The notes under the pieces are model-generated. The model searched no databases and was not told the origin of the DNA. It saw only the letters and a program-made list of their open reading frames with translations. Positions 1 through 52,462 of a stretch of DNA of 52,462 bases are shown one piece after another (within the stretch, counting starts at the first letter, position 1; every line of letters starts with the position of its first letter). The stretch comes from a virus, in the IMG/VR virus record IMGVR_UViG_3300033571_008036, positions 1-52,462 of that record, one strand, 5' to 3'. The position numbers and the translations under genes are program-made.

Positions 1-1434
1 ACTCAAATGCAAAGTGCTATGGCACAATTGAGTAATACATTTCAATCTTTTAAACAGATTCTTGCTGATATTTTGACCCCGGTTGTAAATGTGGCGGTCA
101 AGTTATTGATTCCAGCATTGAAAATAGCTCTTGTTGTTTTCAACTTATTGTTAGTTCCAATTAAAGTATTGGCTAATGCATTGTACAAAATGTGGGAACC
201 AATTGAACCGTTGGTGCAATCATTTAGTGACTCATTAGATGGTGCAAATAAATTTATCGAGGAAATTGTACAAAAGGGAATTGATTTTGGGGTAGTGTTC
301 TTAAAAATCAATTCAGCGGTTATGTTATTTGGCGCATCGTTCAGAACATTTTTAAATCCAATTGAGTTGGTATTTAAAGGAATTGGTGGAATATTTTCAA
401 TGATTAACTCGGGAGCAACTCGTTTACCGGGTCCAATTAGAGGAATAATTAGTGCATTTGGAAGTGCATCTGGAGTGGTTGGTAAATTTGCATCCGGATT
501 CGGAAACGTGGGACGTATTGTAGGTTTGTTGGGTACCGCTGGAAAGGCTATACCAGTTGTAGGAACTGTTATTACTATAATACAAGCTGCAATTGGGTTA
601 GTTAGTCGTTTGATGAAAGGCATGAACTTCTTTGATGCGTTGGGCGAAACGATGTATGACGTATTTGTTGGACCATTTGAGTTACTGGTTGATTTGTTAG
701 CAAAGATACCGTTTGTCGGAAAGTTTTTTGAAATGTTGAAACCGATATTTCCAGCCATAAAAACAGCGTTGATGGATGTAATGGGATATTTCAAAGACGG
801 ATTTGAAACGATAAAAGACTTGTTTTCCGGAAAAGATATTTTGAAAAACTTGATGAAACTTGGCGCAACAATATTATCCTATATTTATTTTATTCCGGTA
901 GTATTGTTTAAAACACTTACCAACTTGTTTCCTGATTTGTTTTCGACGATTGGCAATACATTGATTAAAGGTCTGACTTCATTCGGACAAATGTGGTATG
1001 ATATATTTATTCAGCCATGGGTTAACGCTTGGAATTTTATATCTGATTTATTTGTCGGAAAAAGCAACTCAACCTTGGGTGATGGAATTATCAAAGGATT
1101 GGTCGGTGTAGGATCTGCTATATTGAGTATTTTCACCTCTCCTTTTGAATTCATTTTTGAAATGATAATGAAAGGATTTTCTTCAATTGGTCAGTTCATA
1201 CAAAACGTATTGAGTGTACCATTCAAAATTGTTGGTAAACTTATTGGTGTTGAGACGGGAGGTATTGGTGGTGGTGCTGAACAAGCCACAGAAACACAAA
1301 ATAGTGTAATCACAGCAATAGAACAAACCAATCAAAAACTTGATACGCTTATCAGTTTAATGATGAACGGTGGTATTGCTGTAAATCTTGATGGTAGAAA
1401 AGTAAGTGAACAACTTGCTATCGCAAGTTCATAA
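1..1434 (+). CDS. Tail tape measure protein, C-terminal part (5' truncated by window edge)
   Basis: The frame is open to the first base, so this is the C-terminal part of a longer protein; about 477 residues are visible. It consists of long stretches of hydrophobic and small residues (many G/A/V/I/F) interrupted by short amphipathic helices, without enzyme motifs. This is typical of the membrane-active C-terminal half of phage tape measure proteins, which set tail length and enter the host envelope during DNA ejection. The last 40 residues form a polar helix. It is followed 9 bp later by baseplate-type genes, the usual order (tape measure, then LysM/hub proteins) in contractile tails. Tape measure is an inference from composition and context; a baseplate-associated membrane protein is the alternative. 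Confidence 0.6.
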   Translation, partial: TQMQSAMAQLSNTFQSFKQILADILTPVVNVAVKLLIPALKIALVVFNLLLVPIKVLANALYKMWEPIEPLVQSFSDSLDGANKFIEEIVQKGIDFGVVFLKINSAVMLFGASFRTFLNPIELVFKGIGGIFSMINSGATRLPGPIRGIISAFGSASGVVGKFASGFGNVGRIVGLLGTAGKAIPVVGTVITIIQAAIGLVSRLMKGMNFFDALGETMYDVFVGPFELLVDLLAKIPFVGKFFEMLKPIFPAIKTALMDVMGYFKDGFETIKDLFSGKDILKNLMKLGATILSYIYFIPVVLFKTLTNLFPDLFSTIGNTLIKGLTSFGQMWYDIFIQPWVNAWNFISDLFVGKSNSTLGDGIIKGLVGVGSAILSIFTSPFEFIFEMIMKGFSSIGQFIQNVLSVPFKIVGKLIGVETGGIGGGAEQATETQNSVITAIEQTNQKLDTLISLMMNGGIAVNLDGRKVSEQLAIASS

Positions 1435-1443
1435 TTATAGAAT

Positions 1444-4068
1444 ATGGCTGATCAAATTCAAAGAAACTCAATTGCGTTTCCACTAGAAACTCGTTATAAT
1501 AACGCAGCTAGTTCGCCTACGCCTGGTAGTGAACCAAGAGATAGTCGTAGAATGGTACCACCAATTAATAAGGTGCCATCTGATTATCCATTGGGTGCTG
1601 CTCCCGGTAAGGTCGAAAAGTTATATATCACCAATAACAAACAAATCTTAACCAGATTCACTGGAAAAACTGATTATGCCAACAGTTTGTTAAAATTTGG
1701 CCCTCGTCAACCGTTTCTTTGGTATAATCCAAATGAAGGAAATAGTGGAACGAATGCTATTAAGAAGTATGATAGTCGTGCGTTTCCTATAGGATCTGCT
1801 TTACAAGACGTTGTACGTATTTCAAAGTTCAGTGTATCGGGTAACGGTGTAATATTTTCATTAAAACAGTTGTTGTTGCAGAACCTACAACCATTTAACG
1901 AAACCAATTTATACAATCCTTTGATGCCTATTGTGGCGGCAGCACGGCCAGGCACGCTTGGATTGCTTCCAAGACCAACTCGTCACATTGACTTAAGTGG
2001 AGGTATTCTTGGTGCTTTGGCAAGTGTGGTAGGATTTAGTGTGAGCAATGGAATTTCTTCACCGAAGGGCACAGTTGGTGCGGGAAAACGTGATGAATCT
2101 GACGATTCTCCATTATCAAAACAGTCCGCTGGTGGTGGTAAGGGTCTTTTGAGAGGAAAAACTGCTTCGTCGGGATATAACTCTCTTGCGTCAAGATGGG
2201 GTGGTAATGCACAAAAGAATAGTTTTTTAAAGTCTATTGCAGCATCGGTGTTTCCATCATTGATTAATAGTAAACAACCGGAGAAAACTGGATATAGAGC
2301 AGATGAAGGTGCGTATGGAATGATGATTTCTGATTTAAAAGGTAAATTTACAAAACGTCATGTAATTACTGGTGCGGAAATTACATTAAATCAGTTGTGG
2401 ATTGCTGGAAGTACCAGTGGTGGACCAAAAAATATCAGAAAACAAGGTAAAGAAGCACCACAAAATCGTAAACTTGTATTTGTGGATGGCACAGATCAGA
2501 AAATTTCTGGAACGGATATCACTGGACCAACCATCAATGACAAAACCACCGGTTTCAAGTTTGAAAAAGATGTAGATGATGTTGAAAAATATGGAAAATC
2601 TATAGGTATTGAACCATCTCGTAAAGAGGGTTCAAATAATTTCAAGTTTTCTATAATGTTGATGAACTATAAAAAGTTTCTTGACAAACCAAATAAGTTT
2701 CCAACAAAAATGGATGTATATCCATTGGATTTGACTAACGCAGATGAACCAACCATCATAATTGCACAGGAAAATTTCTATAAAAAGTATGGATTTGATA
2801 GTGTTCCATCAGTCGCTGTCATACCTACACTGTCAAACTTACCAACTCGTCAAGGAACTGGTGATGAAAAACGTGCTGCTTATTTGGTTGATGGCACGTA
2901 TTCAAAGAAACGTCAAGAAGTGGGTGGAAATGGCAATTTGGCCAACATTCTAAAGAACATGGAAGATGGAAAAGTCAAAAACGTTCCATCCGAAGTCACT
3001 GATTTGCCAGATCGTATCAATTCAACGCTTCAAACCAAGATTGAAGATCCGATCAATAAAGAAACAATTGATAACCTCAAGGAATTGGTCACAAAAATCA
3101 AAAATGCCGGATATTCAGTATCGTTTAATGACGCAGATACAAGAGTTATGTCAAGCCCTGACGCAACTTTGTACGGTATTGCTAAAGTAAAACAATCCAA
3201 TATCAATAATAAAAAGTATACTGACAGTTATAAAGATAACACACAGTTGTTGGATGGACTTGAACATTCTCGTAAGAACAGTCGTAAAATGGCAACATCA
3301 TATAAAGGTGATGATCTCAATAAACTGACCATTTTAGATAAAGACCGTACAATTTCTGATGAAACCGATGTATCTGGTTGGAGTACATACGATCCATATA
3401 ACGATGATTTGATTGCATTTTACTTTTATGATATGGTCAATGAAAAGTATATACCATTCAGAGCATCTGTTACCGGAATAAATGACAGTTTTCAAGCAGA
3501 ATGGGCAAATTACAAATATATTGGTCGTGCTGACAAACAATATGTGTATGACGGCATAACTCGTCAGTTGAGTTTCAGTTTCAAGGTAATTGCCAGCAGC
3601 GTTAAAGAATTGTTACCAATGTGGAAACGTATCAATTATTTGTGCGGATTAACAATGCCTGCAAATTATACATCTGCACCAAGTCAAGGTGATGGAAGTG
3701 AAAGTCAGTTTATGATTCCTGCCTTTGTTTTATTGACTCTGGGTGATATGTACAAAGAACAGCCTATTGTAATTAACCGTGTAGGAATTTCTATACCTGA
3801 AGGTGCATCATGGGAAACCGTGAGTGAAAACTCAGAACAAGATTGGTCTTATTTGAACAATATCATTACATGGACTGGTTCAAAAGGAAAAGTTGCTCAG
3901 TTTCCAAGAGAAGTTGAAATATCAGTTGATTTGACTCCATTGTTCAAGGAACGTCCTGTTACTGGAATGGCCAACTTTGGACATGCACCAAGAGATGCAA
4001 CAAATGTGGAACAAACCACTGGATATAATAACAAATTTTCATCTGGATTGACAGTGAATCGACTATAA
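1444..4068 (+). CDS. Large tail/baseplate structural protein (874 aa)
   Basis: Large soluble protein with no signal peptide or membrane segment. The N-terminal 100 residues are Pro/Ser/Asn-rich and probably flexible; residues 200-260 are Gly/Ser/Lys-rich. The last ~220 residues look like a compact fold, with the stretch WANYKYIGRADKQYVYDG followed by a beta-rich segment and LPMWKRINYLCGLTMPA, a pattern I associate with baseplate/tube-initiator-type tail proteins encoded next to LysM proteins. It lies between the tape measure and a LysM/gp53-like gene, so it most likely sits at the tail tube-baseplate junction. The start has no Shine-Dalgarno; the leader is A/T-rich. The exact T4 counterpart (gp48/gp54 or another) cannot be decided from sequence alone. 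Confidence 0.55.
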   Translation: MADQIQRNSIAFPLETRYNNAASSPTPGSEPRDSRRMVPPINKVPSDYPLGAAPGKVEKLYITNNKQILTRFTGKTDYANSLLKFGPRQPFLWYNPNEGNSGTNAIKKYDSRAFPIGSALQDVVRISKFSVSGNGVIFSLKQLLLQNLQPFNETNLYNPLMPIVAAARPGTLGLLPRPTRHIDLSGGILGALASVVGFSVSNGISSPKGTVGAGKRDESDDSPLSKQSAGGGKGLLRGKTASSGYNSLASRWGGNAQKNSFLKSIAASVFPSLINSKQPEKTGYRADEGAYGMMISDLKGKFTKRHVITGAEITLNQLWIAGSTSGGPKNIRKQGKEAPQNRKLVFVDGTDQKISGTDITGPTINDKTTGFKFEKDVDDVEKYGKSIGIEPSRKEGSNNFKFSIMLMNYKKFLDKPNKFPTKMDVYPLDLTNADEPTIIIAQENFYKKYGFDSVPSVAVIPTLSNLPTRQGTGDEKRAAYLVDGTYSKKRQEVGGNGNLANILKNMEDGKVKNVPSEVTDLPDRINSTLQTKIEDPINKETIDNLKELVTKIKNAGYSVSFNDADTRVMSSPDATLYGIAKVKQSNINNKKYTDSYKDNTQLLDGLEHSRKNSRKMATSYKGDDLNKLTILDKDRTISDETDVSGWSTYDPYNDDLIAFYFYDMVNEKYIPFRASVTGINDSFQAEWANYKYIGRADKQYVYDGITRQLSFSFKVIASSVKELLPMWKRINYLCGLTMPANYTSAPSQGDGSESQFMIPAFVLLTLGDMYKEQPIVINRVGISIPEGASWETVSENSEQDWSYLNNIITWTGSKGKVAQFPREVEISVDLTPLFKERPVTGMANFGHAPRDATNVEQTTGYNNKFSSGLTVNRL

Positions 4069-4078
4069 TTATTGATGT

Positions 4079-4375
4079 ATGAGATACGAAACAACCGTCA
4101 ACATTAAAAAAAGATGGGATGGCAAAAGATACTTTGGAACACGTTTATATCCAAATATTCCCGTTGATCCGAGTGATATTTATATTGTCACAAATGAAAC
4201 CGATACATTAGACAATCTTGCATTTAAGTATTACAAGAATCCATCGTTATGGTGGATTATTGCACAAGCTAATAGTATTGGTAAAGGAAAGATTTCGGTT
4301 CCTGCCGGATTACAATTACGAGTTCCAACCAAGATCAACACGATACTTAACAATTATAAGTTACTCAATTCTTAA
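4079..4375 (+). CDS. LysM-like baseplate protein (gp53-like)
   Basis: A 98-residue protein whose core (about residues 36-83) matches the LysM-type pattern: an ITV-like strand (IYIVTNETDTLDNLAFKYY), then WWIIAQANSI and a PAGLQLRVP turn. This is the architecture of small baseplate wedge proteins (gp53 family) and of the LysM adaptor proteins between tape measure and hub in contractile injection machines. The N-terminal 35 residues (TTVNIKKRWDGKRYFGTRLYP) are beta-rich. It lies 10 bp after the large tail protein and 5 bp before the hub-like gene, so co-expression is likely. A lysozyme is unlikely because no catalytic domain is present. Confidence 0.7.
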   Translation: MRYETTVNIKKRWDGKRYFGTRLYPNIPVDPSDIYIVTNETDTLDNLAFKYYKNPSLWWIIAQANSIGKGKISVPAGLQLRVPTKINTILNNYKLLNS

Positions 4376-4380
4376 TAGTT

Positions 4381-6831
4381 ATGGCCACCCGATTTGTAGC
4401 ACCATTTGAAATTCAACCGATTCCCAAGTACGTTCGTGAAGAACTTGAACGTCGTGAACGTGATGTTGGTATGAATTTTATTTCCAACACGATTGCAAGT
4501 TGGGATGATGATGGAAATTGGAATACATACAAAGGACCAATGCGTTGTTGGGTTCGTGTGTGTTCCAACGGTATTGGAGAACCACGATATGGTTCTAAAG
4601 AAGGATTTATTATGGGTGGTGCTAATGGTTTTTATAAAGACTATGGCTTTAACGCATCAACATATTCAAAGACCGAGACAGTATTAGGAGTCACTCCAAC
4701 AGGTGATGAACATAAAATTGACAATGAAAATGCAATAGACAGCATTGCCATCAGTAAACATGTACCACCTCCGGGCATTATTAGTATTGATGCAGTAATG
4801 CAAAAGTCGATGTATCGTCAAGTAACTATAAAATGGAAGTGTTACTCTAAAGATCATTTAAATTATATGACGCCATATTTTATGTCACCTGGCGTTTCTA
4901 TGTTTATTGAATGGGGGTGGAACCATTACAATCCAAATTGTTTATTGAATTTGACTGATGTAGGAAAACCTGCAACAATGAAAGATTCGGTTGACGATAA
5001 AACACCGGGGCCAACCGGTGACCCAGATGACCCCAGAAAAACAGCAGGAGTTGGATTACTAGGAGTTTATACTGATCCTCTTCAACAGCAATTGATTGTT
5101 GAAGATGGTAAAGGATCGTATGAATTAACATGCGGTATTATTACTAGTTTTGATTATTCTTTACAGTCAGATGGTTCATATGATTGTACCACTGAGATCA
5201 AGAGTAATAGTTTTATTTACAGTGGTGTACAAACACGAAGCAATGCCCTTGCATCAACTTCTTCTGCCGATAATAAAGGTAATAAGAAACCAGAACCGGT
5301 TAAAACTCTTAAGGAGTATATTGAAAATGACTTCAAGTCTTTGCCAAAAACGGTATTGACGGGGTTGAATACTAAGAATCCACTGTTTCCAATTCCCGGT
5401 TGGCCCGGACCTGAGACAAGAGTGTTTATTCCAAGAAATTTGGACACCTCAAATGATCCTCGTACTAAGATTGACAATGTAACGAAATACAGTTTTGACT
5501 CTGGTGCAAGCGATGAGTTTTGGATTACAATGGGATTATTTGTTGACATCATCAACAAATTTTGTACAGCAGAATCGACAAAGAATGGTGCCACGTTTAA
5601 TCAAGTTGATATCAAATCTTCGTGGATTGGTGGACATAAAAATATGATCAGTACTGATGGTAAGGTATTATTGATACCAAATTCACAAGCACCAAATATT
5701 TCTCCATCGGTGGAAGATCGTGGTAATTCTAAAAATTACCAAACGCCAACGACACAGCAAGATGGATCAAATTCAACATCCGCAAGTGAAGCTGACAAAA
5801 CGATGCAGTCAATATTTAATAGCACTGTTCGTCAAGATCTAAATGAAATCGTTAATTACTTTAGAATAAAACACGGTGGAATGAATCCGGGTGATGTTGA
5901 ATTTCCATCAAAACAATATGATTATAATATTGGTAAATTGGAGAATATCTATATTCATAAAGACGTAGTAATTAAAGCAATTGAAAAGTCAGAAACCGTA
6001 ACGGATATATTGAATTTCGTTATGAATAAACTGTCTGAAGCAGTTAACGGAATGTGGAAGTTCAGTTTGATTCAATATGGACCATCCAATTCATTATTGT
6101 CAATTATTGATACTGATTCGTTTAACTTAAAACGACTACAAGAATTGAATTCTGATAAAAAGCCATACTTGTATTTTTTCAAAAATCGTGCAAGTAGAAA
6201 CAATATACAGTCTTTAAACTTTAGTGTTAAGTTGAGTGATAAAGTTGCAACATCTGTGATGTATAACTCTCCCAAGGATAACAAGACTTCAGTGCCTATG
6301 AAGAATCCATTTGGATTTGTCACAAGGGACCGTTTTTATAAATTGACACAAAGTGAATCGTATTTGACACCAAAAGATAAAGAACTATTACTCAAGGATA
6401 GCCAGAATAAAGAACTAGAACGAAACCGTTTGGATCAACAAAAGGCGATACAAAAGGAACGTGATGTTAAATCTGGAGCGTATATTGTTGGTGTCGTCAC
6501 AAGAGAAAATGGAGCTGAAAAGACGTATATTCGTAAGTTGGTATTAACTCAAAAAGACTTATTTACGTTATTAGTTAATGATAAAGATCCAAATAACGCG
6601 TCAATTAATTCGTTTCCACAACCGGGAATTAAAGCTGAAATCACTTTGACTGGAATTGGAGGATTCAAGACGTTTCAAATTTTTGGAATTGACAATCTAC
6701 CGGAACCATATGATAAAGACATATTGTTTCAAGTCGAAGATGTGAAACATAATTTACAGAGTAATGGTATGTGGACCACTACATTGACAGCTGGTATACG
6801 TCCAACTAAAGGATTGAATATTTCATTATGA
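4381..6831 (+). CDS. Baseplate hub-like tail protein (816 aa)
   Basis: Large beta-rich protein without enzyme motifs. Its final ~35 residues contain FQVEDVKHNLQSNGMWTTTL, the pattern (V-x-H-x(n)-W-x-T-x-L) found at the end of hub proteins of the gp27/gpD type, which form the trimeric ring under the tail tube. The N-terminal 150 residues contain aromatic segments such as MFIEWGWNHYN. Residues ~460-480 are Ser/Thr/Gln-rich and look like a linker, and residues ~660-690 form a highly charged helix. Gene order (tape measure, LysM, then this gene) fits a hub. Its stop overlaps the start of the next gene in an ATGA arrangement. The hub role is a structural inference; a peripheral wedge protein remains possible. 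Confidence 0.5.
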   Translation: MATRFVAPFEIQPIPKYVREELERRERDVGMNFISNTIASWDDDGNWNTYKGPMRCWVRVCSNGIGEPRYGSKEGFIMGGANGFYKDYGFNASTYSKTETVLGVTPTGDEHKIDNENAIDSIAISKHVPPPGIISIDAVMQKSMYRQVTIKWKCYSKDHLNYMTPYFMSPGVSMFIEWGWNHYNPNCLLNLTDVGKPATMKDSVDDKTPGPTGDPDDPRKTAGVGLLGVYTDPLQQQLIVEDGKGSYELTCGIITSFDYSLQSDGSYDCTTEIKSNSFIYSGVQTRSNALASTSSADNKGNKKPEPVKTLKEYIENDFKSLPKTVLTGLNTKNPLFPIPGWPGPETRVFIPRNLDTSNDPRTKIDNVTKYSFDSGASDEFWITMGLFVDIINKFCTAESTKNGATFNQVDIKSSWIGGHKNMISTDGKVLLIPNSQAPNISPSVEDRGNSKNYQTPTTQQDGSNSTSASEADKTMQSIFNSTVRQDLNEIVNYFRIKHGGMNPGDVEFPSKQYDYNIGKLENIYIHKDVVIKAIEKSETVTDILNFVMNKLSEAVNGMWKFSLIQYGPSNSLLSIIDTDSFNLKRLQELNSDKKPYLYFFKNRASRNNIQSLNFSVKLSDKVATSVMYNSPKDNKTSVPMKNPFGFVTRDRFYKLTQSESYLTPKDKELLLKDSQNKELERNRLDQQKAIQKERDVKSGAYIVGVVTRENGAEKTYIRKLVLTQKDLFTLLVNDKDPNNASINSFPQPGIKAEITLTGIGGFKTFQIFGIDNLPEPYDKDILFQVEDVKHNLQSNGMWTTTLTAGIRPTKGLNISL

Positions 6832-7205
6832 TTGACTTAAATAAGTATATCAATTTGGCGGGTGAGAGTATACCACCGATATTTCCACGTGCGTATTTAT
6901 TTTCGTCTAATGATATTGATTATTCGATACCATATACTCGTAGATATTTTGTAAAAAAGATCAACGACAACGACGTAATTGAAGTTAAGGGTGACAATTT
7001 CAAAACATTGCCGGGAAATATTTATCAAAAAACAAGTATTACTTGGCAGATATCTGGAGTTCCACGTAATGTAAAACAAAATGGAAACATAACGCAGGAG
7101 GGTGCGTTTGAGTACAATAAAAAACAGGTAAGATTAGCAGAAAAAGAAATGCCAGGTTTAACTTCAAAGATTAGTGAAAATTATTTGGCTGGGTTTAAAA
7201 GTTGA
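6828..7205 (+). CDS. Small protein of the tail cluster, unknown function
   Basis: A 125-residue soluble protein starting inside the stop codon of the hub-like gene (ATGA overlap), so it is probably translated by coupling. The sequence is beta-rich in the middle (ITWQISGVPRNV) with a charged helical end. I recognise no family. Position and coupling suggest a tail or baseplate accessory protein, or an assembly chaperone for the hub. It closes the tail operon: a promoter-like sequence begins right at its stop codon and points into the polymerase gene. Confidence 0.6.
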   Translation: MIDLNKYINLAGESIPPIFPRAYLFSSNDIDYSIPYTRRYFVKKINDNDVIEVKGDNFKTLPGNIYQKTSITWQISGVPRNVKQNGNITQEGAFEYNKKQVRLAEKEMPGLTSKISENYLAGFKS

Positions 7206-7230
7206 CTTTTACAGATGGTTAAGATATGGT
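7202..7230 (+). promoter_or_regulatory. Predicted sigma70-like promoter for the PolA-like gene
   Basis: TTGACT at 7202-7207, 17 bp spacer, TATGGT at 7225-7230. It begins over the stop codon of the last tail gene. The -10 box ends only 8 bases before the ATG at 7239, so transcription would begin at or just before the start codon. The same TTGACT box occurs at several other gene starts in this window, which supports it. Confidence 0.5.
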
Positions 7231-7238
7231 TATTGTAA

Positions 7239-8579
7239 ATGAACACTTTAGCACAAATCTCATCTGAAATTGGCAAGAGAGATGTTATTTTAGATGTCAT
7301 TCCACTGTGCGAATGTGTACATCCTGCTGCCACTGATCCTTGTTTGGCTCTGATTAAAGTTATTGATGTCGATAAATTTTTTTGTATTCATATTAACAGT
7401 TACGACTGTGGCGTGTTTCATACAAAATACGAAGTCGAACAATTGTTGAATAAACTACGTGGACGTATTTTTTGTTTTTCTAAACGAAAAGTTTTACATC
7501 AACTTGAGGTTGACAATCTACTAGATTTGTCATTGGTAAGTTTTATTGAAACGGGTGATGTGTTTGATCAAGATGAATATGACACGTCTTCACATTTGTT
7601 TTTTAAAAACAAGTATCAAAATCATAACGAGTTGAATAAAATCATTCCTTCTAACAATCACATATCACGATTTTTGGATATGTGTGAAGACGTTAAGTCT
7701 TATGTTAAGAAGAAATACGAAGATTCGTATTATGAGGTGAATAAGTCGATCATTGAAACATTGCAATCAATTGAATCACATGGGTTACAAATTGACACAG
7801 ATGAATTTTCAAAACACTTTTCTGACAAAGATCATTTGGTAGTGAATAAACGTGTATATACTGAATATAACATTTTTACATCTACGGGCCGTCCTAGCAA
7901 TCGTTTTGGTGGCATTAACTATTCTGCATTGAATAAGGAGAATGAATGTCGCAAGAGTTTTGTATCCCGATTTGGTAATGATGGTGTATTGGTGATGTTG
8001 GATTATAGTGCGTATCATCCTCATATTATTGGAAAGTTGATTCGGTATGATTTTCCAAAAGATGTGAATATCTATGAGTATTTGGGTCGATATTACTTCA
8101 AAACCGAAAATCTTTCCGAAGATCAGTTGAAGAAGTCGAAAACGTTAACGTTCCAACAATTGTATGGTTCTATTTCGGAAGAATACGCTAAAATTCCTTA
8201 TTTTGCGAAGATCTGTGAGTACATTCAACATCGATGGGAGTTTTTTAATGAATTTGGATATATAGAAACGCCAATCTTTAAGAGACCAATTACAAAGAAT
8301 CATTTGAAAGATGCAAATCCGAACAAGTTGTTCAACTATATTCTTCAAGCATCTGAAACTGAATATTCTGTACAAAGTTTGACTGATATTAATCGGTATT
8401 TGACGGATAAATTGACAAAACCAATTTTGTATACGTATGATTCAATGTTGTTTGATGTGAACAAGTCAGAAGGAAAATCGGTATTATTAGAGATTGTGAG
8501 ATTGATGCAAAATCAAGGATTTCCTACAAAATGTTATTTTGGACACAATTATCATGATATGCAAACTGTAACTATTTAA
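7239..8579 (+). CDS. Minimal family A (Pol I-like) DNA polymerase
   Basis: A 446-residue protein carrying the polymerase motifs of family A in order: TSTGRPSN (214-221, the TGRLSS-type motif), motif A DYSAYHPHIIGKL (255-267), motif B KTLTFQQLYG (301-310, with the K and YG of the O helix), an NYILQASETE segment (366-375) and motif C YDSMLFDV (400-407). The two metal-binding aspartates are present (D255, D401). Unusual points: the residue matching the steric-gate Glu of E. coli Pol I is His260, and the HDE of motif C is YDS. Family A enzymes normally have 550-900 residues; here the N-terminal ~170 residues show no clear exonuclease motifs and the thumb looks reduced. It stands alone between tail and replication genes. 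A specialised polymerase for repair or end-filling is possible, but that is speculation. Confidence 0.75.
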   Translation: MNTLAQISSEIGKRDVILDVIPLCECVHPAATDPCLALIKVIDVDKFFCIHINSYDCGVFHTKYEVEQLLNKLRGRIFCFSKRKVLHQLEVDNLLDLSLVSFIETGDVFDQDEYDTSSHLFFKNKYQNHNELNKIIPSNNHISRFLDMCEDVKSYVKKKYEDSYYEVNKSIIETLQSIESHGLQIDTDEFSKHFSDKDHLVVNKRVYTEYNIFTSTGRPSNRFGGINYSALNKENECRKSFVSRFGNDGVLVMLDYSAYHPHIIGKLIRYDFPKDVNIYEYLGRYYFKTENLSEDQLKKSKTLTFQQLYGSISEEYAKIPYFAKICEYIQHRWEFFNEFGYIETPIFKRPITKNHLKDANPNKLFNYILQASETEYSVQSLTDINRYLTDKLTKPILYTYDSMLFDVNKSEGKSVLLEIVRLMQNQGFPTKCYFGHNYHDMQTVTI

Positions 8580-8599
8580 AAAGTTCAGTTTTGGTAAGA

Positions 8600-8626
8600 G
8601 ACACAATATTTATTACATATTGTGTC
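8600..8626 (+). promoter_or_regulatory. Perfect 10-bp hairpin directly before a start codon
   Basis: GACACAATAT (8600-8609) and ATATTGTGTC (8617-8626) form a perfect 10-bp stem with a 7-base loop, ending three bases before the ATG at 8630. There is no T tract, so it is not a standard terminator. It could control translation of the next gene or be a protein operator in DNA. The repeat is seen directly; the function is inferred. Confidence 0.45.
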
Positions 8627-8629
8627 GTC

Positions 8630-10225
8630 ATGAATAAAGATAAAATCATCAAAGATATTCTAACGGAATATGCGTTATTAGTTGAAGACGGTGGCATTGG
8701 ACCTATTGATGCTGACAAACTAATGACTGCCGTAGAAAAGTGTGGATACGGCGAATGTTTTTCATTCGATACATTACTCAAAGAAATTCAGTCACCAACA
8801 TCTGTTTCAAAAAACAGAATGTCTGAAGAAGATATTGCGTTATTTAACAAAATGGTCGGAACTCTAAAAAGAGTTGGAAATTTTGACGACAATGATTTAA
8901 GAAACGCTGATTTGGATTATGTAAAAAATAGACTTCCAGATCGATTTCCTGGCGATACCCATAATCCGCAGGGATTGACTTATGATGAAATGATCAAAAA
9001 AGTCATGGATTCGGCTGATAGCGATAAGCCAGTTGAAATGACTAACTGTCCAACAAGTTTGAGAATTAAACGTGGCAATGAAAAGATTTCAATAATCAAA
9101 CTTCCACAGGGATTAAAAATTGACACTGATGGTTTTGGTAAGGCTAGATTGTATTTGAAGTTGTACAAAGAGTTAGGAAATAAACTATCATCAAAAACAA
9201 CTAAAGCAGCAGGCATTGAACAAGAACGTATTAAGGCAGAAGAACTTAATAAATGGTTTCAGGAGAATAATTCAAAACAGTTGCCACACAAACTACACAT
9301 GGTTAATGAAGAGGGTAAACGTGTGGATTGTAAAGTTGAGGTTACTGGTGCTGTTCATTTAAGTTTGGGTAGAACCGGTAAAGCTGACATTGCGATGATT
9401 AATGGAAATGACCAAGTGTTTTGGGTTTCATTTAAGGGCGGTGATTTTAAAGATGCTTCAACTGGTGATAAGTACATTGATTTCCCACAATATGGCGGAT
9501 TTAAAGGTCTGGATACATTGTATTTGTCCGATTCTACAAAGGTAAAAAAGGTATGGAACAGTGTCAAGGGTAGAATTGTAGAAGGAATTGTTAAAAATTA
9601 TCCAAATAAGTTGTTGATCGATCCTAAAACCACAACATTTGATGAAGACAATGTGGTGGTCAACATTAATGGGCGATCTGCAAAAGAAACTTTGCCTCCA
9701 TCATTGTATACGTTTATAACGGGAAAATTTCGACTTACATTTTATAGATTCGTTATAGATAAATCTATGCCATCTAAACAAAAGTACTTGTATTTAATGA
9801 GTAAGTTTTCAGGATATCTGGATTTCCTAGATGGTTCTCCTGAGACCAAGGAAATTGCTGGCAAATCTATTTACGGAAAGGAGTTTAAACTAGATAAGTC
9901 TGCTCCATTTAATTTAAATAATTGTAATGTGCTGATGCAAACTAGTACTCCGTTGGATATTAGTATTATACCCGCTAAAAAAGATTTACATTTATTGATA
10001 AAAACCGGTCCTGGCGGATATATTCTTTTCAATCCTAATTTGCCATTGCCAAAAGATACAACCGATCCGTTTACATTATATAAACCAATAATGTATGTAA
10101 GATCTGGCACCGAAGAATCAATTGATGTTTATCATAAAGATGTACATTACATGTTTTTGAGTTGCAGAATTGCAGTATTGCCATGGGCAAAGAAGTCGGC
10201 TGACGCAATTGATTTATCGAAATAA
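8630..10225 (+). CDS. Unknown 531-aa protein, possible PD-(D/E)XK-like nuclease
   Basis: Starts at ATG 8630. An upstream in-frame TTG at 8591 is rejected because the extension runs through the hairpin. I do not recognise a family. The N-terminal 180 residues are helical and charged. Around residues 240-275 the sequence reads LSLGRTGKADIAM, then VFWVSFKGGDF: an Asp at the end of one strand and S-x-K on the next, after a helix rich in Glu. This resembles the core of PD-(D/E)XK nucleases with a substituted E, but the match is weak. The C-terminal half is beta-rich (PGGYILFNPNLPLP). It follows the PolA-like gene and precedes another unknown gene by one base, so the three may form a unit. A late structural protein is the alternative. 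Confidence 0.5.
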   Translation: MNKDKIIKDILTEYALLVEDGGIGPIDADKLMTAVEKCGYGECFSFDTLLKEIQSPTSVSKNRMSEEDIALFNKMVGTLKRVGNFDDNDLRNADLDYVKNRLPDRFPGDTHNPQGLTYDEMIKKVMDSADSDKPVEMTNCPTSLRIKRGNEKISIIKLPQGLKIDTDGFGKARLYLKLYKELGNKLSSKTTKAAGIEQERIKAEELNKWFQENNSKQLPHKLHMVNEEGKRVDCKVEVTGAVHLSLGRTGKADIAMINGNDQVFWVSFKGGDFKDASTGDKYIDFPQYGGFKGLDTLYLSDSTKVKKVWNSVKGRIVEGIVKNYPNKLLIDPKTTTFDEDNVVVNINGRSAKETLPPSLYTFITGKFRLTFYRFVIDKSMPSKQKYLYLMSKFSGYLDFLDGSPETKEIAGKSIYGKEFKLDKSAPFNLNNCNVLMQTSTPLDISIIPAKKDLHLLIKTGPGGYILFNPNLPLPKDTTDPFTLYKPIMYVRSGTEESIDVYHKDVHYMFLSCRIAVLPWAKKSADAIDLSK

Positions 10226-10226
10226 C

Positions 10227-10940
10227 ATGAAAAAGACTTATAAGAATATTTCTGAGTTGTTATCGGAACTTTGTTTAGATGAACGAGTTCGTGATGGCAT
10301 ATTTGACATTTTTAACAACGATCATATGGATATTTTGCGAGAAAAACTTGCAGAAATGGAAATTCCATCCAATGAAGTTGTTGAATTCGCTAATAAAGTT
10401 ATCGAAGGTAAATACCCAGAAAGACAGGCATATAATGCTAAGGGTATCTTGGTTACGTTTCCAAATGCTGAGTACAAGCAACGTGCCATACGTCGTGGAA
10501 CCCATTTTGAAGAAGATCCTACACGGGGTCAACACAATTTGGATTTTTCAACGTCTGCACAAACAGTACAACAAGAACCAACATCACCTAATGAAAAACC
10601 TATTGAAATTGAGCCAGGTGCTCAACAACCTAATCAACAAGTTATTCAACAAACCAATAGTACAACCAATGGCACCGCCACCGGTACAACCGATCAATCT
10701 GCCAATCAAGGTCAGTCCGGAGTTGACACCGCCGATCTCGAAAACAGAAGTCCCGATCAAAAAGAAAAGGACTCCAAAGAAATCGAAAAAATCTTAACGA
10801 CCGAATTTACGTTAGAAGAAGCTGCCACACATAATTGGATTAAAAACAAAAACAAGTGGTATAATTCTGACGGCAAATTAGTTGGTTATCAATGGTATAA
10901 TGTAAATAGTCAAAAAACCACTATATTATCAGTCAGATGA
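10227..10940 (+). CDS. Unknown protein with Gln/Thr-rich linker
   Basis: Starts at ATG 10227, one base after the preceding stop; an upstream start at 10170 would overlap that gene and is less likely. About 237 residues in three parts: a charged helical N-terminus (residues 1-65), a basic segment (RAIRRGTHFEE), then a low-complexity Q/N/T/P-rich linker (roughly 105-175), and a C-terminal domain with closely spaced aromatic residues (NWIKNKNKWYNSDGK, then YQWYN). The layout is of two small domains on a flexible tether. No family is recognised. It overlaps the next gene by an ATGA junction, which suggests a shared message with its neighbours. Confidence 0.55.
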   Translation: MKKTYKNISELLSELCLDERVRDGIFDIFNNDHMDILREKLAEMEIPSNEVVEFANKVIEGKYPERQAYNAKGILVTFPNAEYKQRAIRRGTHFEEDPTRGQHNLDFSTSAQTVQQEPTSPNEKPIEIEPGAQQPNQQVIQQTNSTTNGTATGTTDQSANQGQSGVDTADLENRSPDQKEKDSKEIEKILTTEFTLEEAATHNWIKNKNKWYNSDGKLVGYQWYNVNSQKTTILSVR

Positions 10941-11329
10941 AAGATACACAATTACTTTGTACATTTGTTATACCAACTGAGTATACGTTGATAATAGAAC
11001 AAATAAAAACGTTCTATACATTATCAAATAATAAAATATTTGTGTTCAGTAATGAAAAAAACAATAATGAATTGTATTTGACTTATAATATTTTATACAC
11101 AGATGCGGCTCTCAAAAAGCTGCCTAATACTATTTCTATACATCGTAAAAAACAAACCAATACTTTGTATACTCTTAATGCCATGAACAAGCTCATCACT
11201 GAGGAAAATAATGGCGTATTTGATAAGACATTTCAGCTAAACTGGGAATACTATAAAAACTCATTAATTATAACAAATGAGATATCCGTGAAAATAATTT
11301 CACTCAAAATTTTCGACATAATAAGTTGA
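10937..11329 (+). CDS. Unknown 130-aa protein
   Basis: Starts within the stop codon of the previous gene (ATGA overlap). The protein alternates hydrophobic strands and charged loops (CTFVIPTEYTLIIEQIKTFY), with a Lys/Asn-rich middle and a hydrophobic C-terminal strand. It has no signal peptide, no membrane span and no recognisable motif. It is the last gene before a promoter that leads into the ssb gene, so it closes the unit begun by the PolA-like gene. Confidence 0.5.
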   Translation: MKDTQLLCTFVIPTEYTLIIEQIKTFYTLSNNKIFVFSNEKNNNELYLTYNILYTDAALKKLPNTISIHRKKQTNTLYTLNAMNKLITEENNGVFDKTFQLNWEYYKNSLIITNEISVKIISLKIFDIIS

Positions 11330-11354
11330 CGGTTTTGAGTCTGTAAAGTATAGT
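11326..11354 (+). promoter_or_regulatory. Predicted promoter of the ssb (gp32-like) gene
   Basis: TTGACG at 11326-11331, 17 bp spacer, TATAGT at 11349-11354. Unlike the other predicted promoters here it leaves a leader of about 80 bases before the ATG at 11443. The leader is A/T-rich and ends in repeated AATA, compatible with translational autocontrol as known for T4 gene 32, though I see no clear pseudoknot. Confidence 0.55.
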
Positions 11355-11442
11355 TATATCAGAATTAGTTATACGTGTTTAGTTTCGAGTGAAATTAAAC
11401 AAATTAGCTAATTACTACTTAACAATTAATAAATAAATAATT

Positions 11443-12276
11443 ATGGCAATCGACTTGTCTAAAATTAAGAGCCGTTTGAACTCCCTTTCAAACACGAATA
11501 ACAAAACCCAACTCATTTGGAAACCCAAGCCGGGTAAGCAAACTATTCGTATCGTACCCTACAAGTATCAACCAGATACTCCGTTTATTGAACTCAAGTT
11601 CCATTACGGCATTAACAACAAGACCTATCTGTCTCCGGATAGTTTCAATCGTCCCGATCCTATCGTTGAGTTTAGCAATAGACTCAAGAAGACTGGTTCT
11701 AAGGAAGATTGGCAGACTGGCCGCAAGATGGAACCCAAGATGCGTACTTTCGCTCCGGTCATCGTTCGTGGTGAAGAGCATGAAGGTGTGAAGTTCTGGG
11801 GATTCGGAAAGCAAGTGTATCAGGAGATTCTATCGGTTATGGCCGATCCTGATTACGGTGATATTACCGATCTCGCTTCCGGACGTGATATTGTGGTTGA
11901 GTTCCGTACCGCTGAAGAGAGTGGTAAGAACTATCCTGAGACTTCAATTCGTGTGAAGCCAAACGCTACACCTGCTGTTGATCCTAAGGATGGAAAGATG
12001 CTTGAAGCACTCAAGAATCAAACTGATATTCTTGATTTGTTCCCAGAACCTAAGTATGAGGAACTCAAGGAGGTTATGAACGCATGGCTTAATCCGGAGG
12101 AAGCTCCTGCTGAGACAGTCAGTAACGCAGTTGTTGATGATGATGATACTCAACCAGTCGCTGCTGCTGCCGTTCAGGCTGCTCCAAAGGCGACTAGTAA
12201 GTCACCTACCGCCACTGCTGCAAAAACAAATACAGATGACCTAACCAAGGCATTTGATAATTTGTTCAATGGTTAA
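11443..12276 (+). CDS. gp32-like single-stranded DNA-binding protein
   Basis: A 277-residue protein beginning with a basic, helical segment (IDLSKIKSRLNSL), as in T4 gp32 where the N-terminus drives cooperative binding. The core (residues ~25-175) carries aromatic and basic residues suited to ssDNA binding (LIWKPKPGKQTIRIVPYKY, KFWGFGKQVYQEIL). The C-terminus is an acidic/Ala-rich linker with DDDD and a final DDLTKAFDNLF, matching the acidic tail that recruits replication partners. There is no Cys in the protein, so the zinc finger of T4 gp32 is missing. It has its own promoter and is followed by a strong terminator, so it can be made in larger amounts than the genes downstream. Confidence 0.8.
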   Translation: MAIDLSKIKSRLNSLSNTNNKTQLIWKPKPGKQTIRIVPYKYQPDTPFIELKFHYGINNKTYLSPDSFNRPDPIVEFSNRLKKTGSKEDWQTGRKMEPKMRTFAPVIVRGEEHEGVKFWGFGKQVYQEILSVMADPDYGDITDLASGRDIVVEFRTAEESGKNYPETSIRVKPNATPAVDPKDGKMLEALKNQTDILDLFPEPKYEELKEVMNAWLNPEEAPAETVSNAVVDDDDTQPVAAAAVQAAPKATSKSPTATAAKTNTDDLTKAFDNLFNG

Positions 12277-12287
12277 ACAATAACAAC

Positions 12288-12321
12288 AAAAGAGGTGGTG
12301 GGAAACTGCCACCTCTTTTTT
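12288..12321 (+). terminator. Intrinsic terminator after ssb
   Basis: AGAGGTGG (12291-12298) pairs with CCACCTCT (12309-12316) around a 10-base loop, followed by a run of T to 12321 and preceded by AAA. It is a textbook rho-independent terminator, 15 bases past the ssb stop codon. Confidence 0.9.
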
Positions 12322-12337
12322 CATTTCAATAAAAGTT

Positions 12338-13528
12338 ATGTCAGAAGAAACACCAAAAAAGAAGAAAGGATCAACTCATGTTACGCATGAAGTTGTATCA
12401 CAGCGAGATGAACTAGTTGAGTCACTTGCTGAGGTTCTAAACAAGGCCAATAAAGATGCAGGTAAGTGTGCGTTTTTCTTGGATCAAAAGGAAGATCCAT
12501 CTACAATTACAGATTGGATCAGTACAGGTTGTGATATCTTGGATCTCGCAATTTCAAACCGTCCACACGCGGGTATTCCCGTTGGACGTATAACTGAAAT
12601 CACCGGACTTGAAGCGTCTGGTAAGAGTTTATTGGCTGCACATTTGCTTGCTGAAACGCAAAAGAAAGGTGGATTTGCTGTGTTTATTGACACAGAACAG
12701 TCTGTTTCTCATGACTTTCTCAATGCAATTGGAGTTGATGTTCCAAACATGTTGTATGTTACGGCAAATACCGTTGAAGACATCTTTGAAAAGATTGAAA
12801 CGTTGATCGCCAACGTTCGTAAGTCAAACCGAGATCGTCTTGTAACCATTGTTGTTGATAGCGTTGCTGCTGCTTCAACCAAAGCTGAGTTGGAAGCTGA
12901 TCATGGTAAAGATGGTTATGCTACGGGAAAGGCAATTATCATTTCCAAGGCAATGCGTAAGATCAACGACATGATTGGTAAGCAACGTATTGCGTTGATT
13001 TTTACCAACCAGTTGCGTGTTAATCTTCAGGCAGCGATGTTTGGAGACAAGTATGTGACCAGTGGTGGTAAGGCTATTCAATATCACGCTAGTGTACGTC
13101 TTCGTTTGAAGGGCATGGGAGCGTTGAAGGTTACTCAAAATGGAGAACCCGCACATATTGGTGTTAAGACACGTGCGGTTGTTGTCAAGAATCGTATGGG
13201 ACCACCTATGAGATTTGCTGATTTTAGCATCTTCTTTGATAGTGGTGTTGATAATTATGGCAACTGGATTGAGGTCTTAAAGAAGCACTCAATTATTACG
13301 GGATCAAAGTCACCTTACAATTACACCAAGAACAGTGGTGAAGCTGTTAAGATTGATACCAAGACGTTTGCCAAAGACATGAAGATTGATGTAGAACTTC
13401 GTGAGGAGTTGTATCAGAAGATTGCCGAGGTTACGATCATGAAGTACAAGTCACCTGACAGTGAAATTCGTGAGGATGTGGAAGTTGATTCTTCCGAGGA
13501 TGCAGAAGAAGTGGGTGGAGAAGAATAA
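12338..13528 (+). CDS. uvsX: UvsX/RecA-like recombinase
   Basis: A 396-residue RecA-fold ATPase for homologous pairing and recombination-dependent replication. Walker A is GLEASGKS (90-97), the catalytic Glu lies in IDTEQS (E120), Walker B is TIVVDSVAA (170-178), and the NQLR (224-227) and TSGGKAIQYH (241-250) segments match the DNA-binding loop region of RecA/UvsX. The N-terminal 50 residues are Lys-rich, then helical (polymerisation arm); the C-terminus is acidic (SSEDAEEVGGEE). It follows the ssb terminator and precedes the exonuclease by 5 bp. Length and context point to a UvsX-type phage recombinase rather than a captured host RecA. Confidence 0.88.
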   Translation: MSEETPKKKKGSTHVTHEVVSQRDELVESLAEVLNKANKDAGKCAFFLDQKEDPSTITDWISTGCDILDLAISNRPHAGIPVGRITEITGLEASGKSLLAAHLLAETQKKGGFAVFIDTEQSVSHDFLNAIGVDVPNMLYVTANTVEDIFEKIETLIANVRKSNRDRLVTIVVDSVAAASTKAELEADHGKDGYATGKAIIISKAMRKINDMIGKQRIALIFTNQLRVNLQAAMFGDKYVTSGGKAIQYHASVRLRLKGMGALKVTQNGEPAHIGVKTRAVVVKNRMGPPMRFADFSIFFDSGVDNYGNWIEVLKKHSIITGSKSPYNYTKNSGEAVKIDTKTFAKDMKIDVELREELYQKIAEVTIMKYKSPDSEIREDVEVDSSEDAEEVGGEE

Positions 13529-13533
13529 ATGTT

Positions 13534-14598
13534 ATGAGTTTTAACCAAGATGAAAAGAAAAGATTGTTCTCTATTTTTGAGAACGTCTCACAAGAAGACA
13601 AGAACAGTTTATCTAACCGAAGTCAAAATTCGGATATTCTCTTGGTTGATGGACTTAATACATTTATCCGCGCATATTCGGTAATGCCATCCATGAATGA
13701 AGATGGTCTTCATACGGGTGGCATTGCCGGATTTTTAAAGAGTGTGGGTTATGCAATCAAATTGCTTAACCCTACTCGGTGTGTCATTATTTTTGATGGT
13801 AATGGCGGCAGTATGAAACGTCGTAAGATTTACCCACAATACAAAGATAAACGACACACAAAGATTCGTCTTAATAGAGCATATTCTGAATTATCTACAT
13901 CTGAATTGGAAGAAAAGAATATGAAGTCTCAGTTGTTGAGATCTGTTCATTATTTGGATTGTTTGCCAATTTCAACAATGGCGATTGATCACATTGAGGC
14001 GGACGACACAATTGCTTACATCGCTCAACAATATTATAAGAACAACAATGTCACTATAATGAGCGCTGATAAAGATTTTTTACAGTTATCCAGCGAGAAA
14101 ATTAAAGTTTGGAGTCCAACAAAAAAGAAACTGTATGGATGTGCAGAAATATTGAATGAATATGGCATCAGTTGCCAGAACTTCATATGGTATAGGGTTT
14201 TGGAAGGGGACGTATCAGATAATATTGATGGTGTTCATGGTGCTGGATTAAAAACTATCATCAAATGTTTTCCGTTTTTTACCGAAAGCAGAACAGTTGA
14301 TTTGCAAGAGATTTATAATTACTGTGAGAACAATCAGAGTAAGTATAAAATTTATCGTACTATACTTGAGAACAAAGATATTGTGGAACGTAACTACACG
14401 TTGATGCAATTGAAAGATACGGAGATTCAAAGTTTCTCACAACTTCGTATCAATGAAATATTAGATCAGCCAACGAAGAAGCTAGACCGTATGGGTTTTT
14501 CAAAGTTGGTGACTGAAGACAAAATGTGGAATAATATTCCCAATTACCAAATTTGGCTTAATGAATGTTTTGGTAAATTGACCACATTGGTGAGGTAA
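13534..14598 (+). CDS. rnh: RNase H-like 5'-3' exonuclease (T4 Rnh / FEN family)
   Basis: A 354-residue flap nuclease/RNase H that removes RNA primers from lagging-strand fragments. Metal-binding acidic residues are visible in order: LLVDGLN (D39), FDGN (87-90), EADD (155-158), SADKDF (177-182) and the helix-hairpin region GDVSDNIDGVHGAG (225-238), which is diagnostic for the 5'-nuclease family. The first 30 residues are a charged extension not needed for catalysis. T4 Rnh is about 305 residues, so this one is somewhat longer. It sits between UvsX and helicase, as part of the lagging-strand machinery. Confidence 0.85.
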   Translation: MSFNQDEKKRLFSIFENVSQEDKNSLSNRSQNSDILLVDGLNTFIRAYSVMPSMNEDGLHTGGIAGFLKSVGYAIKLLNPTRCVIIFDGNGGSMKRRKIYPQYKDKRHTKIRLNRAYSELSTSELEEKNMKSQLLRSVHYLDCLPISTMAIDHIEADDTIAYIAQQYYKNNNVTIMSADKDFLQLSSEKIKVWSPTKKKLYGCAEILNEYGISCQNFIWYRVLEGDVSDNIDGVHGAGLKTIIKCFPFFTESRTVDLQEIYNYCENNQSKYKIYRTILENKDIVERNYTLMQLKDTEIQSFSQLRINEILDQPTKKLDRMGFSKLVTEDKMWNNIPNYQIWLNECFGKLTTLVR

Positions 14599-14631
14599 TA
14601 ATAAAGTTAAAATAACTATACAAAGAGGTAA

Positions 14632-14653
14632 ACATAACCTACACTGGTTATGT
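14632..14653 (+). promoter_or_regulatory. 8-bp hairpin in the leader of the helicase gene
   Basis: ACATAACC (14632-14639) and GGTTATGT (14646-14653) form a perfect stem around a 6-base loop, 18 bases before the helicase ATG. No T tract follows, so it is not a terminator. A weak purine stretch (AAGAGG) lies just upstream. It may be a translational or operator element; the function is inferred only. Confidence 0.35.
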
Positions 14654-14671
14654 AGTTGAATAATATTAATT

Positions 14672-16057
14672 ATGAGTGAAAATCATGTAATCGACAATTT
14701 GAAGAAGTTTGGATCTGAATTCCAAATCAAGTGTATTTCTGGAATTCTTAGCGATAAGACTTTCTTGGAAAGACTTTCTGACATCATTGACCCAACATCG
14801 TTTGAATCGGATGCGCATCAATGGATTGTCAAACAAACAGTTGCATACTTTATGCAATATAAGGATCTGCCTACACTTAATGTGTTTAAGATTAAGGTTG
14901 ACAGTATCGAAAACGGAGTCTTGAAAGAAGCCGTAGTTTCACAACTTCGTAATGTGTATCAAAAGATCACTGATAGTGATTTGAAGTTTGTCAAGGAACA
15001 GTATTTGGAGTTCTGTAAGAGTCAGAAGCTCAAGTCTGCTATTATTGATAGTGTGGAACACCTTAAGACGGGTAATTACGAACAAGTTAAGGCATTGGTT
15101 GACAGTGCAATGAAGGCTGGTATGGAACGTAACATCGGTCATGATTATATGACTGAGGTCGATAAACGTATGAGTGTTATGGCACGTAATACTGTCAAGA
15201 CTAACTGGACTGAAGTTGATACTATTATGGATGGTGGATTGGCAGCGGGTGAATTGGGCATTATTACTGCTTGTGCTGGCAGTGGTAAGAGTTGGGTTCT
15301 TGCTAAACTTGGTGCTGAGGCAATGAAGCAAGGAAAGAATGTGGTTCATTTTACTCTTGAGTTGAATGAAAACTATGTGGGTCTTCGTTATGATAGCTGT
15401 TTCACCGGAATTGATTTCCAAAACATTCGTAACAATGTGGATATCGTTCGTAAGAAGATTGAACAAGTTCCTGGCAAGTTGTTCATCAAGTATTTTCCAA
15501 TCAAGACTGTTAGTGCGCATCATTTGAAGATGCACGTTGAACGTATTGCGATGTTGGGAAGTAAGATTGATATGATTGTTGTTGATTACGCTGACATTCT
15601 ACGCCCGTATCAAAGTGAACGTAACAGTAACAGTTATAGTGAAGCGGGTGGTATTTATGAAGAACTTCGTAGTATTGCCGGTGAACTTCAGGTTCCTATT
15701 TGGAGTGCTTCACAAAGTAACCGTGCTGCAATGGATGAAGATATTATTCAGGCCAATAACATCTCCGATTCGTATCGTAAGATCATGACTGCTGACTTTG
15801 TTATGAGTCTGAGTCGTAAAGTTACCGATAAAGTTGCTAATACTGCTCGGTTTCATATCATTAAGAATCGTTTTGGACCAGATGGTCTGACATTCCCAAG
15901 TCGAATGAATGCTGGTTGTGGTGACATTCAGATTTACGCTGAAAATTCCAAGGATGGTGTGGCAATTCTCAATGAAATGGGAGATAGTGAGAATCTGGTT
16001 AAGAAAGCACTGTCAAATAAGTGGAATTCTCACATGAACACTGATGATGAGGAGTGA
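14672..16057 (+). CDS. DnaB/gp41-like replicative helicase
   Basis: A 461-residue hexameric 5'-3' helicase. The N-terminal ~170 residues are helical (primase-interacting region). The RecA-type motor has Walker A CAGSGKSW (201-208), the catalytic Glu in FTLELN (E230), and Walker B IVVDYADIL (302-310), followed by LQVPIWSASQSNRAA, which matches DnaB motif H4 (Q and basic residues). The C-terminus is acidic (MNTDDEE). Length is close to T4 gp41 (475 residues). It follows the exonuclease and precedes the ribonucleotide reductase genes. No primase gene is in this window, so it must lie elsewhere or be host-supplied. Confidence 0.85.
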   Translation: MSENHVIDNLKKFGSEFQIKCISGILSDKTFLERLSDIIDPTSFESDAHQWIVKQTVAYFMQYKDLPTLNVFKIKVDSIENGVLKEAVVSQLRNVYQKITDSDLKFVKEQYLEFCKSQKLKSAIIDSVEHLKTGNYEQVKALVDSAMKAGMERNIGHDYMTEVDKRMSVMARNTVKTNWTEVDTIMDGGLAAGELGIITACAGSGKSWVLAKLGAEAMKQGKNVVHFTLELNENYVGLRYDSCFTGIDFQNIRNNVDIVRKKIEQVPGKLFIKYFPIKTVSAHHLKMHVERIAMLGSKIDMIVVDYADILRPYQSERNSNSYSEAGGIYEELRSIAGELQVPIWSASQSNRAAMDEDIIQANNISDSYRKIMTADFVMSLSRKVTDKVANTARFHIIKNRFGPDGLTFPSRMNAGCGDIQIYAENSKDGVAILNEMGDSENLVKKALSNKWNSHMNTDDEE

Positions 16058-16154
16058 TAGTTTGTAACAATCAAAAAGCGTCAAAAAAATTATCAAAAAT
16101 GAACAGTAACGTAGTAAATTTAGGAACATAAAATCATAGTTATTTTTTGTCATT

Positions 16155-18452
16155 ATGAACAAAGAAATCTTTATTAAAAAAAGAAGCGGGTCATTGGAAA
16201 AGTTTAACGCAGATAAAATCAATAAGGTTTTACAGTGGGCAACTGAAGGAATCAAAAATGTTTCGTTTGAAGAAGTTGCAATGAATGCGCATTTGTCATT
16301 CTTCGATGGAATGACTTCTGATAACATCCATGTATCATTGATTGAAGCAGCTGCTCAACAGATTAGTGTTGAAAAGCCAAACTATCAATATGTTGCGTCA
16401 CGATTGTTGAATTACCAACTTCGTAAACGTGTATGGGGAGGTAAGAATCCACCAAAGTTGTATGATCTCGTTAAGACAAACATCGAAAAGTTTGTTTATG
16501 ACGGAGAAATCTTGGAATGGTATTCTAAGAAAGACTTTGATAAGTTGGACGAGTATCTAAAGCATGATCGTGATCTTGATTTTGCTTATGCTGGCATCAA
16601 ACAGTTGTGTGACAAGTACTTGATTCAAAATCGTAGTACCAAGGAGATCTATGAGACTCCTCAGTTTGCATACATGTTGATTGCTATGACATTCTTTAAG
16701 AACTATAAGGAGAATCGTCTGGAATATGTCAAGAAGGCATACAACTATTTCAGTAAACACAAGATTAATCTACCCACACCAATTATGGCGGGTGTTCGAT
16801 CTGTTATGAAGAGTTACGCTTCATGTTCGTTGTTTACCGTTGATGATACTCTCAAGAGTATTTTCAGTAACAATAGTGCTGTTGGATATGCAACCGCAAG
16901 TCGTTATGGTATTGGTCTGAATTTGTCACGTCTACGTGCTACAAATGCTCCAATTCGTAACGGTGAAGTAATTCACACAGGTCCAATTCCATTTGCTAAG
17001 GCATTTGAGTCAACCGTCAAGAGTTGTCATCAGAATGGTATTCGTGGTGGAAGTGCAACGGTTAATTTTTCTTGGTTTCATTATGACATCATGGATATCC
17101 TTGTGTTAAAGAATAACGCTGGAACAGATGATAACCGTGTTCGTAAGTTGGACTATTGTATTGGTCTTGATAAGTTGATCTTTGAACGATTCTTGGAGAA
17201 CAAGGATGTTACATTGTTTAGTTATCATGAGTGTGCAAGTCTTTGGAATCGATTTGGTTATGATGATTTCAAGGAAAAGTACGAAAAGGCAGAAGCCAAC
17301 AAGAACATCAAGTTCAAGAAGAAGATTAAGGCACGTGATTTGTTGATGCTTTTGGCAAAAGAACGTCTTGAAACTGGTCGTATCTACACGATGTTTGTTG
17401 ATCATGCTAACGAACACGGTAGTTGGTTGGATCAGGTTGATACAAGCAATCTTTGTCTTGAAGTCAATCATCCATTGATTCCTATTGAGGATGTTAATGA
17501 TCCAAATGGTGAAATTGGTGTATGTATTTTGGCAGCCGTTAACTGGTTGGAGATTACATCCGATGAAGAAATGAAGAGTGTTTGTGACGTTATTGTGCGA
17601 ATGCTTGACTCATTGATTGAACACCAGAATTACTTTGTTCCAGCAGCTGAGAATTTTGCTAAGAAACGTCGTAGTCTTGGAGTTGGTGTTACTAATTTGG
17701 CTGCCGTTCTTGCTAGAGAGGGAGTTAAGTATTGGGACAAGGATGCGCCGAATATTGCTGCACGTTGGATGGAGAAGATGAGTTATTATCTCATTGAAGC
17801 CAGTGTTGAAATGGCAAAAGAGTTTGGTCCATGTGAGAAGTTTAATAGAACAAAGTTCAGTCAAGGTATTTTGCCCGTTGACACTTATAAGAAGGATGTC
17901 GATGAGTTTATTACTGAACCTCTTAATATGGATTGGGAAGGTCTTCGTGAAAAGATCAAGACATATGGAATGCGTCATAGTACATTGACTGCTTGTATGC
18001 CTGTTGAATCCAGCAGTGTTATTCAGAGCAGTACTAATGGAATTGAACCTCCACGTAGTTTGATTAGTCATAAAGGTAGTAAGACTAACATTCTACCTGT
18101 GGTTGTTCCTGGCGTTGAAAAATACAAAGATGATTACACCTTTGCATTTGACATGCCGGATAACACAGGATACCTTAAGGTAGCTGCTGCTATTCAGAAG
18201 TTCACTGATATGAGTATTAGTACCAATACTTATTATATTCCTTCAAGATACCCTCAAAATAAGGTACCCGCTCAGGATGTAATTAAGGATATGATGTTGG
18301 CATACAAGTATGGACTTAAGAATCTATATTATGCTAATACCGATGACGGTGATAAACAAACGGCTATGAGTGATGTTAAAGAGACTGTGAATAATGAACC
18401 TAAAATTGAAGAACAACAGTCTGGTTGTACGAGCGGTGCGTGTGCAATGTAA
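16155..18452 (+). CDS. nrdA: Class Ia ribonucleotide reductase, large subunit
   Basis: A 765-residue NrdA, which reduces ribonucleoside diphosphates to make dNDPs for phage DNA. It has an N-terminal ATP cone (IKKRSGSLEKFNADKINKVL), so allosteric activity control is probably kept. Catalytic residues are in place: C224 (SCSLF), N432/C434/E436 in NLCLEV and C457 (GVCILAAVNW), equivalent to C225, C439 and C462 of E. coli. The C-terminal tail ends CTSGACAM, the C-x(4)-C pair that passes electrons to the active site. It is followed 12 bp later by nrdB. No thioredoxin or glutaredoxin is seen here, so reduction must use another source. Confidence 0.95.
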   Translation: MNKEIFIKKRSGSLEKFNADKINKVLQWATEGIKNVSFEEVAMNAHLSFFDGMTSDNIHVSLIEAAAQQISVEKPNYQYVASRLLNYQLRKRVWGGKNPPKLYDLVKTNIEKFVYDGEILEWYSKKDFDKLDEYLKHDRDLDFAYAGIKQLCDKYLIQNRSTKEIYETPQFAYMLIAMTFFKNYKENRLEYVKKAYNYFSKHKINLPTPIMAGVRSVMKSYASCSLFTVDDTLKSIFSNNSAVGYATASRYGIGLNLSRLRATNAPIRNGEVIHTGPIPFAKAFESTVKSCHQNGIRGGSATVNFSWFHYDIMDILVLKNNAGTDDNRVRKLDYCIGLDKLIFERFLENKDVTLFSYHECASLWNRFGYDDFKEKYEKAEANKNIKFKKKIKARDLLMLLAKERLETGRIYTMFVDHANEHGSWLDQVDTSNLCLEVNHPLIPIEDVNDPNGEIGVCILAAVNWLEITSDEEMKSVCDVIVRMLDSLIEHQNYFVPAAENFAKKRRSLGVGVTNLAAVLAREGVKYWDKDAPNIAARWMEKMSYYLIEASVEMAKEFGPCEKFNRTKFSQGILPVDTYKKDVDEFITEPLNMDWEGLREKIKTYGMRHSTLTACMPVESSSVIQSSTNGIEPPRSLISHKGSKTNILPVVVPGVEKYKDDYTFAFDMPDNTGYLKVAAAIQKFTDMSISTNTYYIPSRYPQNKVPAQDVIKDMMLAYKYGLKNLYYANTDDGDKQTAMSDVKETVNNEPKIEEQQSGCTSGACAM

Positions 18453-18464
18453 AATAATAAACCT

Positions 18465-19523
18465 ATGAAAACCGTACTAAATAAGAAGAATATTGACCAA
18501 CTAAAGAACCCGATGTTTTTTGGTGAAGATCTATCTCTTCAACGATATGATCAAATTAAGTATCAAAAGTTCTACGATCTTTATGATCAACAATTGAACT
18601 TCTTTTGGAGACCACAAGAAGTTTCGTTGGTCAAAGATATCAGCGATTATAAGAGTCTATCAGACGAAGAACGTTTTGTATTTGATAGCAATCTTAAGTT
18701 TCAAACGATGACTGATTCGATGTTGAGTCGAAGTATTCATGAGTTGATGAAATATGTGACAAATCCCGAGTTGGAGATTTGCATGAATACGTGGTCGTTT
18801 TTTGAAACGATCCACAGCAACAGTTATACATATATTTTGAACAACGTCTATCCTGACGCTACTAAGTTCTTTAATAGCGTATTGGAAGACCCTGAAATTG
18901 TTAAACGTGCGACAGCCATATCTGGAAAGTATGATCAACTGTTGAGTGGCGGTACCGATGAACGTCAACGTTTGTATGACGCTATTCTGGCCACACAGAT
19001 CACAGAGGGATTAATTTTCTATGTGAGTTTTGCATGTAGTTTTTACTTTGGTTACCGTGGAAAGATGGAGGGTAATTCAAAGATTATTAAGTTTATTAGT
19101 CGTGATGAAAATCTTCATGTTGCGATTACTCAAAACATCATGAGGAATTGGATGAATAATTCAGACGAAGGATTCCAAGATATTGTCAAGAAAAACGAAG
19201 ATAAGGTTTATGCTGCCTATGAAATGGCAGTCAATGCTGAAAAGGATTGGGCTGATTATTTGTTCAGTAAAGGCAACTTGGTAGGATTGACATCTGAAAG
19301 TCTCAAACATTATATTGAATGGTTGGCAAATAACCGACTTTCAAGTTTGGGATACAAGAAGATTTATCCAACTGCTAAGACAAATCCTCTGTCAGGATGG
19401 TTGGACAGTTATTACGACAGTAAAAAGTTACAAGTTGCTCCTCAGGAAACTGAATTGAGCAGTTATGTAAAAGGTGTAGATAGTACAATCACCGAAGATA
19501 CTTTCGCTGGTTTCAAACTATAA
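18465..19523 (+). CDS. nrdB: Class Ia ribonucleotide reductase, small subunit
   Basis: A 352-residue ferritin-fold radical protein that supplies the tyrosyl radical to NrdA. The ETIHSNSYTYI segment holds iron ligands E114 and H117 and the radical Tyr121; RDENLHVA (E215, H218) is the second-half ligand set. The N-terminal FFWRPQEVSL matches E. coli-type NrdB. The C-terminal tail (STITEDTFAGF) should dock into NrdA. All essential residues are present, so it should be active. It is followed by a repeat-protein gene and a terminator. Confidence 0.95.
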   Translation: MKTVLNKKNIDQLKNPMFFGEDLSLQRYDQIKYQKFYDLYDQQLNFFWRPQEVSLVKDISDYKSLSDEERFVFDSNLKFQTMTDSMLSRSIHELMKYVTNPELEICMNTWSFFETIHSNSYTYILNNVYPDATKFFNSVLEDPEIVKRATAISGKYDQLLSGGTDERQRLYDAILATQITEGLIFYVSFACSFYFGYRGKMEGNSKIIKFISRDENLHVAITQNIMRNWMNNSDEGFQDIVKKNEDKVYAAYEMAVNAEKDWADYLFSKGNLVGLTSESLKHYIEWLANNRLSSLGYKKIYPTAKTNPLSGWLDSYYDSKKLQVAPQETELSSYVKGVDSTITEDTFAGFKL

Positions 19524-19557
19524 ACACTATATATCAAAAGAAAGGATACATATAATT

Positions 19558-19731
19558 ATGCCAACACCAACACCAAAGCCAAGCGGAACCGCCGGTTCTA
19601 GTGGGTCCAGTGGAACCAAGCCAACAGGTACTCCAAAGCCAAGCGGAACATCAGGTTCTAGTGGAACCAAGCCAACAGGTACTCCAAAGCCCAGTGGTTC
19701 TGGAGGTAAGGCCGGTAGTTCCGGTCGTTAA
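19558..19731 (+). CDS. 57-aa Gly/Ser/Thr/Pro repeat protein
   Basis: An ATG at 19558 opens a 57-residue frame, preceded by an AAAGGA sequence 13 bases upstream, one of the few Shine-Dalgarno-like leaders here. The protein is entirely low complexity: repeated TPKPSGTxGSSG and TKPTG units with no hydrophobic residues and a net positive charge from Lys. The repeats are visible in the DNA too (copies of CCAAAGCC at 19573, 19633 and 19684). It would be unfolded. It lies between nrdB and a strong terminator, so it is probably expressed. No function can be assigned; a decoration tail or a recombinational linker reservoir are guesses. Confidence 0.6.
   Translation: MPTPTPKPSGTAGSSGSSGTKPTGTPKPSGTSGSSGTKPTGTPKPSGSGGKAGSSGR
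19573..19700 (+). repeat. Imperfect tandem repeat inside the 57-aa gene
   Basis: Three copies of a unit starting CCAAAGCC(A/C)AG begin at 19573, 19633 and 19684 (spacings 60 and 51 bases). The 9-base difference removes exactly three codons, so unit loss or gain preserves the frame. They encode the TPKPSG repeats. Confidence 0.7.
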
Positions 19732-19751
19732 TAAAACCTAAATAAGTCACG

Positions 19752-19780
19752 AAGAACACCCAAAAGGGTGTTCTTTTTTT
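19752..19780 (+). terminator. Intrinsic terminator
   Basis: GAACACCC (19754-19761) pairs with GGGTGTTC (19766-19773) around an AAAA loop, followed by seven T. Two extra A-T pairs extend the stem. It ends the helicase-nrdAB-repeat protein unit. Confidence 0.92.
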
Positions 19781-19818
19781 GTTATTATACCCAAACTTCC
19801 TATATTTATAGTTATAAT

Positions 19819-20502
19819 ATGAAAATTGACCAACTGCGCCAACTTATTTCTGAAAGTATTAAGGAAGTTCTTGTAGAACGTGCTGAAAAAAAGAAACGTT
19901 TAGAGGAAACAAAACGACTTTCGACTCTTTTGAAGGGGTTGATCGCCGAAGTTATTGAGGAAAAGAAGGCTGATTTCGAAAAAACATGTGTTCAAATGGA
20001 AGAAGAACTCAATAAGTTGGCAACCGGGGTTGATAAAACATACAGCGTAAAGAAAAATGACGCTGGAAACTTTGAATTGTGTGGATGTGAACCGTATCAC
20101 GTTCATGTACGTCCACGTTGGAACAATAACTTTGAAGTTTTGGCATATAAAGATAAAACCGATAGAAGCAAGAAGATTGGTCTTACTTATGACGAAGTTA
20201 AAGAGTTTGTAAAAGAGTTTTTAACCAGTGATAAAGACAATTATCTCAATAGTGCATACAACAAGGCTGCAGAAAACAGCGTTGATAAGGAAAAGAAGAA
20301 GAATCAAGGAGATAAGCCACAAGAAACTGATGAAAAGGTGGTTGATGCAGTTGAAAAGAAAGAAGATTTGCCGGATCAACCAATGCAAGATGTTAATCTT
20401 AAGAAAGTTGAGAAGCAATCTGATCACTCTTTGAAGGGTGAAAAGGCCAAGTACAAGTTTCCTAAACAAAAGGATGATGACTTGACTGTAAAATTTAAGT
20501 GA
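19819..20502 (+). CDS. Charged helical protein, unknown function
   Basis: Starts at ATG 19819; an earlier in-frame GTG at 19768 lies inside the terminator and is rejected. The 227-residue protein starts with an amphipathic coiled-coil-like segment (LRQLISESIKEVLVERAEKK) to about residue 75. A small central domain (residues ~80-150) follows with CGCEPYHVHVRPRW, a Cys/His-rich stretch that could bind a metal. The C-terminal third is a Lys/Asp/Glu-rich disordered tail. No family is recognised. The helical start plus charged tail is reminiscent of phage head or scaffold-associated small proteins, but this is only a resemblance. Confidence 0.55.
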   Translation: MKIDQLRQLISESIKEVLVERAEKKKRLEETKRLSTLLKGLIAEVIEEKKADFEKTCVQMEEELNKLATGVDKTYSVKKNDAGNFELCGCEPYHVHVRPRWNNNFEVLAYKDKTDRSKKIGLTYDEVKEFVKEFLTSDKDNYLNSAYNKAAENSVDKEKKKNQGDKPQETDEKVVDAVEKKEDLPDQPMQDVNLKKVEKQSDHSLKGEKAKYKFPKQKDDDLTVKFK

Positions 20503-20556
20503 GTTGATCGAATACGGGTATATCCAGTATGGTCAAAACACTGTCGGATAAAACCT

Positions 20557-20859
20557 ATGAAAAGAATTATTATTAAATCGTTGATCGTTTCAGCATTACT
20601 CAGTGCCTTTTCTGTTAATGCTGGTCACTTCAGTTGGGGAGTTTCAATTGGATTTGGTGGACCTGTATATTGTCCTCCACCTGTCATTTATTCTCCAGTG
20701 GTTTATCAGCCACAAGTGGTCGTGGTTCCACAACCAATTGTCCGTCACGTTGTATATCAACCCGTGGTCGTAGTTACACCTCCACCGGTAGTTTATTATC
20801 CAGCTCCGATGATTTGGGTTGGTGGAGGACATTATCGCGGTCACGGTCACCGCCGTTAA
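20557..20859 (+). CDS. Exported Pro/Val/Tyr-rich small protein
   Basis: A 100-residue protein with a clear signal peptide: basic start MKRIIIK, hydrophobic core LIVSALLSAFSV and an N-A-G cleavage site near residue 22. The mature part is made of PPPVIYSPVVYQP and VVVVTPPPVVYYP repeats and ends GHYRGHGHRR. Such short secreted, Pro/Tyr/Val-rich proteins occur in bacterial genomes, so this may be a captured host gene. It would be delivered to the periplasm or cell surface. It is followed by a strong terminator, and its upstream region has no visible TTGAC promoter. No function can be assigned. Confidence 0.6.
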   Translation: MKRIIIKSLIVSALLSAFSVNAGHFSWGVSIGFGGPVYCPPPVIYSPVVYQPQVVVVPQPIVRHVVYQPVVVVTPPPVVYYPAPMIWVGGGHYRGHGHRR

Positions 20860-20882
20860 CTCTGTAAAAAATCAAAAAAATG

Positions 20883-20910
20883 AAAAGCCGCTATTTTTAG
20901 CGGCTTTTTT
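20883..20910 (+). terminator. Intrinsic terminator
   Basis: AAAAGCCGCTA (20883-20893) pairs with TAGCGGCTTTT (20898-20908) around a TTTT loop, followed by more T. It separates the exported-protein gene from the AAA+ gene promoter, which starts two bases later. Confidence 0.92.
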
Positions 20911-20911
20911 G

Positions 20912-20939
20912 TTGACTTCTTTTAAACTTGGTGTAGGAT
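20912..20939 (+). promoter_or_regulatory. Predicted promoter of the MoxR-like gene
   Basis: TTGACT at 20912-20917, 16 bp spacer, TAGGAT at 20934-20939, directly after a terminator. The spacer end GGTG and the -10 box are the same as in the promoter at 21909. The -10 box covers an in-frame ATG at 20938, which argues that translation starts at 20956 instead. Confidence 0.6.
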
Positions 20940-20955
20940 GATCACAGTTAAGTTT

Positions 20956-21900
20956 ATGAAGAACACCAAGTCAATCAATCAAATCCTCGAAACCGCAGCT
21001 TCTAAAAAGCCGGATAATGTTATCATCTCAGATACCAAGTGGAAGTATCTTGTTCGTTCTGTTCTTTACGGAAAGAATGTGTTGATGATCGGACCAACGG
21101 GATGTGGCAAGACTCTTGCCGCACAAACAGTTGCTAAGACGTTTAATCGTCCATTCTTTTACTTTAACATGGGATCTACGCAAGATGCTCGTAGTGCTCT
21201 TGTTGGTAACACTCACTTTGAAAAGGAAACTGGAACTATTTTCAGTGAGTCTACGTTTGTTAGGGCGATTCAAACTCCTAACGCTGTAATCCTTTTGGAT
21301 GAAATCAGTCGTGCTCATCACGATGCTGCAAATATCATGATGACTGTTCTTGATATCCTTCAACGTTATCTTCGATTGGATGAAAAGAAGGATAATGCCG
21401 TTGTGAACGTGGCATCTGGTGTGTGTTTTATTGGTACTGCCAACATTGGTAACCAATATACCGCCACCCGTGTTATGGATCGTGCTCTTATGGATCGATT
21501 CTCAGTTAAGATTGAAATGGACTTTCTTGACAAACCGTCTGAACTCAGTTTGATGGTTAATCGATATCAAGTTGATCCCAATGATACGGTATTGTTCAAT
21601 ACCATTAGTTCTATTTGTGATATTTCTGCCCATACACGTGATCAATATCGACAAGAAGATGGTAAGATTACCAACTTTGTTTCAACTCGAGCGGTATGTG
21701 AAATGGTCGAATTGGCCAAGGATGGATTTAGTTTGAAGGAAATTGCTGAAAGTGTGATTTACCCAGAGTTCTCTGCTGATGGTGGCGTTGATAGTGAACG
21801 TACATACGTCAAACAAGTGGTTCAAAAGTATGTTCCTGCTGAGGCAATTAATGATCCTCTCATGAACGATCCGTTGAAGAAAAATCAACCTCCGTTCTAA
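20956..21900 (+). CDS. MoxR/CobS-like AAA+ ATPase
   Basis: A 314-residue AAA+ ATPase with Walker A GPTGCGKT (46-53), Walker B VILLDEISRA (111-120), sensor 1 GTANIG (160-165) and an arginine-finger-type RVMDRALMDRF. These are the features of the MoxR/CobS group, which works as a chaperone-like remodeller with a VWA-domain partner. The partner gene follows 46 bp later under a near-identical promoter. ATG 20956 is chosen over ATG 20938 because the latter lies inside the -10 box. Such pairs occur in several large phages but their target is unknown. Metal insertion (cobaltochelatase) is unlikely here, since no cobalamin genes are present. Confidence 0.8.
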   Translation: MKNTKSINQILETAASKKPDNVIISDTKWKYLVRSVLYGKNVLMIGPTGCGKTLAAQTVAKTFNRPFFYFNMGSTQDARSALVGNTHFEKETGTIFSESTFVRAIQTPNAVILLDEISRAHHDAANIMMTVLDILQRYLRLDEKKDNAVVNVASGVCFIGTANIGNQYTATRVMDRALMDRFSVKIEMDFLDKPSELSLMVNRYQVDPNDTVLFNTISSICDISAHTRDQYRQEDGKITNFVSTRAVCEMVELAKDGFSLKEIAESVIYPEFSADGGVDSERTYVKQVVQKYVPAEAINDPLMNDPLKKNQPPF

Positions 21901-21908
21901 AAAAACGG

Positions 21909-21937
21909 TTGACTTTCTTATAATCTCGGTGTAGGAT
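21909..21937 (+). promoter_or_regulatory. Predicted promoter of the VWA gene
   Basis: TTGACT at 21909-21914, 17 bp spacer ending CTCGGTG, TAGGAT at 21932-21937. The -10 box ends 9 bases before the ATG at 21947, so the leader would be only a few bases long. It duplicates the promoter ahead of the MoxR-like gene. Confidence 0.6.
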
Positions 21938-21946
21938 ATTAACACA

Positions 21947-23995
21947 ATGAAAAACAAATCATCTACTATTCACTCTGACTTTTGGTTGGATGAATTTGAC
22001 GACTTCGATGATATTGAGTCTTTGGACAATACTACTCGTCTAATTCGACTCAACATGAATCGTCGTGCTGTTTCTAATTTTGTTAGTATTCTCACCGGGA
22101 AGTCTATTCCTGTTATTTTCAACGATTCCAATGATAACATGACGGATGGACAAACCGTTCATTTGTCGTCTGAAATTGAAACACCGGAGGACTTTGATAG
22201 TACGGTTGGATTGGCCCTACATGAAGGATCTCACATTTTGTTGAGTGACTTCCGATTGATTGCCGATATCTGGCAGAACGTTCCTCGTAATCTTTATAAT
22301 ATTGCTGAAACAAAGGGTTTTAGTAAAGTTGAAGTTGCTTCTTTTCTAAAGAACATTCTTAACATCATCGAAGATCGTTATATTGATAACTTTGTTTATA
22401 ATTCCGCTCCCGGATATCGTGGCTATTATAAGGCATTGTATGAAAAGTATTTCAACAGTCCTCATATTAAAGTACTGTTGACCACGGATTTGTATCGTAC
22501 TGCCACCGTTCACTCGTATGAGACCCGATTGATCAATCTGATGAATTCTCATACTGATTTGGATGCTCTTCCTGGCTTTAGGAAAATGGTTGAGTGTATT
22601 GATATCGGTAATATTTCTCGTCTCAAGACTCCCAAGGATCGATTCGATATTGCACTACAAGTGTGTGAAATGATTTATCAGAACATCGATGCTGATGAAC
22701 AAGAAAAGGAGAATGTTAAATCCGAAATGAGCGGAAGTGGCGATTCTCAGACTGTTATTGTTGTCGTTTCGCCAGATCAAGGTGATGATTTTGGTGGAAT
22801 TGAAACTGATGTGAACTCTACAGGTATTCACAAGTCTGAAGAGAAGACTAAAAGTGCCAATGAAAAGAGTTCTATATCCAAGAGTAAACGTAATGCAATT
22901 GAAAAAGCATTGGCGAAACAACGTGATTTCTTGAATGGCAAGGTTAAGAAGAAGAAGGTTAGTGCTCGTGAAAAGCGTATCTTGGAAGACCTTGAGAAGG
23001 CTGGAGTCACAATTGTCAATGTTGGTGCTAATATTGATGACACTCAGGTTATTAAACATGGTGTTGATTGTGTCGTAGTAAAAAACTTTACTAAGGAATT
23101 TGCATTGTCAGAGAACTGTCCTTGTGTTACTTATGATTATAATAAGAATCCTAAGTCTGAGATGGTTGATGCTGTGAATCGTGGTGTTCAACTTGGCAAT
23201 CTTCTTGGAAAGCGTTTGAGTGTTCGTAGTGAAATCAACACTACTAAGTACATGAGAAAGTCTACTGGAAAGATTGATCGACGGGTTCTTTCAGATTTGG
23301 GGATTGATAATGAAAATGTGTTTTATCGTATTGATGTTGATCAATACAAGAATGCTTTTATTCACATCTCAATGGATGCGAGTGGAAGTATGCAACACTC
23401 TAAAAAGTGGACGAATACTATCACTTGTGTGACTGCTATTTGTAAGGCTGCTTCCATGATTAATAATATTCGTGTAAGTGTGAGTATGAGAACTACTGGA
23501 GCTAATGGCTTGCCGTATATCGCTATGGTATATGATTCTGCCAAAGATTCTTTCAACAAAGTTCGTACCATTTTTCCGTATCTTTATTGTAATGGCAGTA
23601 CACCTGAAGGACTGTGTTATGAAGCCATCATGGATACACTAAAGGAATCTGGAGAGTATGAGGATTGTTATTTCCTGAACTTTTCGGATGGTGAACCTGC
23701 GTATCATTTTAACAATCGGGAAGCATATATTTCTTATGGTAGCCAAAACGGTGGTATTCATACTCGTAAACAGGTGAATAAGATTCGTGAAAAGGGATAT
23801 AAGGTATTGGCATATTTTATTGGTGAACCGTCTCTTGGTCACAATAAAATAAAGGTTGACAATATGAACTATGGACCTTATAATTGTTTTAAAACGATGT
23901 ATGGTATTGATTCAAGATTTATTGATGTGACAAACATCATTAGTGTTGCCAAGACCATGAATGAAATGTTTTTGAGTAGTAATAGTAAAATCTAA
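21947..23995 (+). CDS. VWA-domain protein with metallopeptidase-like HExxH motif (CobT-like partner)
   Basis: A 682-residue protein with two parts. The N-terminal ~200 residues contain LALHEGSHILLSDF, with HEGSH at 92-96, a zinc-peptidase-type HExxH motif, as in the putative metallopeptidase domains joined to VWA domains (DUF2201-like). The middle (~235-340) is charged and Lys/Glu-rich. The C-terminal third is a von Willebrand A domain with a complete MIDAS DASGS (477-481) and a later FSDGEPAYHF segment. It is encoded right after the MoxR-like ATPase, the classic ATPase/VWA partner arrangement. The pair may remodel or clip a host or phage protein complex. Whether the HEGSH site is catalytic cannot be told from sequence. 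Confidence 0.75.
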   Translation: MKNKSSTIHSDFWLDEFDDFDDIESLDNTTRLIRLNMNRRAVSNFVSILTGKSIPVIFNDSNDNMTDGQTVHLSSEIETPEDFDSTVGLALHEGSHILLSDFRLIADIWQNVPRNLYNIAETKGFSKVEVASFLKNILNIIEDRYIDNFVYNSAPGYRGYYKALYEKYFNSPHIKVLLTTDLYRTATVHSYETRLINLMNSHTDLDALPGFRKMVECIDIGNISRLKTPKDRFDIALQVCEMIYQNIDADEQEKENVKSEMSGSGDSQTVIVVVSPDQGDDFGGIETDVNSTGIHKSEEKTKSANEKSSISKSKRNAIEKALAKQRDFLNGKVKKKKVSAREKRILEDLEKAGVTIVNVGANIDDTQVIKHGVDCVVVKNFTKEFALSENCPCVTYDYNKNPKSEMVDAVNRGVQLGNLLGKRLSVRSEINTTKYMRKSTGKIDRRVLSDLGIDNENVFYRIDVDQYKNAFIHISMDASGSMQHSKKWTNTITCVTAICKAASMINNIRVSVSMRTTGANGLPYIAMVYDSAKDSFNKVRTIFPYLYCNGSTPEGLCYEAIMDTLKESGEYEDCYFLNFSDGEPAYHFNNREAYISYGSQNGGIHTRKQVNKIREKGYKVLAYFIGEPSLGHNKIKVDNMNYGPYNCFKTMYGIDSRFIDVTNIISVAKTMNEMFLSSNSKI

Positions 23996-24023
23996 CAATA
24001 AAATAGAAAGGTAAATATATAAC

Positions 24024-24434
24024 ATGAAAAAGACAAATCGACAGAATAAGACTGGACTCAGCGTTAACTGGCCCAATGGTTTTTATACCATGGACTCAAG
24101 TGAGTCTCACCCCAACATTACAAATCTGTGGGATCAGAATCGGCATTTTGCTGCTTTGATTACACTTCGGGTTCGTCTCACGAATGCACTTGAAGATAAT
24201 CAGGTTGTCAAGTTGGGTACAATCAAGGGCAGTAAGGGTCGTCCGAAGTTGGTGTTTGCCAACGTTCCGGTATCTCAGGACACCATTGATGCTGCTCGTA
24301 ACGAGGGAGTTGTTCTTGATGAAAACATTCCTAATGTGGTGAACGTTGTGAATGTTAAGCCAACTGACGTTGACACGACTGAGAGTGTAGAGACCACAGT
24401 GCATACTGATATCAACGTTCCTCAGACTGTTTAA
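24024..24434 (+). CDS. Small protein, possible winged-helix DNA-binding fold
   Basis: A 136-residue protein preceded by AGAAAGG 14 bases before the ATG. The segment FAALITLRVRLTNALEDNQV, followed by KLGTIKGSKGRPKLVFA, reads like a recognition helix and a beta-hairpin wing, as in small winged-helix proteins, and is followed by PVSQDTIDAARNEGV. The C-terminal 35 residues are Val/Thr/Asp-rich and probably unstructured. A regulatory or DNA-binding role is suggested at low confidence. It follows the VWA gene by 28 bp and may share its message. Confidence 0.5.
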   Translation: MKKTNRQNKTGLSVNWPNGFYTMDSSESHPNITNLWDQNRHFAALITLRVRLTNALEDNQVVKLGTIKGSKGRPKLVFANVPVSQDTIDAARNEGVVLDENIPNVVNVVNVKPTDVDTTESVETTVHTDINVPQTV

Positions 24435-24491
24435 AATAAAGATAGTAGTGTTGTTTTCTTCTATGTATATGGGTTGTGAAAATCCATTACT

Positions 24492-24761
24492 ATGAAGAGA
24501 AAACATTACTATTATTTTGAACTGTCAAAAGGCGATGGCTATCTTTTATATGATGGGGAGAGTCTAATTAAGTTGGACTCTCCTCTTTCTATTGGCAATG
24601 AACGTGAAGTCAAAAATGCGGTTGCCAAGTTGGATAAAGATGCCATAGTCACTTATTGTAATTTGAGAAATATAGATATACGATCTGATAAGATACTATT
24701 TGACTTTAAGCGTACTATGACTATAGACTATGCTGAACGAAATAAAAAGAAAACTGAATGA
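24492..24761 (+). CDS. Unknown 89-aa protein
   Basis: A small protein with an aromatic N-terminus (KRKHYYYFELSKGDGYLLYDG) and a charged C-terminus. No family is recognised. Its stop overlaps the start of the DruA-like gene (ATGA), so the two are probably translated together. The codons for GESLIKLDSP contain an inverted repeat (24555-24585), described separately. Confidence 0.5.
   Translation: MKRKHYYYFELSKGDGYLLYDGESLIKLDSPLSIGNEREVKNAVAKLDKDAIVTYCNLRNIDIRSDKILFDFKRTMTIDYAERNKKKTE
24555..24585 (+). repeat. Inverted repeat inside a short gene
   Basis: GGGGAGAGTC (24555-24564) and GACTCTCCTC (24576-24585) pair with one G-T wobble around an 11-base loop and are followed by TTTCT. The hairpin is inside the coding frame 24492-24761. 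It resembles a weak terminator or attenuator, but its T tract is poor. Confidence 0.35.
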
Positions 24762-25951
24762 ACGAAGACCATCCATTTTTTGATGTAGATCAATTCAAAT
24801 TTGATGAGAAACTAGAAAAACAAAAGTTCATAGACAATATGAACTATTTGAAAGCTATGAGCGTAGAAGAAGCTACGTTTTATAAGAAGTGGGATGAGGT
24901 AAAGGATTATCGTGATGATTTTGCATCAAGATCTGATGATGTAAAATATAAAATCTGGAAACCCAAGGACATTTACAATGAAGAGTTGACTCTGAAAGAG
25001 TTGGAAGAGTTGAATCCAACCATTGTACATGTAGAGACGGAACAACAAGAGTTGGATTGGTTGATGTTGCGTGTGTTCTGTCATACTATGGAGTTTAGTC
25101 AAACTCCCGGTAGGTTCTTAAAGTTTCTTATTACAGACGGTAACAGCGAACGTACACGTTATCTGGGAGCTGTATCTGTATCAAGTGATGTTATTACTAT
25201 TACAGATCGGGATAAGTACATTGGGTGGACACCCAAAAATAAGTTGGAAGATGGTAAGTTGGTACATAGTGCTATTGGAAGTTGTATTATGAGTACTCAA
25301 CCGTTTGGATACAATTTTTTGGGTGGTAAGCTGGTTGCATGTTTAGTTACATCGTCAGTTGTCAGAGATGTTTGGAAGAAATTGTACAATCAAACACTGG
25401 TAGGTATGACTACAACCAGTTTATATGGTAGTTATAGTATGTATAACAGTCTAAAGTGGTGGCACAAGTGTGGTACAAGTGCTGGAAAAATACCTATTAA
25501 ACCGGATGATACAGTGTATGAAAAGTGGCACAACTGGATTAAGGAAAATAAAGCGGATGAGTATAATAAGAAAATGACACAGAAAGATGATGTTTCTGGA
25601 CCTGTAACTGGTGCCAAGCAAAGAGTCATCAGCATGATTTTTCAACATTTAAACATCAAGACTCAAGATTATGTTCATGGATATGAACGTGGTGTATATT
25701 ATAGTAGTTTTTATGAGAATACCCGAGAGTTTTTGCAAGGTAAAGTTACTGAAGATCAATTGGTTATGAAGAAGTTGTTTTCGGATGATACCAAGTCTAT
25801 TTTGGATTGGTGGCGAGTGAAAGCTAAAGACCGATATTTGAAATTGAAAACCGAAAACAATCTTAAGAAGGATGTGTTGTATTATAATGCCATAATGGAT
25901 ATGTCATATCAGACTGCTAAGAACAACTTTTTTCAAGACGTTGGTCGATAG
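24758..25951 (+). CDS. DruA-like (DUF4338) protein
   Basis: A 397-residue protein. Residues ~120-270 show the pattern of the DUF4338/DruA family: RYLGAVSVSSD, RDKYIGWTPKNK, then GYNFLGGKLVACLV, VGMTTTSLYGS and KCGTSAGKIPIKP. DruA proteins are known from the Druantia anti-phage system and occur as solo genes in other contexts; their biochemical role is not established. The N-terminal 100 residues are charged and helical and the C-terminal 130 are a separate helical region. The druB-E partners are absent, so this is a solo gene. It is translationally coupled to an 89-residue protein. The assignment rests on remembered family patterns and should be checked with profiles. Confidence 0.5.
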   Translation: MNEDHPFFDVDQFKFDEKLEKQKFIDNMNYLKAMSVEEATFYKKWDEVKDYRDDFASRSDDVKYKIWKPKDIYNEELTLKELEELNPTIVHVETEQQELDWLMLRVFCHTMEFSQTPGRFLKFLITDGNSERTRYLGAVSVSSDVITITDRDKYIGWTPKNKLEDGKLVHSAIGSCIMSTQPFGYNFLGGKLVACLVTSSVVRDVWKKLYNQTLVGMTTTSLYGSYSMYNSLKWWHKCGTSAGKIPIKPDDTVYEKWHNWIKENKADEYNKKMTQKDDVSGPVTGAKQRVISMIFQHLNIKTQDYVHGYERGVYYSSFYENTREFLQGKVTEDQLVMKKLFSDDTKSILDWWRVKAKDRYLKLKTENNLKKDVLYYNAIMDMSYQTAKNNFFQDVGR

Positions 25952-25986
25952 TTGTATATTTATATGGCACAATAACTGGGACTTTT

Positions 25987-26595
25987 GTGCTAGACTTTAT
26001 ATCTTATAATAGATTCAATACGTTTATAGATCGTGTATTGACAGTTCGAAAGACTGTTACATCTACGTCCTATGTTGATAACTCAGCGGACGACTTGTTC
26101 ACTGGTCCCATAGGTACAATTCTTCAAAAAAGAGGAAACGTATTTTCTTATAAATATCCAAATGACTCGGACTTTACAGTTATAAATTATGCGAATAATT
26201 CGATAGAAAGTTTATGTAATAAATACTCAGTATTGTTAAATAGCGGACTTAATAAGAACGTTACATGGGTTAAAACGAATAATAGTCCCGGCAAAAAATG
26301 GCAAAATCGTGGAATTAAGAGCCAAGATTGTATCATCTGTGAAATAACACCATCATCTCCTTGTTCAACGCCAATCGTCACATATATTGTACCAACGCCA
26401 TATACCTATTATGTCTATAACTTGGGTGATATTACTGTGGGAACATTAACTGTCACGACGTTGATTGTTGAGAGTACGACTAATTGTCCACCAACGGTTG
26501 CAGGTACAATTGGACAAGTTTCAGTATGTGAGAATTATCTCTATATTTATGATGGAAGCGAATGGAAACGTTTTGAACTTTCTACTTATTATTGA
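25987..26595 (+). CDS. Tail-appendage-like protein with a duplicated C-terminal module
   Basis: The only start that gives this frame is GTG at 25987; a stop lies 15 bases upstream in frame. The 202-residue protein has an N-terminal part of unknown fold and a C-terminal ~65 residues (LTVTTLIVESTTNC, then GQVSVCENYLYIYDGSEWKR) nearly repeated by the next gene. The GQ...LYxYDGSxWKR ending is typical of phage tail-fibre or appendage proteins. It stands apart from the tail cluster at the left of the window. A host-contact or virion-surface role is plausible. Confidence 0.55.
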   Translation: MLDFISYNRFNTFIDRVLTVRKTVTSTSYVDNSADDLFTGPIGTILQKRGNVFSYKYPNDSDFTVINYANNSIESLCNKYSVLLNSGLNKNVTWVKTNNSPGKKWQNRGIKSQDCIICEITPSSPCSTPIVTYIVPTPYTYYVYNLGDITVGTLTVTTLIVESTTNCPPTVAGTIGQVSVCENYLYIYDGSEWKRFELSTYY

Positions 26596-26597
26596 TT

Positions 26598-26789
26598 ATG
26601 CCAACCACGTATGATGAAATAATAGCAGGTACCGCTACGATTACTACATTGATTGTAGATAATTCTGCTGCGTGTACTCCTACGCCAAGTACAGCTGGTA
26701 CGTTTGGTCAGATTATCATTTGTGAAAATTACATTTACGTTTATGATGGAAGTCAGTGGAAACGTGGCGAGTTGACTGTATATTCTTAA
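26598..26789 (+). CDS. 63-aa paralogue of the preceding C-terminal module
   Basis: Starts at ATG 26598, two bases after the preceding stop. The protein is little more than one copy of the module seen at the end of the preceding gene: TATITTLIVDNSAACTP, then GQIIICENYIYVYDGSQWKR. Roughly half the aligned residues are the same, so this is a tandem duplication of a domain, here as a stand-alone protein. It could form homotrimers, or mixed trimers with its neighbour, at a virion surface. Confidence 0.6.
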   Translation: MPTTYDEIIAGTATITTLIVDNSAACTPTPSTAGTFGQIIICENYIYVYDGSQWKRGELTVYS

Positions 26790-26797
26790 AAAAAGTC

Positions 26798-26826
26798 TTT
26801 ACACTGATCGTGGTTCGTGATAACGT
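26798..26826 (+). promoter_or_regulatory. Possible promoter of the UV endonuclease gene
   Basis: TTTACA at 26798-26803, 17 bp spacer, TAACGT at 26821-26826, ending 7 bases before ATG 26834. It matches the near-leaderless spacing of other predicted promoters here, but both boxes are weaker. Confidence 0.3.
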
Positions 26827-26833
26827 ATTTTTC

Positions 26834-27781
26834 ATGCGTAACCTACGTTTCGGGCTCTGTTGCATCTCACTCAAACTTCAAGAACAAGGAATCAAGTCGT
26901 CTACCATGACGAAAACTCGATTTCTTCAACTGGAACGACGGGAAGCAGAAAAAATTGTAGCAGATCGTACCCTCAACAATGTTCAAGTCACTCGTAAAAC
27001 TCTTGAATATTGTGCTTCTAAGAATTGGACATACCGAGTGAGTAGTGGAATGATGCCGTTGGAAACTCTTCCTGAAGCCAATCTTTGTATTGAAAACACT
27101 TACAATTTTGACTTCATCAAACAGGAGTTTGATAAGTGTGTCGAAGTTATTCGTAAGAACAAGATTCGTTGTTCAACTCACCCTGATCAGTTTGTGGTAC
27201 CTGCTAGTGCAAATCCACAGACTGTACAAAAATCGATTCAAGAGTTGATCATGCACGGCAAAATGATGGATTATCTTGGACTTCCACAAAGTTATGATGC
27301 TCCCATCAATATACACATGAATTGTTTCAAAGGAGCTGATCTAAAAGACATTGCAAAACGCTTTATTGACGTATACAACGCTTTTCCTGTGAGTGTGAAG
27401 AGTAGATTGGTTTTGGAGAATGAAGACAAGCCTAATAGTTGGAACGTGGAACAACTGTATGAACATGTGTATCAACAGACTGGAATTCCGATTACTTATG
27501 ACAATTTGCATTTTCGGTGCAATCCGGGTCGTCAAACTGCCGATGAAGCAATTGTTATGGCGAAAAACACATGGCAACAATATGTTCCAATGTTTCACTT
27601 TAGCGATAATGATCCGGCTGAAAAAAATGTTCGTGCACATGGTTATTATGCCACATCGTTTCCGGAAGAATTTCATAACATCAACTGTCCGTTAGACTTG
27701 GAAATGGAGTTTAAAGCCAAAGATTACGCTATTGAAAAGTTTCAAAATGAGTTTAATAAAAGAATTAATTTTGTTGACTAA
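26834..27781 (+). CDS. uvsE: UV damage endonuclease (UvsE/UVDE family)
   Basis: Starts at MRNLRFGLCCISL, the typical beginning of UVDE proteins; an in-frame ATG at 26756 would overlap the previous gene and is rejected. The 315-residue TIM-barrel enzyme nicks DNA 5' of UV photoproducts. Metal-site residues are visible along the barrel: CSTHPDQFV, HMNCFKG, LVLENED, ITYDNLHF and MFHFSDND, in the order and spacing of the family. T4 instead uses the unrelated pyrimidine-dimer glycosylase DenV. Repair of sunlight damage in the phage's own genome is the likely purpose, which suits an illuminated aquatic habitat. Confidence 0.88.
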   Translation: MRNLRFGLCCISLKLQEQGIKSSTMTKTRFLQLERREAEKIVADRTLNNVQVTRKTLEYCASKNWTYRVSSGMMPLETLPEANLCIENTYNFDFIKQEFDKCVEVIRKNKIRCSTHPDQFVVPASANPQTVQKSIQELIMHGKMMDYLGLPQSYDAPINIHMNCFKGADLKDIAKRFIDVYNAFPVSVKSRLVLENEDKPNSWNVEQLYEHVYQQTGIPITYDNLHFRCNPGRQTADEAIVMAKNTWQQYVPMFHFSDNDPAEKNVRAHGYYATSFPEEFHNINCPLDLEMEFKAKDYAIEKFQNEFNKRINFVD

Positions 27782-27801
27782 TAGAATAGTTATGGTATGA
27801 T
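27774..27801 (+). promoter_or_regulatory. Predicted promoter of the basic 97-aa protein gene
   Basis: TTGACT at 27774-27779 (overlapping the end of uvsE), 16 bp spacer, TATGAT at 27796-27801. The leader of ~50 bases contains a 6-bp hairpin (GTTAGT at 27810, ACTAAC at 27822) and an A-rich stretch before the ATG. Confidence 0.5.
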
Positions 27802-27856
27802 GTAGGTATGTTAGTTAAAAGACTAACGAAACAAAACAAAAAAAGATAAAAGTTAT

Positions 27857-28150
27857 ATGAAGATTATTAATGATTCACGTAGTAAGACGTATTTTATTCA
27901 ACGCAAGACTGCCGCAATCAATACTTATATTGCGGGACCAACGAATGGAGCTCATCGGGCTACTCGTTTGACTATCCAATCTGGAAAGACTCGGTTGGAT
28001 CTCAACGGTCGTCAGATTCGTACCCTTCGTGAGGTGCTTGATAAGAGCAAGAGTTTTGCTGGAGTTCGTACACGTGTTACTCGTCGTAACGCTGCTAAGC
28101 CGGTTAAGACTACTAAGCCAGTCAAGCCTTCTAAGCCCGTTAAGAAGTAA
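27857..28150 (+). CDS. Small basic protein with Lys/Pro tail
   Basis: A 97-residue, strongly basic protein. Residues 1-70 are a compact region with many Thr/Arg (GAHRATRLTIQSGKTRLDLNG) and a helix (RQIRTLREVLDKSKSF). The C-terminal 25 residues are a KPVKTTKPVKPSKPVKK tail reminiscent of histone H1-like or nucleoid-binding tails. It probably binds nucleic acid; a host takeover or DNA-packing role is conceivable. It has its own promoter and an A-rich leader. No family is recognised. Confidence 0.55.
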   Translation: MKIINDSRSKTYFIQRKTAAINTYIAGPTNGAHRATRLTIQSGKTRLDLNGRQIRTLREVLDKSKSFAGVRTRVTRRNAAKPVKTTKPVKPSKPVKK

Positions 28151-28170
28151 AACACTAAACTGTAGAGAGT

Positions 28171-28317
28171 ATGGGAAAGACTTATAGACGTAATTCGGAC
28201 GCATTTGAACGTAAACGTAAAAACAAAAACCGTATGGATCCTTTCAAAGGAAAGTCTAAACCGGTAAAGTTTGATAAAAATCGAGTACTAGGAAAAGACG
28301 ACGAAGAATATGTATAA
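28171..28317 (+). CDS. Small basic 48-aa protein
   Basis: An ATG at 28171 opens a 48-residue frame: MGKTYRRNSDAFERKRKN followed by Lys/Arg-rich sequence and an acidic end (GKDDEEYV). Its stop overlaps the start of the next gene, and GAGAG lies 6 bases before the ATG. Size, spacing and overlap fit a real gene; the basic start suggests nucleic-acid binding. No family is recognised. Confidence 0.55.
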   Translation: MGKTYRRNSDAFERKRKNKNRMDPFKGKSKPVKFDKNRVLGKDDEEYV

Positions 28318-28624
28318 AAAGATTATACTTACATTATGTGTAGTATTATCTTTGTTGACCTATAAGTTTGATGCACTGATACCACTGGGATTCGTCCTAG
28401 TGGTATTTTATTTGTATCAGGTTCACAAGATGTTACTAATTAACAAAAAAATCATTGATGACAACACATCGGAAATGAATAATGTTATAACAACTTTACT
28501 TAATAATCAGAAGGTGTTAAAGTCAGATCTTAGATTAATAAAACACGAAGTTGATAAACATCATGGCAACAAAAAAACCATCACCAAAGAAGTCAAAAAA
28601 GGAATCGACCGACAACAACAGTAA
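28310..28624 (+). CDS. Small membrane protein with helical cytoplasmic tail
   Basis: A 104-residue protein with two hydrophobic segments, residues ~4-18 (IILTLCVVLSLLTY) and ~22-40 (ALIPLGFVLVVFYLYQV), then a charged amphipathic helix with heptad-like Leu/Ile spacing (NVITTLLNNQKVLKSDLRLI) and a basic end. The layout is like small holin- or antiholin-like membrane proteins, but no lysis genes are near. The gene overlaps the previous stop by 8 bases and the following gene by 62 bases, in a different frame. Confidence 0.5.
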   Translation: MYKKIILTLCVVLSLLTYKFDALIPLGFVLVVFYLYQVHKMLLINKKIIDDNTSEMNNVITTLLNNQKVLKSDLRLIKHEVDKHHGNKKTITKEVKKGIDRQQQ

Positions 28625-29078
28625 TGTGCCAAAATCATTGGGTTTGTTTGATCACGTTAACCATATACGAGGTGTACAAAATCCAAAGTACTTTTCAACT
28701 CTGAGTGAGGCTGATAAAAAGAGTTTTGCTCATGTCATGTTAATGAAGTTTTTGTCAATGGATCGTAACGCTCTTGATTCTCTATCATATATTGGCAAAT
28801 ATCAAGATAGTATGCCATCTGAGAATTTTTATGATGTGTTGATTGCTATCGTTCCTCGTACCAGTCAGTTTCATAAGTATATTAAAGCTGGCAAGAATAA
28901 ATATGATGATGAGTTTTACAAACTATTGGCACAATGGTATGAATGTTCATCATCAGAAGCGGAGGAATATTCTGAAATTTTAGGTCAAACTGACAATGGA
29001 ATCAGAGAAATGATCAATATATGTAAAGCATACGGTTTGACTGATGGTGAAGTAGAAAAATTAATGACAAATGAATAA
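28563..29078 (+). CDS. Clamp-loader small subunit (gp62-like)
   Basis: Starts at ATG 28563 (MATKKPSPKKSKKES), inside the end of the membrane-protein gene. The 171-residue protein has the pattern of gp62-type clamp-loader A subunits: LGLFDHVNHIRGVQNPKYF, then ADKKSFAHVMLMKFLSM, TSQFHKYIKAGKNKYDDEF and a final helix near ECSSSEAEEYSEIL. gp62 works with the ATPase gp44 to load the sliding clamp gp45 for the family B polymerase; both partners are outside this window. Its Lys-rich N-terminus is unusual. It overlaps the dNMP kinase gene by 8 bases. Confidence 0.6.
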   Translation: MATKKPSPKKSKKESTDNNSNVPKSLGLFDHVNHIRGVQNPKYFSTLSEADKKSFAHVMLMKFLSMDRNALDSLSYIGKYQDSMPSENFYDVLIAIVPRTSQFHKYIKAGKNKYDDEFYKLLAQWYECSSSEAEEYSEILGQTDNGIREMINICKAYGLTDGEVEKLMTNE

Positions 29079-29736
29079 AAAAGTTTACATCGGAATATCA
29101 GGCGTTGCAAGATCGGGCAAAAACTTGTTTTGTGACATTTCAAAGAAAATAATCACCGAAACATATGGACTATCATGTAGTTCTTATGCATTAGCATTTT
29201 ATCTCAAGAATGACTGTAAGGAGTTTGTACGGGAGAAATTGGGATTGGACGTGTTTACTGAGAATACTGAAGATAAAAAGGTATTTCGAGATATGCTTGT
29301 GTGGTATGGTGATGTAAAACGTAAACAAACACATGGACGTTATTGGACTGAGAAACTTCAATCTGATATGGAAAAGGATAATTCGGATGTTATTTTTATA
29401 ACGGACATTCGATATAATTTTTATCCAAAAGATGAAGTGTATTGGATTGCTAACGATTTGCAAGGTAAGTTAATTCATATTTCCAAGTACACATACGGCT
29501 TTCCTACAGATGGTAGACGTATTCGTAGTGACATTGCAAATACTACGCAAAAGATTTGGATTGATCCTGCGAATGATCATGAACGTTGGAATGATCCTAA
29601 GGTTAAGGCCGAATCGGATTTTGTTGTTGAATGGCCTCATGTGAAATCTGAAGGAAAGACATATCAAGATATCATTAACGATGAAACTCTTGTTAAAATT
29701 GTATCTCCAATTTATGAAACTCTATTCAAGAAATGA
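29071..29736 (+). CDS. Deoxynucleoside monophosphate kinase (T4 gp1-like)
   Basis: A 221-residue P-loop kinase that phosphorylates dNMPs to dNDPs for phage DNA synthesis. It starts MNKKVYIGISGVARSGKN with the P-loop at 11-18 (GVARSGKN). VIFITDIRYNFYP and the basic RRIRSD segment fit the acceptor and LID regions of the gp1 family. It works with ribonucleotide reductase and dUTPase in the same precursor pathway. The downstream rmlA gene overlaps by 4 bases, linking nucleotide and sugar-nucleotide genes on one message. In T4 the gp1 enzyme handles the modified dHMP; a modified base here is possible but unproven. Confidence 0.75.
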   Translation: MNKKVYIGISGVARSGKNLFCDISKKIITETYGLSCSSYALAFYLKNDCKEFVREKLGLDVFTENTEDKKVFRDMLVWYGDVKRKQTHGRYWTEKLQSDMEKDNSDVIFITDIRYNFYPKDEVYWIANDLQGKLIHISKYTYGFPTDGRRIRSDIANTTQKIWIDPANDHERWNDPKVKAESDFVVEWPHVKSEGKTYQDIINDETLVKIVSPIYETLFKK

Positions 29737-30572
29737 AAGGCATCATTTTATCTGGCGGAACTGGTAGTAGGTTATATCCACTTACATGTGCAAGTAACAA
29801 ACAGTTATTGCCTGTGTTTGATAAACCCATGATTTATTATCCTTTGTCAACTTTGATTAACAAAGGAATAAGAGAAATCATGATTATATCTACACCTAAA
29901 TGGATTCCTGAGTACAAATCGTTATTTGGAAATGGAAAACATTTGGGATTGAAGATTGTATATGGTGTACAACCAGAACCAAAAGGTATTGCACAATCAT
30001 TTTTGATTGCTGAGGAGTTCCTTAAAAAGGATTGTGTATCTTTGATACTTGGTGATAATATTATTTTTGGAACATCAGTGGATACGTTATTGTCACCTGC
30101 ACATATCTTAGCGTATTCTGTCACAAACCCACGGGATTATGGTGTAGTTGAGTTTTCTTATGATGGACGAGTAAAGTCCATAGAAGAGAAACCAGATGTG
30201 CCTAAGAGTAAATTTGCTGTTCCCGGTTTATATTTTTATGACAATACAGTAGTGGGTATAGCTAAAAAATTAAAACCATCTGCCAGAGGTGAATTAGAAA
30301 TAACTGACGTTAACAAAGTCTTTCTTGAACGAAACGAGTTATATGCAACGTTGATGAAACGTGGATCTGTATGGTTAGACGCAGGTACACCCACAACATT
30401 GGCACAAGCAAGTAATTATGTTCAAACTATTCAAGAACGTCAGGGTATTAAGATTGCGTGTGTTGAAGAAGATTGCTTGAGTCGTGGATTTATTAATGTG
30501 GATCAGTTTAAAAAGATCATTGAAAAAACACCAAAGTCGGAATATAGAAATTATTTAGAATCGATCATATGA
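29733..30572 (+). CDS. rmlA: Glucose-1-phosphate thymidylyltransferase
   Basis: A 279-residue nucleotidyltransferase making dTDP-glucose from glucose-1-phosphate and dTTP. Diagnostic segments are present: GGTGSRLYPLT (8-18), KQLLPVFDKPMIYYPL (23-38), the GDNI motif near residue 108, and GLYFYDN and GELEITDVN. Length is near the usual 290 residues and no key residue is missing. It overlaps the dNMP kinase gene (ATGA) and is followed by the RmlD-like and RmlB genes, so it starts a dTDP-deoxysugar pathway feeding the glycosyltransferases. Confidence 0.92.
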   Translation: MKGIILSGGTGSRLYPLTCASNKQLLPVFDKPMIYYPLSTLINKGIREIMIISTPKWIPEYKSLFGNGKHLGLKIVYGVQPEPKGIAQSFLIAEEFLKKDCVSLILGDNIIFGTSVDTLLSPAHILAYSVTNPRDYGVVEFSYDGRVKSIEEKPDVPKSKFAVPGLYFYDNTVVGIAKKLKPSARGELEITDVNKVFLERNELYATLMKRGSVWLDAGTPTTLAQASNYVQTIQERQGIKIACVEEDCLSRGFINVDQFKKIIEKTPKSEYRNYLESII

Positions 30573-30587
30573 TATATATGATCGGTT

Positions 30588-31454
30588 ATGATTTTACTAT
30601 TAGGTGCAAGTGGTTATATTGGACAAGAATTCAATAAACAATTATTTCAAAACAGCTTACCCGTTCGAAATTGTTCGATTCCTACAAAGGAACTGACATA
30701 TACACAGTTGGAATTGTTACATAAAGCATTAAAGTTAACTACTATAGTTAACTGTGCGGGTTATACAGGCAAACCTAACGTTGATGCTTGTGAATCCGAT
30801 AAACACAACACAATTTATGGCAATGTAGTGGTACCAGAATTGTTATCACTATTTTGCCGTAACAATGGATTGACATTTGGACATGTATCGTCTGGCTGTA
30901 TTTATACAGGACGTAGAACAGACGGTCAACCATTTACTGAAGAAGACCGTCCAAACTTTAGTTTTGAACAAAATAACTGTAGTTTTTACAGTGGAACAAA
31001 GGCACTTTCCGAAGACCTGATTAGAAAAAACTGGGAAAATCATTATATTTGGAGATTGCGTATTCCATTTGAAGAAAAACACAATCCTCGAAATTATTTA
31101 TCCAAGATGTTGAATTATAAGAAGTTGTTGGATGCTGAAAACTCAATTTCCAATAAGTTTGATTTTGTTAATGCGTGTGTTCAATCACTGAGAAAAAAGA
31201 TTCCGTATGGTACTTATAATGTTACTAATACTGGATTTGTAACCACCAAACAAGTTATTGAAAAGATGCAAAAGACTATTGCAAAAGATAAAGTGTTTGA
31301 GTTTTTTGATAACGAAGACGATTTTTACAAGACTGCTGCAAAAACTCCACGGTCAAACTGTGTTATGAGTAATAAAAAGTTGCTTTCTACTGGTATAACG
31401 ATGCGAACGGTTGATGAAGCGTTGGATGATTGTTTGAATAACTGGAAGGAATAA
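30588..31454 (+). CDS. RmlD-like dTDP-sugar reductase/epimerase (SDR)
   Basis: A 288-residue extended SDR enzyme. NAD(P) binding is GASGYIG (6-12); the active site has the SSGCIYTG segment and YSGTK (Y134, K138). The sequence resembles RmlD (dTDP-4-dehydrorhamnose reductase) but is more divergent than RmlA and RmlB here, so a 4-reductase with other stereochemistry is possible. It lies between rmlA and rmlB. No RmlC epimerase is found in the window, so the final sugar may be dTDP-L-rhamnose only if RmlC comes from elsewhere. Confidence 0.7.
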   Translation: MILLLGASGYIGQEFNKQLFQNSLPVRNCSIPTKELTYTQLELLHKALKLTTIVNCAGYTGKPNVDACESDKHNTIYGNVVVPELLSLFCRNNGLTFGHVSSGCIYTGRRTDGQPFTEEDRPNFSFEQNNCSFYSGTKALSEDLIRKNWENHYIWRLRIPFEEKHNPRNYLSKMLNYKKLLDAENSISNKFDFVNACVQSLRKKIPYGTYNVTNTGFVTTKQVIEKMQKTIAKDKVFEFFDNEDDFYKTAAKTPRSNCVMSNKKLLSTGITMRTVDEALDDCLNNWKE

Positions 31455-31459
31455 TAACT

Positions 31460-32416
31460 ATGAAAAACATATTGGTTACTGGTGGATGTGGTTTTATCGG
31501 ATCACATTTTGTTGAAAAATTATTGAATGATCCTGATACTGGTCATATCATTAATGTTGATAAATTAACTTATGCTGCCAACAGAGATTTGAGGTTCAAT
31601 GTTGACCCACGATATAAACACTATGTTGCTGATATCAATGATGGTGTCATTTTGTGGCAAACGATGAATAAGTTTGATATTACACATGTGGTGAACTTTG
31701 CAGCAGAAACGCATGTTGACAATTCAATTTATACCCCCGATCCGTTTGTGACTACAAATATGTTGGGCACATATAATTTGTTGAAAGCAATCTATGATTA
31801 CGGAAAACTTGAAAAGTTCATTCATATTTCAACCGATGAAGTATATGGATCATTAAATTTAAAGGAAACGTCATTTAATGTAGACAGTCCATATAAACCA
31901 AACAGTCCATATTCAGCAACCAAAGCTGCAAGCGATTTGTTGGTACGTAGTTATAATAAAACATATAAAATACCTACGATTATTACAAATTGTAGTAACA
32001 ATTTTGGACCAAGACAACATAGTGAAAAGTTGATACCTACTTGCATTCGTAAGTTGAAAAACCGGGAGTCGATTCCTGTTTACGGAAGTGGTTGTAATGT
32101 TCGTGATTGGATTTATGTAAAAGACCATGTAAATTGCATTTGGGATGTTCTTGAAAATGGCGATATTGGTAAACAATACTTGATTGGGGGAAATAACGAA
32201 TTGACCAATCTTGAATTGATTGAACATATTAAAACTGTATATGAAGATGTTACAAATACAAAGGTAGATTACGATTATATTCAATATGTTGAAGATCGTA
32301 AGGGACATGATTTACGTTATGCTATTGATATGTTCGACTACGAACAAAAATTTGGTAAAGTCAACTATAATAACTTTACAGAAGCATTGAAAACCACTAT
32401 ACTCAGTTATCTATGA
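31460..32416 (+). CDS. rmlB: dTDP-glucose 4,6-dehydratase
   Basis: A 318-residue extended SDR that turns dTDP-glucose into dTDP-4-keto-6-deoxyglucose. NAD-binding GGCGFIG (8-14), the ISTDEVYG segment with the catalytic Thr-Asp-Glu, and YSATK (Y151, K155) are all present, followed by [17 protein letters not shown], which is diagnostic for RmlB. Normal length. It follows the RmlD-like gene by 5 bases and overlaps the next gene, a glycosyltransferase, by 4. Confidence 0.93.
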
Positions 32417-33741
32417 TAGAATCATTTTTTGAAACAACGTGGGACGAGCGTGAGTATAAACACAAGATTTTAGTTTGGCCTAATATCACGTACTCTGAGG
32501 ATCTTGAAAAAGATTCATATGTTATCGTGTTGTCAAATATCATTCGTAGTTTGAATGCTGTACGTGATGATATTTTTTGGACAATTGTTACGCCCGGACT
32601 CGTTAAGTTGCTACAACATGAAAACACTGAACAAATATTTTATAAATTTCCTACTTACCCGAATTCCATGCGAATTCATTTTAACTTGGATAAAATTGCA
32701 GATATTCTTGATTTATCTAACCAAGATTATGATGTAATTTATTCACATCTACCCGAACATACTCTTCAACTTTCAAATTATGTATTTAACAATGCTGGCA
32801 TCAAGCCAAAGATTGTTGGGTATTGTCATTGGTATGAGGTAAAGGAGAATACCGGCTATCCTAAGAACTTGTTTGATATGAATGTTCTTGGAACACTTGA
32901 AATGGAACAATGTGGTGTGAACTCACAATGGTTGAAGAACTTGGTGTTGGAACGAGCCGAAGAACGATTCAATATTTCAGTAGTTAAAAAACTGAATCAA
33001 ATTATTCAACCACATTATCTTGGAACTGATAGCGATTTTGAAGGAGTGGGATTAATTAACAAGTCTATTTTGTTCAACCATCGACCAAATGATTATACTG
33101 GTTGGAATGACTTTTTGAAAATCATGGACAAGCTCTATACAAAGCGTCAAGACTTTACTGTGTATGTAACTTTGGCAGAAGAGTGCCGTCCTTACATTAA
33201 ACGGGTCAATTTGGATCGTGACAAGTATTACGATTTTATCAAACAAATGCACGTTGGTGTGGGTTTCTTTCAAACATATTCTGCTTGGTCACTGTCGGTT
33301 ACAGATGGTTTGAGTCGTGGATTGCCATATTTGTTGCCAAATAAATTGTGTTATCCGGAAATGGTTGGACATGATTATCCGTTGTTTTATGAAAATGAAA
33401 CGGAATTTCTTAACAAGTTGGAATCAGCACTTGATGATAAGTCATTTAAAGTAAACTATTTGCCTACTCTCAAGAAGATTGTAAATGATCTTCAATGGAA
33501 AAATACTGTAAGTTCTTGGTTCAATAATTGGGATATTCTTAGTGAATATGAGGGAGTTAAACGCAGTAAGGCTTACAATGATATAGTAAACTATATTAAA
33601 CAGAATCGTAGTGTATCTAAGAGAGATATTTTAGACCATTTAAATTGGGGACGCCAAATATCTTTTACACCATATCGTAATACTCTTAGAGAAGACCCAA
33701 GAATAATGTTGACCAAGGATCGATATGTGTATAGAGGTTAA
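32413..33741 (+). CDS. GT-B glycosyltransferase with C-terminal winged-helix-like domain
   Basis: A 442-residue protein. Residues 1-375 have the layout of a GT-B enzyme: alternating strand/helix segments, a central [10 protein letters not shown], then a C-terminal half with [15 protein letters not shown] and a donor-site-like [20 protein letters not shown], followed by SRGLPYLLP. Residues ~378-442 are a separate basic module ([19 protein letters not shown], then [20 protein letters not shown]) with the helix-turn-helix plus beta-hairpin order of a winged helix. A glycosyltransferase with a DNA-binding-like domain suggests DNA as acceptor, as for T4 DNA glucosyltransferases, but this is inferred. 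It is coupled to rmlB and ends with its TAA overlapping the stop of the convergent gene. Confidence 0.6.
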
Positions 33742-34025
33742 AACTCTTTGATCAATCCGTTGTTGTGAATAAATCGAAAGTTTTGATCACCCAATGAAGT
33801 TCTGAATAATTCAATGTTATTCAAAACTTCGTTGGTTACATGTAATCTATAACGAGTTTCACAATCCGTCTTCAGACGTTGTTTTTCAGCACCACGACAA
33901 CTGCACGTCATTTTAAATCGTTCAACAAGAGAGGTATAATCCTTTAATGTAGCAATCGAATTGGTAATATCAGGATGAGTTTTAAGTAAGTTGTAAAACT
34001 CTGTGAAATTTTGTATTACGACCAT
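33738..34025 (-). CDS. Unknown 95-aa protein
   Basis: A small soluble protein with a central [17 protein letters not shown] segment whose three Cys could bind a metal or form a disulphide. The rest is helical. Its stop overlaps the stop of the convergent glycosyltransferase gene at TTAA. It is the last gene of the long minus-strand sugar locus, one base past the membrane-protein gene upstream. No family is recognised. Confidence 0.5.
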
Positions 34026-34026
34026 A

Positions 34027-34371
34027 TTATCTGAAAAATGCTTTTACAATCGTTAGATATATAACATGTGTAAACACATAAATTACTGGAAATATGTAAA
34101 TTGTATAGAAAAATAAAGACACAGTTAAAGTAAACCAGAATCCGATACACCACGAACAGCTTATCAACTTGGTAACAAAATTTGGATACGTTGCTCTCAA
34201 CCATGGCAAGTATTCCAATGTAAAGTCATTATTCAGTGCGGATTCAAATTCATCGATTTTCAATAACTTGGTCAATCTGAATAACTTTCCATATTCTATA
34301 AACGCTTCTGTATGAAACCATACAATTAAAAAAGCAACGCCAAAACAAACGGTGTTTAATATGTCGATCAT
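34027..34371 (-). CDS. Small membrane protein with a Cys-x2-Cys loop
   Basis: A 114-residue protein with hydrophobic segments at ~5-20 (NTVCFGVAFLIVWFH) and ~75-110 (FWFTLTVSLFFYTIYIF and following). SCSWCIGFW just before the second segment matches a recurring C-x2-C-G-x-W pattern in small phage and bacterial membrane proteins of unknown role. It is coupled to the upstream glycosyltransferase gene (4-base overlap), so it may place sugar enzymes at the membrane. That is inference only. Confidence 0.55.
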   Translation of the reverse strand: MIDILNTVCFGVAFLIVWFHTEAFIEYGKLFRLTKLLKIDEFESALNNDFTLEYLPWLRATYPNFVTKLISCSWCIGFWFTLTVSLFFYTIYIFPVIYVFTHVIYLTIVKAFFR

Positions 34372-35273
34372 AGTGATTTGAATGAGTATTGGTTTTTGTT
34401 AACAAAGTCTCTTAGGCAGTCGCCCAACGACGCCTCAGCCTTACTTTTGAAGTTATTTCTGTCTTCAAAGTAGGTTATATAGTCCTTATACGGATTGTGA
34501 CGCAATAAATAGTTCTCAGCTACAATAATGTTCTCCATTAAGTATTGTTGGAAATCTACATTGTTGAGTTTCATAATTTGAGCTGCAAACATTACGTAGG
34601 TATCATCAACACCATATGGTCCAAGAACGTCGGGTATATCTGTAAATGTTAATAGGTTAGAACTGATCATATTGAACCACCCACCACCAAATTTGGTAGG
34701 ATCGCACTTAATTAAGTTGACATTGCCACTATATGACTTACGGTTAACTTCAAAATATGGATTGATAATACGTTCATTGCCATATTTGTTGTTAATAAAT
34801 TGGTGATTTACTAAATGATCCCACGTTTGATCCCAAATTTTGGTGATTTGAGGTGAAATAATATAATATTTGTTCTTTACCTGAGTAGCACAGTGTATCG
34901 AATATGATAAAGTTGCTGGAGGAAATACCAAGTCTGAATCCAAGTATATAAATGCGTCTACATCTTTACCGTATTTACGTATGCTATTACGACGTTTGTC
35001 GTTGATTCCTCTACAAGTACCATGATCATCTACATCAAAGACGTAGTTTCTTGCCCAAGTGGTATGAGTAACGTACTTTGACAATGATTCGAACTTCTCA
35101 ATAAAGAAATCCTTTGGAATTTTTGTTTTGTTCCAATCAACGGTGTTCAAATTCAATGTAACATCCAAGGTAACTTCATGGCAATCAATCAGTTCTTGAC
35201 TCAATACAGTCAACTGACGTTCAAATTCATCCAATTCGTGGGGAAGAAGGTGTGTAACAATTTGTACTTTCAT
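34368..35273 (-). CDS. GT-A type glycosyltransferase
   Basis: A 301-residue protein with a GT-A-like core: N-terminal strand VQIVTHLLPHELDEFERQL, metal/nucleotide-binding DSD in YLDSDLVFP (112-114), and a GPYGVDDTYVM segment that could carry the acceptor-side acidic residues. No membrane span or signal. It begins within the stop region of glf (4-base overlap), so it may use UDP-galactofuranose, but the donor cannot be deduced. Confidence 0.6.
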   Translation of the reverse strand: MKVQIVTHLLPHELDEFERQLTVLSQELIDCHEVTLDVTLNLNTVDWNKTKIPKDFFIEKFESLSKYVTHTTWARNYVFDVDDHGTCRGINDKRRNSIRKYGKDVDAFIYLDSDLVFPPATLSYSIHCATQVKNKYYIISPQITKIWDQTWDHLVNHQFINNKYGNERIINPYFEVNRKSYSGNVNLIKCDPTKFGGGWFNMISSNLLTFTDIPDVLGPYGVDDTYVMFAAQIMKLNNVDFQQYLMENIIVAENYLLRHNPYKDYITYFEDRNNFKSKAEASLGDCLRDFVNKNQYSFKSL

Positions 35274-36355
35274 AGTTTTTTACAGGTATGTAATGCAGAA
35301 CCAATCACTTGATGCATGTCATAATATCTATATTCAGCTAAACGTCCACCAAATATTATATTTGTTTCAACATCTGCTAATGATTTATACTTCTCATATA
35401 TCGGCGTATTAACTTTATCATTTATAGGATAATACGGATCAAGACCTTCACCAAACTCTCTTGGATATTCACGGGTAATATAGGTGAAGTTCGTGTTAAC
35501 ATGATCAAAATGTTTGTGTTCCACAATACGAGTTTCTGGATAGTGTAGTTCAGTGTAGTTAATAACTGCATTTCCTTGATAATCTGGAACTTCAACTCGT
35601 TCAGTTTCAAATTTGAGACTTCTATAGTTTAACTGACCGAACTTATAGTCATAAAACGCATCAATTGGTCCAGTGTAGATTACTTTTTTGGCGATGTTGT
35701 TGAATGACTCTTTGTTTTGCAAATAATCTTCATTCAATCGCACTTCAATTCCTTCCAACATTTTTTCAAATATTTGAGTATATCCTCCGATGGGAATACC
35801 TTGATATGTGTCATTAAAGTAATTGTCATTATGATCAAACCGAATGGGTAATCTTTTAATAATAAACGATGGCAAATCAATTGGATGTCTACCCCATTGT
35901 TTGGTAGTGTATCCTTTTATAAACATCATATAAATGTCTACACCAACTTGTGATATGATCCATTCTTCTAAGTTTTTAGGATTATCGTTTTTTACACGAA
36001 CTTCTTCTAGTTTCTTTTTAGCTTCTTCGGGTGTAGTTACGCCATAAAGTTGATGTAATGTAAACAAATTAATTGGAAATGAATACAATAGGTTCTTATA
36101 AAACACCTTTGGTCGATTTACGAAGTTATTAAACTTGGCAAATTGATTGATATAATCCCAAATTTCTTTATTGGATGTATGAAAAACGTGAGGACCATAT
36201 TTGTGAACGTGAATACCATCTTTATTTTCGGTATAACAATTGCCACCAATATGATTACGTTTGTCGATGACCAAACATTTATTGCCTTTTTTGGTCAATT
36301 CATGTGCACATATAGATCCGAACAATCCACTTCCTACAATTAGATAATCGTACAT
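35270..36355 (-). CDS. glf: UDP-galactopyranose mutase
   Basis: A 361-residue flavoenzyme converting UDP-galactopyranose to UDP-galactofuranose. It starts MYDYLIVGSGLFGS with the FAD-binding motif at 8-13; the longer start at 36373 would overlap the upstream gene and is rejected. HIGGNCYTE, KYGPHVFHTS, TTKQWGRHP and the C-terminal GRLAEYRYYDMHQVIGSAL are family hallmarks, the last carrying the Arg and flavin/substrate contacts. All appear intact. It provides galactofuranose, a sugar unknown in animals and common in bacterial and phage-made glycans. Confidence 0.92.
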   Translation of the reverse strand: MYDYLIVGSGLFGSICAHELTKKGNKCLVIDKRNHIGGNCYTENKDGIHVHKYGPHVFHTSNKEIWDYINQFAKFNNFVNRPKVFYKNLLYSFPINLFTLHQLYGVTTPEEAKKKLEEVRVKNDNPKNLEEWIISQVGVDIYMMFIKGYTTKQWGRHPIDLPSFIIKRLPIRFDHNDNYFNDTYQGIPIGGYTQIFEKMLEGIEVRLNEDYLQNKESFNNIAKKVIYTGPIDAFYDYKFGQLNYRSLKFETERVEVPDYQGNAVINYTELHYPETRIVEHKHFDHVNTNFTYITREYPREFGEGLDPYYPINDKVNTPIYEKYKSLADVETNIIFGGRLAEYRYYDMHQVIGSALHTCKKL

Positions 36356-36359
36356 AATT

Positions 36360-37307
36360 TTATTTAGAAACAATTTGATTTACAACATTCATGTAATTCT
36401 TAACTACATTTTCCCATGCAAAGTTTTGAATACCATATTCACGAATTTGTGCACGATAGTTCAAAGATTGACGTTTGTTGTTTTCAATTACTCCACGAAT
36501 GTAATTCAAGTCGTAGATTTTGTTTTCTGGAACTACACTGATATATGGTTTTGTAAGATCCAAATTGGCAGTAGAATATTGTGATATAACTACACCGAGT
36601 CCTGCCATCAGAGCTTCTTTGGTTACAAGCGGATCTGCTTCACCGTCACTCAACAACACTAAATTTGCATAATCGGTAAGATTTTGATATAGAGTTTCTT
36701 TATCCCACTCTCCTAAATAGTTCGATCTATTGAAATTAAAACGGTCATCGTCTTTATTGCCAACAAACTCGATATCATTGATGTTTTGATACATCCACTG
36801 ACGTTTTCTATCTGTAATTTTTGCTAGATAAACACTTTTGCTAGGTTTAGTTGGAGTGTCTGTATATCGAAATAGGTCTTTTCTCGCACCATTACACACT
36901 ACGTACAAACGATTTTCTGGTACGCCGTAGTGTTTATATACATTTTTAATACCTTCTGACAAACAAATGATATTAAAGTTACCTTGTAGAAATGTATTGA
37001 ATACTCTTGTGTATCCTCCGTAACGATGTGGTTGTTCCAAGTAGCCATAATGCGTCGTGGCTGCTTTGTGAGGACAATTAATAAACTGTAATACGTCTGC
37101 TAGATCATCGTATTGTAAATGCACAAAGTCTGGATTAAAAGAGTTGACTTGGTTGATTATGTCTTGACGATTCTGCGTATTTACGATTTGAACATCGTGA
37201 CCTAAATTTTTTAGTTCGATGTTATAATCCCAGATTAAAGACTCAACTGCACCCCATCCCTTTGGAGGTATGGGCATAATACCCGGACCAATAATAGAAA
37301 TTTTCAT
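36360..37307 (-). CDS. GT4-family glycosyltransferase
   Basis: A 315-residue GT-B enzyme. The N-terminus MKISIIGPGIMPIPPKGWGA is the typical acceptor-side loop, and the C-terminal half has LLSDGEADPLVTKEALMAGL, the E-x7-E motif of the GT4 nucleotide-sugar site. No membrane segment. It lies 4 bp upstream of glf. Its leader shares 22 of 23 bases with that of the gene ending at 38184, suggesting common control. Donor and acceptor are unknown. Confidence 0.75.
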   Translation of the reverse strand: MKISIIGPGIMPIPPKGWGAVESLIWDYNIELKNLGHDVQIVNTQNRQDIINQVNSFNPDFVHLQYDDLADVLQFINCPHKAATTHYGYLEQPHRYGGYTRVFNTFLQGNFNIICLSEGIKNVYKHYGVPENRLYVVCNGARKDLFRYTDTPTKPSKSVYLAKITDRKRQWMYQNINDIEFVGNKDDDRFNFNRSNYLGEWDKETLYQNLTDYANLVLLSDGEADPLVTKEALMAGLGVVISQYSTANLDLTKPYISVVPENKIYDLNYIRGVIENNKRQSLNYRAQIREYGIQNFAWENVVKNYMNVVNQIVSK

Positions 37308-37322
37308 AACAAAAATATATAG
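37308..37322 (-). promoter_or_regulatory. Shared TATATA leader element, copy 1
   Basis: Read on the minus strand, CTATATATTTTTGTT directly precedes the ATG at 37307. Copy 2 at 39180-39194 differs by one base. TATATA ~11 bases before a start may be a late-type promoter or a leader element. Confidence 0.35.
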
Positions 37323-37383
37323 AACGTTGTGATCGTTAATACACTCTAATTGACTTTTTATACACGATTAATCTACATTCATG

Positions 37384-38187
37384 TCATGTTCCTAAGACAT
37401 TTATAACTTCATAATTTCTATGTTGATTGTGGTTATTTACAAACGTAGCAAATAGTTCTGGTGATTTTTTAAATAAGTATCCCAACACGATTTGTTCATT
37501 GTTTACTATACCTTTATTCAACATCAACTGTTCAAATACTTCGGTTATTTTATTTTGTAATATCGGTATAATAGTTTTATTTCCTCCAAACAATCCGCCC
37601 ATAACATATGAACGGCTGTCAAGTAAATAACTTTCATTCAAAGAAGACGCATTGAATAGATCTGGATATGTACAACAAAATGTTTGTATAAATGCTTTAT
37701 CACCAAATGAAATTAATTGAGATTCCATTGATTCCGATGGATAACGATTGGAAGTATTTAGATCGTCAAAGAAACGTGACAGACCAGCATCCATCCATAT
37801 GAAATAATCTGAATTAAAATAGTTTTCTTTGGACGCATGTGCCATCCAATAAAATTTTGAAAATTGAATGATCGCATATAAACTATTTTTACATTCAATT
37901 CTGTTTGAATCTTTGATAGTACGTTTGTATGAATCCGAAGATACAATAGTATCCATGCGATCTTTATACATGTACATGTTAAGGTCTTTAATATTTTGTA
38001 CAATTATCTTGGTATTGTGATCACTACGTTTTGATTTTACAAAATCATATGTTTTTTCTTCAACAAAAACAACCATTGGTGCGTTTATTGATAACGTTTT
38101 TTCAAACCAATTGAGATATGAGTTCCATGATCTTCCGTCAAGTTCAATTCGGTTAATATCAAATAAGCCTGTAACTATTGTTGTCAT
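37384..38187 (-). CDS. HtrL/YibB-family glycosyltransferase
   Basis: A 267-residue protein matching the HtrL/YibB (WlaTC) family: N-terminal IVTGLFDINR, a middle NSLYAIIQFSKFYWMAHAS, the diagnostic YFIWMDAGLSRFF, and later YVMGGLFGGNK and NEQIVLGYLF. Family members occur in capsule and LPS gene clusters and are taken as GT-A-like glycosyltransferases. It overlaps its upstream neighbour by 4 bases. It is followed by a 76-bp gap containing copy 1 of the TATATA element. Confidence 0.65.
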   Translation of the reverse strand: MTTIVTGLFDINRIELDGRSWNSYLNWFEKTLSINAPMVVFVEEKTYDFVKSKRSDHNTKIIVQNIKDLNMYMYKDRMDTIVSSDSYKRTIKDSNRIECKNSLYAIIQFSKFYWMAHASKENYFNSDYFIWMDAGLSRFFDDLNTSNRYPSESMESQLISFGDKAFIQTFCCTYPDLFNASSLNESYLLDSRSYVMGGLFGGNKTIIPILQNKITEVFEQLMLNKGIVNNEQIVLGYLFKKSPELFATFVNNHNQHRNYEVINVLGT

Positions 38188-39179
38188 ACCGATTTATGAT
38201 AAATTTTGAGTAGGTCATTGCATCGATTTACATACGTGTGATATGATTGAACAAACTTCATTTGTTCACGAATCATTTTGACGTTTGTCAAATGCGGCAC
38301 TGCATCATAAAATATATTAGATTCATCATCATTATAAATGATATTACCTTCAAACAAATCGTGTACACGTCTTGAATTGGTAACGCCTAACTGACCATAT
38401 GCAATGTTTTTGAAAATTCGACAGGGAATGTAACCAATAAGTTTATGATTGGAACCGGTGTCGGGTTTACCATTAATATTAGCACGATATGCAGATCCAC
38501 GTAAATCCGGTGACATAAATGACTTTTGAGTATATCTCTTGATGTCCGATTCATCCAATGGATTTTTCCACGGGTCATTGTGATAAAATTTAACACCTTC
38601 TTTGTATAACGTAGTTACAAATTTGTTGATTTCATTAATATTACTTTCTGCGACAGAACCTAACCAATACACCACACGTTCTCTTTCAATAGACGCATCA
38701 TCAAAGTTAAACTCATTTGGAAGTAGATTTGTAGCCCAGCTAAGATACACAGATTCGTATCCTCCAATGTTCTTTTTATATTTATCGGACAAACACGAAT
38801 CGTTAGAATCTGGTTCATAATATACACATGGACCGACTTTGATAAGTTTGTTAAAGTCAACCGTCATGTTATAATTGCAATCATTCAATTCAAACACGTT
38901 GAATCTCAAATCCAATAGACGACATCCTCTTTCAAGGTATTTAGATGGATTAATACAGAAATTTACGAAATACGTTGATGTTGAAACAAGAGGAATATTT
39001 TTGTCGCCATAACCCTCAGCGATGAATATACAATTGTTGTAATCGAAATTTTTTGGATAATTGTCATCGTGAAACCAATATGTTTCGTATCCTAGATGTT
39101 TAAATCCTTTTTCCCAACCTTCATGAATGTATGATTGAGTGTGTGAGTGAAGAGGATATCCCCAGATAATAATTTTCAT
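38184..39179 (-). CDS. Probable GT-B glycosyltransferase
   Basis: A 331-residue protein starting MKIIIWGYPLHSHTQSYIHE at 39179; a longer start at 39206 is rejected because it would swallow the leader element. The N-terminal half resembles the acceptor domain of GT-B enzymes (GWEKGFKHLGYETYWFHDD) and the C-terminal half has GYIPCRIFKNIAYGQLGVTN and HDLFEGNIIYND, the donor-domain pattern of the CgeB/GT1-like group. It is preceded by copy 2 of the TATATA leader element. Donor unknown. Confidence 0.6.
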   Translation of the reverse strand: MKIIIWGYPLHSHTQSYIHEGWEKGFKHLGYETYWFHDDNYPKNFDYNNCIFIAEGYGDKNIPLVSTSTYFVNFCINPSKYLERGCRLLDLRFNVFELNDCNYNMTVDFNKLIKVGPCVYYEPDSNDSCLSDKYKKNIGGYESVYLSWATNLLPNEFNFDDASIERERVVYWLGSVAESNINEINKFVTTLYKEGVKFYHNDPWKNPLDESDIKRYTQKSFMSPDLRGSAYRANINGKPDTGSNHKLIGYIPCRIFKNIAYGQLGVTNSRRVHDLFEGNIIYNDDESNIFYDAVPHLTNVKMIREQMKFVQSYHTYVNRCNDLLKIYHKSV

Positions 39180-39194
39180 AACCAAAATATATAG
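39180..39194 (-). promoter_or_regulatory. Shared TATATA leader element, copy 2
   Basis: On the minus strand CTATATATTTTGGTT precedes the ATG at 39179, one base different from the element at 37308-37322, and the first codons (ATG AAA ATT) are also the same. Confidence 0.35.
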
Positions 39195-39219
39195 ATCTAT
39201 GATCAATATAATATTTTTT

Positions 39220-39879
39220 TTAATGACGCATACGTCGTTCTATGGATTTCCAATCATCTGGTTCGCCATGTACATTTCTTGCTTTAATAGAATAATCAAA
39301 TATATGAGTGTTATGTTTTAGTTTCATATCTTCAATATGCGTTCTCAAAATGATCTCAGAAACAAACTCAATTGGACGGTGAAAGTAATCTGTTATATAA
39401 TTAAATAATGATGTATATTTGTCTGCATTTTCTGAATTGGTTATACACATGTGATCATTAATAAATTCGACACAATTGTCTTTGTAATTTGTATCGTGTG
39501 TACACACAGTGTTACAATCAATCTCGTCAAATGAAATGTGATTATTAAATACTAAATCGCTTCGTTGTATTAATACTCGTTCATATTTCTCACCATTTAT
39601 TTGTTCATATTTACTTTTCATTGATCCGCATAGATACACAGATCTCCACATTGAATGTATGTTTCTTACACGTCCTCTTTGTTTATACTCTGGTAAATGT
39701 GAAAAATCATAAGAGCTTGATTCGTATGATTTTAGATTTTTAATTGACTTGATTTGATTGTCAAAATTATGGTTATTGTTTGTATGTATGAATACATCGA
39801 AGTCTGAAAAGAAAGAATCGATGTAATTCACATCGATGTATCTCATATGGCCGAACATTAATACACAGTTTTTATTCAT
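39220..39879 (-). CDS. Putative glycosyltransferase (RSD-motif type)
   Basis: A 219-residue protein. The N-terminus NKNCVLMFGHMRYIDVNYID and the central YERVLIQRSDLVF resemble the protein at 41257-42027 (CLSGQPRF and VVKSRTDTV), a group of short GT-A-like proteins in capsule clusters with a basic-S/T-D motif at the nucleotide site. It overlaps the upstream methyltransferase gene (ATGA). Assignment is by resemblance and context. Confidence 0.5.
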   Translation of the reverse strand: MNKNCVLMFGHMRYIDVNYIDSFFSDFDVFIHTNNNHNFDNQIKSIKNLKSYESSSYDFSHLPEYKQRGRVRNIHSMWRSVYLCGSMKSKYEQINGEKYERVLIQRSDLVFNNHISFDEIDCNTVCTHDTNYKDNCVEFINDHMCITNSENADKYTSLFNYITDYFHRPIEFVSEIILRTHIEDMKLKHNTHIFDYSIKARNVHGEPDDWKSIERRMRH

Positions 39880-40580
39880 GTCTTTTTTATGAATGCAGTG
39901 GGTGCATTATAATTTAACATCTTGATTTCTAAGTTGTTTTCATTGGCAAATTTGTCTGCTCCCTTTGATTCTGACCATTGATGATACCCATATTCATCAA
40001 ATATAACCAGTCCGCCCTTTGAAATACGTGGCCAAAAGTGTAAAAGGGCATCATACGTTGGTTTTTCCAAATCCATATCCAAGTATAGAAGAGAAATTTT
40101 AAAACCGGGACGTTTAGTTACAAACTCTTCCGAGGTTTTTGATATATCGCCTTGAATTAGTTCAAAGTTAGAACAATCAAATCCAGCGTCCAAAATTGTT
40201 TTGTGTAAAACAGTATCGTAGTTTTTATATTCAAACTGTCTACTACTAAATAATGTTGACATCGTTTCTTTATCGTGACCGGATAAAGAATTTAATAACG
40301 ATTCCGAATCAAACATGTCAAATCCAATAATCTTTTTAAATGCATTTGGAGATAATGTTTTTTTCAATTTCAACCAAGTCAATAATCCGGATCCTTTATA
40401 AACACCACATTCTACAATATCACCGGGAACATCTTTGACTTCATTGAAAAATATGGTTCGTGCAACCATTTTAGCAAATATTTTAGTATCGTCGCTAAAG
40501 ATAAATTTGTTGAAATTATCAAAAATATCTTGAGAAATGTTTATTACTTCTTTTTCGTTGTTTGAAAATTTTATGGACAT
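39876..40580 (-). CDS. TylF/MycF-like sugar O-methyltransferase
   Basis: A 234-residue class I SAM-dependent methyltransferase. It carries PGDIVECGVYKGSGL (SAM-binding glycine loop), KIIGFDMFDSE, FELIQGDISKT, and the metal-ligand segment LLYLDMDLEKPTYDALLHFW with GGLVIFDEYGYHQW, the pattern of TylF/MycF macrocin methyltransferases, which methylate a sugar hydroxyl in a Mg-dependent way. It probably caps or tailors a glycan made by the surrounding enzymes. It overlaps the following gene by 4 bases and lies one base from the gene upstream. Confidence 0.8.
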   Translation of the reverse strand: MSIKFSNNEKEVINISQDIFDNFNKFIFSDDTKIFAKMVARTIFFNEVKDVPGDIVECGVYKGSGLLTWLKLKKTLSPNAFKKIIGFDMFDSESLLNSLSGHDKETMSTLFSSRQFEYKNYDTVLHKTILDAGFDCSNFELIQGDISKTSEEFVTKRPGFKISLLYLDMDLEKPTYDALLHFWPRISKGGLVIFDEYGYHQWSESKGADKFANENNLEIKMLNYNAPTAFIKKT

Positions 40581-40581
40581 A

Positions 40582-41247
40582 TTAGTACATTTTTTTGTAG
40601 TTGTGAATCAAATGGTATTGTTCGTTGTGTGAATCGGGAGTTTGATAAATATCAGATAAAAACAAATTTTCAGAACATGATAATCCGCATATTAAATATA
40701 ACGTGGGTAACAATTCATCAATTGTGCCACAACAGTAATTATAATCGTTGACAAAAAAATGATTGATGATGTCAATATATTGTGGAACAGTAAATATGTT
40801 TTTGTTCCAGAATGTACCGCCACATCCACCATACCAATCAACATTTGGACGACTGTTATACTTTTTAATTGTGTTATATACGGATAGTTTATTTCCATAT
40901 ACACGTAACATTGATATATTGAAATCGTGATTTAATACTATTTTATTCCTACATAAAACGTCATCTTCCATATACAATCCATAATCGGTATTGACTGTAT
41001 TAAAAAAGGTCGTAATACGTTCTATCAGAATTTTTGCACTATCATGTGGTAAATATTTTAACCCAATATTACGTTTGTCGTGAACATATATGCAATTGTA
41101 TTTGTCAGCCAACGATTTGAAATCGTCACCGCCATCCGAAATTAGATAATAGTTGACATCAGGATTGAATTCTCGGAACTTTGCAATAGCAAATTCTGTT
41201 GCTTTTACATTATTAAAACATTGATGATATACTGAAAATTGGTTCAT
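40582..41247 (-). CDS. GT-A type glycosyltransferase
   Basis: A 221-residue protein with a GT-A start (FSVYHQCFNNVKATEFAIAK, then YYLISDGGDDFKSL) and an acidic metal-site-like GLYMEDDVLCRN near residue 95. A glycine-rich WYGGCGGTFWN sits where acceptor-binding loops lie in similar folds. Short for a GT-A enzyme but with no sign of truncation. Donor and acceptor cannot be deduced. Confidence 0.6.
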   Translation of the reverse strand: MNQFSVYHQCFNNVKATEFAIAKFREFNPDVNYYLISDGGDDFKSLADKYNCIYVHDKRNIGLKYLPHDSAKILIERITTFFNTVNTDYGLYMEDDVLCRNKIVLNHDFNISMLRVYGNKLSVYNTIKKYNSRPNVDWYGGCGGTFWNKNIFTVPQYIDIINHFFVNDYNYCCGTIDELLPTLYLICGLSCSENLFLSDIYQTPDSHNEQYHLIHNYKKMY

Positions 41248-41256
41248 ATAAATCTA

Positions 41257-42027
41257 TTAAAATCGTGGTATTTCCATGTGTAACGGATGTGATTGATATT
41301 TAATGTGAAACATATCTAACGCTTTTTTGTGAAGAATTTCATTACACCATGCTCCTCCAAGGTCATTTTCACAGTCTTTGGTCAGTGAATCAAACACACT
41401 AAACGTGTTCATGAATACATCCATTGGACGAGAACCTCCGAAATTTAACCAATCCGCAATCATATTATCTGGTTGGTGTAATGTGGATGTGTAATGCACG
41501 TAGTTTGGATCGTATTGTTCATATCTTAATTTTGTTTTTATCACGGTATCTGTTCGTGATTTTACTACAAAGTCATATTTAAAATCGTTTTCATATTCAT
41601 ATTCTTTTTTTAAACGATTGACTTGACCTAAACTGTAGTGATACGATATCCAATTGTTAACCATACGGTTTCTATAATCTGGTTCAGTAGATTCTTTCCA
41701 ATGTTTGGACCAAGACACCAAGTCTCCGTTAGGTTTATAACAATATTCTGTTTTCAACGTGCTATCAACGAATCGTTTGCTGGGTTCAACAACATATTTT
41801 ATTGGCTTATAAATTGACACAAAATCATTAACGGAGGTCTTTGAAATTCTTTGATCTACCCATTTGCCGTTTCCACCATATTTGTAAGGTTGATCCGTAA
41901 TACTTTCATCAAACCAAAAATGTGCAAATACATCTACTTGATAACCTTTACATACGTTTTCAATAATATATGGTGACACTTCATTAATAAATCTTGGTTG
42001 TCCCGAAAGACACAGTGCAATTCTCAT
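41257..42027 (-). CDS. Putative glycosyltransferase of capsule-cluster type
   Basis: A 256-residue protein starting RIALCLSGQPRFINEVSPY, with KYDFVVKSRTDTVIKT near residue 150 and a final beta-rich segment. This group of short proteins, recognised by LSGQPR and RTD motifs, occurs in polysaccharide clusters of bacteria and marine phages. Lies 3 bases after the GT6 gene. Related in pattern to the gene at 39220-39879. Confidence 0.55.
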   Translation of the reverse strand: MRIALCLSGQPRFINEVSPYIIENVCKGYQVDVFAHFWFDESITDQPYKYGGNGKWVDQRISKTSVNDFVSIYKPIKYVVEPSKRFVDSTLKTEYCYKPNGDLVSWSKHWKESTEPDYRNRMVNNWISYHYSLGQVNRLKKEYEYENDFKYDFVVKSRTDTVIKTKLRYEQYDPNYVHYTSTLHQPDNMIADWLNFGGSRPMDVFMNTFSVFDSLTKDCENDLGGAWCNEILHKKALDMFHIKYQSHPLHMEIPRF

Positions 42028-42030
42028 ACT

Positions 42031-42756
42031 TTAATTGTGTTCTTGTTGATTGTTACCCGCACCTGAAAATCTTGGATATTCGACCATGTTTTTGTCTTTG
42101 TGAATAGCCAATTTATTTACTGGTAAATTCCAGTTTTCTGGATATGCTAAACTTGGAGTTAGTACTGCGGATTCATTACGGTGATCTACAATAAATTTAT
42201 TTAAATGTGATTCGTCGTGCCAAACTGCAATAATATTGTTTTTGAGATCCGCATCAACGTTGTTCTTCATTGTGTTGACCATGTGTTCAATAGAACTTCC
42301 AACAGCGCCCCACATACATCCTTGAACATACACGCAACGGTGACGTTCTGGAATATACGCAGTTGACGCACAATTTGTTTCTACGGGCCAGAAGTTAAGA
42401 TTATTGACAACTGAGGGGTGACATACCGCATAGTATTTCTTACCTCTAATATCAAAATTTTGTAATGTATCGACAAATTCTATATCGCTGTCTATATAAA
42501 AAACATAATCATAATGAGTTAGATCTTTTAAACATTGTGAAATGAACTCAAATCGTTTTAAAGTAATATACGGCCAAGGTTCGTGTTTGATCGGAAACCA
42601 TTTAACAGAGTCATCAAACCAATCCATTCTTTCATCTGTAAAGAAGTAAAAGTCTTTTTGAACATGTGGAATAAAATATTGATTTATTGATTTCCAAAGT
42701 GGATGTAAAAATATTTTATATTTGTTTGTTGCTAATGTAATAACTGCGATTTTCAT
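42031..42756 (-). CDS. GT6-family glycosyltransferase (blood-group A/B synthase type)
   Basis: Starts at MKIAVITLATNKY (42756); the longer start at 42798 overlaps the upstream gene and is rejected. The 241-residue protein has the GT6 signature: WPYITLKRFEFI (61-72), metal-binding DSD in YIDSDIEFV (87-95), GCMWGA (146-151), WHDESHLNKF (179-188) and LTPSLAYPE. GT6 includes mammalian alpha-1,3-Gal/GalNAc transferases and bacterial homologues that often act on fucosylated galactose. Here the D-x-D motif is present, while many bacterial GT6 enzymes carry N-x-N instead. The upstream neighbour is a GT11 fucosyltransferase, a natural partner. Confidence 0.8.
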   Translation of the reverse strand: MKIAVITLATNKYKIFLHPLWKSINQYFIPHVQKDFYFFTDERMDWFDDSVKWFPIKHEPWPYITLKRFEFISQCLKDLTHYDYVFYIDSDIEFVDTLQNFDIRGKKYYAVCHPSVVNNLNFWPVETNCASTAYIPERHRCVYVQGCMWGAVGSSIEHMVNTMKNNVDADLKNNIIAVWHDESHLNKFIVDHRNESAVLTPSLAYPENWNLPVNKLAIHKDKNMVEYPRFSGAGNNQQEHN

Positions 42757-42782
42757 AATAGTATGTATTTTATTTGGCAATT

Positions 42783-43595
42783 TTATATGACAATCCAATC
42801 CGAAAGATATAAATCCTTAGTATTTAATGTGACACCCGGACCAAACCATTTTGATGGAGCAATAACTTTTTTATTTGGGGTTTGATTTAACCAAGCTCCC
42901 CACCAACTAAATGTACTGTTTGCCATGATGTTATGATTGCATAATGTCATTATACACATATCGACGAATTGATTGTTACTTTCAGAAATATAAAAGTTAC
43001 CAGATCCTTCAAATGTAGATTTAGCCCAATCAACGTCATCTGTCACAATAATAAAGTTGTATGATTGATTGGTGAAATATTGTAATGCATTGGCATAATA
43101 AGTTAAATCACACACACCATGATGTTTAAATTGCAGATAATCACCTCTACGAACGTGGATAGAAACCGTTTCATAGGTTTGTTTATCTTTTAGATATGAC
43201 TGTGCCGCATCGATGATATCTGACCGAAATGTAAATTCAGAACGAATAGTAGATTCAATGTGTTTAAAATATCGTTCAGTTTGAAAATATCCATGCAAAT
43301 GTATATCATCTCCAGTATTGAAAAACGCTGGATTAAAATGAAAGTGTTTATTTTCATCTAAAATGGGATATTTTTCTTGACAATGTAATGCAGACAGTTG
43401 AAATGCTTTTGGTAATACTAACGTATTTTTGTTCACAAACTCATTGTCAGTGAATTGATTCCACGGAATCTTATTTCCGTTATAATAGTCAATTCCGTAT
43501 AAACAATTTTGTTTATCGGCAATACCCATTAAAGAAGCATATTGAAACATTTGATTTCCAAATCTTCCGTTAGTTCCTATTGTTATTGTTATCAT
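42783..43595 (-). CDS. GT11 alpha-1,2-fucosyltransferase (FutC-like)
   Basis: A 270-residue enzyme with the GT11 motifs: FGNQMFQYA (12-20), HVRRGDY (147-153; the Arg pair binds GDP-fucose), IVTDDVDWAK and NSTFSWWGAW (226-235). The family transfers fucose in alpha-1,2 linkage to galactose, making H-type structures. Its start overlaps the stop of the upstream gene (ATGA). No GDP-fucose biosynthesis genes (gmd, fcl) are in the window, so donor supply must come from elsewhere or from the host. Confidence 0.88.
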   Translation of the reverse strand: MITITIGTNGRFGNQMFQYASLMGIADKQNCLYGIDYYNGNKIPWNQFTDNEFVNKNTLVLPKAFQLSALHCQEKYPILDENKHFHFNPAFFNTGDDIHLHGYFQTERYFKHIESTIRSEFTFRSDIIDAAQSYLKDKQTYETVSIHVRRGDYLQFKHHGVCDLTYYANALQYFTNQSYNFIIVTDDVDWAKSTFEGSGNFYISESNNQFVDMCIMTLCNHNIMANSTFSWWGAWLNQTPNKKVIAPSKWFGPGVTLNTKDLYLSDWIVI

Positions 43596-44308
43596 TTAAT
43601 CAAATACTCTAGTTGTTCTAGTTTGAGACCAATGCTTGTTTGTCTTTTATTTGCCACTGTACAATTTGCGTGGTACAATATAGTATTATTACGATCAATA
43701 TAATCAATGTCAACTAATTGGTGCAAACAGTTATAACATGTAGTATTGTTTTTACATATATCACATTCAAATGTTGTAGTTCTATGTGGTAACGAGGTAT
43801 ATTGAAGATATCTAAAATCAAAAACATCGATATCTAATTTAGGAATGTTTTCTTTATAATAATTTATCACGTCCATATCATGAATATTATAATGTTTACA
43901 ACTTTCCAATAACTTTTCAAAAAAGTTTACCATTGTATCATTACAATCAATACGGCAAAATGCTGGATTAATATATGGATTATTTGGATCTTGATGTTCT
44001 TTTAAAACAGTAAAATTACCGTTGTAGGCTGATAAATCTATTTTAGATAAAAAACGAATATCAATATCTGCCCATACTATGGGTCTTCCAATGTTTTCTT
44101 TTATTGTCTCAAGCATCATTGTAGTTTTATGATGCATACAACTCATATACCCTTTGGAATCAAAGTCTCCATTACCATCAACATTTGTTTTAAACACGGT
44201 CAATTCAAAGTCTTCCCTATTGAATTGCATAAAAGATGGATAAAAATGTTTACTAAACAACGTATCCATTTGTGTAGAATATAAACAATATACTGGTATT
44301 CTTTCCAT
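43592..44308 (-). CDS. GT-A nucleotide-sugar transferase with Cys cluster
   Basis: A 238-residue protein with a D-x-D motif in IVWADIDIRFL (D81, D83), preceded by a helix rich in His and Met (SCMHHKTTMMLETI), matching the nucleotide-diphospho-sugar transferase fold (PF03407-like). Unusual is CDICKNNTTCYNC (C182, C185, C191, C194), a C-x2-C-x5-C-x2-C cluster that looks able to bind zinc. It overlaps the GT11 start and follows the GT2 gene by 3 bases. Confidence 0.6.
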   Translation of the reverse strand: MERIPVYCLYSTQMDTLFSKHFYPSFMQFNREDFELTVFKTNVDGNGDFDSKGYMSCMHHKTTMMLETIKENIGRPIVWADIDIRFLSKIDLSAYNGNFTVLKEHQDPNNPYINPAFCRIDCNDTMVNFFEKLLESCKHYNIHDMDVINYYKENIPKLDIDVFDFRYLQYTSLPHRTTTFECDICKNNTTCYNCLHQLVDIDYIDRNNTILYHANCTVANKRQTSIGLKLEQLEYLIK

Positions 44309-44311
44309 AAA

Positions 44312-44965
44312 TTATTTTCTAATATTATCTTCCAATGAAAATTCGTTCATATATCTAGTGTTGTCATTACGTTGTTTTTCAATGGTTTTAGTGTGATACA
44401 AAGACAATTCTTCCATTGCTGGTATACGAGTATATTCTTTGAATCCTATAACGGTTTCGTGAAGTTTACGATCCCATTTAATTTGTGGCAAATTTTTGTA
44501 TATGCGTGATTGATAATCTGGCCACATAATGTGACCCTTTTCATTTACACGCCATCCATATGTCTTAATATCATCGGGGGTAACTCCAATGAAATTGTTG
44601 ACACGGGGAACCCAAAACATTTCACATGTAGGATTTGATTGCAATAGTGCATACAAATTAACCAACAAAACTTCACTTGGTAATTCATCCGCATCAATTT
44701 GGAATATATACTCACCGTCACACTGTAATGTGCCATATGTTTTATGTGTTCCATAATCTTTATTTAGACTATGTTTTACAATTTTAGCCACATTAGAATA
44801 TTGTTGTAATATCTCCAACGTCAATTGATCTGTAGAATAATCATCTAATACCACGATTTGATTTCCTTCTGAGTATTTCAAAAGGAGTGATAAAAGGGTG
44901 CGCAATTGCGCACCCTCATTATGACATGTTACTAGATATGAAATAAACGGTTTCATACTTTTCAT
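44312..44965 (-). CDS. GT2-family glycosyltransferase
   Basis: A 217-residue GT-A enzyme of the GT2 type: FISYLVTCHNEGAQLRTLL, then VVLDDYSTDQ (41-46) for nucleotide binding and IFQIDADELP (91-94) for the metal. MWPDYQSRIYKN and WDRKLHETVIG follow, as in WaaE/KdtX-like enzymes. Its start overlaps the stop of the GT4 gene upstream (ATGA); Met4 at 44956 is an alternative start. Donor unknown. Confidence 0.75.
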   Translation of the reverse strand: MKSMKPFISYLVTCHNEGAQLRTLLSLLLKYSEGNQIVVLDDYSTDQLTLEILQQYSNVAKIVKHSLNKDYGTHKTYGTLQCDGEYIFQIDADELPSEVLLVNLYALLQSNPTCEMFWVPRVNNFIGVTPDDIKTYGWRVNEKGHIMWPDYQSRIYKNLPQIKWDRKLHETVIGFKEYTRIPAMEELSLYHTKTIEKQRNDNTRYMNEFSLEDNIRK

Positions 44966-46269
44966 TTAGGAATCGATGGTAGATTCATTTTCAATTGTGG
45001 AATTATAATCTTTTGTTCTACTGCAAACTGAGGAACATATCTATCTAAAATACCATGCAACTTTTGATCCATAGCACTTAGTGAGAATTGTTCGGAATTA
45101 CGTTCTGCCAACCCAATCGCATTATCTTTAGTTTTTTGATTCATACTAAAGTAATATTGTTTCAATCGTTCTTCTGCCAAACTATATGAAACTGTAAACC
45201 ACGCTGACTCTTTGATTAACCATTGGTTTACTGATGCAGAATTAATTACATCTACTTTACCCGGCAATAAACATTCTCTGTTAGATTCCAAGAAATCTAA
45301 GTGTCCACTCCAATCTGATGCGAGAATTGGTTTACCACTCAGTGACGCCAATAACAGTGGATGTCCAAATCCTTCACCGTGAGTAAAACTAACGTGACAT
45401 TTAACTTTTTCATGATTAAACAACGCATTCATTTCAGAGTCACTCAATTCACCGTGAATCAAATACACGTTTGGCTTATCGCCATCTACTTGAGACTCAA
45501 CTGTTTTAATCTTTTTCAAGATAGACTCTTTATCCATCTTTGAATAATTCGTTCCACTTGTTTTGAGAATTAAACACGGCTTTTGTGTGCGGTTTTTAAA
45601 AGTGTGTAAAAACGTTTTGATAAGATTGCCAATATCTTTTCTGTCGTGATACGGACTTTCATGTGTCCATTGACCAACAAATAAGAACGCAAATGTCTCT
45701 GGAATTTGATTCATCACCGTTTCCACAGAATCAACCTTTTCATTGGTAATCTTATAGACGTTGGTATTTGCTCCCCAAAAACAAACTTCCATCGGTTTAT
45801 TGTTACGTAGTTGTTCTTTACGACCACTTCCGTCTTGGTATTCCTTAGTATAATCCGCGTCATCAAACACTTTCTTTGAATGTCGAGATGTAACAATATT
45901 CATATCCATCTTGTTAAGTCCCTCAATCCATTCTCCCGCTGCTGCTGTGGTTTCAATACCCGCAGTCATTCCAATGTTATATTTGCCAATAGGTTTGAAT
46001 TCATTTGGAATTGAGATTTGAATAAACAAATCGGGTTGTCGATTGAGCGGTTCCTTCAACATCTTGTCAAACAACGCAAGATTCAACGGATCGTTATAAT
46101 CCAACTCATCTTGAAATCGTTTGATGGGATTTGCTCCCCACTTGGTAGTAGCAATTTTTACATCATATTTATCGTATCGAAGAATGCTTTTAGCAACTTC
46201 TCTTGCCCAATCTCCATAACCGCTTCGGCTAAAGACGGGGCCTTGTATAACACATAGTGGTTTACTCAT
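44962..46269 (-). CDS. GT4-like glycosyltransferase (435 aa)
   Basis: Starts at MSKPLCVIQGPVFSRSGYGD (46269), 1 base after the dUTPase stop; a start at 46281 would overlap and is rejected. GT-B fold: Gly-rich N-terminal SRSGYGDWAREVAKSI, mid-protein AFLFVGQWTHESPYHDRKD, and donor-site HGEGFGHPLLLASLSGKP, followed by DWSGHLDFL. The second Glu of the E-x7-E motif is replaced by Ala, a known variation. Related in layout to the split enzyme upstream in the locus. Donor and acceptor unknown. Confidence 0.75.
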   Translation of the reverse strand: MSKPLCVIQGPVFSRSGYGDWAREVAKSILRYDKYDVKIATTKWGANPIKRFQDELDYNDPLNLALFDKMLKEPLNRQPDLFIQISIPNEFKPIGKYNIGMTAGIETTAAAGEWIEGLNKMDMNIVTSRHSKKVFDDADYTKEYQDGSGRKEQLRNNKPMEVCFWGANTNVYKITNEKVDSVETVMNQIPETFAFLFVGQWTHESPYHDRKDIGNLIKTFLHTFKNRTQKPCLILKTSGTNYSKMDKESILKKIKTVESQVDGDKPNVYLIHGELSDSEMNALFNHEKVKCHVSFTHGEGFGHPLLLASLSGKPILASDWSGHLDFLESNRECLLPGKVDVINSASVNQWLIKESAWFTVSYSLAEERLKQYYFSMNQKTKDNAIGLAERNSEQFSLSAMDQKLHGILDRYVPQFAVEQKIIIPQLKMNLPSIPK

Positions 46270-46270
46270 A

Positions 46271-46966
46271 TTAATTTCCAAAAATTTTAGTGTCTCTTTC
46301 CTTGATCATGTCAGAATACTTTTGAGCGTTGGCTTGAAAATATCCTTCCTTTTGTTTGATTAAATCTTCAATACTTTTTCCAGTAGCTGTAGATGTGGAT
46401 GTGGTTGTTGTTGGTTTAGGAACATCAGTACTTCCAAAACCACCATCACCACGGTCAGTTGCGTCCAATTCATCAACAAGTATGAACTCTACGTTTTCTA
46501 CCTTGGTGACTTTCAGTTGACAGATTTTGTCTCCAATACTATAGATCTTAATTGGATTAACACTACCTATAATTTGATTGTCTAGGATATTATAATCTTC
46601 TGGCTGAAAGATATACTTGAAACGAAGTAAAACTTCACCACGATAATCAGCATCAATCAGTCCAATACAATTTGCCAATACTAGATTATATTTACTGATA
46701 CTACTACGTGGAAACGCTAGAATATCATGGTCAAAATCTGTATAACCAAATGTACTAAATACACGGTCTTTTTGAACTGCTAGTTTTAGATTGGTCCGAT
46801 ATTGAATATAATCAACACGTTTATATCCACCACGATCATTTGTTTCTCCAACAATTTCCGGACCACTAGTTGCAATTATATCATAACCTGTAGCTCTATC
46901 TGTACCCCTCTTGGGAAGATTATCTACCGATTGATATGTTTCATTTTTTAGTATTTGAATCTTCAT
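46271..46966 (-). CDS. dut: dUTPase with extended C-terminus
   Basis: A trimeric-type dUTPase of 231 residues. All five motifs are present: DRATGYDI (23-30), RSSISK (87-92), GLIDADYRG (102-110), GDKICQL (145-151) and RGDGGFGST (172-180). It hydrolyses dUTP to dUMP, preventing uracil incorporation and feeding dTMP synthesis. About 50 residues follow motif 5: a Thr/Ser linker and a charged helix, not part of normal dUTPases. The gene sits between glycosyltransferase genes and overlaps the one upstream by 4 bases, an odd place for a nucleotide enzyme. Confidence 0.92.
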   Translation of the reverse strand: MKIQILKNETYQSVDNLPKRGTDRATGYDIIATSGPEIVGETNDRGGYKRVDYIQYRTNLKLAVQKDRVFSTFGYTDFDHDILAFPRSSISKYNLVLANCIGLIDADYRGEVLLRFKYIFQPEDYNILDNQIIGSVNPIKIYSIGDKICQLKVTKVENVEFILVDELDATDRGDGGFGSTDVPKPTTTTSTSTATGKSIEDLIKQKEGYFQANAQKYSDMIKERDTKIFGN

Positions 46967-47934
46967 ACAATTTCCTTTCTAACTTTTTCAATATCAACTT
47001 TGCCAAAATCAACTCCCATACAATTATCGGGCAGCGATTGTCCAATATATTCTTTGCTGGTATGTATACTAAACGATTCTGATGGTTTAAAATGTTGTAG
47101 TGTATAGTCCATTGACTTGATAAATTCATTGCACATATGGACTGAGTTTATGCCACCTTCATTTAAGGCCCATCTACGTCCTTCTTCGCCACGGCGGGTA
47201 CGTTCGTCATCAGACATTAAATACCAATACATCATTGCCTCGGCGATATCACGAACGTCCGCCATATCATCAAAGATATATGGAGTTTGATTGCTACCAT
47301 GTGTATCAAGAACTTTTGGCCACACTGGTTTTGCCCAAACACCGTGATTTTTATACTTTCCGATATTATTTGTACCAAATTCTTTATTGAACTCCACTGG
47401 ATTGCCGTTATCATCGGTTTGACCAATTTGATCTTGAAGTCCACCGGTTACATTTACAATTACGGGTGTACCAGACATGATTGATTCTGCTACACTGAGA
47501 CCAAATCCTTCATTACTAGATACGTTGATTGTAACGTCTGATATATTATACATTAAATTCATTTCACCCGGAGTGATTTTTCTCTGTGAAAAATAAACAG
47601 TATAATCACGACATAGTGCTTCTTTAACAGCTGGCAGATCCGTACCGTGACCGTTTTGTCCCACAACCTCAGTATGAAGAATTAGACATACCTTTTTTGC
47701 ATCTTCTTTGGAAAGACTGTCACAAAATATTCTGTATGCCAAAATTACATTGGATACTTGTTTACGTTTGACATTACGACTGTTAAAGAAAATCGTATAA
47801 TCATATGACGATCCGTTGAAGAATCTCTTTTTTCCTTCAAGGAGGTTTTTATCATTTTTATCAACTGGACGAAATACCTCACTGTTAATTCCGTGAGGTA
47901 CATAGTGTAATAGTGTTTTTCCTTTAATTGGCAT
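46963..47934 (-). CDS. GT4 glycosyltransferase, C-terminal half (split gene)
   Basis: A 323-residue protein that is only the donor-binding half of a GT4 enzyme. It begins PIKGKTLLHYVPHGINSEVF, which in intact enzymes marks the interdomain linker, then IFFNSRNVKRKQVSNVILAY and the E-x7-E motif in SSNEGFGLSVAESIMSGTP. The acceptor domain is encoded by the gene just upstream (47936-48487); only one base separates stop and start, in different frames. Either the enzyme works as two chains, or a frameshift joins or broke them. Its 3' end overlaps the dUTPase start. Confidence 0.7.
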   Translation of the reverse strand: MPIKGKTLLHYVPHGINSEVFRPVDKNDKNLLEGKKRFFNGSSYDYTIFFNSRNVKRKQVSNVILAYRIFCDSLSKEDAKKVCLILHTEVVGQNGHGTDLPAVKEALCRDYTVYFSQRKITPGEMNLMYNISDVTINVSSNEGFGLSVAESIMSGTPVIVNVTGGLQDQIGQTDDNGNPVEFNKEFGTNNIGKYKNHGVWAKPVWPKVLDTHGSNQTPYIFDDMADVRDIAEAMMYWYLMSDDERTRRGEEGRRWALNEGGINSVHMCNEFIKSMDYTLQHFKPSESFSIHTSKEYIGQSLPDNCMGVDFGKVDIEKVRKEIV

Positions 47935-47935
47935 A

Positions 47936-48487
47936 TTAAGCGTTCTCCCTTATGATGTTACCGTCTTTGTCAAAGTCACCGTATATCGAAGTACAATATT
48001 CAGGTCCAAGAACCCATTTGTTAATATTGTATGTTTGTTTGCTAATGCTAAACAATGCATCACAACTTTCATAAAATGGACGATTCCACATTGGATATGG
48101 AAGATCGTCCCAAATGTTTAGATATGTAATTGGGATTTTCTTTCGAACTTCACGTTCAATTGCGTACAACCAACCCCAATAACGAGGATCTGTAAAGTGC
48201 ATAATTGCATCGGGATTTTCTTTTGCTATGACAGCATACAATAAATCCTCATTTCCATATCCCGCTGTAGGATATAATACAACATACGCATCTTTAACAT
48301 TTGCGTTTTTTTGAATTTCTTCACTGAGATTAATTACCTTGCCTTTATCTGGGTGATTAATTGCACCAGCGATTTGAACCCAATCATAATGATGGGCCGT
48401 ACCAATAACCAATTCACGACTCATTGTGGATACACCACTATGCATACGCAAATCGTCACTCAATAAGAGAATTTTCTTTTTAGACAT
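47936..48487 (-). CDS. GT4 glycosyltransferase, N-terminal half (split gene)
   Basis: A 183-residue protein equal to the N-terminal Rossmann domain of a GT-B enzyme: KKILLLSDDLRMHSGVSTMS at the start, a DAIMHFTDPRYWGW segment and LFSISKQTYNINKWVLG at the end. The C-terminal donor domain is absent and found in the next gene. Start and stop are intact and the sequence shows no decay. See the partner entry for the joint. Confidence 0.7.
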   Translation of the reverse strand: MSKKKILLLSDDLRMHSGVSTMSRELVIGTAHHYDWVQIAGAINHPDKGKVINLSEEIQKNANVKDAYVVLYPTAGYGNEDLLYAVIAKENPDAIMHFTDPRYWGWLYAIEREVRKKIPITYLNIWDDLPYPMWNRPFYESCDALFSISKQTYNINKWVLGPEYCTSIYGDFDKDGNIIRENA

Positions 48488-48492
48488 AACTT

Positions 48493-48726
48493 TTAAACTG
48501 ATTCAATATTGTTTTGAAGACTCGGTAATTGAACGTTCTGACTATCAGATGAAAGTACAGGTATATTGTAATTATACAATTTATCTCTAAACGATTGTTC
48601 TTGGAGAAATAAATGTAACGAACGATTTACCAAGTCTTGTAAATGAAACTTGTTGTTAGTGTTGAATTGTTTGAATTTTATATATGCGTCTTTATCAACT
48701 TTGACGCTAGTAAGAACTCTTGACAT
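48493..48726 (-). CDS. Ribbon-helix-helix DNA-binding protein
   Basis: Starts at MSRVLTSVKVDKDAYIKF (48726); the much longer frame upstream (to 48921) lies antiparallel-free inside the nuclease gene region and is rejected. The 77-residue protein has the ribbon-helix-helix order: a basic beta strand (VLTSVKVDK), helix (AYIKFKQFNTNN) and helix (LQDLVNRSLHLFLQE), as in Arc/MetJ/CopG-type repressors. The leader holds tandem GTATATAC palindromes, a candidate operator. It precedes the minus-strand sugar locus and may control it. The C-terminal 25 residues are polar. Confidence 0.6.
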   Translation of the reverse strand: MSRVLTSVKVDKDAYIKFKQFNTNNKFHLQDLVNRSLHLFLQEQSFRDKLYNYNIPVLSSDSQNVQLPSLQNNIESV

Positions 48727-48732
48727 AACTTT

Positions 48733-48750
48733 GTATATACGTATATATAC
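48733..48750 (-). promoter_or_regulatory. Tandem palindromes before the ribbon-helix-helix gene
   Basis: GTATATAC (48733-48740) and GTATATATAC (48741-48750) are each perfect palindromes, side by side, 7 to 24 bases before the start codon at 48726. Arc/MetJ-type proteins bind tandem short palindromes, so autoregulation is plausible; the AT-rich sequence may also act as a -10 region. Confidence 0.4.
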
Positions 48751-48769
48751 GCAATACAAATTGTTATTT

Positions 48770-49687
48770 TTAATTGTCTTCTTTATCGTCTTTAGTTTCT
48801 TTGCCATCACAATTAGTCTTGTAATGTGTACAGTATTTACAGTTCTTTTTGCTCTTGCCAGGAACCTTTGGATAATAACCATCTTCCTTGTACGTTCCTT
48901 CCGGTGTAAAACACTCGTCAATGAACGATGTAAACGTCACCAATGACTTTGACACATAGTTTTTAGCATTAGCTGGTTCAAATATTTGAATTCTATTTTG
49001 TGGAAATGCAACATTCTCATATAACTTACGTTTTAGAATAAAAAATTCCACATCAATTGCGTCTAATGGAACATTAAACTGTTTGGAGTAGAATGCCTTA
49101 TACAATAACAATTGTGAATACTTACTTTCATCAGCAACCTGATACTTGTTCCATCCCATCGAACTTGTCTTGAAATCCCAAATCTTGTATTTTCCAGACG
49201 TTTTGTCTCGTAGAATCAAGTCAACATACGCAATAAAACGAACATTGTTTTTGATAGGAACATCCAATGGAACTTCAACACCGATGAATTCATACTTACG
49301 ACTTGGAAAATGTTTGATACGGTTGGCAGAATTACTAAAAGTCTTTAGAATATCTTCACCATCAAAAAGAAACTCGGTAACATCATCGTCAGTATACGGT
49401 TCCTTAAAAGTGTCTTTTTCTTCTAAAAGAATTTTGGCAAATTCATCACGAAACTTTTTAATAAGGTCAATTTCGTCTGCGACCTCGGCACCCTCAGTAT
49501 ATAGCAACTTAATATAATCTTGAATGGTATTATGAATTGCTGTACCAAAACAAGTGTTTAAACTGGCTTCATATTTACGCAAACCTTTCAAATAATTAAG
49601 ATACCAACTGTGAGGACACTTGAACCATCCTGAATATTGTGAAAAGCTGACTGTTTTTTTGTTTTTTTCTTCTATAATTTCAGACAT
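48770..49687 (-). CDS. Cas4/AddB-like PD-(D/E)XK nuclease with Fe-S Cys set
   Basis: Starts at MSEIIEEKNKK (49687). A 305-residue RecB-family nuclease: CPHSWYLNYLKGLR near the start, FGTAIHNTIQ (His51 region), IAYVDLIL (D156), WDFKTS (D171, K173) and SQLLLYK (192-197). Four cysteines are placed as in Cas4 and AddB enzymes: C24 before the core and C283, C286 and C293 (CKYCTHYKTNC) after it, so a 4Fe-4S cluster is likely. Such phage nucleases act in recombination or DNA processing, as single-strand exonucleases. No CRISPR genes are nearby, so a Cas4 role in adaptation is not supported. Confidence 0.85.
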   Translation of the reverse strand: MSEIIEEKNKKTVSFSQYSGWFKCPHSWYLNYLKGLRKYEASLNTCFGTAIHNTIQDYIKLLYTEGAEVADEIDLIKKFRDEFAKILLEEKDTFKEPYTDDDVTEFLFDGEDILKTFSNSANRIKHFPSRKYEFIGVEVPLDVPIKNNVRFIAYVDLILRDKTSGKYKIWDFKTSSMGWNKYQVADESKYSQLLLYKAFYSKQFNVPLDAIDVEFFILKRKLYENVAFPQNRIQIFEPANAKNYVSKSLVTFTSFIDECFTPEGTYKEDGYYPKVPGKSKKNCKYCTHYKTNCDGKETKDDKEDN

Positions 49688-49738
49688 ACTTATATAGAGT
49701 ATCATACACGATCTTCAAAGTCCACATCTTATAAACAT

Positions 49739-50494
49739 ATGAGAAATATAATATTGACCATTTTACTCAGTCTTAATGCCTACGCCAATGGTGTTTTTTA
49801 CATTCAGAAATCTTCTGGCGATGTCATTTTAGAAAATGTGGCAAATAATGCGTTGTCAACCAATACTCCAATCGTTGGAAAAACTTACATTGTCAATGGA
49901 CAAAACTATGCGTTCAAAACATCGACAAATTCTGAAACCATTGTGGCATTTTCAAATGATGTATTTATAAAAATTAAAGAATCTGCTCATGTAACTTTAG
50001 ATAGTTTTGATCAAACTGTATCTAATATCGACTCGTTACCATCCAAACTAAAATATTCTACTTATTCTAAATCGGTTTCATTGATCGAAGGTGAATTGGA
50101 TGTATATTCTAATCAAGACGGTGACTCAACCTCCATTGCTACAATCAATACGAAATTGGCATCTATCATTTTGTCTAAAGGAAAATTTGTTATTCAAGCA
50201 GATGATCGCACAACGGTGGTGATAGTGTTGGATGGCTCTGCTGTTATTTTGGATAATTCATCAAAACGAAAAGAAAGTGTCAAGTCCAATCAAACCGTGG
50301 TTATTGTTCCAGCTCCTAAATTTCAAGGACGTGGTGTAGATACAATACGTCGTGGAAATATTTTTTCAATAAAAGAAACCGCCAACACTGACATAGAATC
50401 ATATTTGGTTGGGGTCAATATTATTGAAGAGGATGCAAAAAGTGTTCGGTTTTGTATAATCGATAAAAATGTTCGTGGAGTCAGAATAAATTGA
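49739..50494 (+). CDS. Exported FecR-domain-like protein
   Basis: A 251-residue protein with a short signal peptide: MRNIILTILLSLNAYANG, with cleavage probably after AYA. The mature part has the FecR-type beta pattern: GDVILENVANN, NTPIVGKTYIV, SETIVAFSNDVFIKIKESAH and later SVSLIEGELDVYS and KGKFVIQADD. FecR domains lie in the periplasm of bacteria and relay or hold signals. No TonB receptor or sigma factor is near, so a signalling role is not supported. It is divergent from the nuclease gene, in a 51-bp spacer. Like the exported protein at 20557, it may be a host-derived gene acting at the envelope. Confidence 0.6.
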   Translation: MRNIILTILLSLNAYANGVFYIQKSSGDVILENVANNALSTNTPIVGKTYIVNGQNYAFKTSTNSETIVAFSNDVFIKIKESAHVTLDSFDQTVSNIDSLPSKLKYSTYSKSVSLIEGELDVYSNQDGDSTSIATINTKLASIILSKGKFVIQADDRTTVVIVLDGSAVILDNSSKRKESVKSNQTVVIVPAPKFQGRGVDTIRRGNIFSIKETANTDIESYLVGVNIIEEDAKSVRFCIIDKNVRGVRIN

Positions 50495-50519
50495 CATCAA
50501 TTATTAGTTCATATACAGT
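50491..50519 (+). promoter_or_regulatory. Predicted promoter of the 77-aa protein gene
   Basis: TTGACA at 50491-50496, 17 bp spacer, TACAGT at 50514-50519. The -10 box ends 6 bases before ATG 50526, so the expected transcription start is the start codon itself. It begins right at the end of the FecR-like gene. Confidence 0.5.
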
Positions 50520-50525
50520 TATAAC

Positions 50526-50759
50526 ATGACACTAGAACAATTAAAAAATCTCAATGAGGACGAAACCGCCATGTTGTGGTTTATGGTAAATAAAGTTTAT
50601 CCTCCTGCATTGAAGGATACTGAGTTAGATCCAAATTTATTTACATCTATTAAGTCACGATGGGTTGTAAAACGAGTATTGATGTTAAAAGACAATATAA
50701 AAGAAGAACATAAATCTATCTATGATAGTCTGAAGAATAAATTGGAAATCGTGGAATAA
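50526..50759 (+). CDS. Unknown 77-aa protein
   Basis: A small charged helical protein (TLEQLKNLNEDETAMLWFMV, then KSRWVVKRVLMLKDNIKEEH). No membrane span, Cys or known motif. It has its own predicted promoter with a possibly leaderless start and converges on the methyltransferase gene, the two stops lying one base apart. No function can be assigned. Confidence 0.55.
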   Translation: MTLEQLKNLNEDETAMLWFMVNKVYPPALKDTELDPNLFTSIKSRWVVKRVLMLKDNIKEEHKSIYDSLKNKLEIVE

Positions 50760-50760
50760 T

Positions 50761-51396
50761 TTAAGGTTGCCATAAACCTATTCCACCAAAATGTTCTTTT
50801 GGTCCCCACGCAAATTTATTGCTTAATAATCTGTTGTGAGAAGATGATTTCTGACAAATAATTTCAGTTTTACTTCCATATGACAGTTCTTGCCAGAACT
50901 TATAGACTTGACCTGCGCCATCAGAATAATCTTTATAAATATGATTGGAATCAATATCATGAAAACCAATATACCCTCTAGGACTCAGTAACTGTTTATA
51001 AAGTTCAAAATCTTTCTTCACTCCCTCATATGAATGGTCACCATCAATAAAAATGAAATCAAATTGTCCACATAAACTACGAACTGCCTCAAGGGTATCG
51101 TTTGTTTGTGAATTTGCTTTCAAAAATGCAAAGTCATCATTGTGTGTATAAAAAAGAAGATATTTTAAATACTGATCATTAATATCAACTGCCACTTTTT
51201 TGCCTGTAGAAAATTGGTTGAACATAAAAAAACTTCCACTTTTGCATCCAATTTCCAACACGTTGTGTGGCTTAAATGCTTTCAAAAAATAAGCCAATAA
51301 GGTAAATTCCTCTTTTACTTGTTGAATCAATCCGTTTTCTACAAAAATTGGATTGGTACAATGATCCACAACTTTTTTTACTTCGTCTATTTCCAT
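50761..51396 (-). CDS. Class I SAM-dependent methyltransferase (CmcI/Methyltransf_24-like)
   Basis: A 211-residue methyltransferase: NVLEIGCKSGSFFMF binds SAM, KKVAVDINDQYLK and FLKANSQTN follow, then FDFIFIDGDHSYEGVKKDF, the diagnostic DGDHSYE of this group, and GYIGFHDIDSNH, whose Asp/His may bind a metal. The C-terminal end (WGPKEHFGGIGLWQP) is conserved-looking. Related enzymes modify sugars or small molecules and are common beside glycosyltransferases, so it may belong with the sugar locus although separated from it by five genes. Confidence 0.78.
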   Translation of the reverse strand: MEIDEVKKVVDHCTNPIFVENGLIQQVKEEFTLLAYFLKAFKPHNVLEIGCKSGSFFMFNQFSTGKKVAVDINDQYLKYLLFYTHNDDFAFLKANSQTNDTLEAVRSLCGQFDFIFIDGDHSYEGVKKDFELYKQLLSPRGYIGFHDIDSNHIYKDYSDGAGQVYKFWQELSYGSKTEIICQKSSSHNRLLSNKFAWGPKEHFGGIGLWQP

Positions 51397-51490
51397 AACT
51401 TTGAAAATACATATTGACGGTGAAAATTAAAAGATGTCGAATTAAAAATTTTTCATAGACTTTTAGACGAACTAGGTATACCATACTATT

Positions 51491-52462
51491 ATGTATCAAA
51501 ACATTTATATCGATAAGAAAACTGAAACTGTACATCTTTGGGACGATCAAAAGGGATATGTGACATTTCCATTACCTAGATATGCGTATCGTAAAAAGTC
51601 CGGAGGGCGTTATCGATCTGTATATGGTGATGAATTGGAAAAGGTGACAAACTTTAATCGTAATGACCCTTCTATTTTTGAAGGAGACGTTCCTCCGGAA
51701 ACGAGGGTATTGATTGATGCTTATGAAGACAGTGATGAACCTTCTAAGGGACATCGTGTTGTCTTTTTCGATATTGAGGTTAGTTCTGAAGGTGGATTTC
51801 CAGTCATTGAAGAAGGTGATAAGGAATTGACCGCTATCGCTTTGTACGATGGCGCAACGTCCAAGTATACAGCGTTCATTTTGGATAAAGAAGGTAAACT
51901 ACAGGACAGTGAAACTTCAGATACTATTATTCAAAGTTTTGATAATGAGGAATCATTAATTAGTCACTTTATGAATAAGTGGGAGGAGATTCAACCCACA
52001 ATCATCACGGGATGGAACATTGATGGGTTTGACGTTCCGTATCTATACAATCGTATCAAACGTGTGATGGGTGCAAATTTTGCTAAGAGGTTGAGTCCTA
52101 TTCAGGAATGTTATTATAATACATTTTCCAAACGAATGGTTGTAGCAGGTATTTCGTGTATGGACTATATCGAACTCTACAAGAAGTTTAGTGGAAAAAA
52201 TGAACCAAGTTATACCCTTGGTGCTATTGGTAAAAAGGTAGTCAATATCGACAAGATCACTTATACTGGAAGTCTTAACGATTTGTATCGTGATGACATT
52301 CAAAAATATATCGAATATAACCTGAATGACGTTAAGATCGTTGTGGCACTAGACAAGAAGCTACAGTTTATCGATTTGGCTCGACGTATTTGTCATACCG
52401 GACATGTTGGATATGAACAGTTTGGAACTTCATCACGTTATCTGGAAGGTGCAATTTTGATG
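51491..52462 (+). CDS. Family B DNA polymerase (gp43-like), N-terminal part (3' truncated by window edge)
   Basis: ATG 51491 opens a frame that runs 324 codons to the window end with no stop. The visible part is the N-terminal domain and most of the 3'-5' exonuclease: exo I FFDIEVSS (92-99, with D94 and E96), exo II TGWNIDGFDVPYL, and exo III in YIEYNLNDVKIV. GQFDV-type and SYTLGAIGKKV segments fit gp43. This is the replicative polymerase expected with gp32, gp41, gp62 and Rnh genes. The polymerase palm lies beyond the window. A weak -10 (TATACC, 51477-51482) ends 8 bases before the ATG. Confidence 0.9.
   Translation, partial: MYQNIYIDKKTETVHLWDDQKGYVTFPLPRYAYRKKSGGRYRSVYGDELEKVTNFNRNDPSIFEGDVPPETRVLIDAYEDSDEPSKGHRVVFFDIEVSSEGGFPVIEEGDKELTAIALYDGATSKYTAFILDKEGKLQDSETSDTIIQSFDNEESLISHFMNKWEEIQPTIITGWNIDGFDVPYLYNRIKRVMGANFAKRLSPIQECYYNTFSKRMVVAGISCMDYIELYKKFSGKNEPSYTLGAIGKKVVNIDKITYTGSLNDLYRDDIQKYIEYNLNDVKIVVALDKKLQFIDLARRICHTGHVGYEQFGTSSRYLEGAILM

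Follow-up and report, generated by a model that had tools for sequence, protein, structure and literature searches.

A thumbless family A DNA polymerase with an invariant histidine gate, very probably of the divPolA1 family, in a phage replication operon

The gene at positions 7239-8579 of the window (the whole 52,462-nucleotide stretch of viral DNA analysed, IMG/VR record IMGVR_UViG_3300033571_008036) encodes a family A DNA polymerase that keeps a Klenow-like palm and fingers with the two catalytic aspartates, has lost the thumb and the catalytic residues of the 3'-5' exonuclease, carries histidine in place of the steric-gate glutamate and lies in a conserved replication operon. It is almost certainly a member of divPolA1, a family already described by Yutin et al. 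2024 (PMC11348598), so the finding as such is not new; within that family the window protein forms a new branch, about 30% identical to the protein of Flavobacterium phage immuto. What is added to the description is that the gate His is invariant and that Arg754 and His881 are lost, together with a dN/dS of about 0.08, the gene order, a linked 130-aa orphan gene and a range that reaches a cyanophage and a 484-kb phage. The gene and its parts are as follows, with E. coli Pol I equivalents after the equals sign:

7239-8579 (+): divPolA1 gene, ATG start, encoding a 446-aa thumbless family A DNA polymerase (from structure, profiles and literature)
7239-7688 (+): N-terminal domain, about residues 1-150, a degenerate 3'-5' exonuclease fold without catalytic acidic residues (boundary approximate, from predicted secondary structure)
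7785-7856 (+): place of the deleted thumb, residues 183-206, with about 16 residues against 103 in E. coli Pol I
7878-7901 (+): signature T-S-T-G-R-P-S-N, in which T216, R218 (= R668), P219 and N221 are invariant (from alignment)
8001-8024 (+): motif A, DYSAYHPH, with the catalytic D255 (= D705) and, at 8016-8018, H260 at the steric-gate position E710
8118-8168 (+): motif B or O-helix, with K301 (= K758), F305 (= F762) and Y309 (= Y766); L297 replaces R754
8430-8444 (+): motif C, Y-T-Y-D-S, with the catalytic D401 (= D882), Y400 (= H881) and S402 (= E883)

An earlier note, made from the sequence alone, had recognized motifs A, B and C in the 446-aa protein and proposed that this genome, which also encodes a family B polymerase, has a second and minimal polymerase of family A whose gate is altered; structure prediction and profile searches now support this. 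The AlphaFold2 model is confident (mean pLDDT 91.6, pTM 0.88) and contains the palm fold, with the E. coli Pol I Klenow fragment as its top Foldseek match among solved structures (E 7.7e-19, query TM 0.74, probability 1.00) and other phage PolAs as its best matches in the viral library. Profile-profile comparison of Klenow with the divPolA1 family gave an E of 5.2e-9, and the residue pairs, checked by column, are D255/D705, H260/E710, K301/K758, F305/F762, Y309/Y766 and Y400-D401-S402/H881-D882-E883; both catalytic Asp are thus kept, His260 does stand in place of the gate Glu and YDS in place of HDE, all as the note had read them. Within the window protein the motif B helix runs K301-x3-F305-x3-Y309-G310, and the equivalents of Lys758, Phe762, Tyr766, Arg668 and Gln849 are retained along with the two aspartates. 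A 32-sequence profile HMM of the family matches Klenow with an E of 2.3e-6, and 17 of the 32 members match Pfam DNA_pol_A (best 7.1e-13); the single window sequence has no match to that Pfam family and matches PHROG 17 DNA polymerase over residues 202-441 (1.8e-9). The resemblance of the family to Klenow is far beyond chance.

While fold and catalytic core positions are alike, the Klenow fragment, unlike divPolA1, has a thumb, an active exonuclease, E710, R754, H881 and E883. The same departures appear against a set of 12 full-length PolAs (E. coli plus 11 phage enzymes). Full-length phage PolAs such as the 777-aa enzyme of immuto, the T5-like enzymes, T7 gp5 and those of Kayvirus and crAss phages have a polymerase core homologous to that of divPolA1, but all 12 have Glu at position 710, Arg at 754 and His at 881, whereas every divPolA1 member compared has His at the gate and every member examined has Tyr, Leu or Val at the second position and Tyr at the third. 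Where the E. coli thumb lies in the alignment (552-655), the full-length enzymes have 98-193 residues and divPolA1 has 4-18, and the family shows no conservation at the equivalents of the exonuclease acids D355, E357, D424 and D501. The earlier note was right about a minimal second PolA; it had overlooked both the thumb deletion and the loss of exonuclease residues.

In Pol I, R754 contacts the incoming triphosphate, and since no member examined retains this residue or H881, catalysis in divPolA1 may differ. The E883 position is variable among normal PolAs too, and is Ser in the active PolA of Thermus phage Tt72 (PMC9324360), so the serine of YDS is no sign of inactivity. The gate is another matter. 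E710, discussed as the steric gate in the same Tt72 paper (PMC9324360), is the residue expected of family A, and divPolA1 lacks it, with His in all members; unlike YDS, this is a real departure from normal PolA, though as a substitution within family A it is no argument against homology.

By tblastn, homologues were found in immuto (MW353175-7; E 1e-50, 30% identity over 94% of the query), in the uncultured 484-kb phage LR756508 and in Microcystis phage Mel-JY01, where the gene is annotated hypothetical; beyond these, only general PolAs appeared, and no nucleotide-level relatives of the window were found among phage records. Two scans of viral contigs, from which the best 80 of 312 and the best 80 of 109 relatives were taken, contributed to at least 191 loci with an extractable homologue; a scan queried with the LR756508 protein returned no relatives. 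A few contigs of metagenome-assembled genomes also carry the gene, several of them from Flavobacteriales bins.

Among the matches listed, 143 distinct sequences have full-length open frames in which T216, R218, P219, N221, D255, H260, K301, F305, Y309, G310, Q370, E373 and T374 never vary; Y400 and D401 are absent from a single, gapped row. The catalytic residues hold down to about 24% identity, and some 37 more distant members, reached independently through a neighbouring gene, keep the same residues with one F305W. For the window protein and its close relatives dN/dS is 0.06-0.10, about 0.08, values that are approximate since dS is near saturation; the gene is under strong purifying selection. 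In a tree of the polymerase core with phage PolAs, a check that the earlier note had suggested, the divPolA1 members form one side of a 100/100 branch, apart from the full PolAs. The stem that separates them from all phage PolAs compared is about 2.5 changes per site long, which makes a sister relationship to any particular phage PolA unresolvable.

In the literature searched, the name divPolA1 occurs only in Yutin et al. 2024 and its preprint. As far as the available text of that paper goes, divPolA1 is found in 14 phages of 155-190 kb including immuto (named there by accessions MW353175-7), always accompanies a regular family A, B or C polymerase, keeps the catalytic Palm with a truncated thumb and an inactivated 3'-5' exonuclease, and has conserved replication genes downstream; the members modelled are CAB4155247 and QDP51333 (records LR796625 and MK892584) (PMC11348598). 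The window protein resembles this second PolA of the immuto group: it is homologous to the immuto protein over its length, is additional to a PolB, has a truncated thumb and replaced exonuclease residues, keeps the Palm catalytic residues and is followed by replication genes. The range seen here extends beyond the 14 phages of the paper to a Microcystis phage, contigs of 207-276 kb and the 484-kb phage. The text available makes no mention of the His gate, of the loss of R754 and H881 or of the orphan protein p130, though the figures may show them.

A second family, divPolA2 of barbaviruses and Vibrio phages, is likewise a small divergent PolA without normal thumb or exonuclease domain, found beside PolB, but its gene neighbourhood is variable according to the same text (PMC11348598), and it keeps the gate Glu (YDFKAFE) and has FDE in motif C. 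Membership of the window protein in divPolA2 was rejected (hhalign against AUR84708, E 0.1, probability 0.6%).

The neighbourhood of the gene, with two further genes of the window that bear on its role, is as follows:

4079-4375 (+): gp25-like baseplate wedge protein, 98 aa, the conserved upstream neighbour
8591-10225 (+): 544-aa ORF between divPolA1 and p130, no family match
10170-10940 (+): 172/256-aa ORF between divPolA1 and p130, no family match
10937-11329 (+): p130, a 130-aa orphan genetically linked to divPolA1, candidate partner
11443-12276 (+): gp32-type single-strand DNA binding protein (SSB)
12338-13528 (+): UvsX-like recombinase
13534-14598 (+): 5'-3' exonuclease of the FEN / Pol I 5' nuclease type
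14672-16057 (+): DnaB-type replicative helicase
26756-27781 (+): UvdE-type UV endonuclease (Pfam E 2e-42)
51491-52462 (+): family B DNA polymerase (the main polymerase), exonuclease domain, cut off by the end of the window

Among the matches listed, the gp25-like baseplate gene lies upstream of divPolA1 in 123 of 123 loci, a 5' nuclease lies downstream in 77 of 78, and the full order p130-SSB-UvsX-5' nuclease-DnaB follows in 66 of the 68 loci long enough for it. NrdA and NrdB are also downstream in the window, after the helicase. The gene content around p130 is variable: in Mel-JY01 an S-AdoMet lyase-like protein is encoded between p130 and SSB (locus L034, 21823-23109), in immuto an unrelated 171-aa protein, so that, judged by gene content, there appears to be a variable cargo spot inside the operon.

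Homologues of p130 were found in about 160 extracted loci, with 36-48% identity across four lineages and a strongly conserved core, H-x-K-x3-N-T-x-Y-T-x-N. Its structure model is confident (pLDDT 92.5), and no convincing match appeared in Pfam, PHROG, PDB sequences or PDB folds. The gene and divPolA1 occur in exactly the same six phage records, and an independent scan with p130 led to divPolA1 in 35 of the 42 loci whose upstream sequence reached 2.5 kb or more. Of the seven loci where it was missed, six break off within 5 kb, while the two genes can lie as much as 6.4 kb apart; in the seventh, L273 (contig G014), divPolA1 is present at 55068-56297, outside the fetched locus starting at 56347.

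The main polymerase found beside divPolA1 differs between lineages. The family B polymerase reported from 51491 in the earlier note is confirmed, its full frame of 848-850 aa being present in six longer relatives of the window; the one examined, in contig G006, keeps the exonuclease and polymerase motifs FDIE, SMYP, KILLNSIYG and DTDS. (No capsid and terminase head module was recognized in G006 when its gene content was compared with that of immuto.) PolB accompanies divPolA1 in the window lineage and in Mel-JY01, whereas the immuto lineage has a full PolA in that role; of a further 20 long contigs with divPolA1, PolB occurs in 15, a full PolA in four of the immuto type and neither in one. The PolB of LR756508 is split over separate pieces (LR756508.1, about 259363-267278, with a 1022-aa frame), as are those of contigs G023, G024 and G027, which suggests inteins, introns or a natural gene split.

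Several other genes of the window are of interest in their own right. A DruA-like protein (24758-25951, +; Pfam 1.2e-23, PADLOC 5.7e-22), a component of Druantia defence, stands alone in this phage genome. Behind the gene for an AAA ATPase of MoxR/CobS type (20938-21900, +) comes that for a 682-aa protein (21947-23995, +) whose MDASGS motif is vWA-like, a possible MoxR-vWA pair in a phage (20938-23995). A minus-strand gene run at 33738-48487 holds several sugar enzymes including glycosyltransferases, among them a family 6 (ABO-type) glycosyltransferase (42031-42798, -) and HtrL/YibB (37384-38187, -), while a nucleotidyl transferase and two nucleotide-sugar epimerases lie at 29733-32416 (+). 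Near the PolB gene, 49739-50494 (+) encodes a FecR-domain protein with an N-terminal signal-like stretch.

Since divPolA1 sits in a conserved replication operon whether the main polymerase is PolB or a full PolA, a special task, as the earlier note supposed, is likely. Of the tasks that the note listed, end synthesis and the handling of modified bases or ribonucleotides are not singled out by any of the results. divPolA1 is very probably an active nucleotide polymerase, and no measurement of enzymatic activity in the family was found in the literature searched. Our best guess is an accessory polymerase that fills gaps or replaces primers, so that Pol I would in effect be split, with 5' nuclease and polymerase on separate proteins and bulk synthesis left to PolB. 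The enzyme would be catalytically active but bind DNA weakly on its own; its partners -- SSB, the 5' nuclease and perhaps p130 -- would bring it to its substrate, where it would close gaps that the 5' nuclease leaves at junctions of Okazaki fragments, UvsX-made joints or repair sites. His260 would be expected, through its imidazole, to fill the space of Glu710 and to take over the hydrogen bond to Tyr309, and dNTPs should then still be preferred. Loss of the thumb argues against processive synthesis, and short-patch synthesis is favoured because the neighbouring 5' nuclease is what a strand-filling enzyme needs. In T4, however, a 5' nuclease of this kind and PolB alone suffice for Okazaki-fragment maturation, so a second polymerase is not strictly needed for this. 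The odds lean slightly towards the general picture of a thumbless, proofreading-less family A polymerase, additional to the main one, that makes short patches with partners; the short-patch or primer-replacement role taken by itself is tentative, the balance falling a little short of even.

A translesion or repair polymerase for DNA damage in sunlit water, filling or bypassing gaps after UvdE or recombination, would suit an enzyme with neither proofreading nor thumb whose gene lies near UvsX, and UvdE, which would fit gap filling in repair though it is not universal, is encoded in the window and in 8 of the 16 other divPolA1 records tested. However, divPolA1 is kept without UvdE in the immuto lineage, Mel-JY01 and LR756508, and a gene so nearly always retained within a replication operon looks like a housekeeping one, which makes this reading unlikely; with UvdE in only 9 of 17 divPolA1 records, UvdE-coupled repair as a universal role is not supported.

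Somewhat less likely still is a primer-extending or ribonucleotide-using enzyme, in the manner of Pol alpha or of an RNA polymerase derived from PolA, whose His gate would admit rNTPs and which would make or extend short primers for the main polymerase. The gate is opened by smaller residues, in E710A-type changes, while His by contrast is bulky. The gate difference from the 12 full-length PolAs and the position of the gene beside SSB and DnaB are in favour, as is the origin of T7-type RNA polymerases from PolA, an argument that the available text makes for divPolA2 (PMC11348598). A DnaG-type primase is present, however, in all three complete divPolA1 phage genomes (immuto, Mel-JY01 and LR756508) and in nine of the 20 long contigs, where a single contig of 150 kb or more lacks it. 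divPolA1 is therefore no general stand-in for primase, and that role was rejected; the window and its six relatives yielded no primase, but these are all fragments (the window record is 52 kb). A bolder version, quite improbable, is a His-gated two-part polymerase in which p130 would supply the thumb in trans. The invariant His, together with the loss of R754 and H881, would turn its preference towards other substrates, be they ribonucleotides, mixed primers or a modified dNTP, and it would so make or replace initiator segments for any main polymerase.

The protein might instead be a replisome component that has lost catalysis and does no more than bind primer-template, much as an inactivated polymerase subunit would. 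This would account for the combined loss of thumb, exonuclease, R754 and H881, but is more improbable again: the metal-binding Asp and the K758, F762, Y766, Q849 and R668 equivalents are kept to about 24% identity, which would not be expected of a pseudoenzyme, and an inactive remnant was rejected on this conservation and on dN/dS. Explanations by chance motif matches, or by decay of a normal phage PolA into a fragment, for which the failed single-sequence Pfam search might speak, are refuted by the confident fold match to Klenow, by the 143 distinct full-length frames among the matches listed with their low dN/dS, and by the single well-supported clade apart from full PolAs.

A thumbless enzyme with an invariant changed gate is held under strong selection across a large and widespread group of T4-like phages whatever their main polymerase, suggesting that T4-like replication includes a step which T4 performs differently or can do without. 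Among environmental phages, hundreds of divPolA1 genes are likely labelled hypothetical, as in Mel-JY01, or just DNA polymerase, and such labels confuse PolA-based phage ecology. What remains of interest is the His gate, invariant in the family, and the orphan p130 linked to the gene; the question is approachable with one or two purified proteins.
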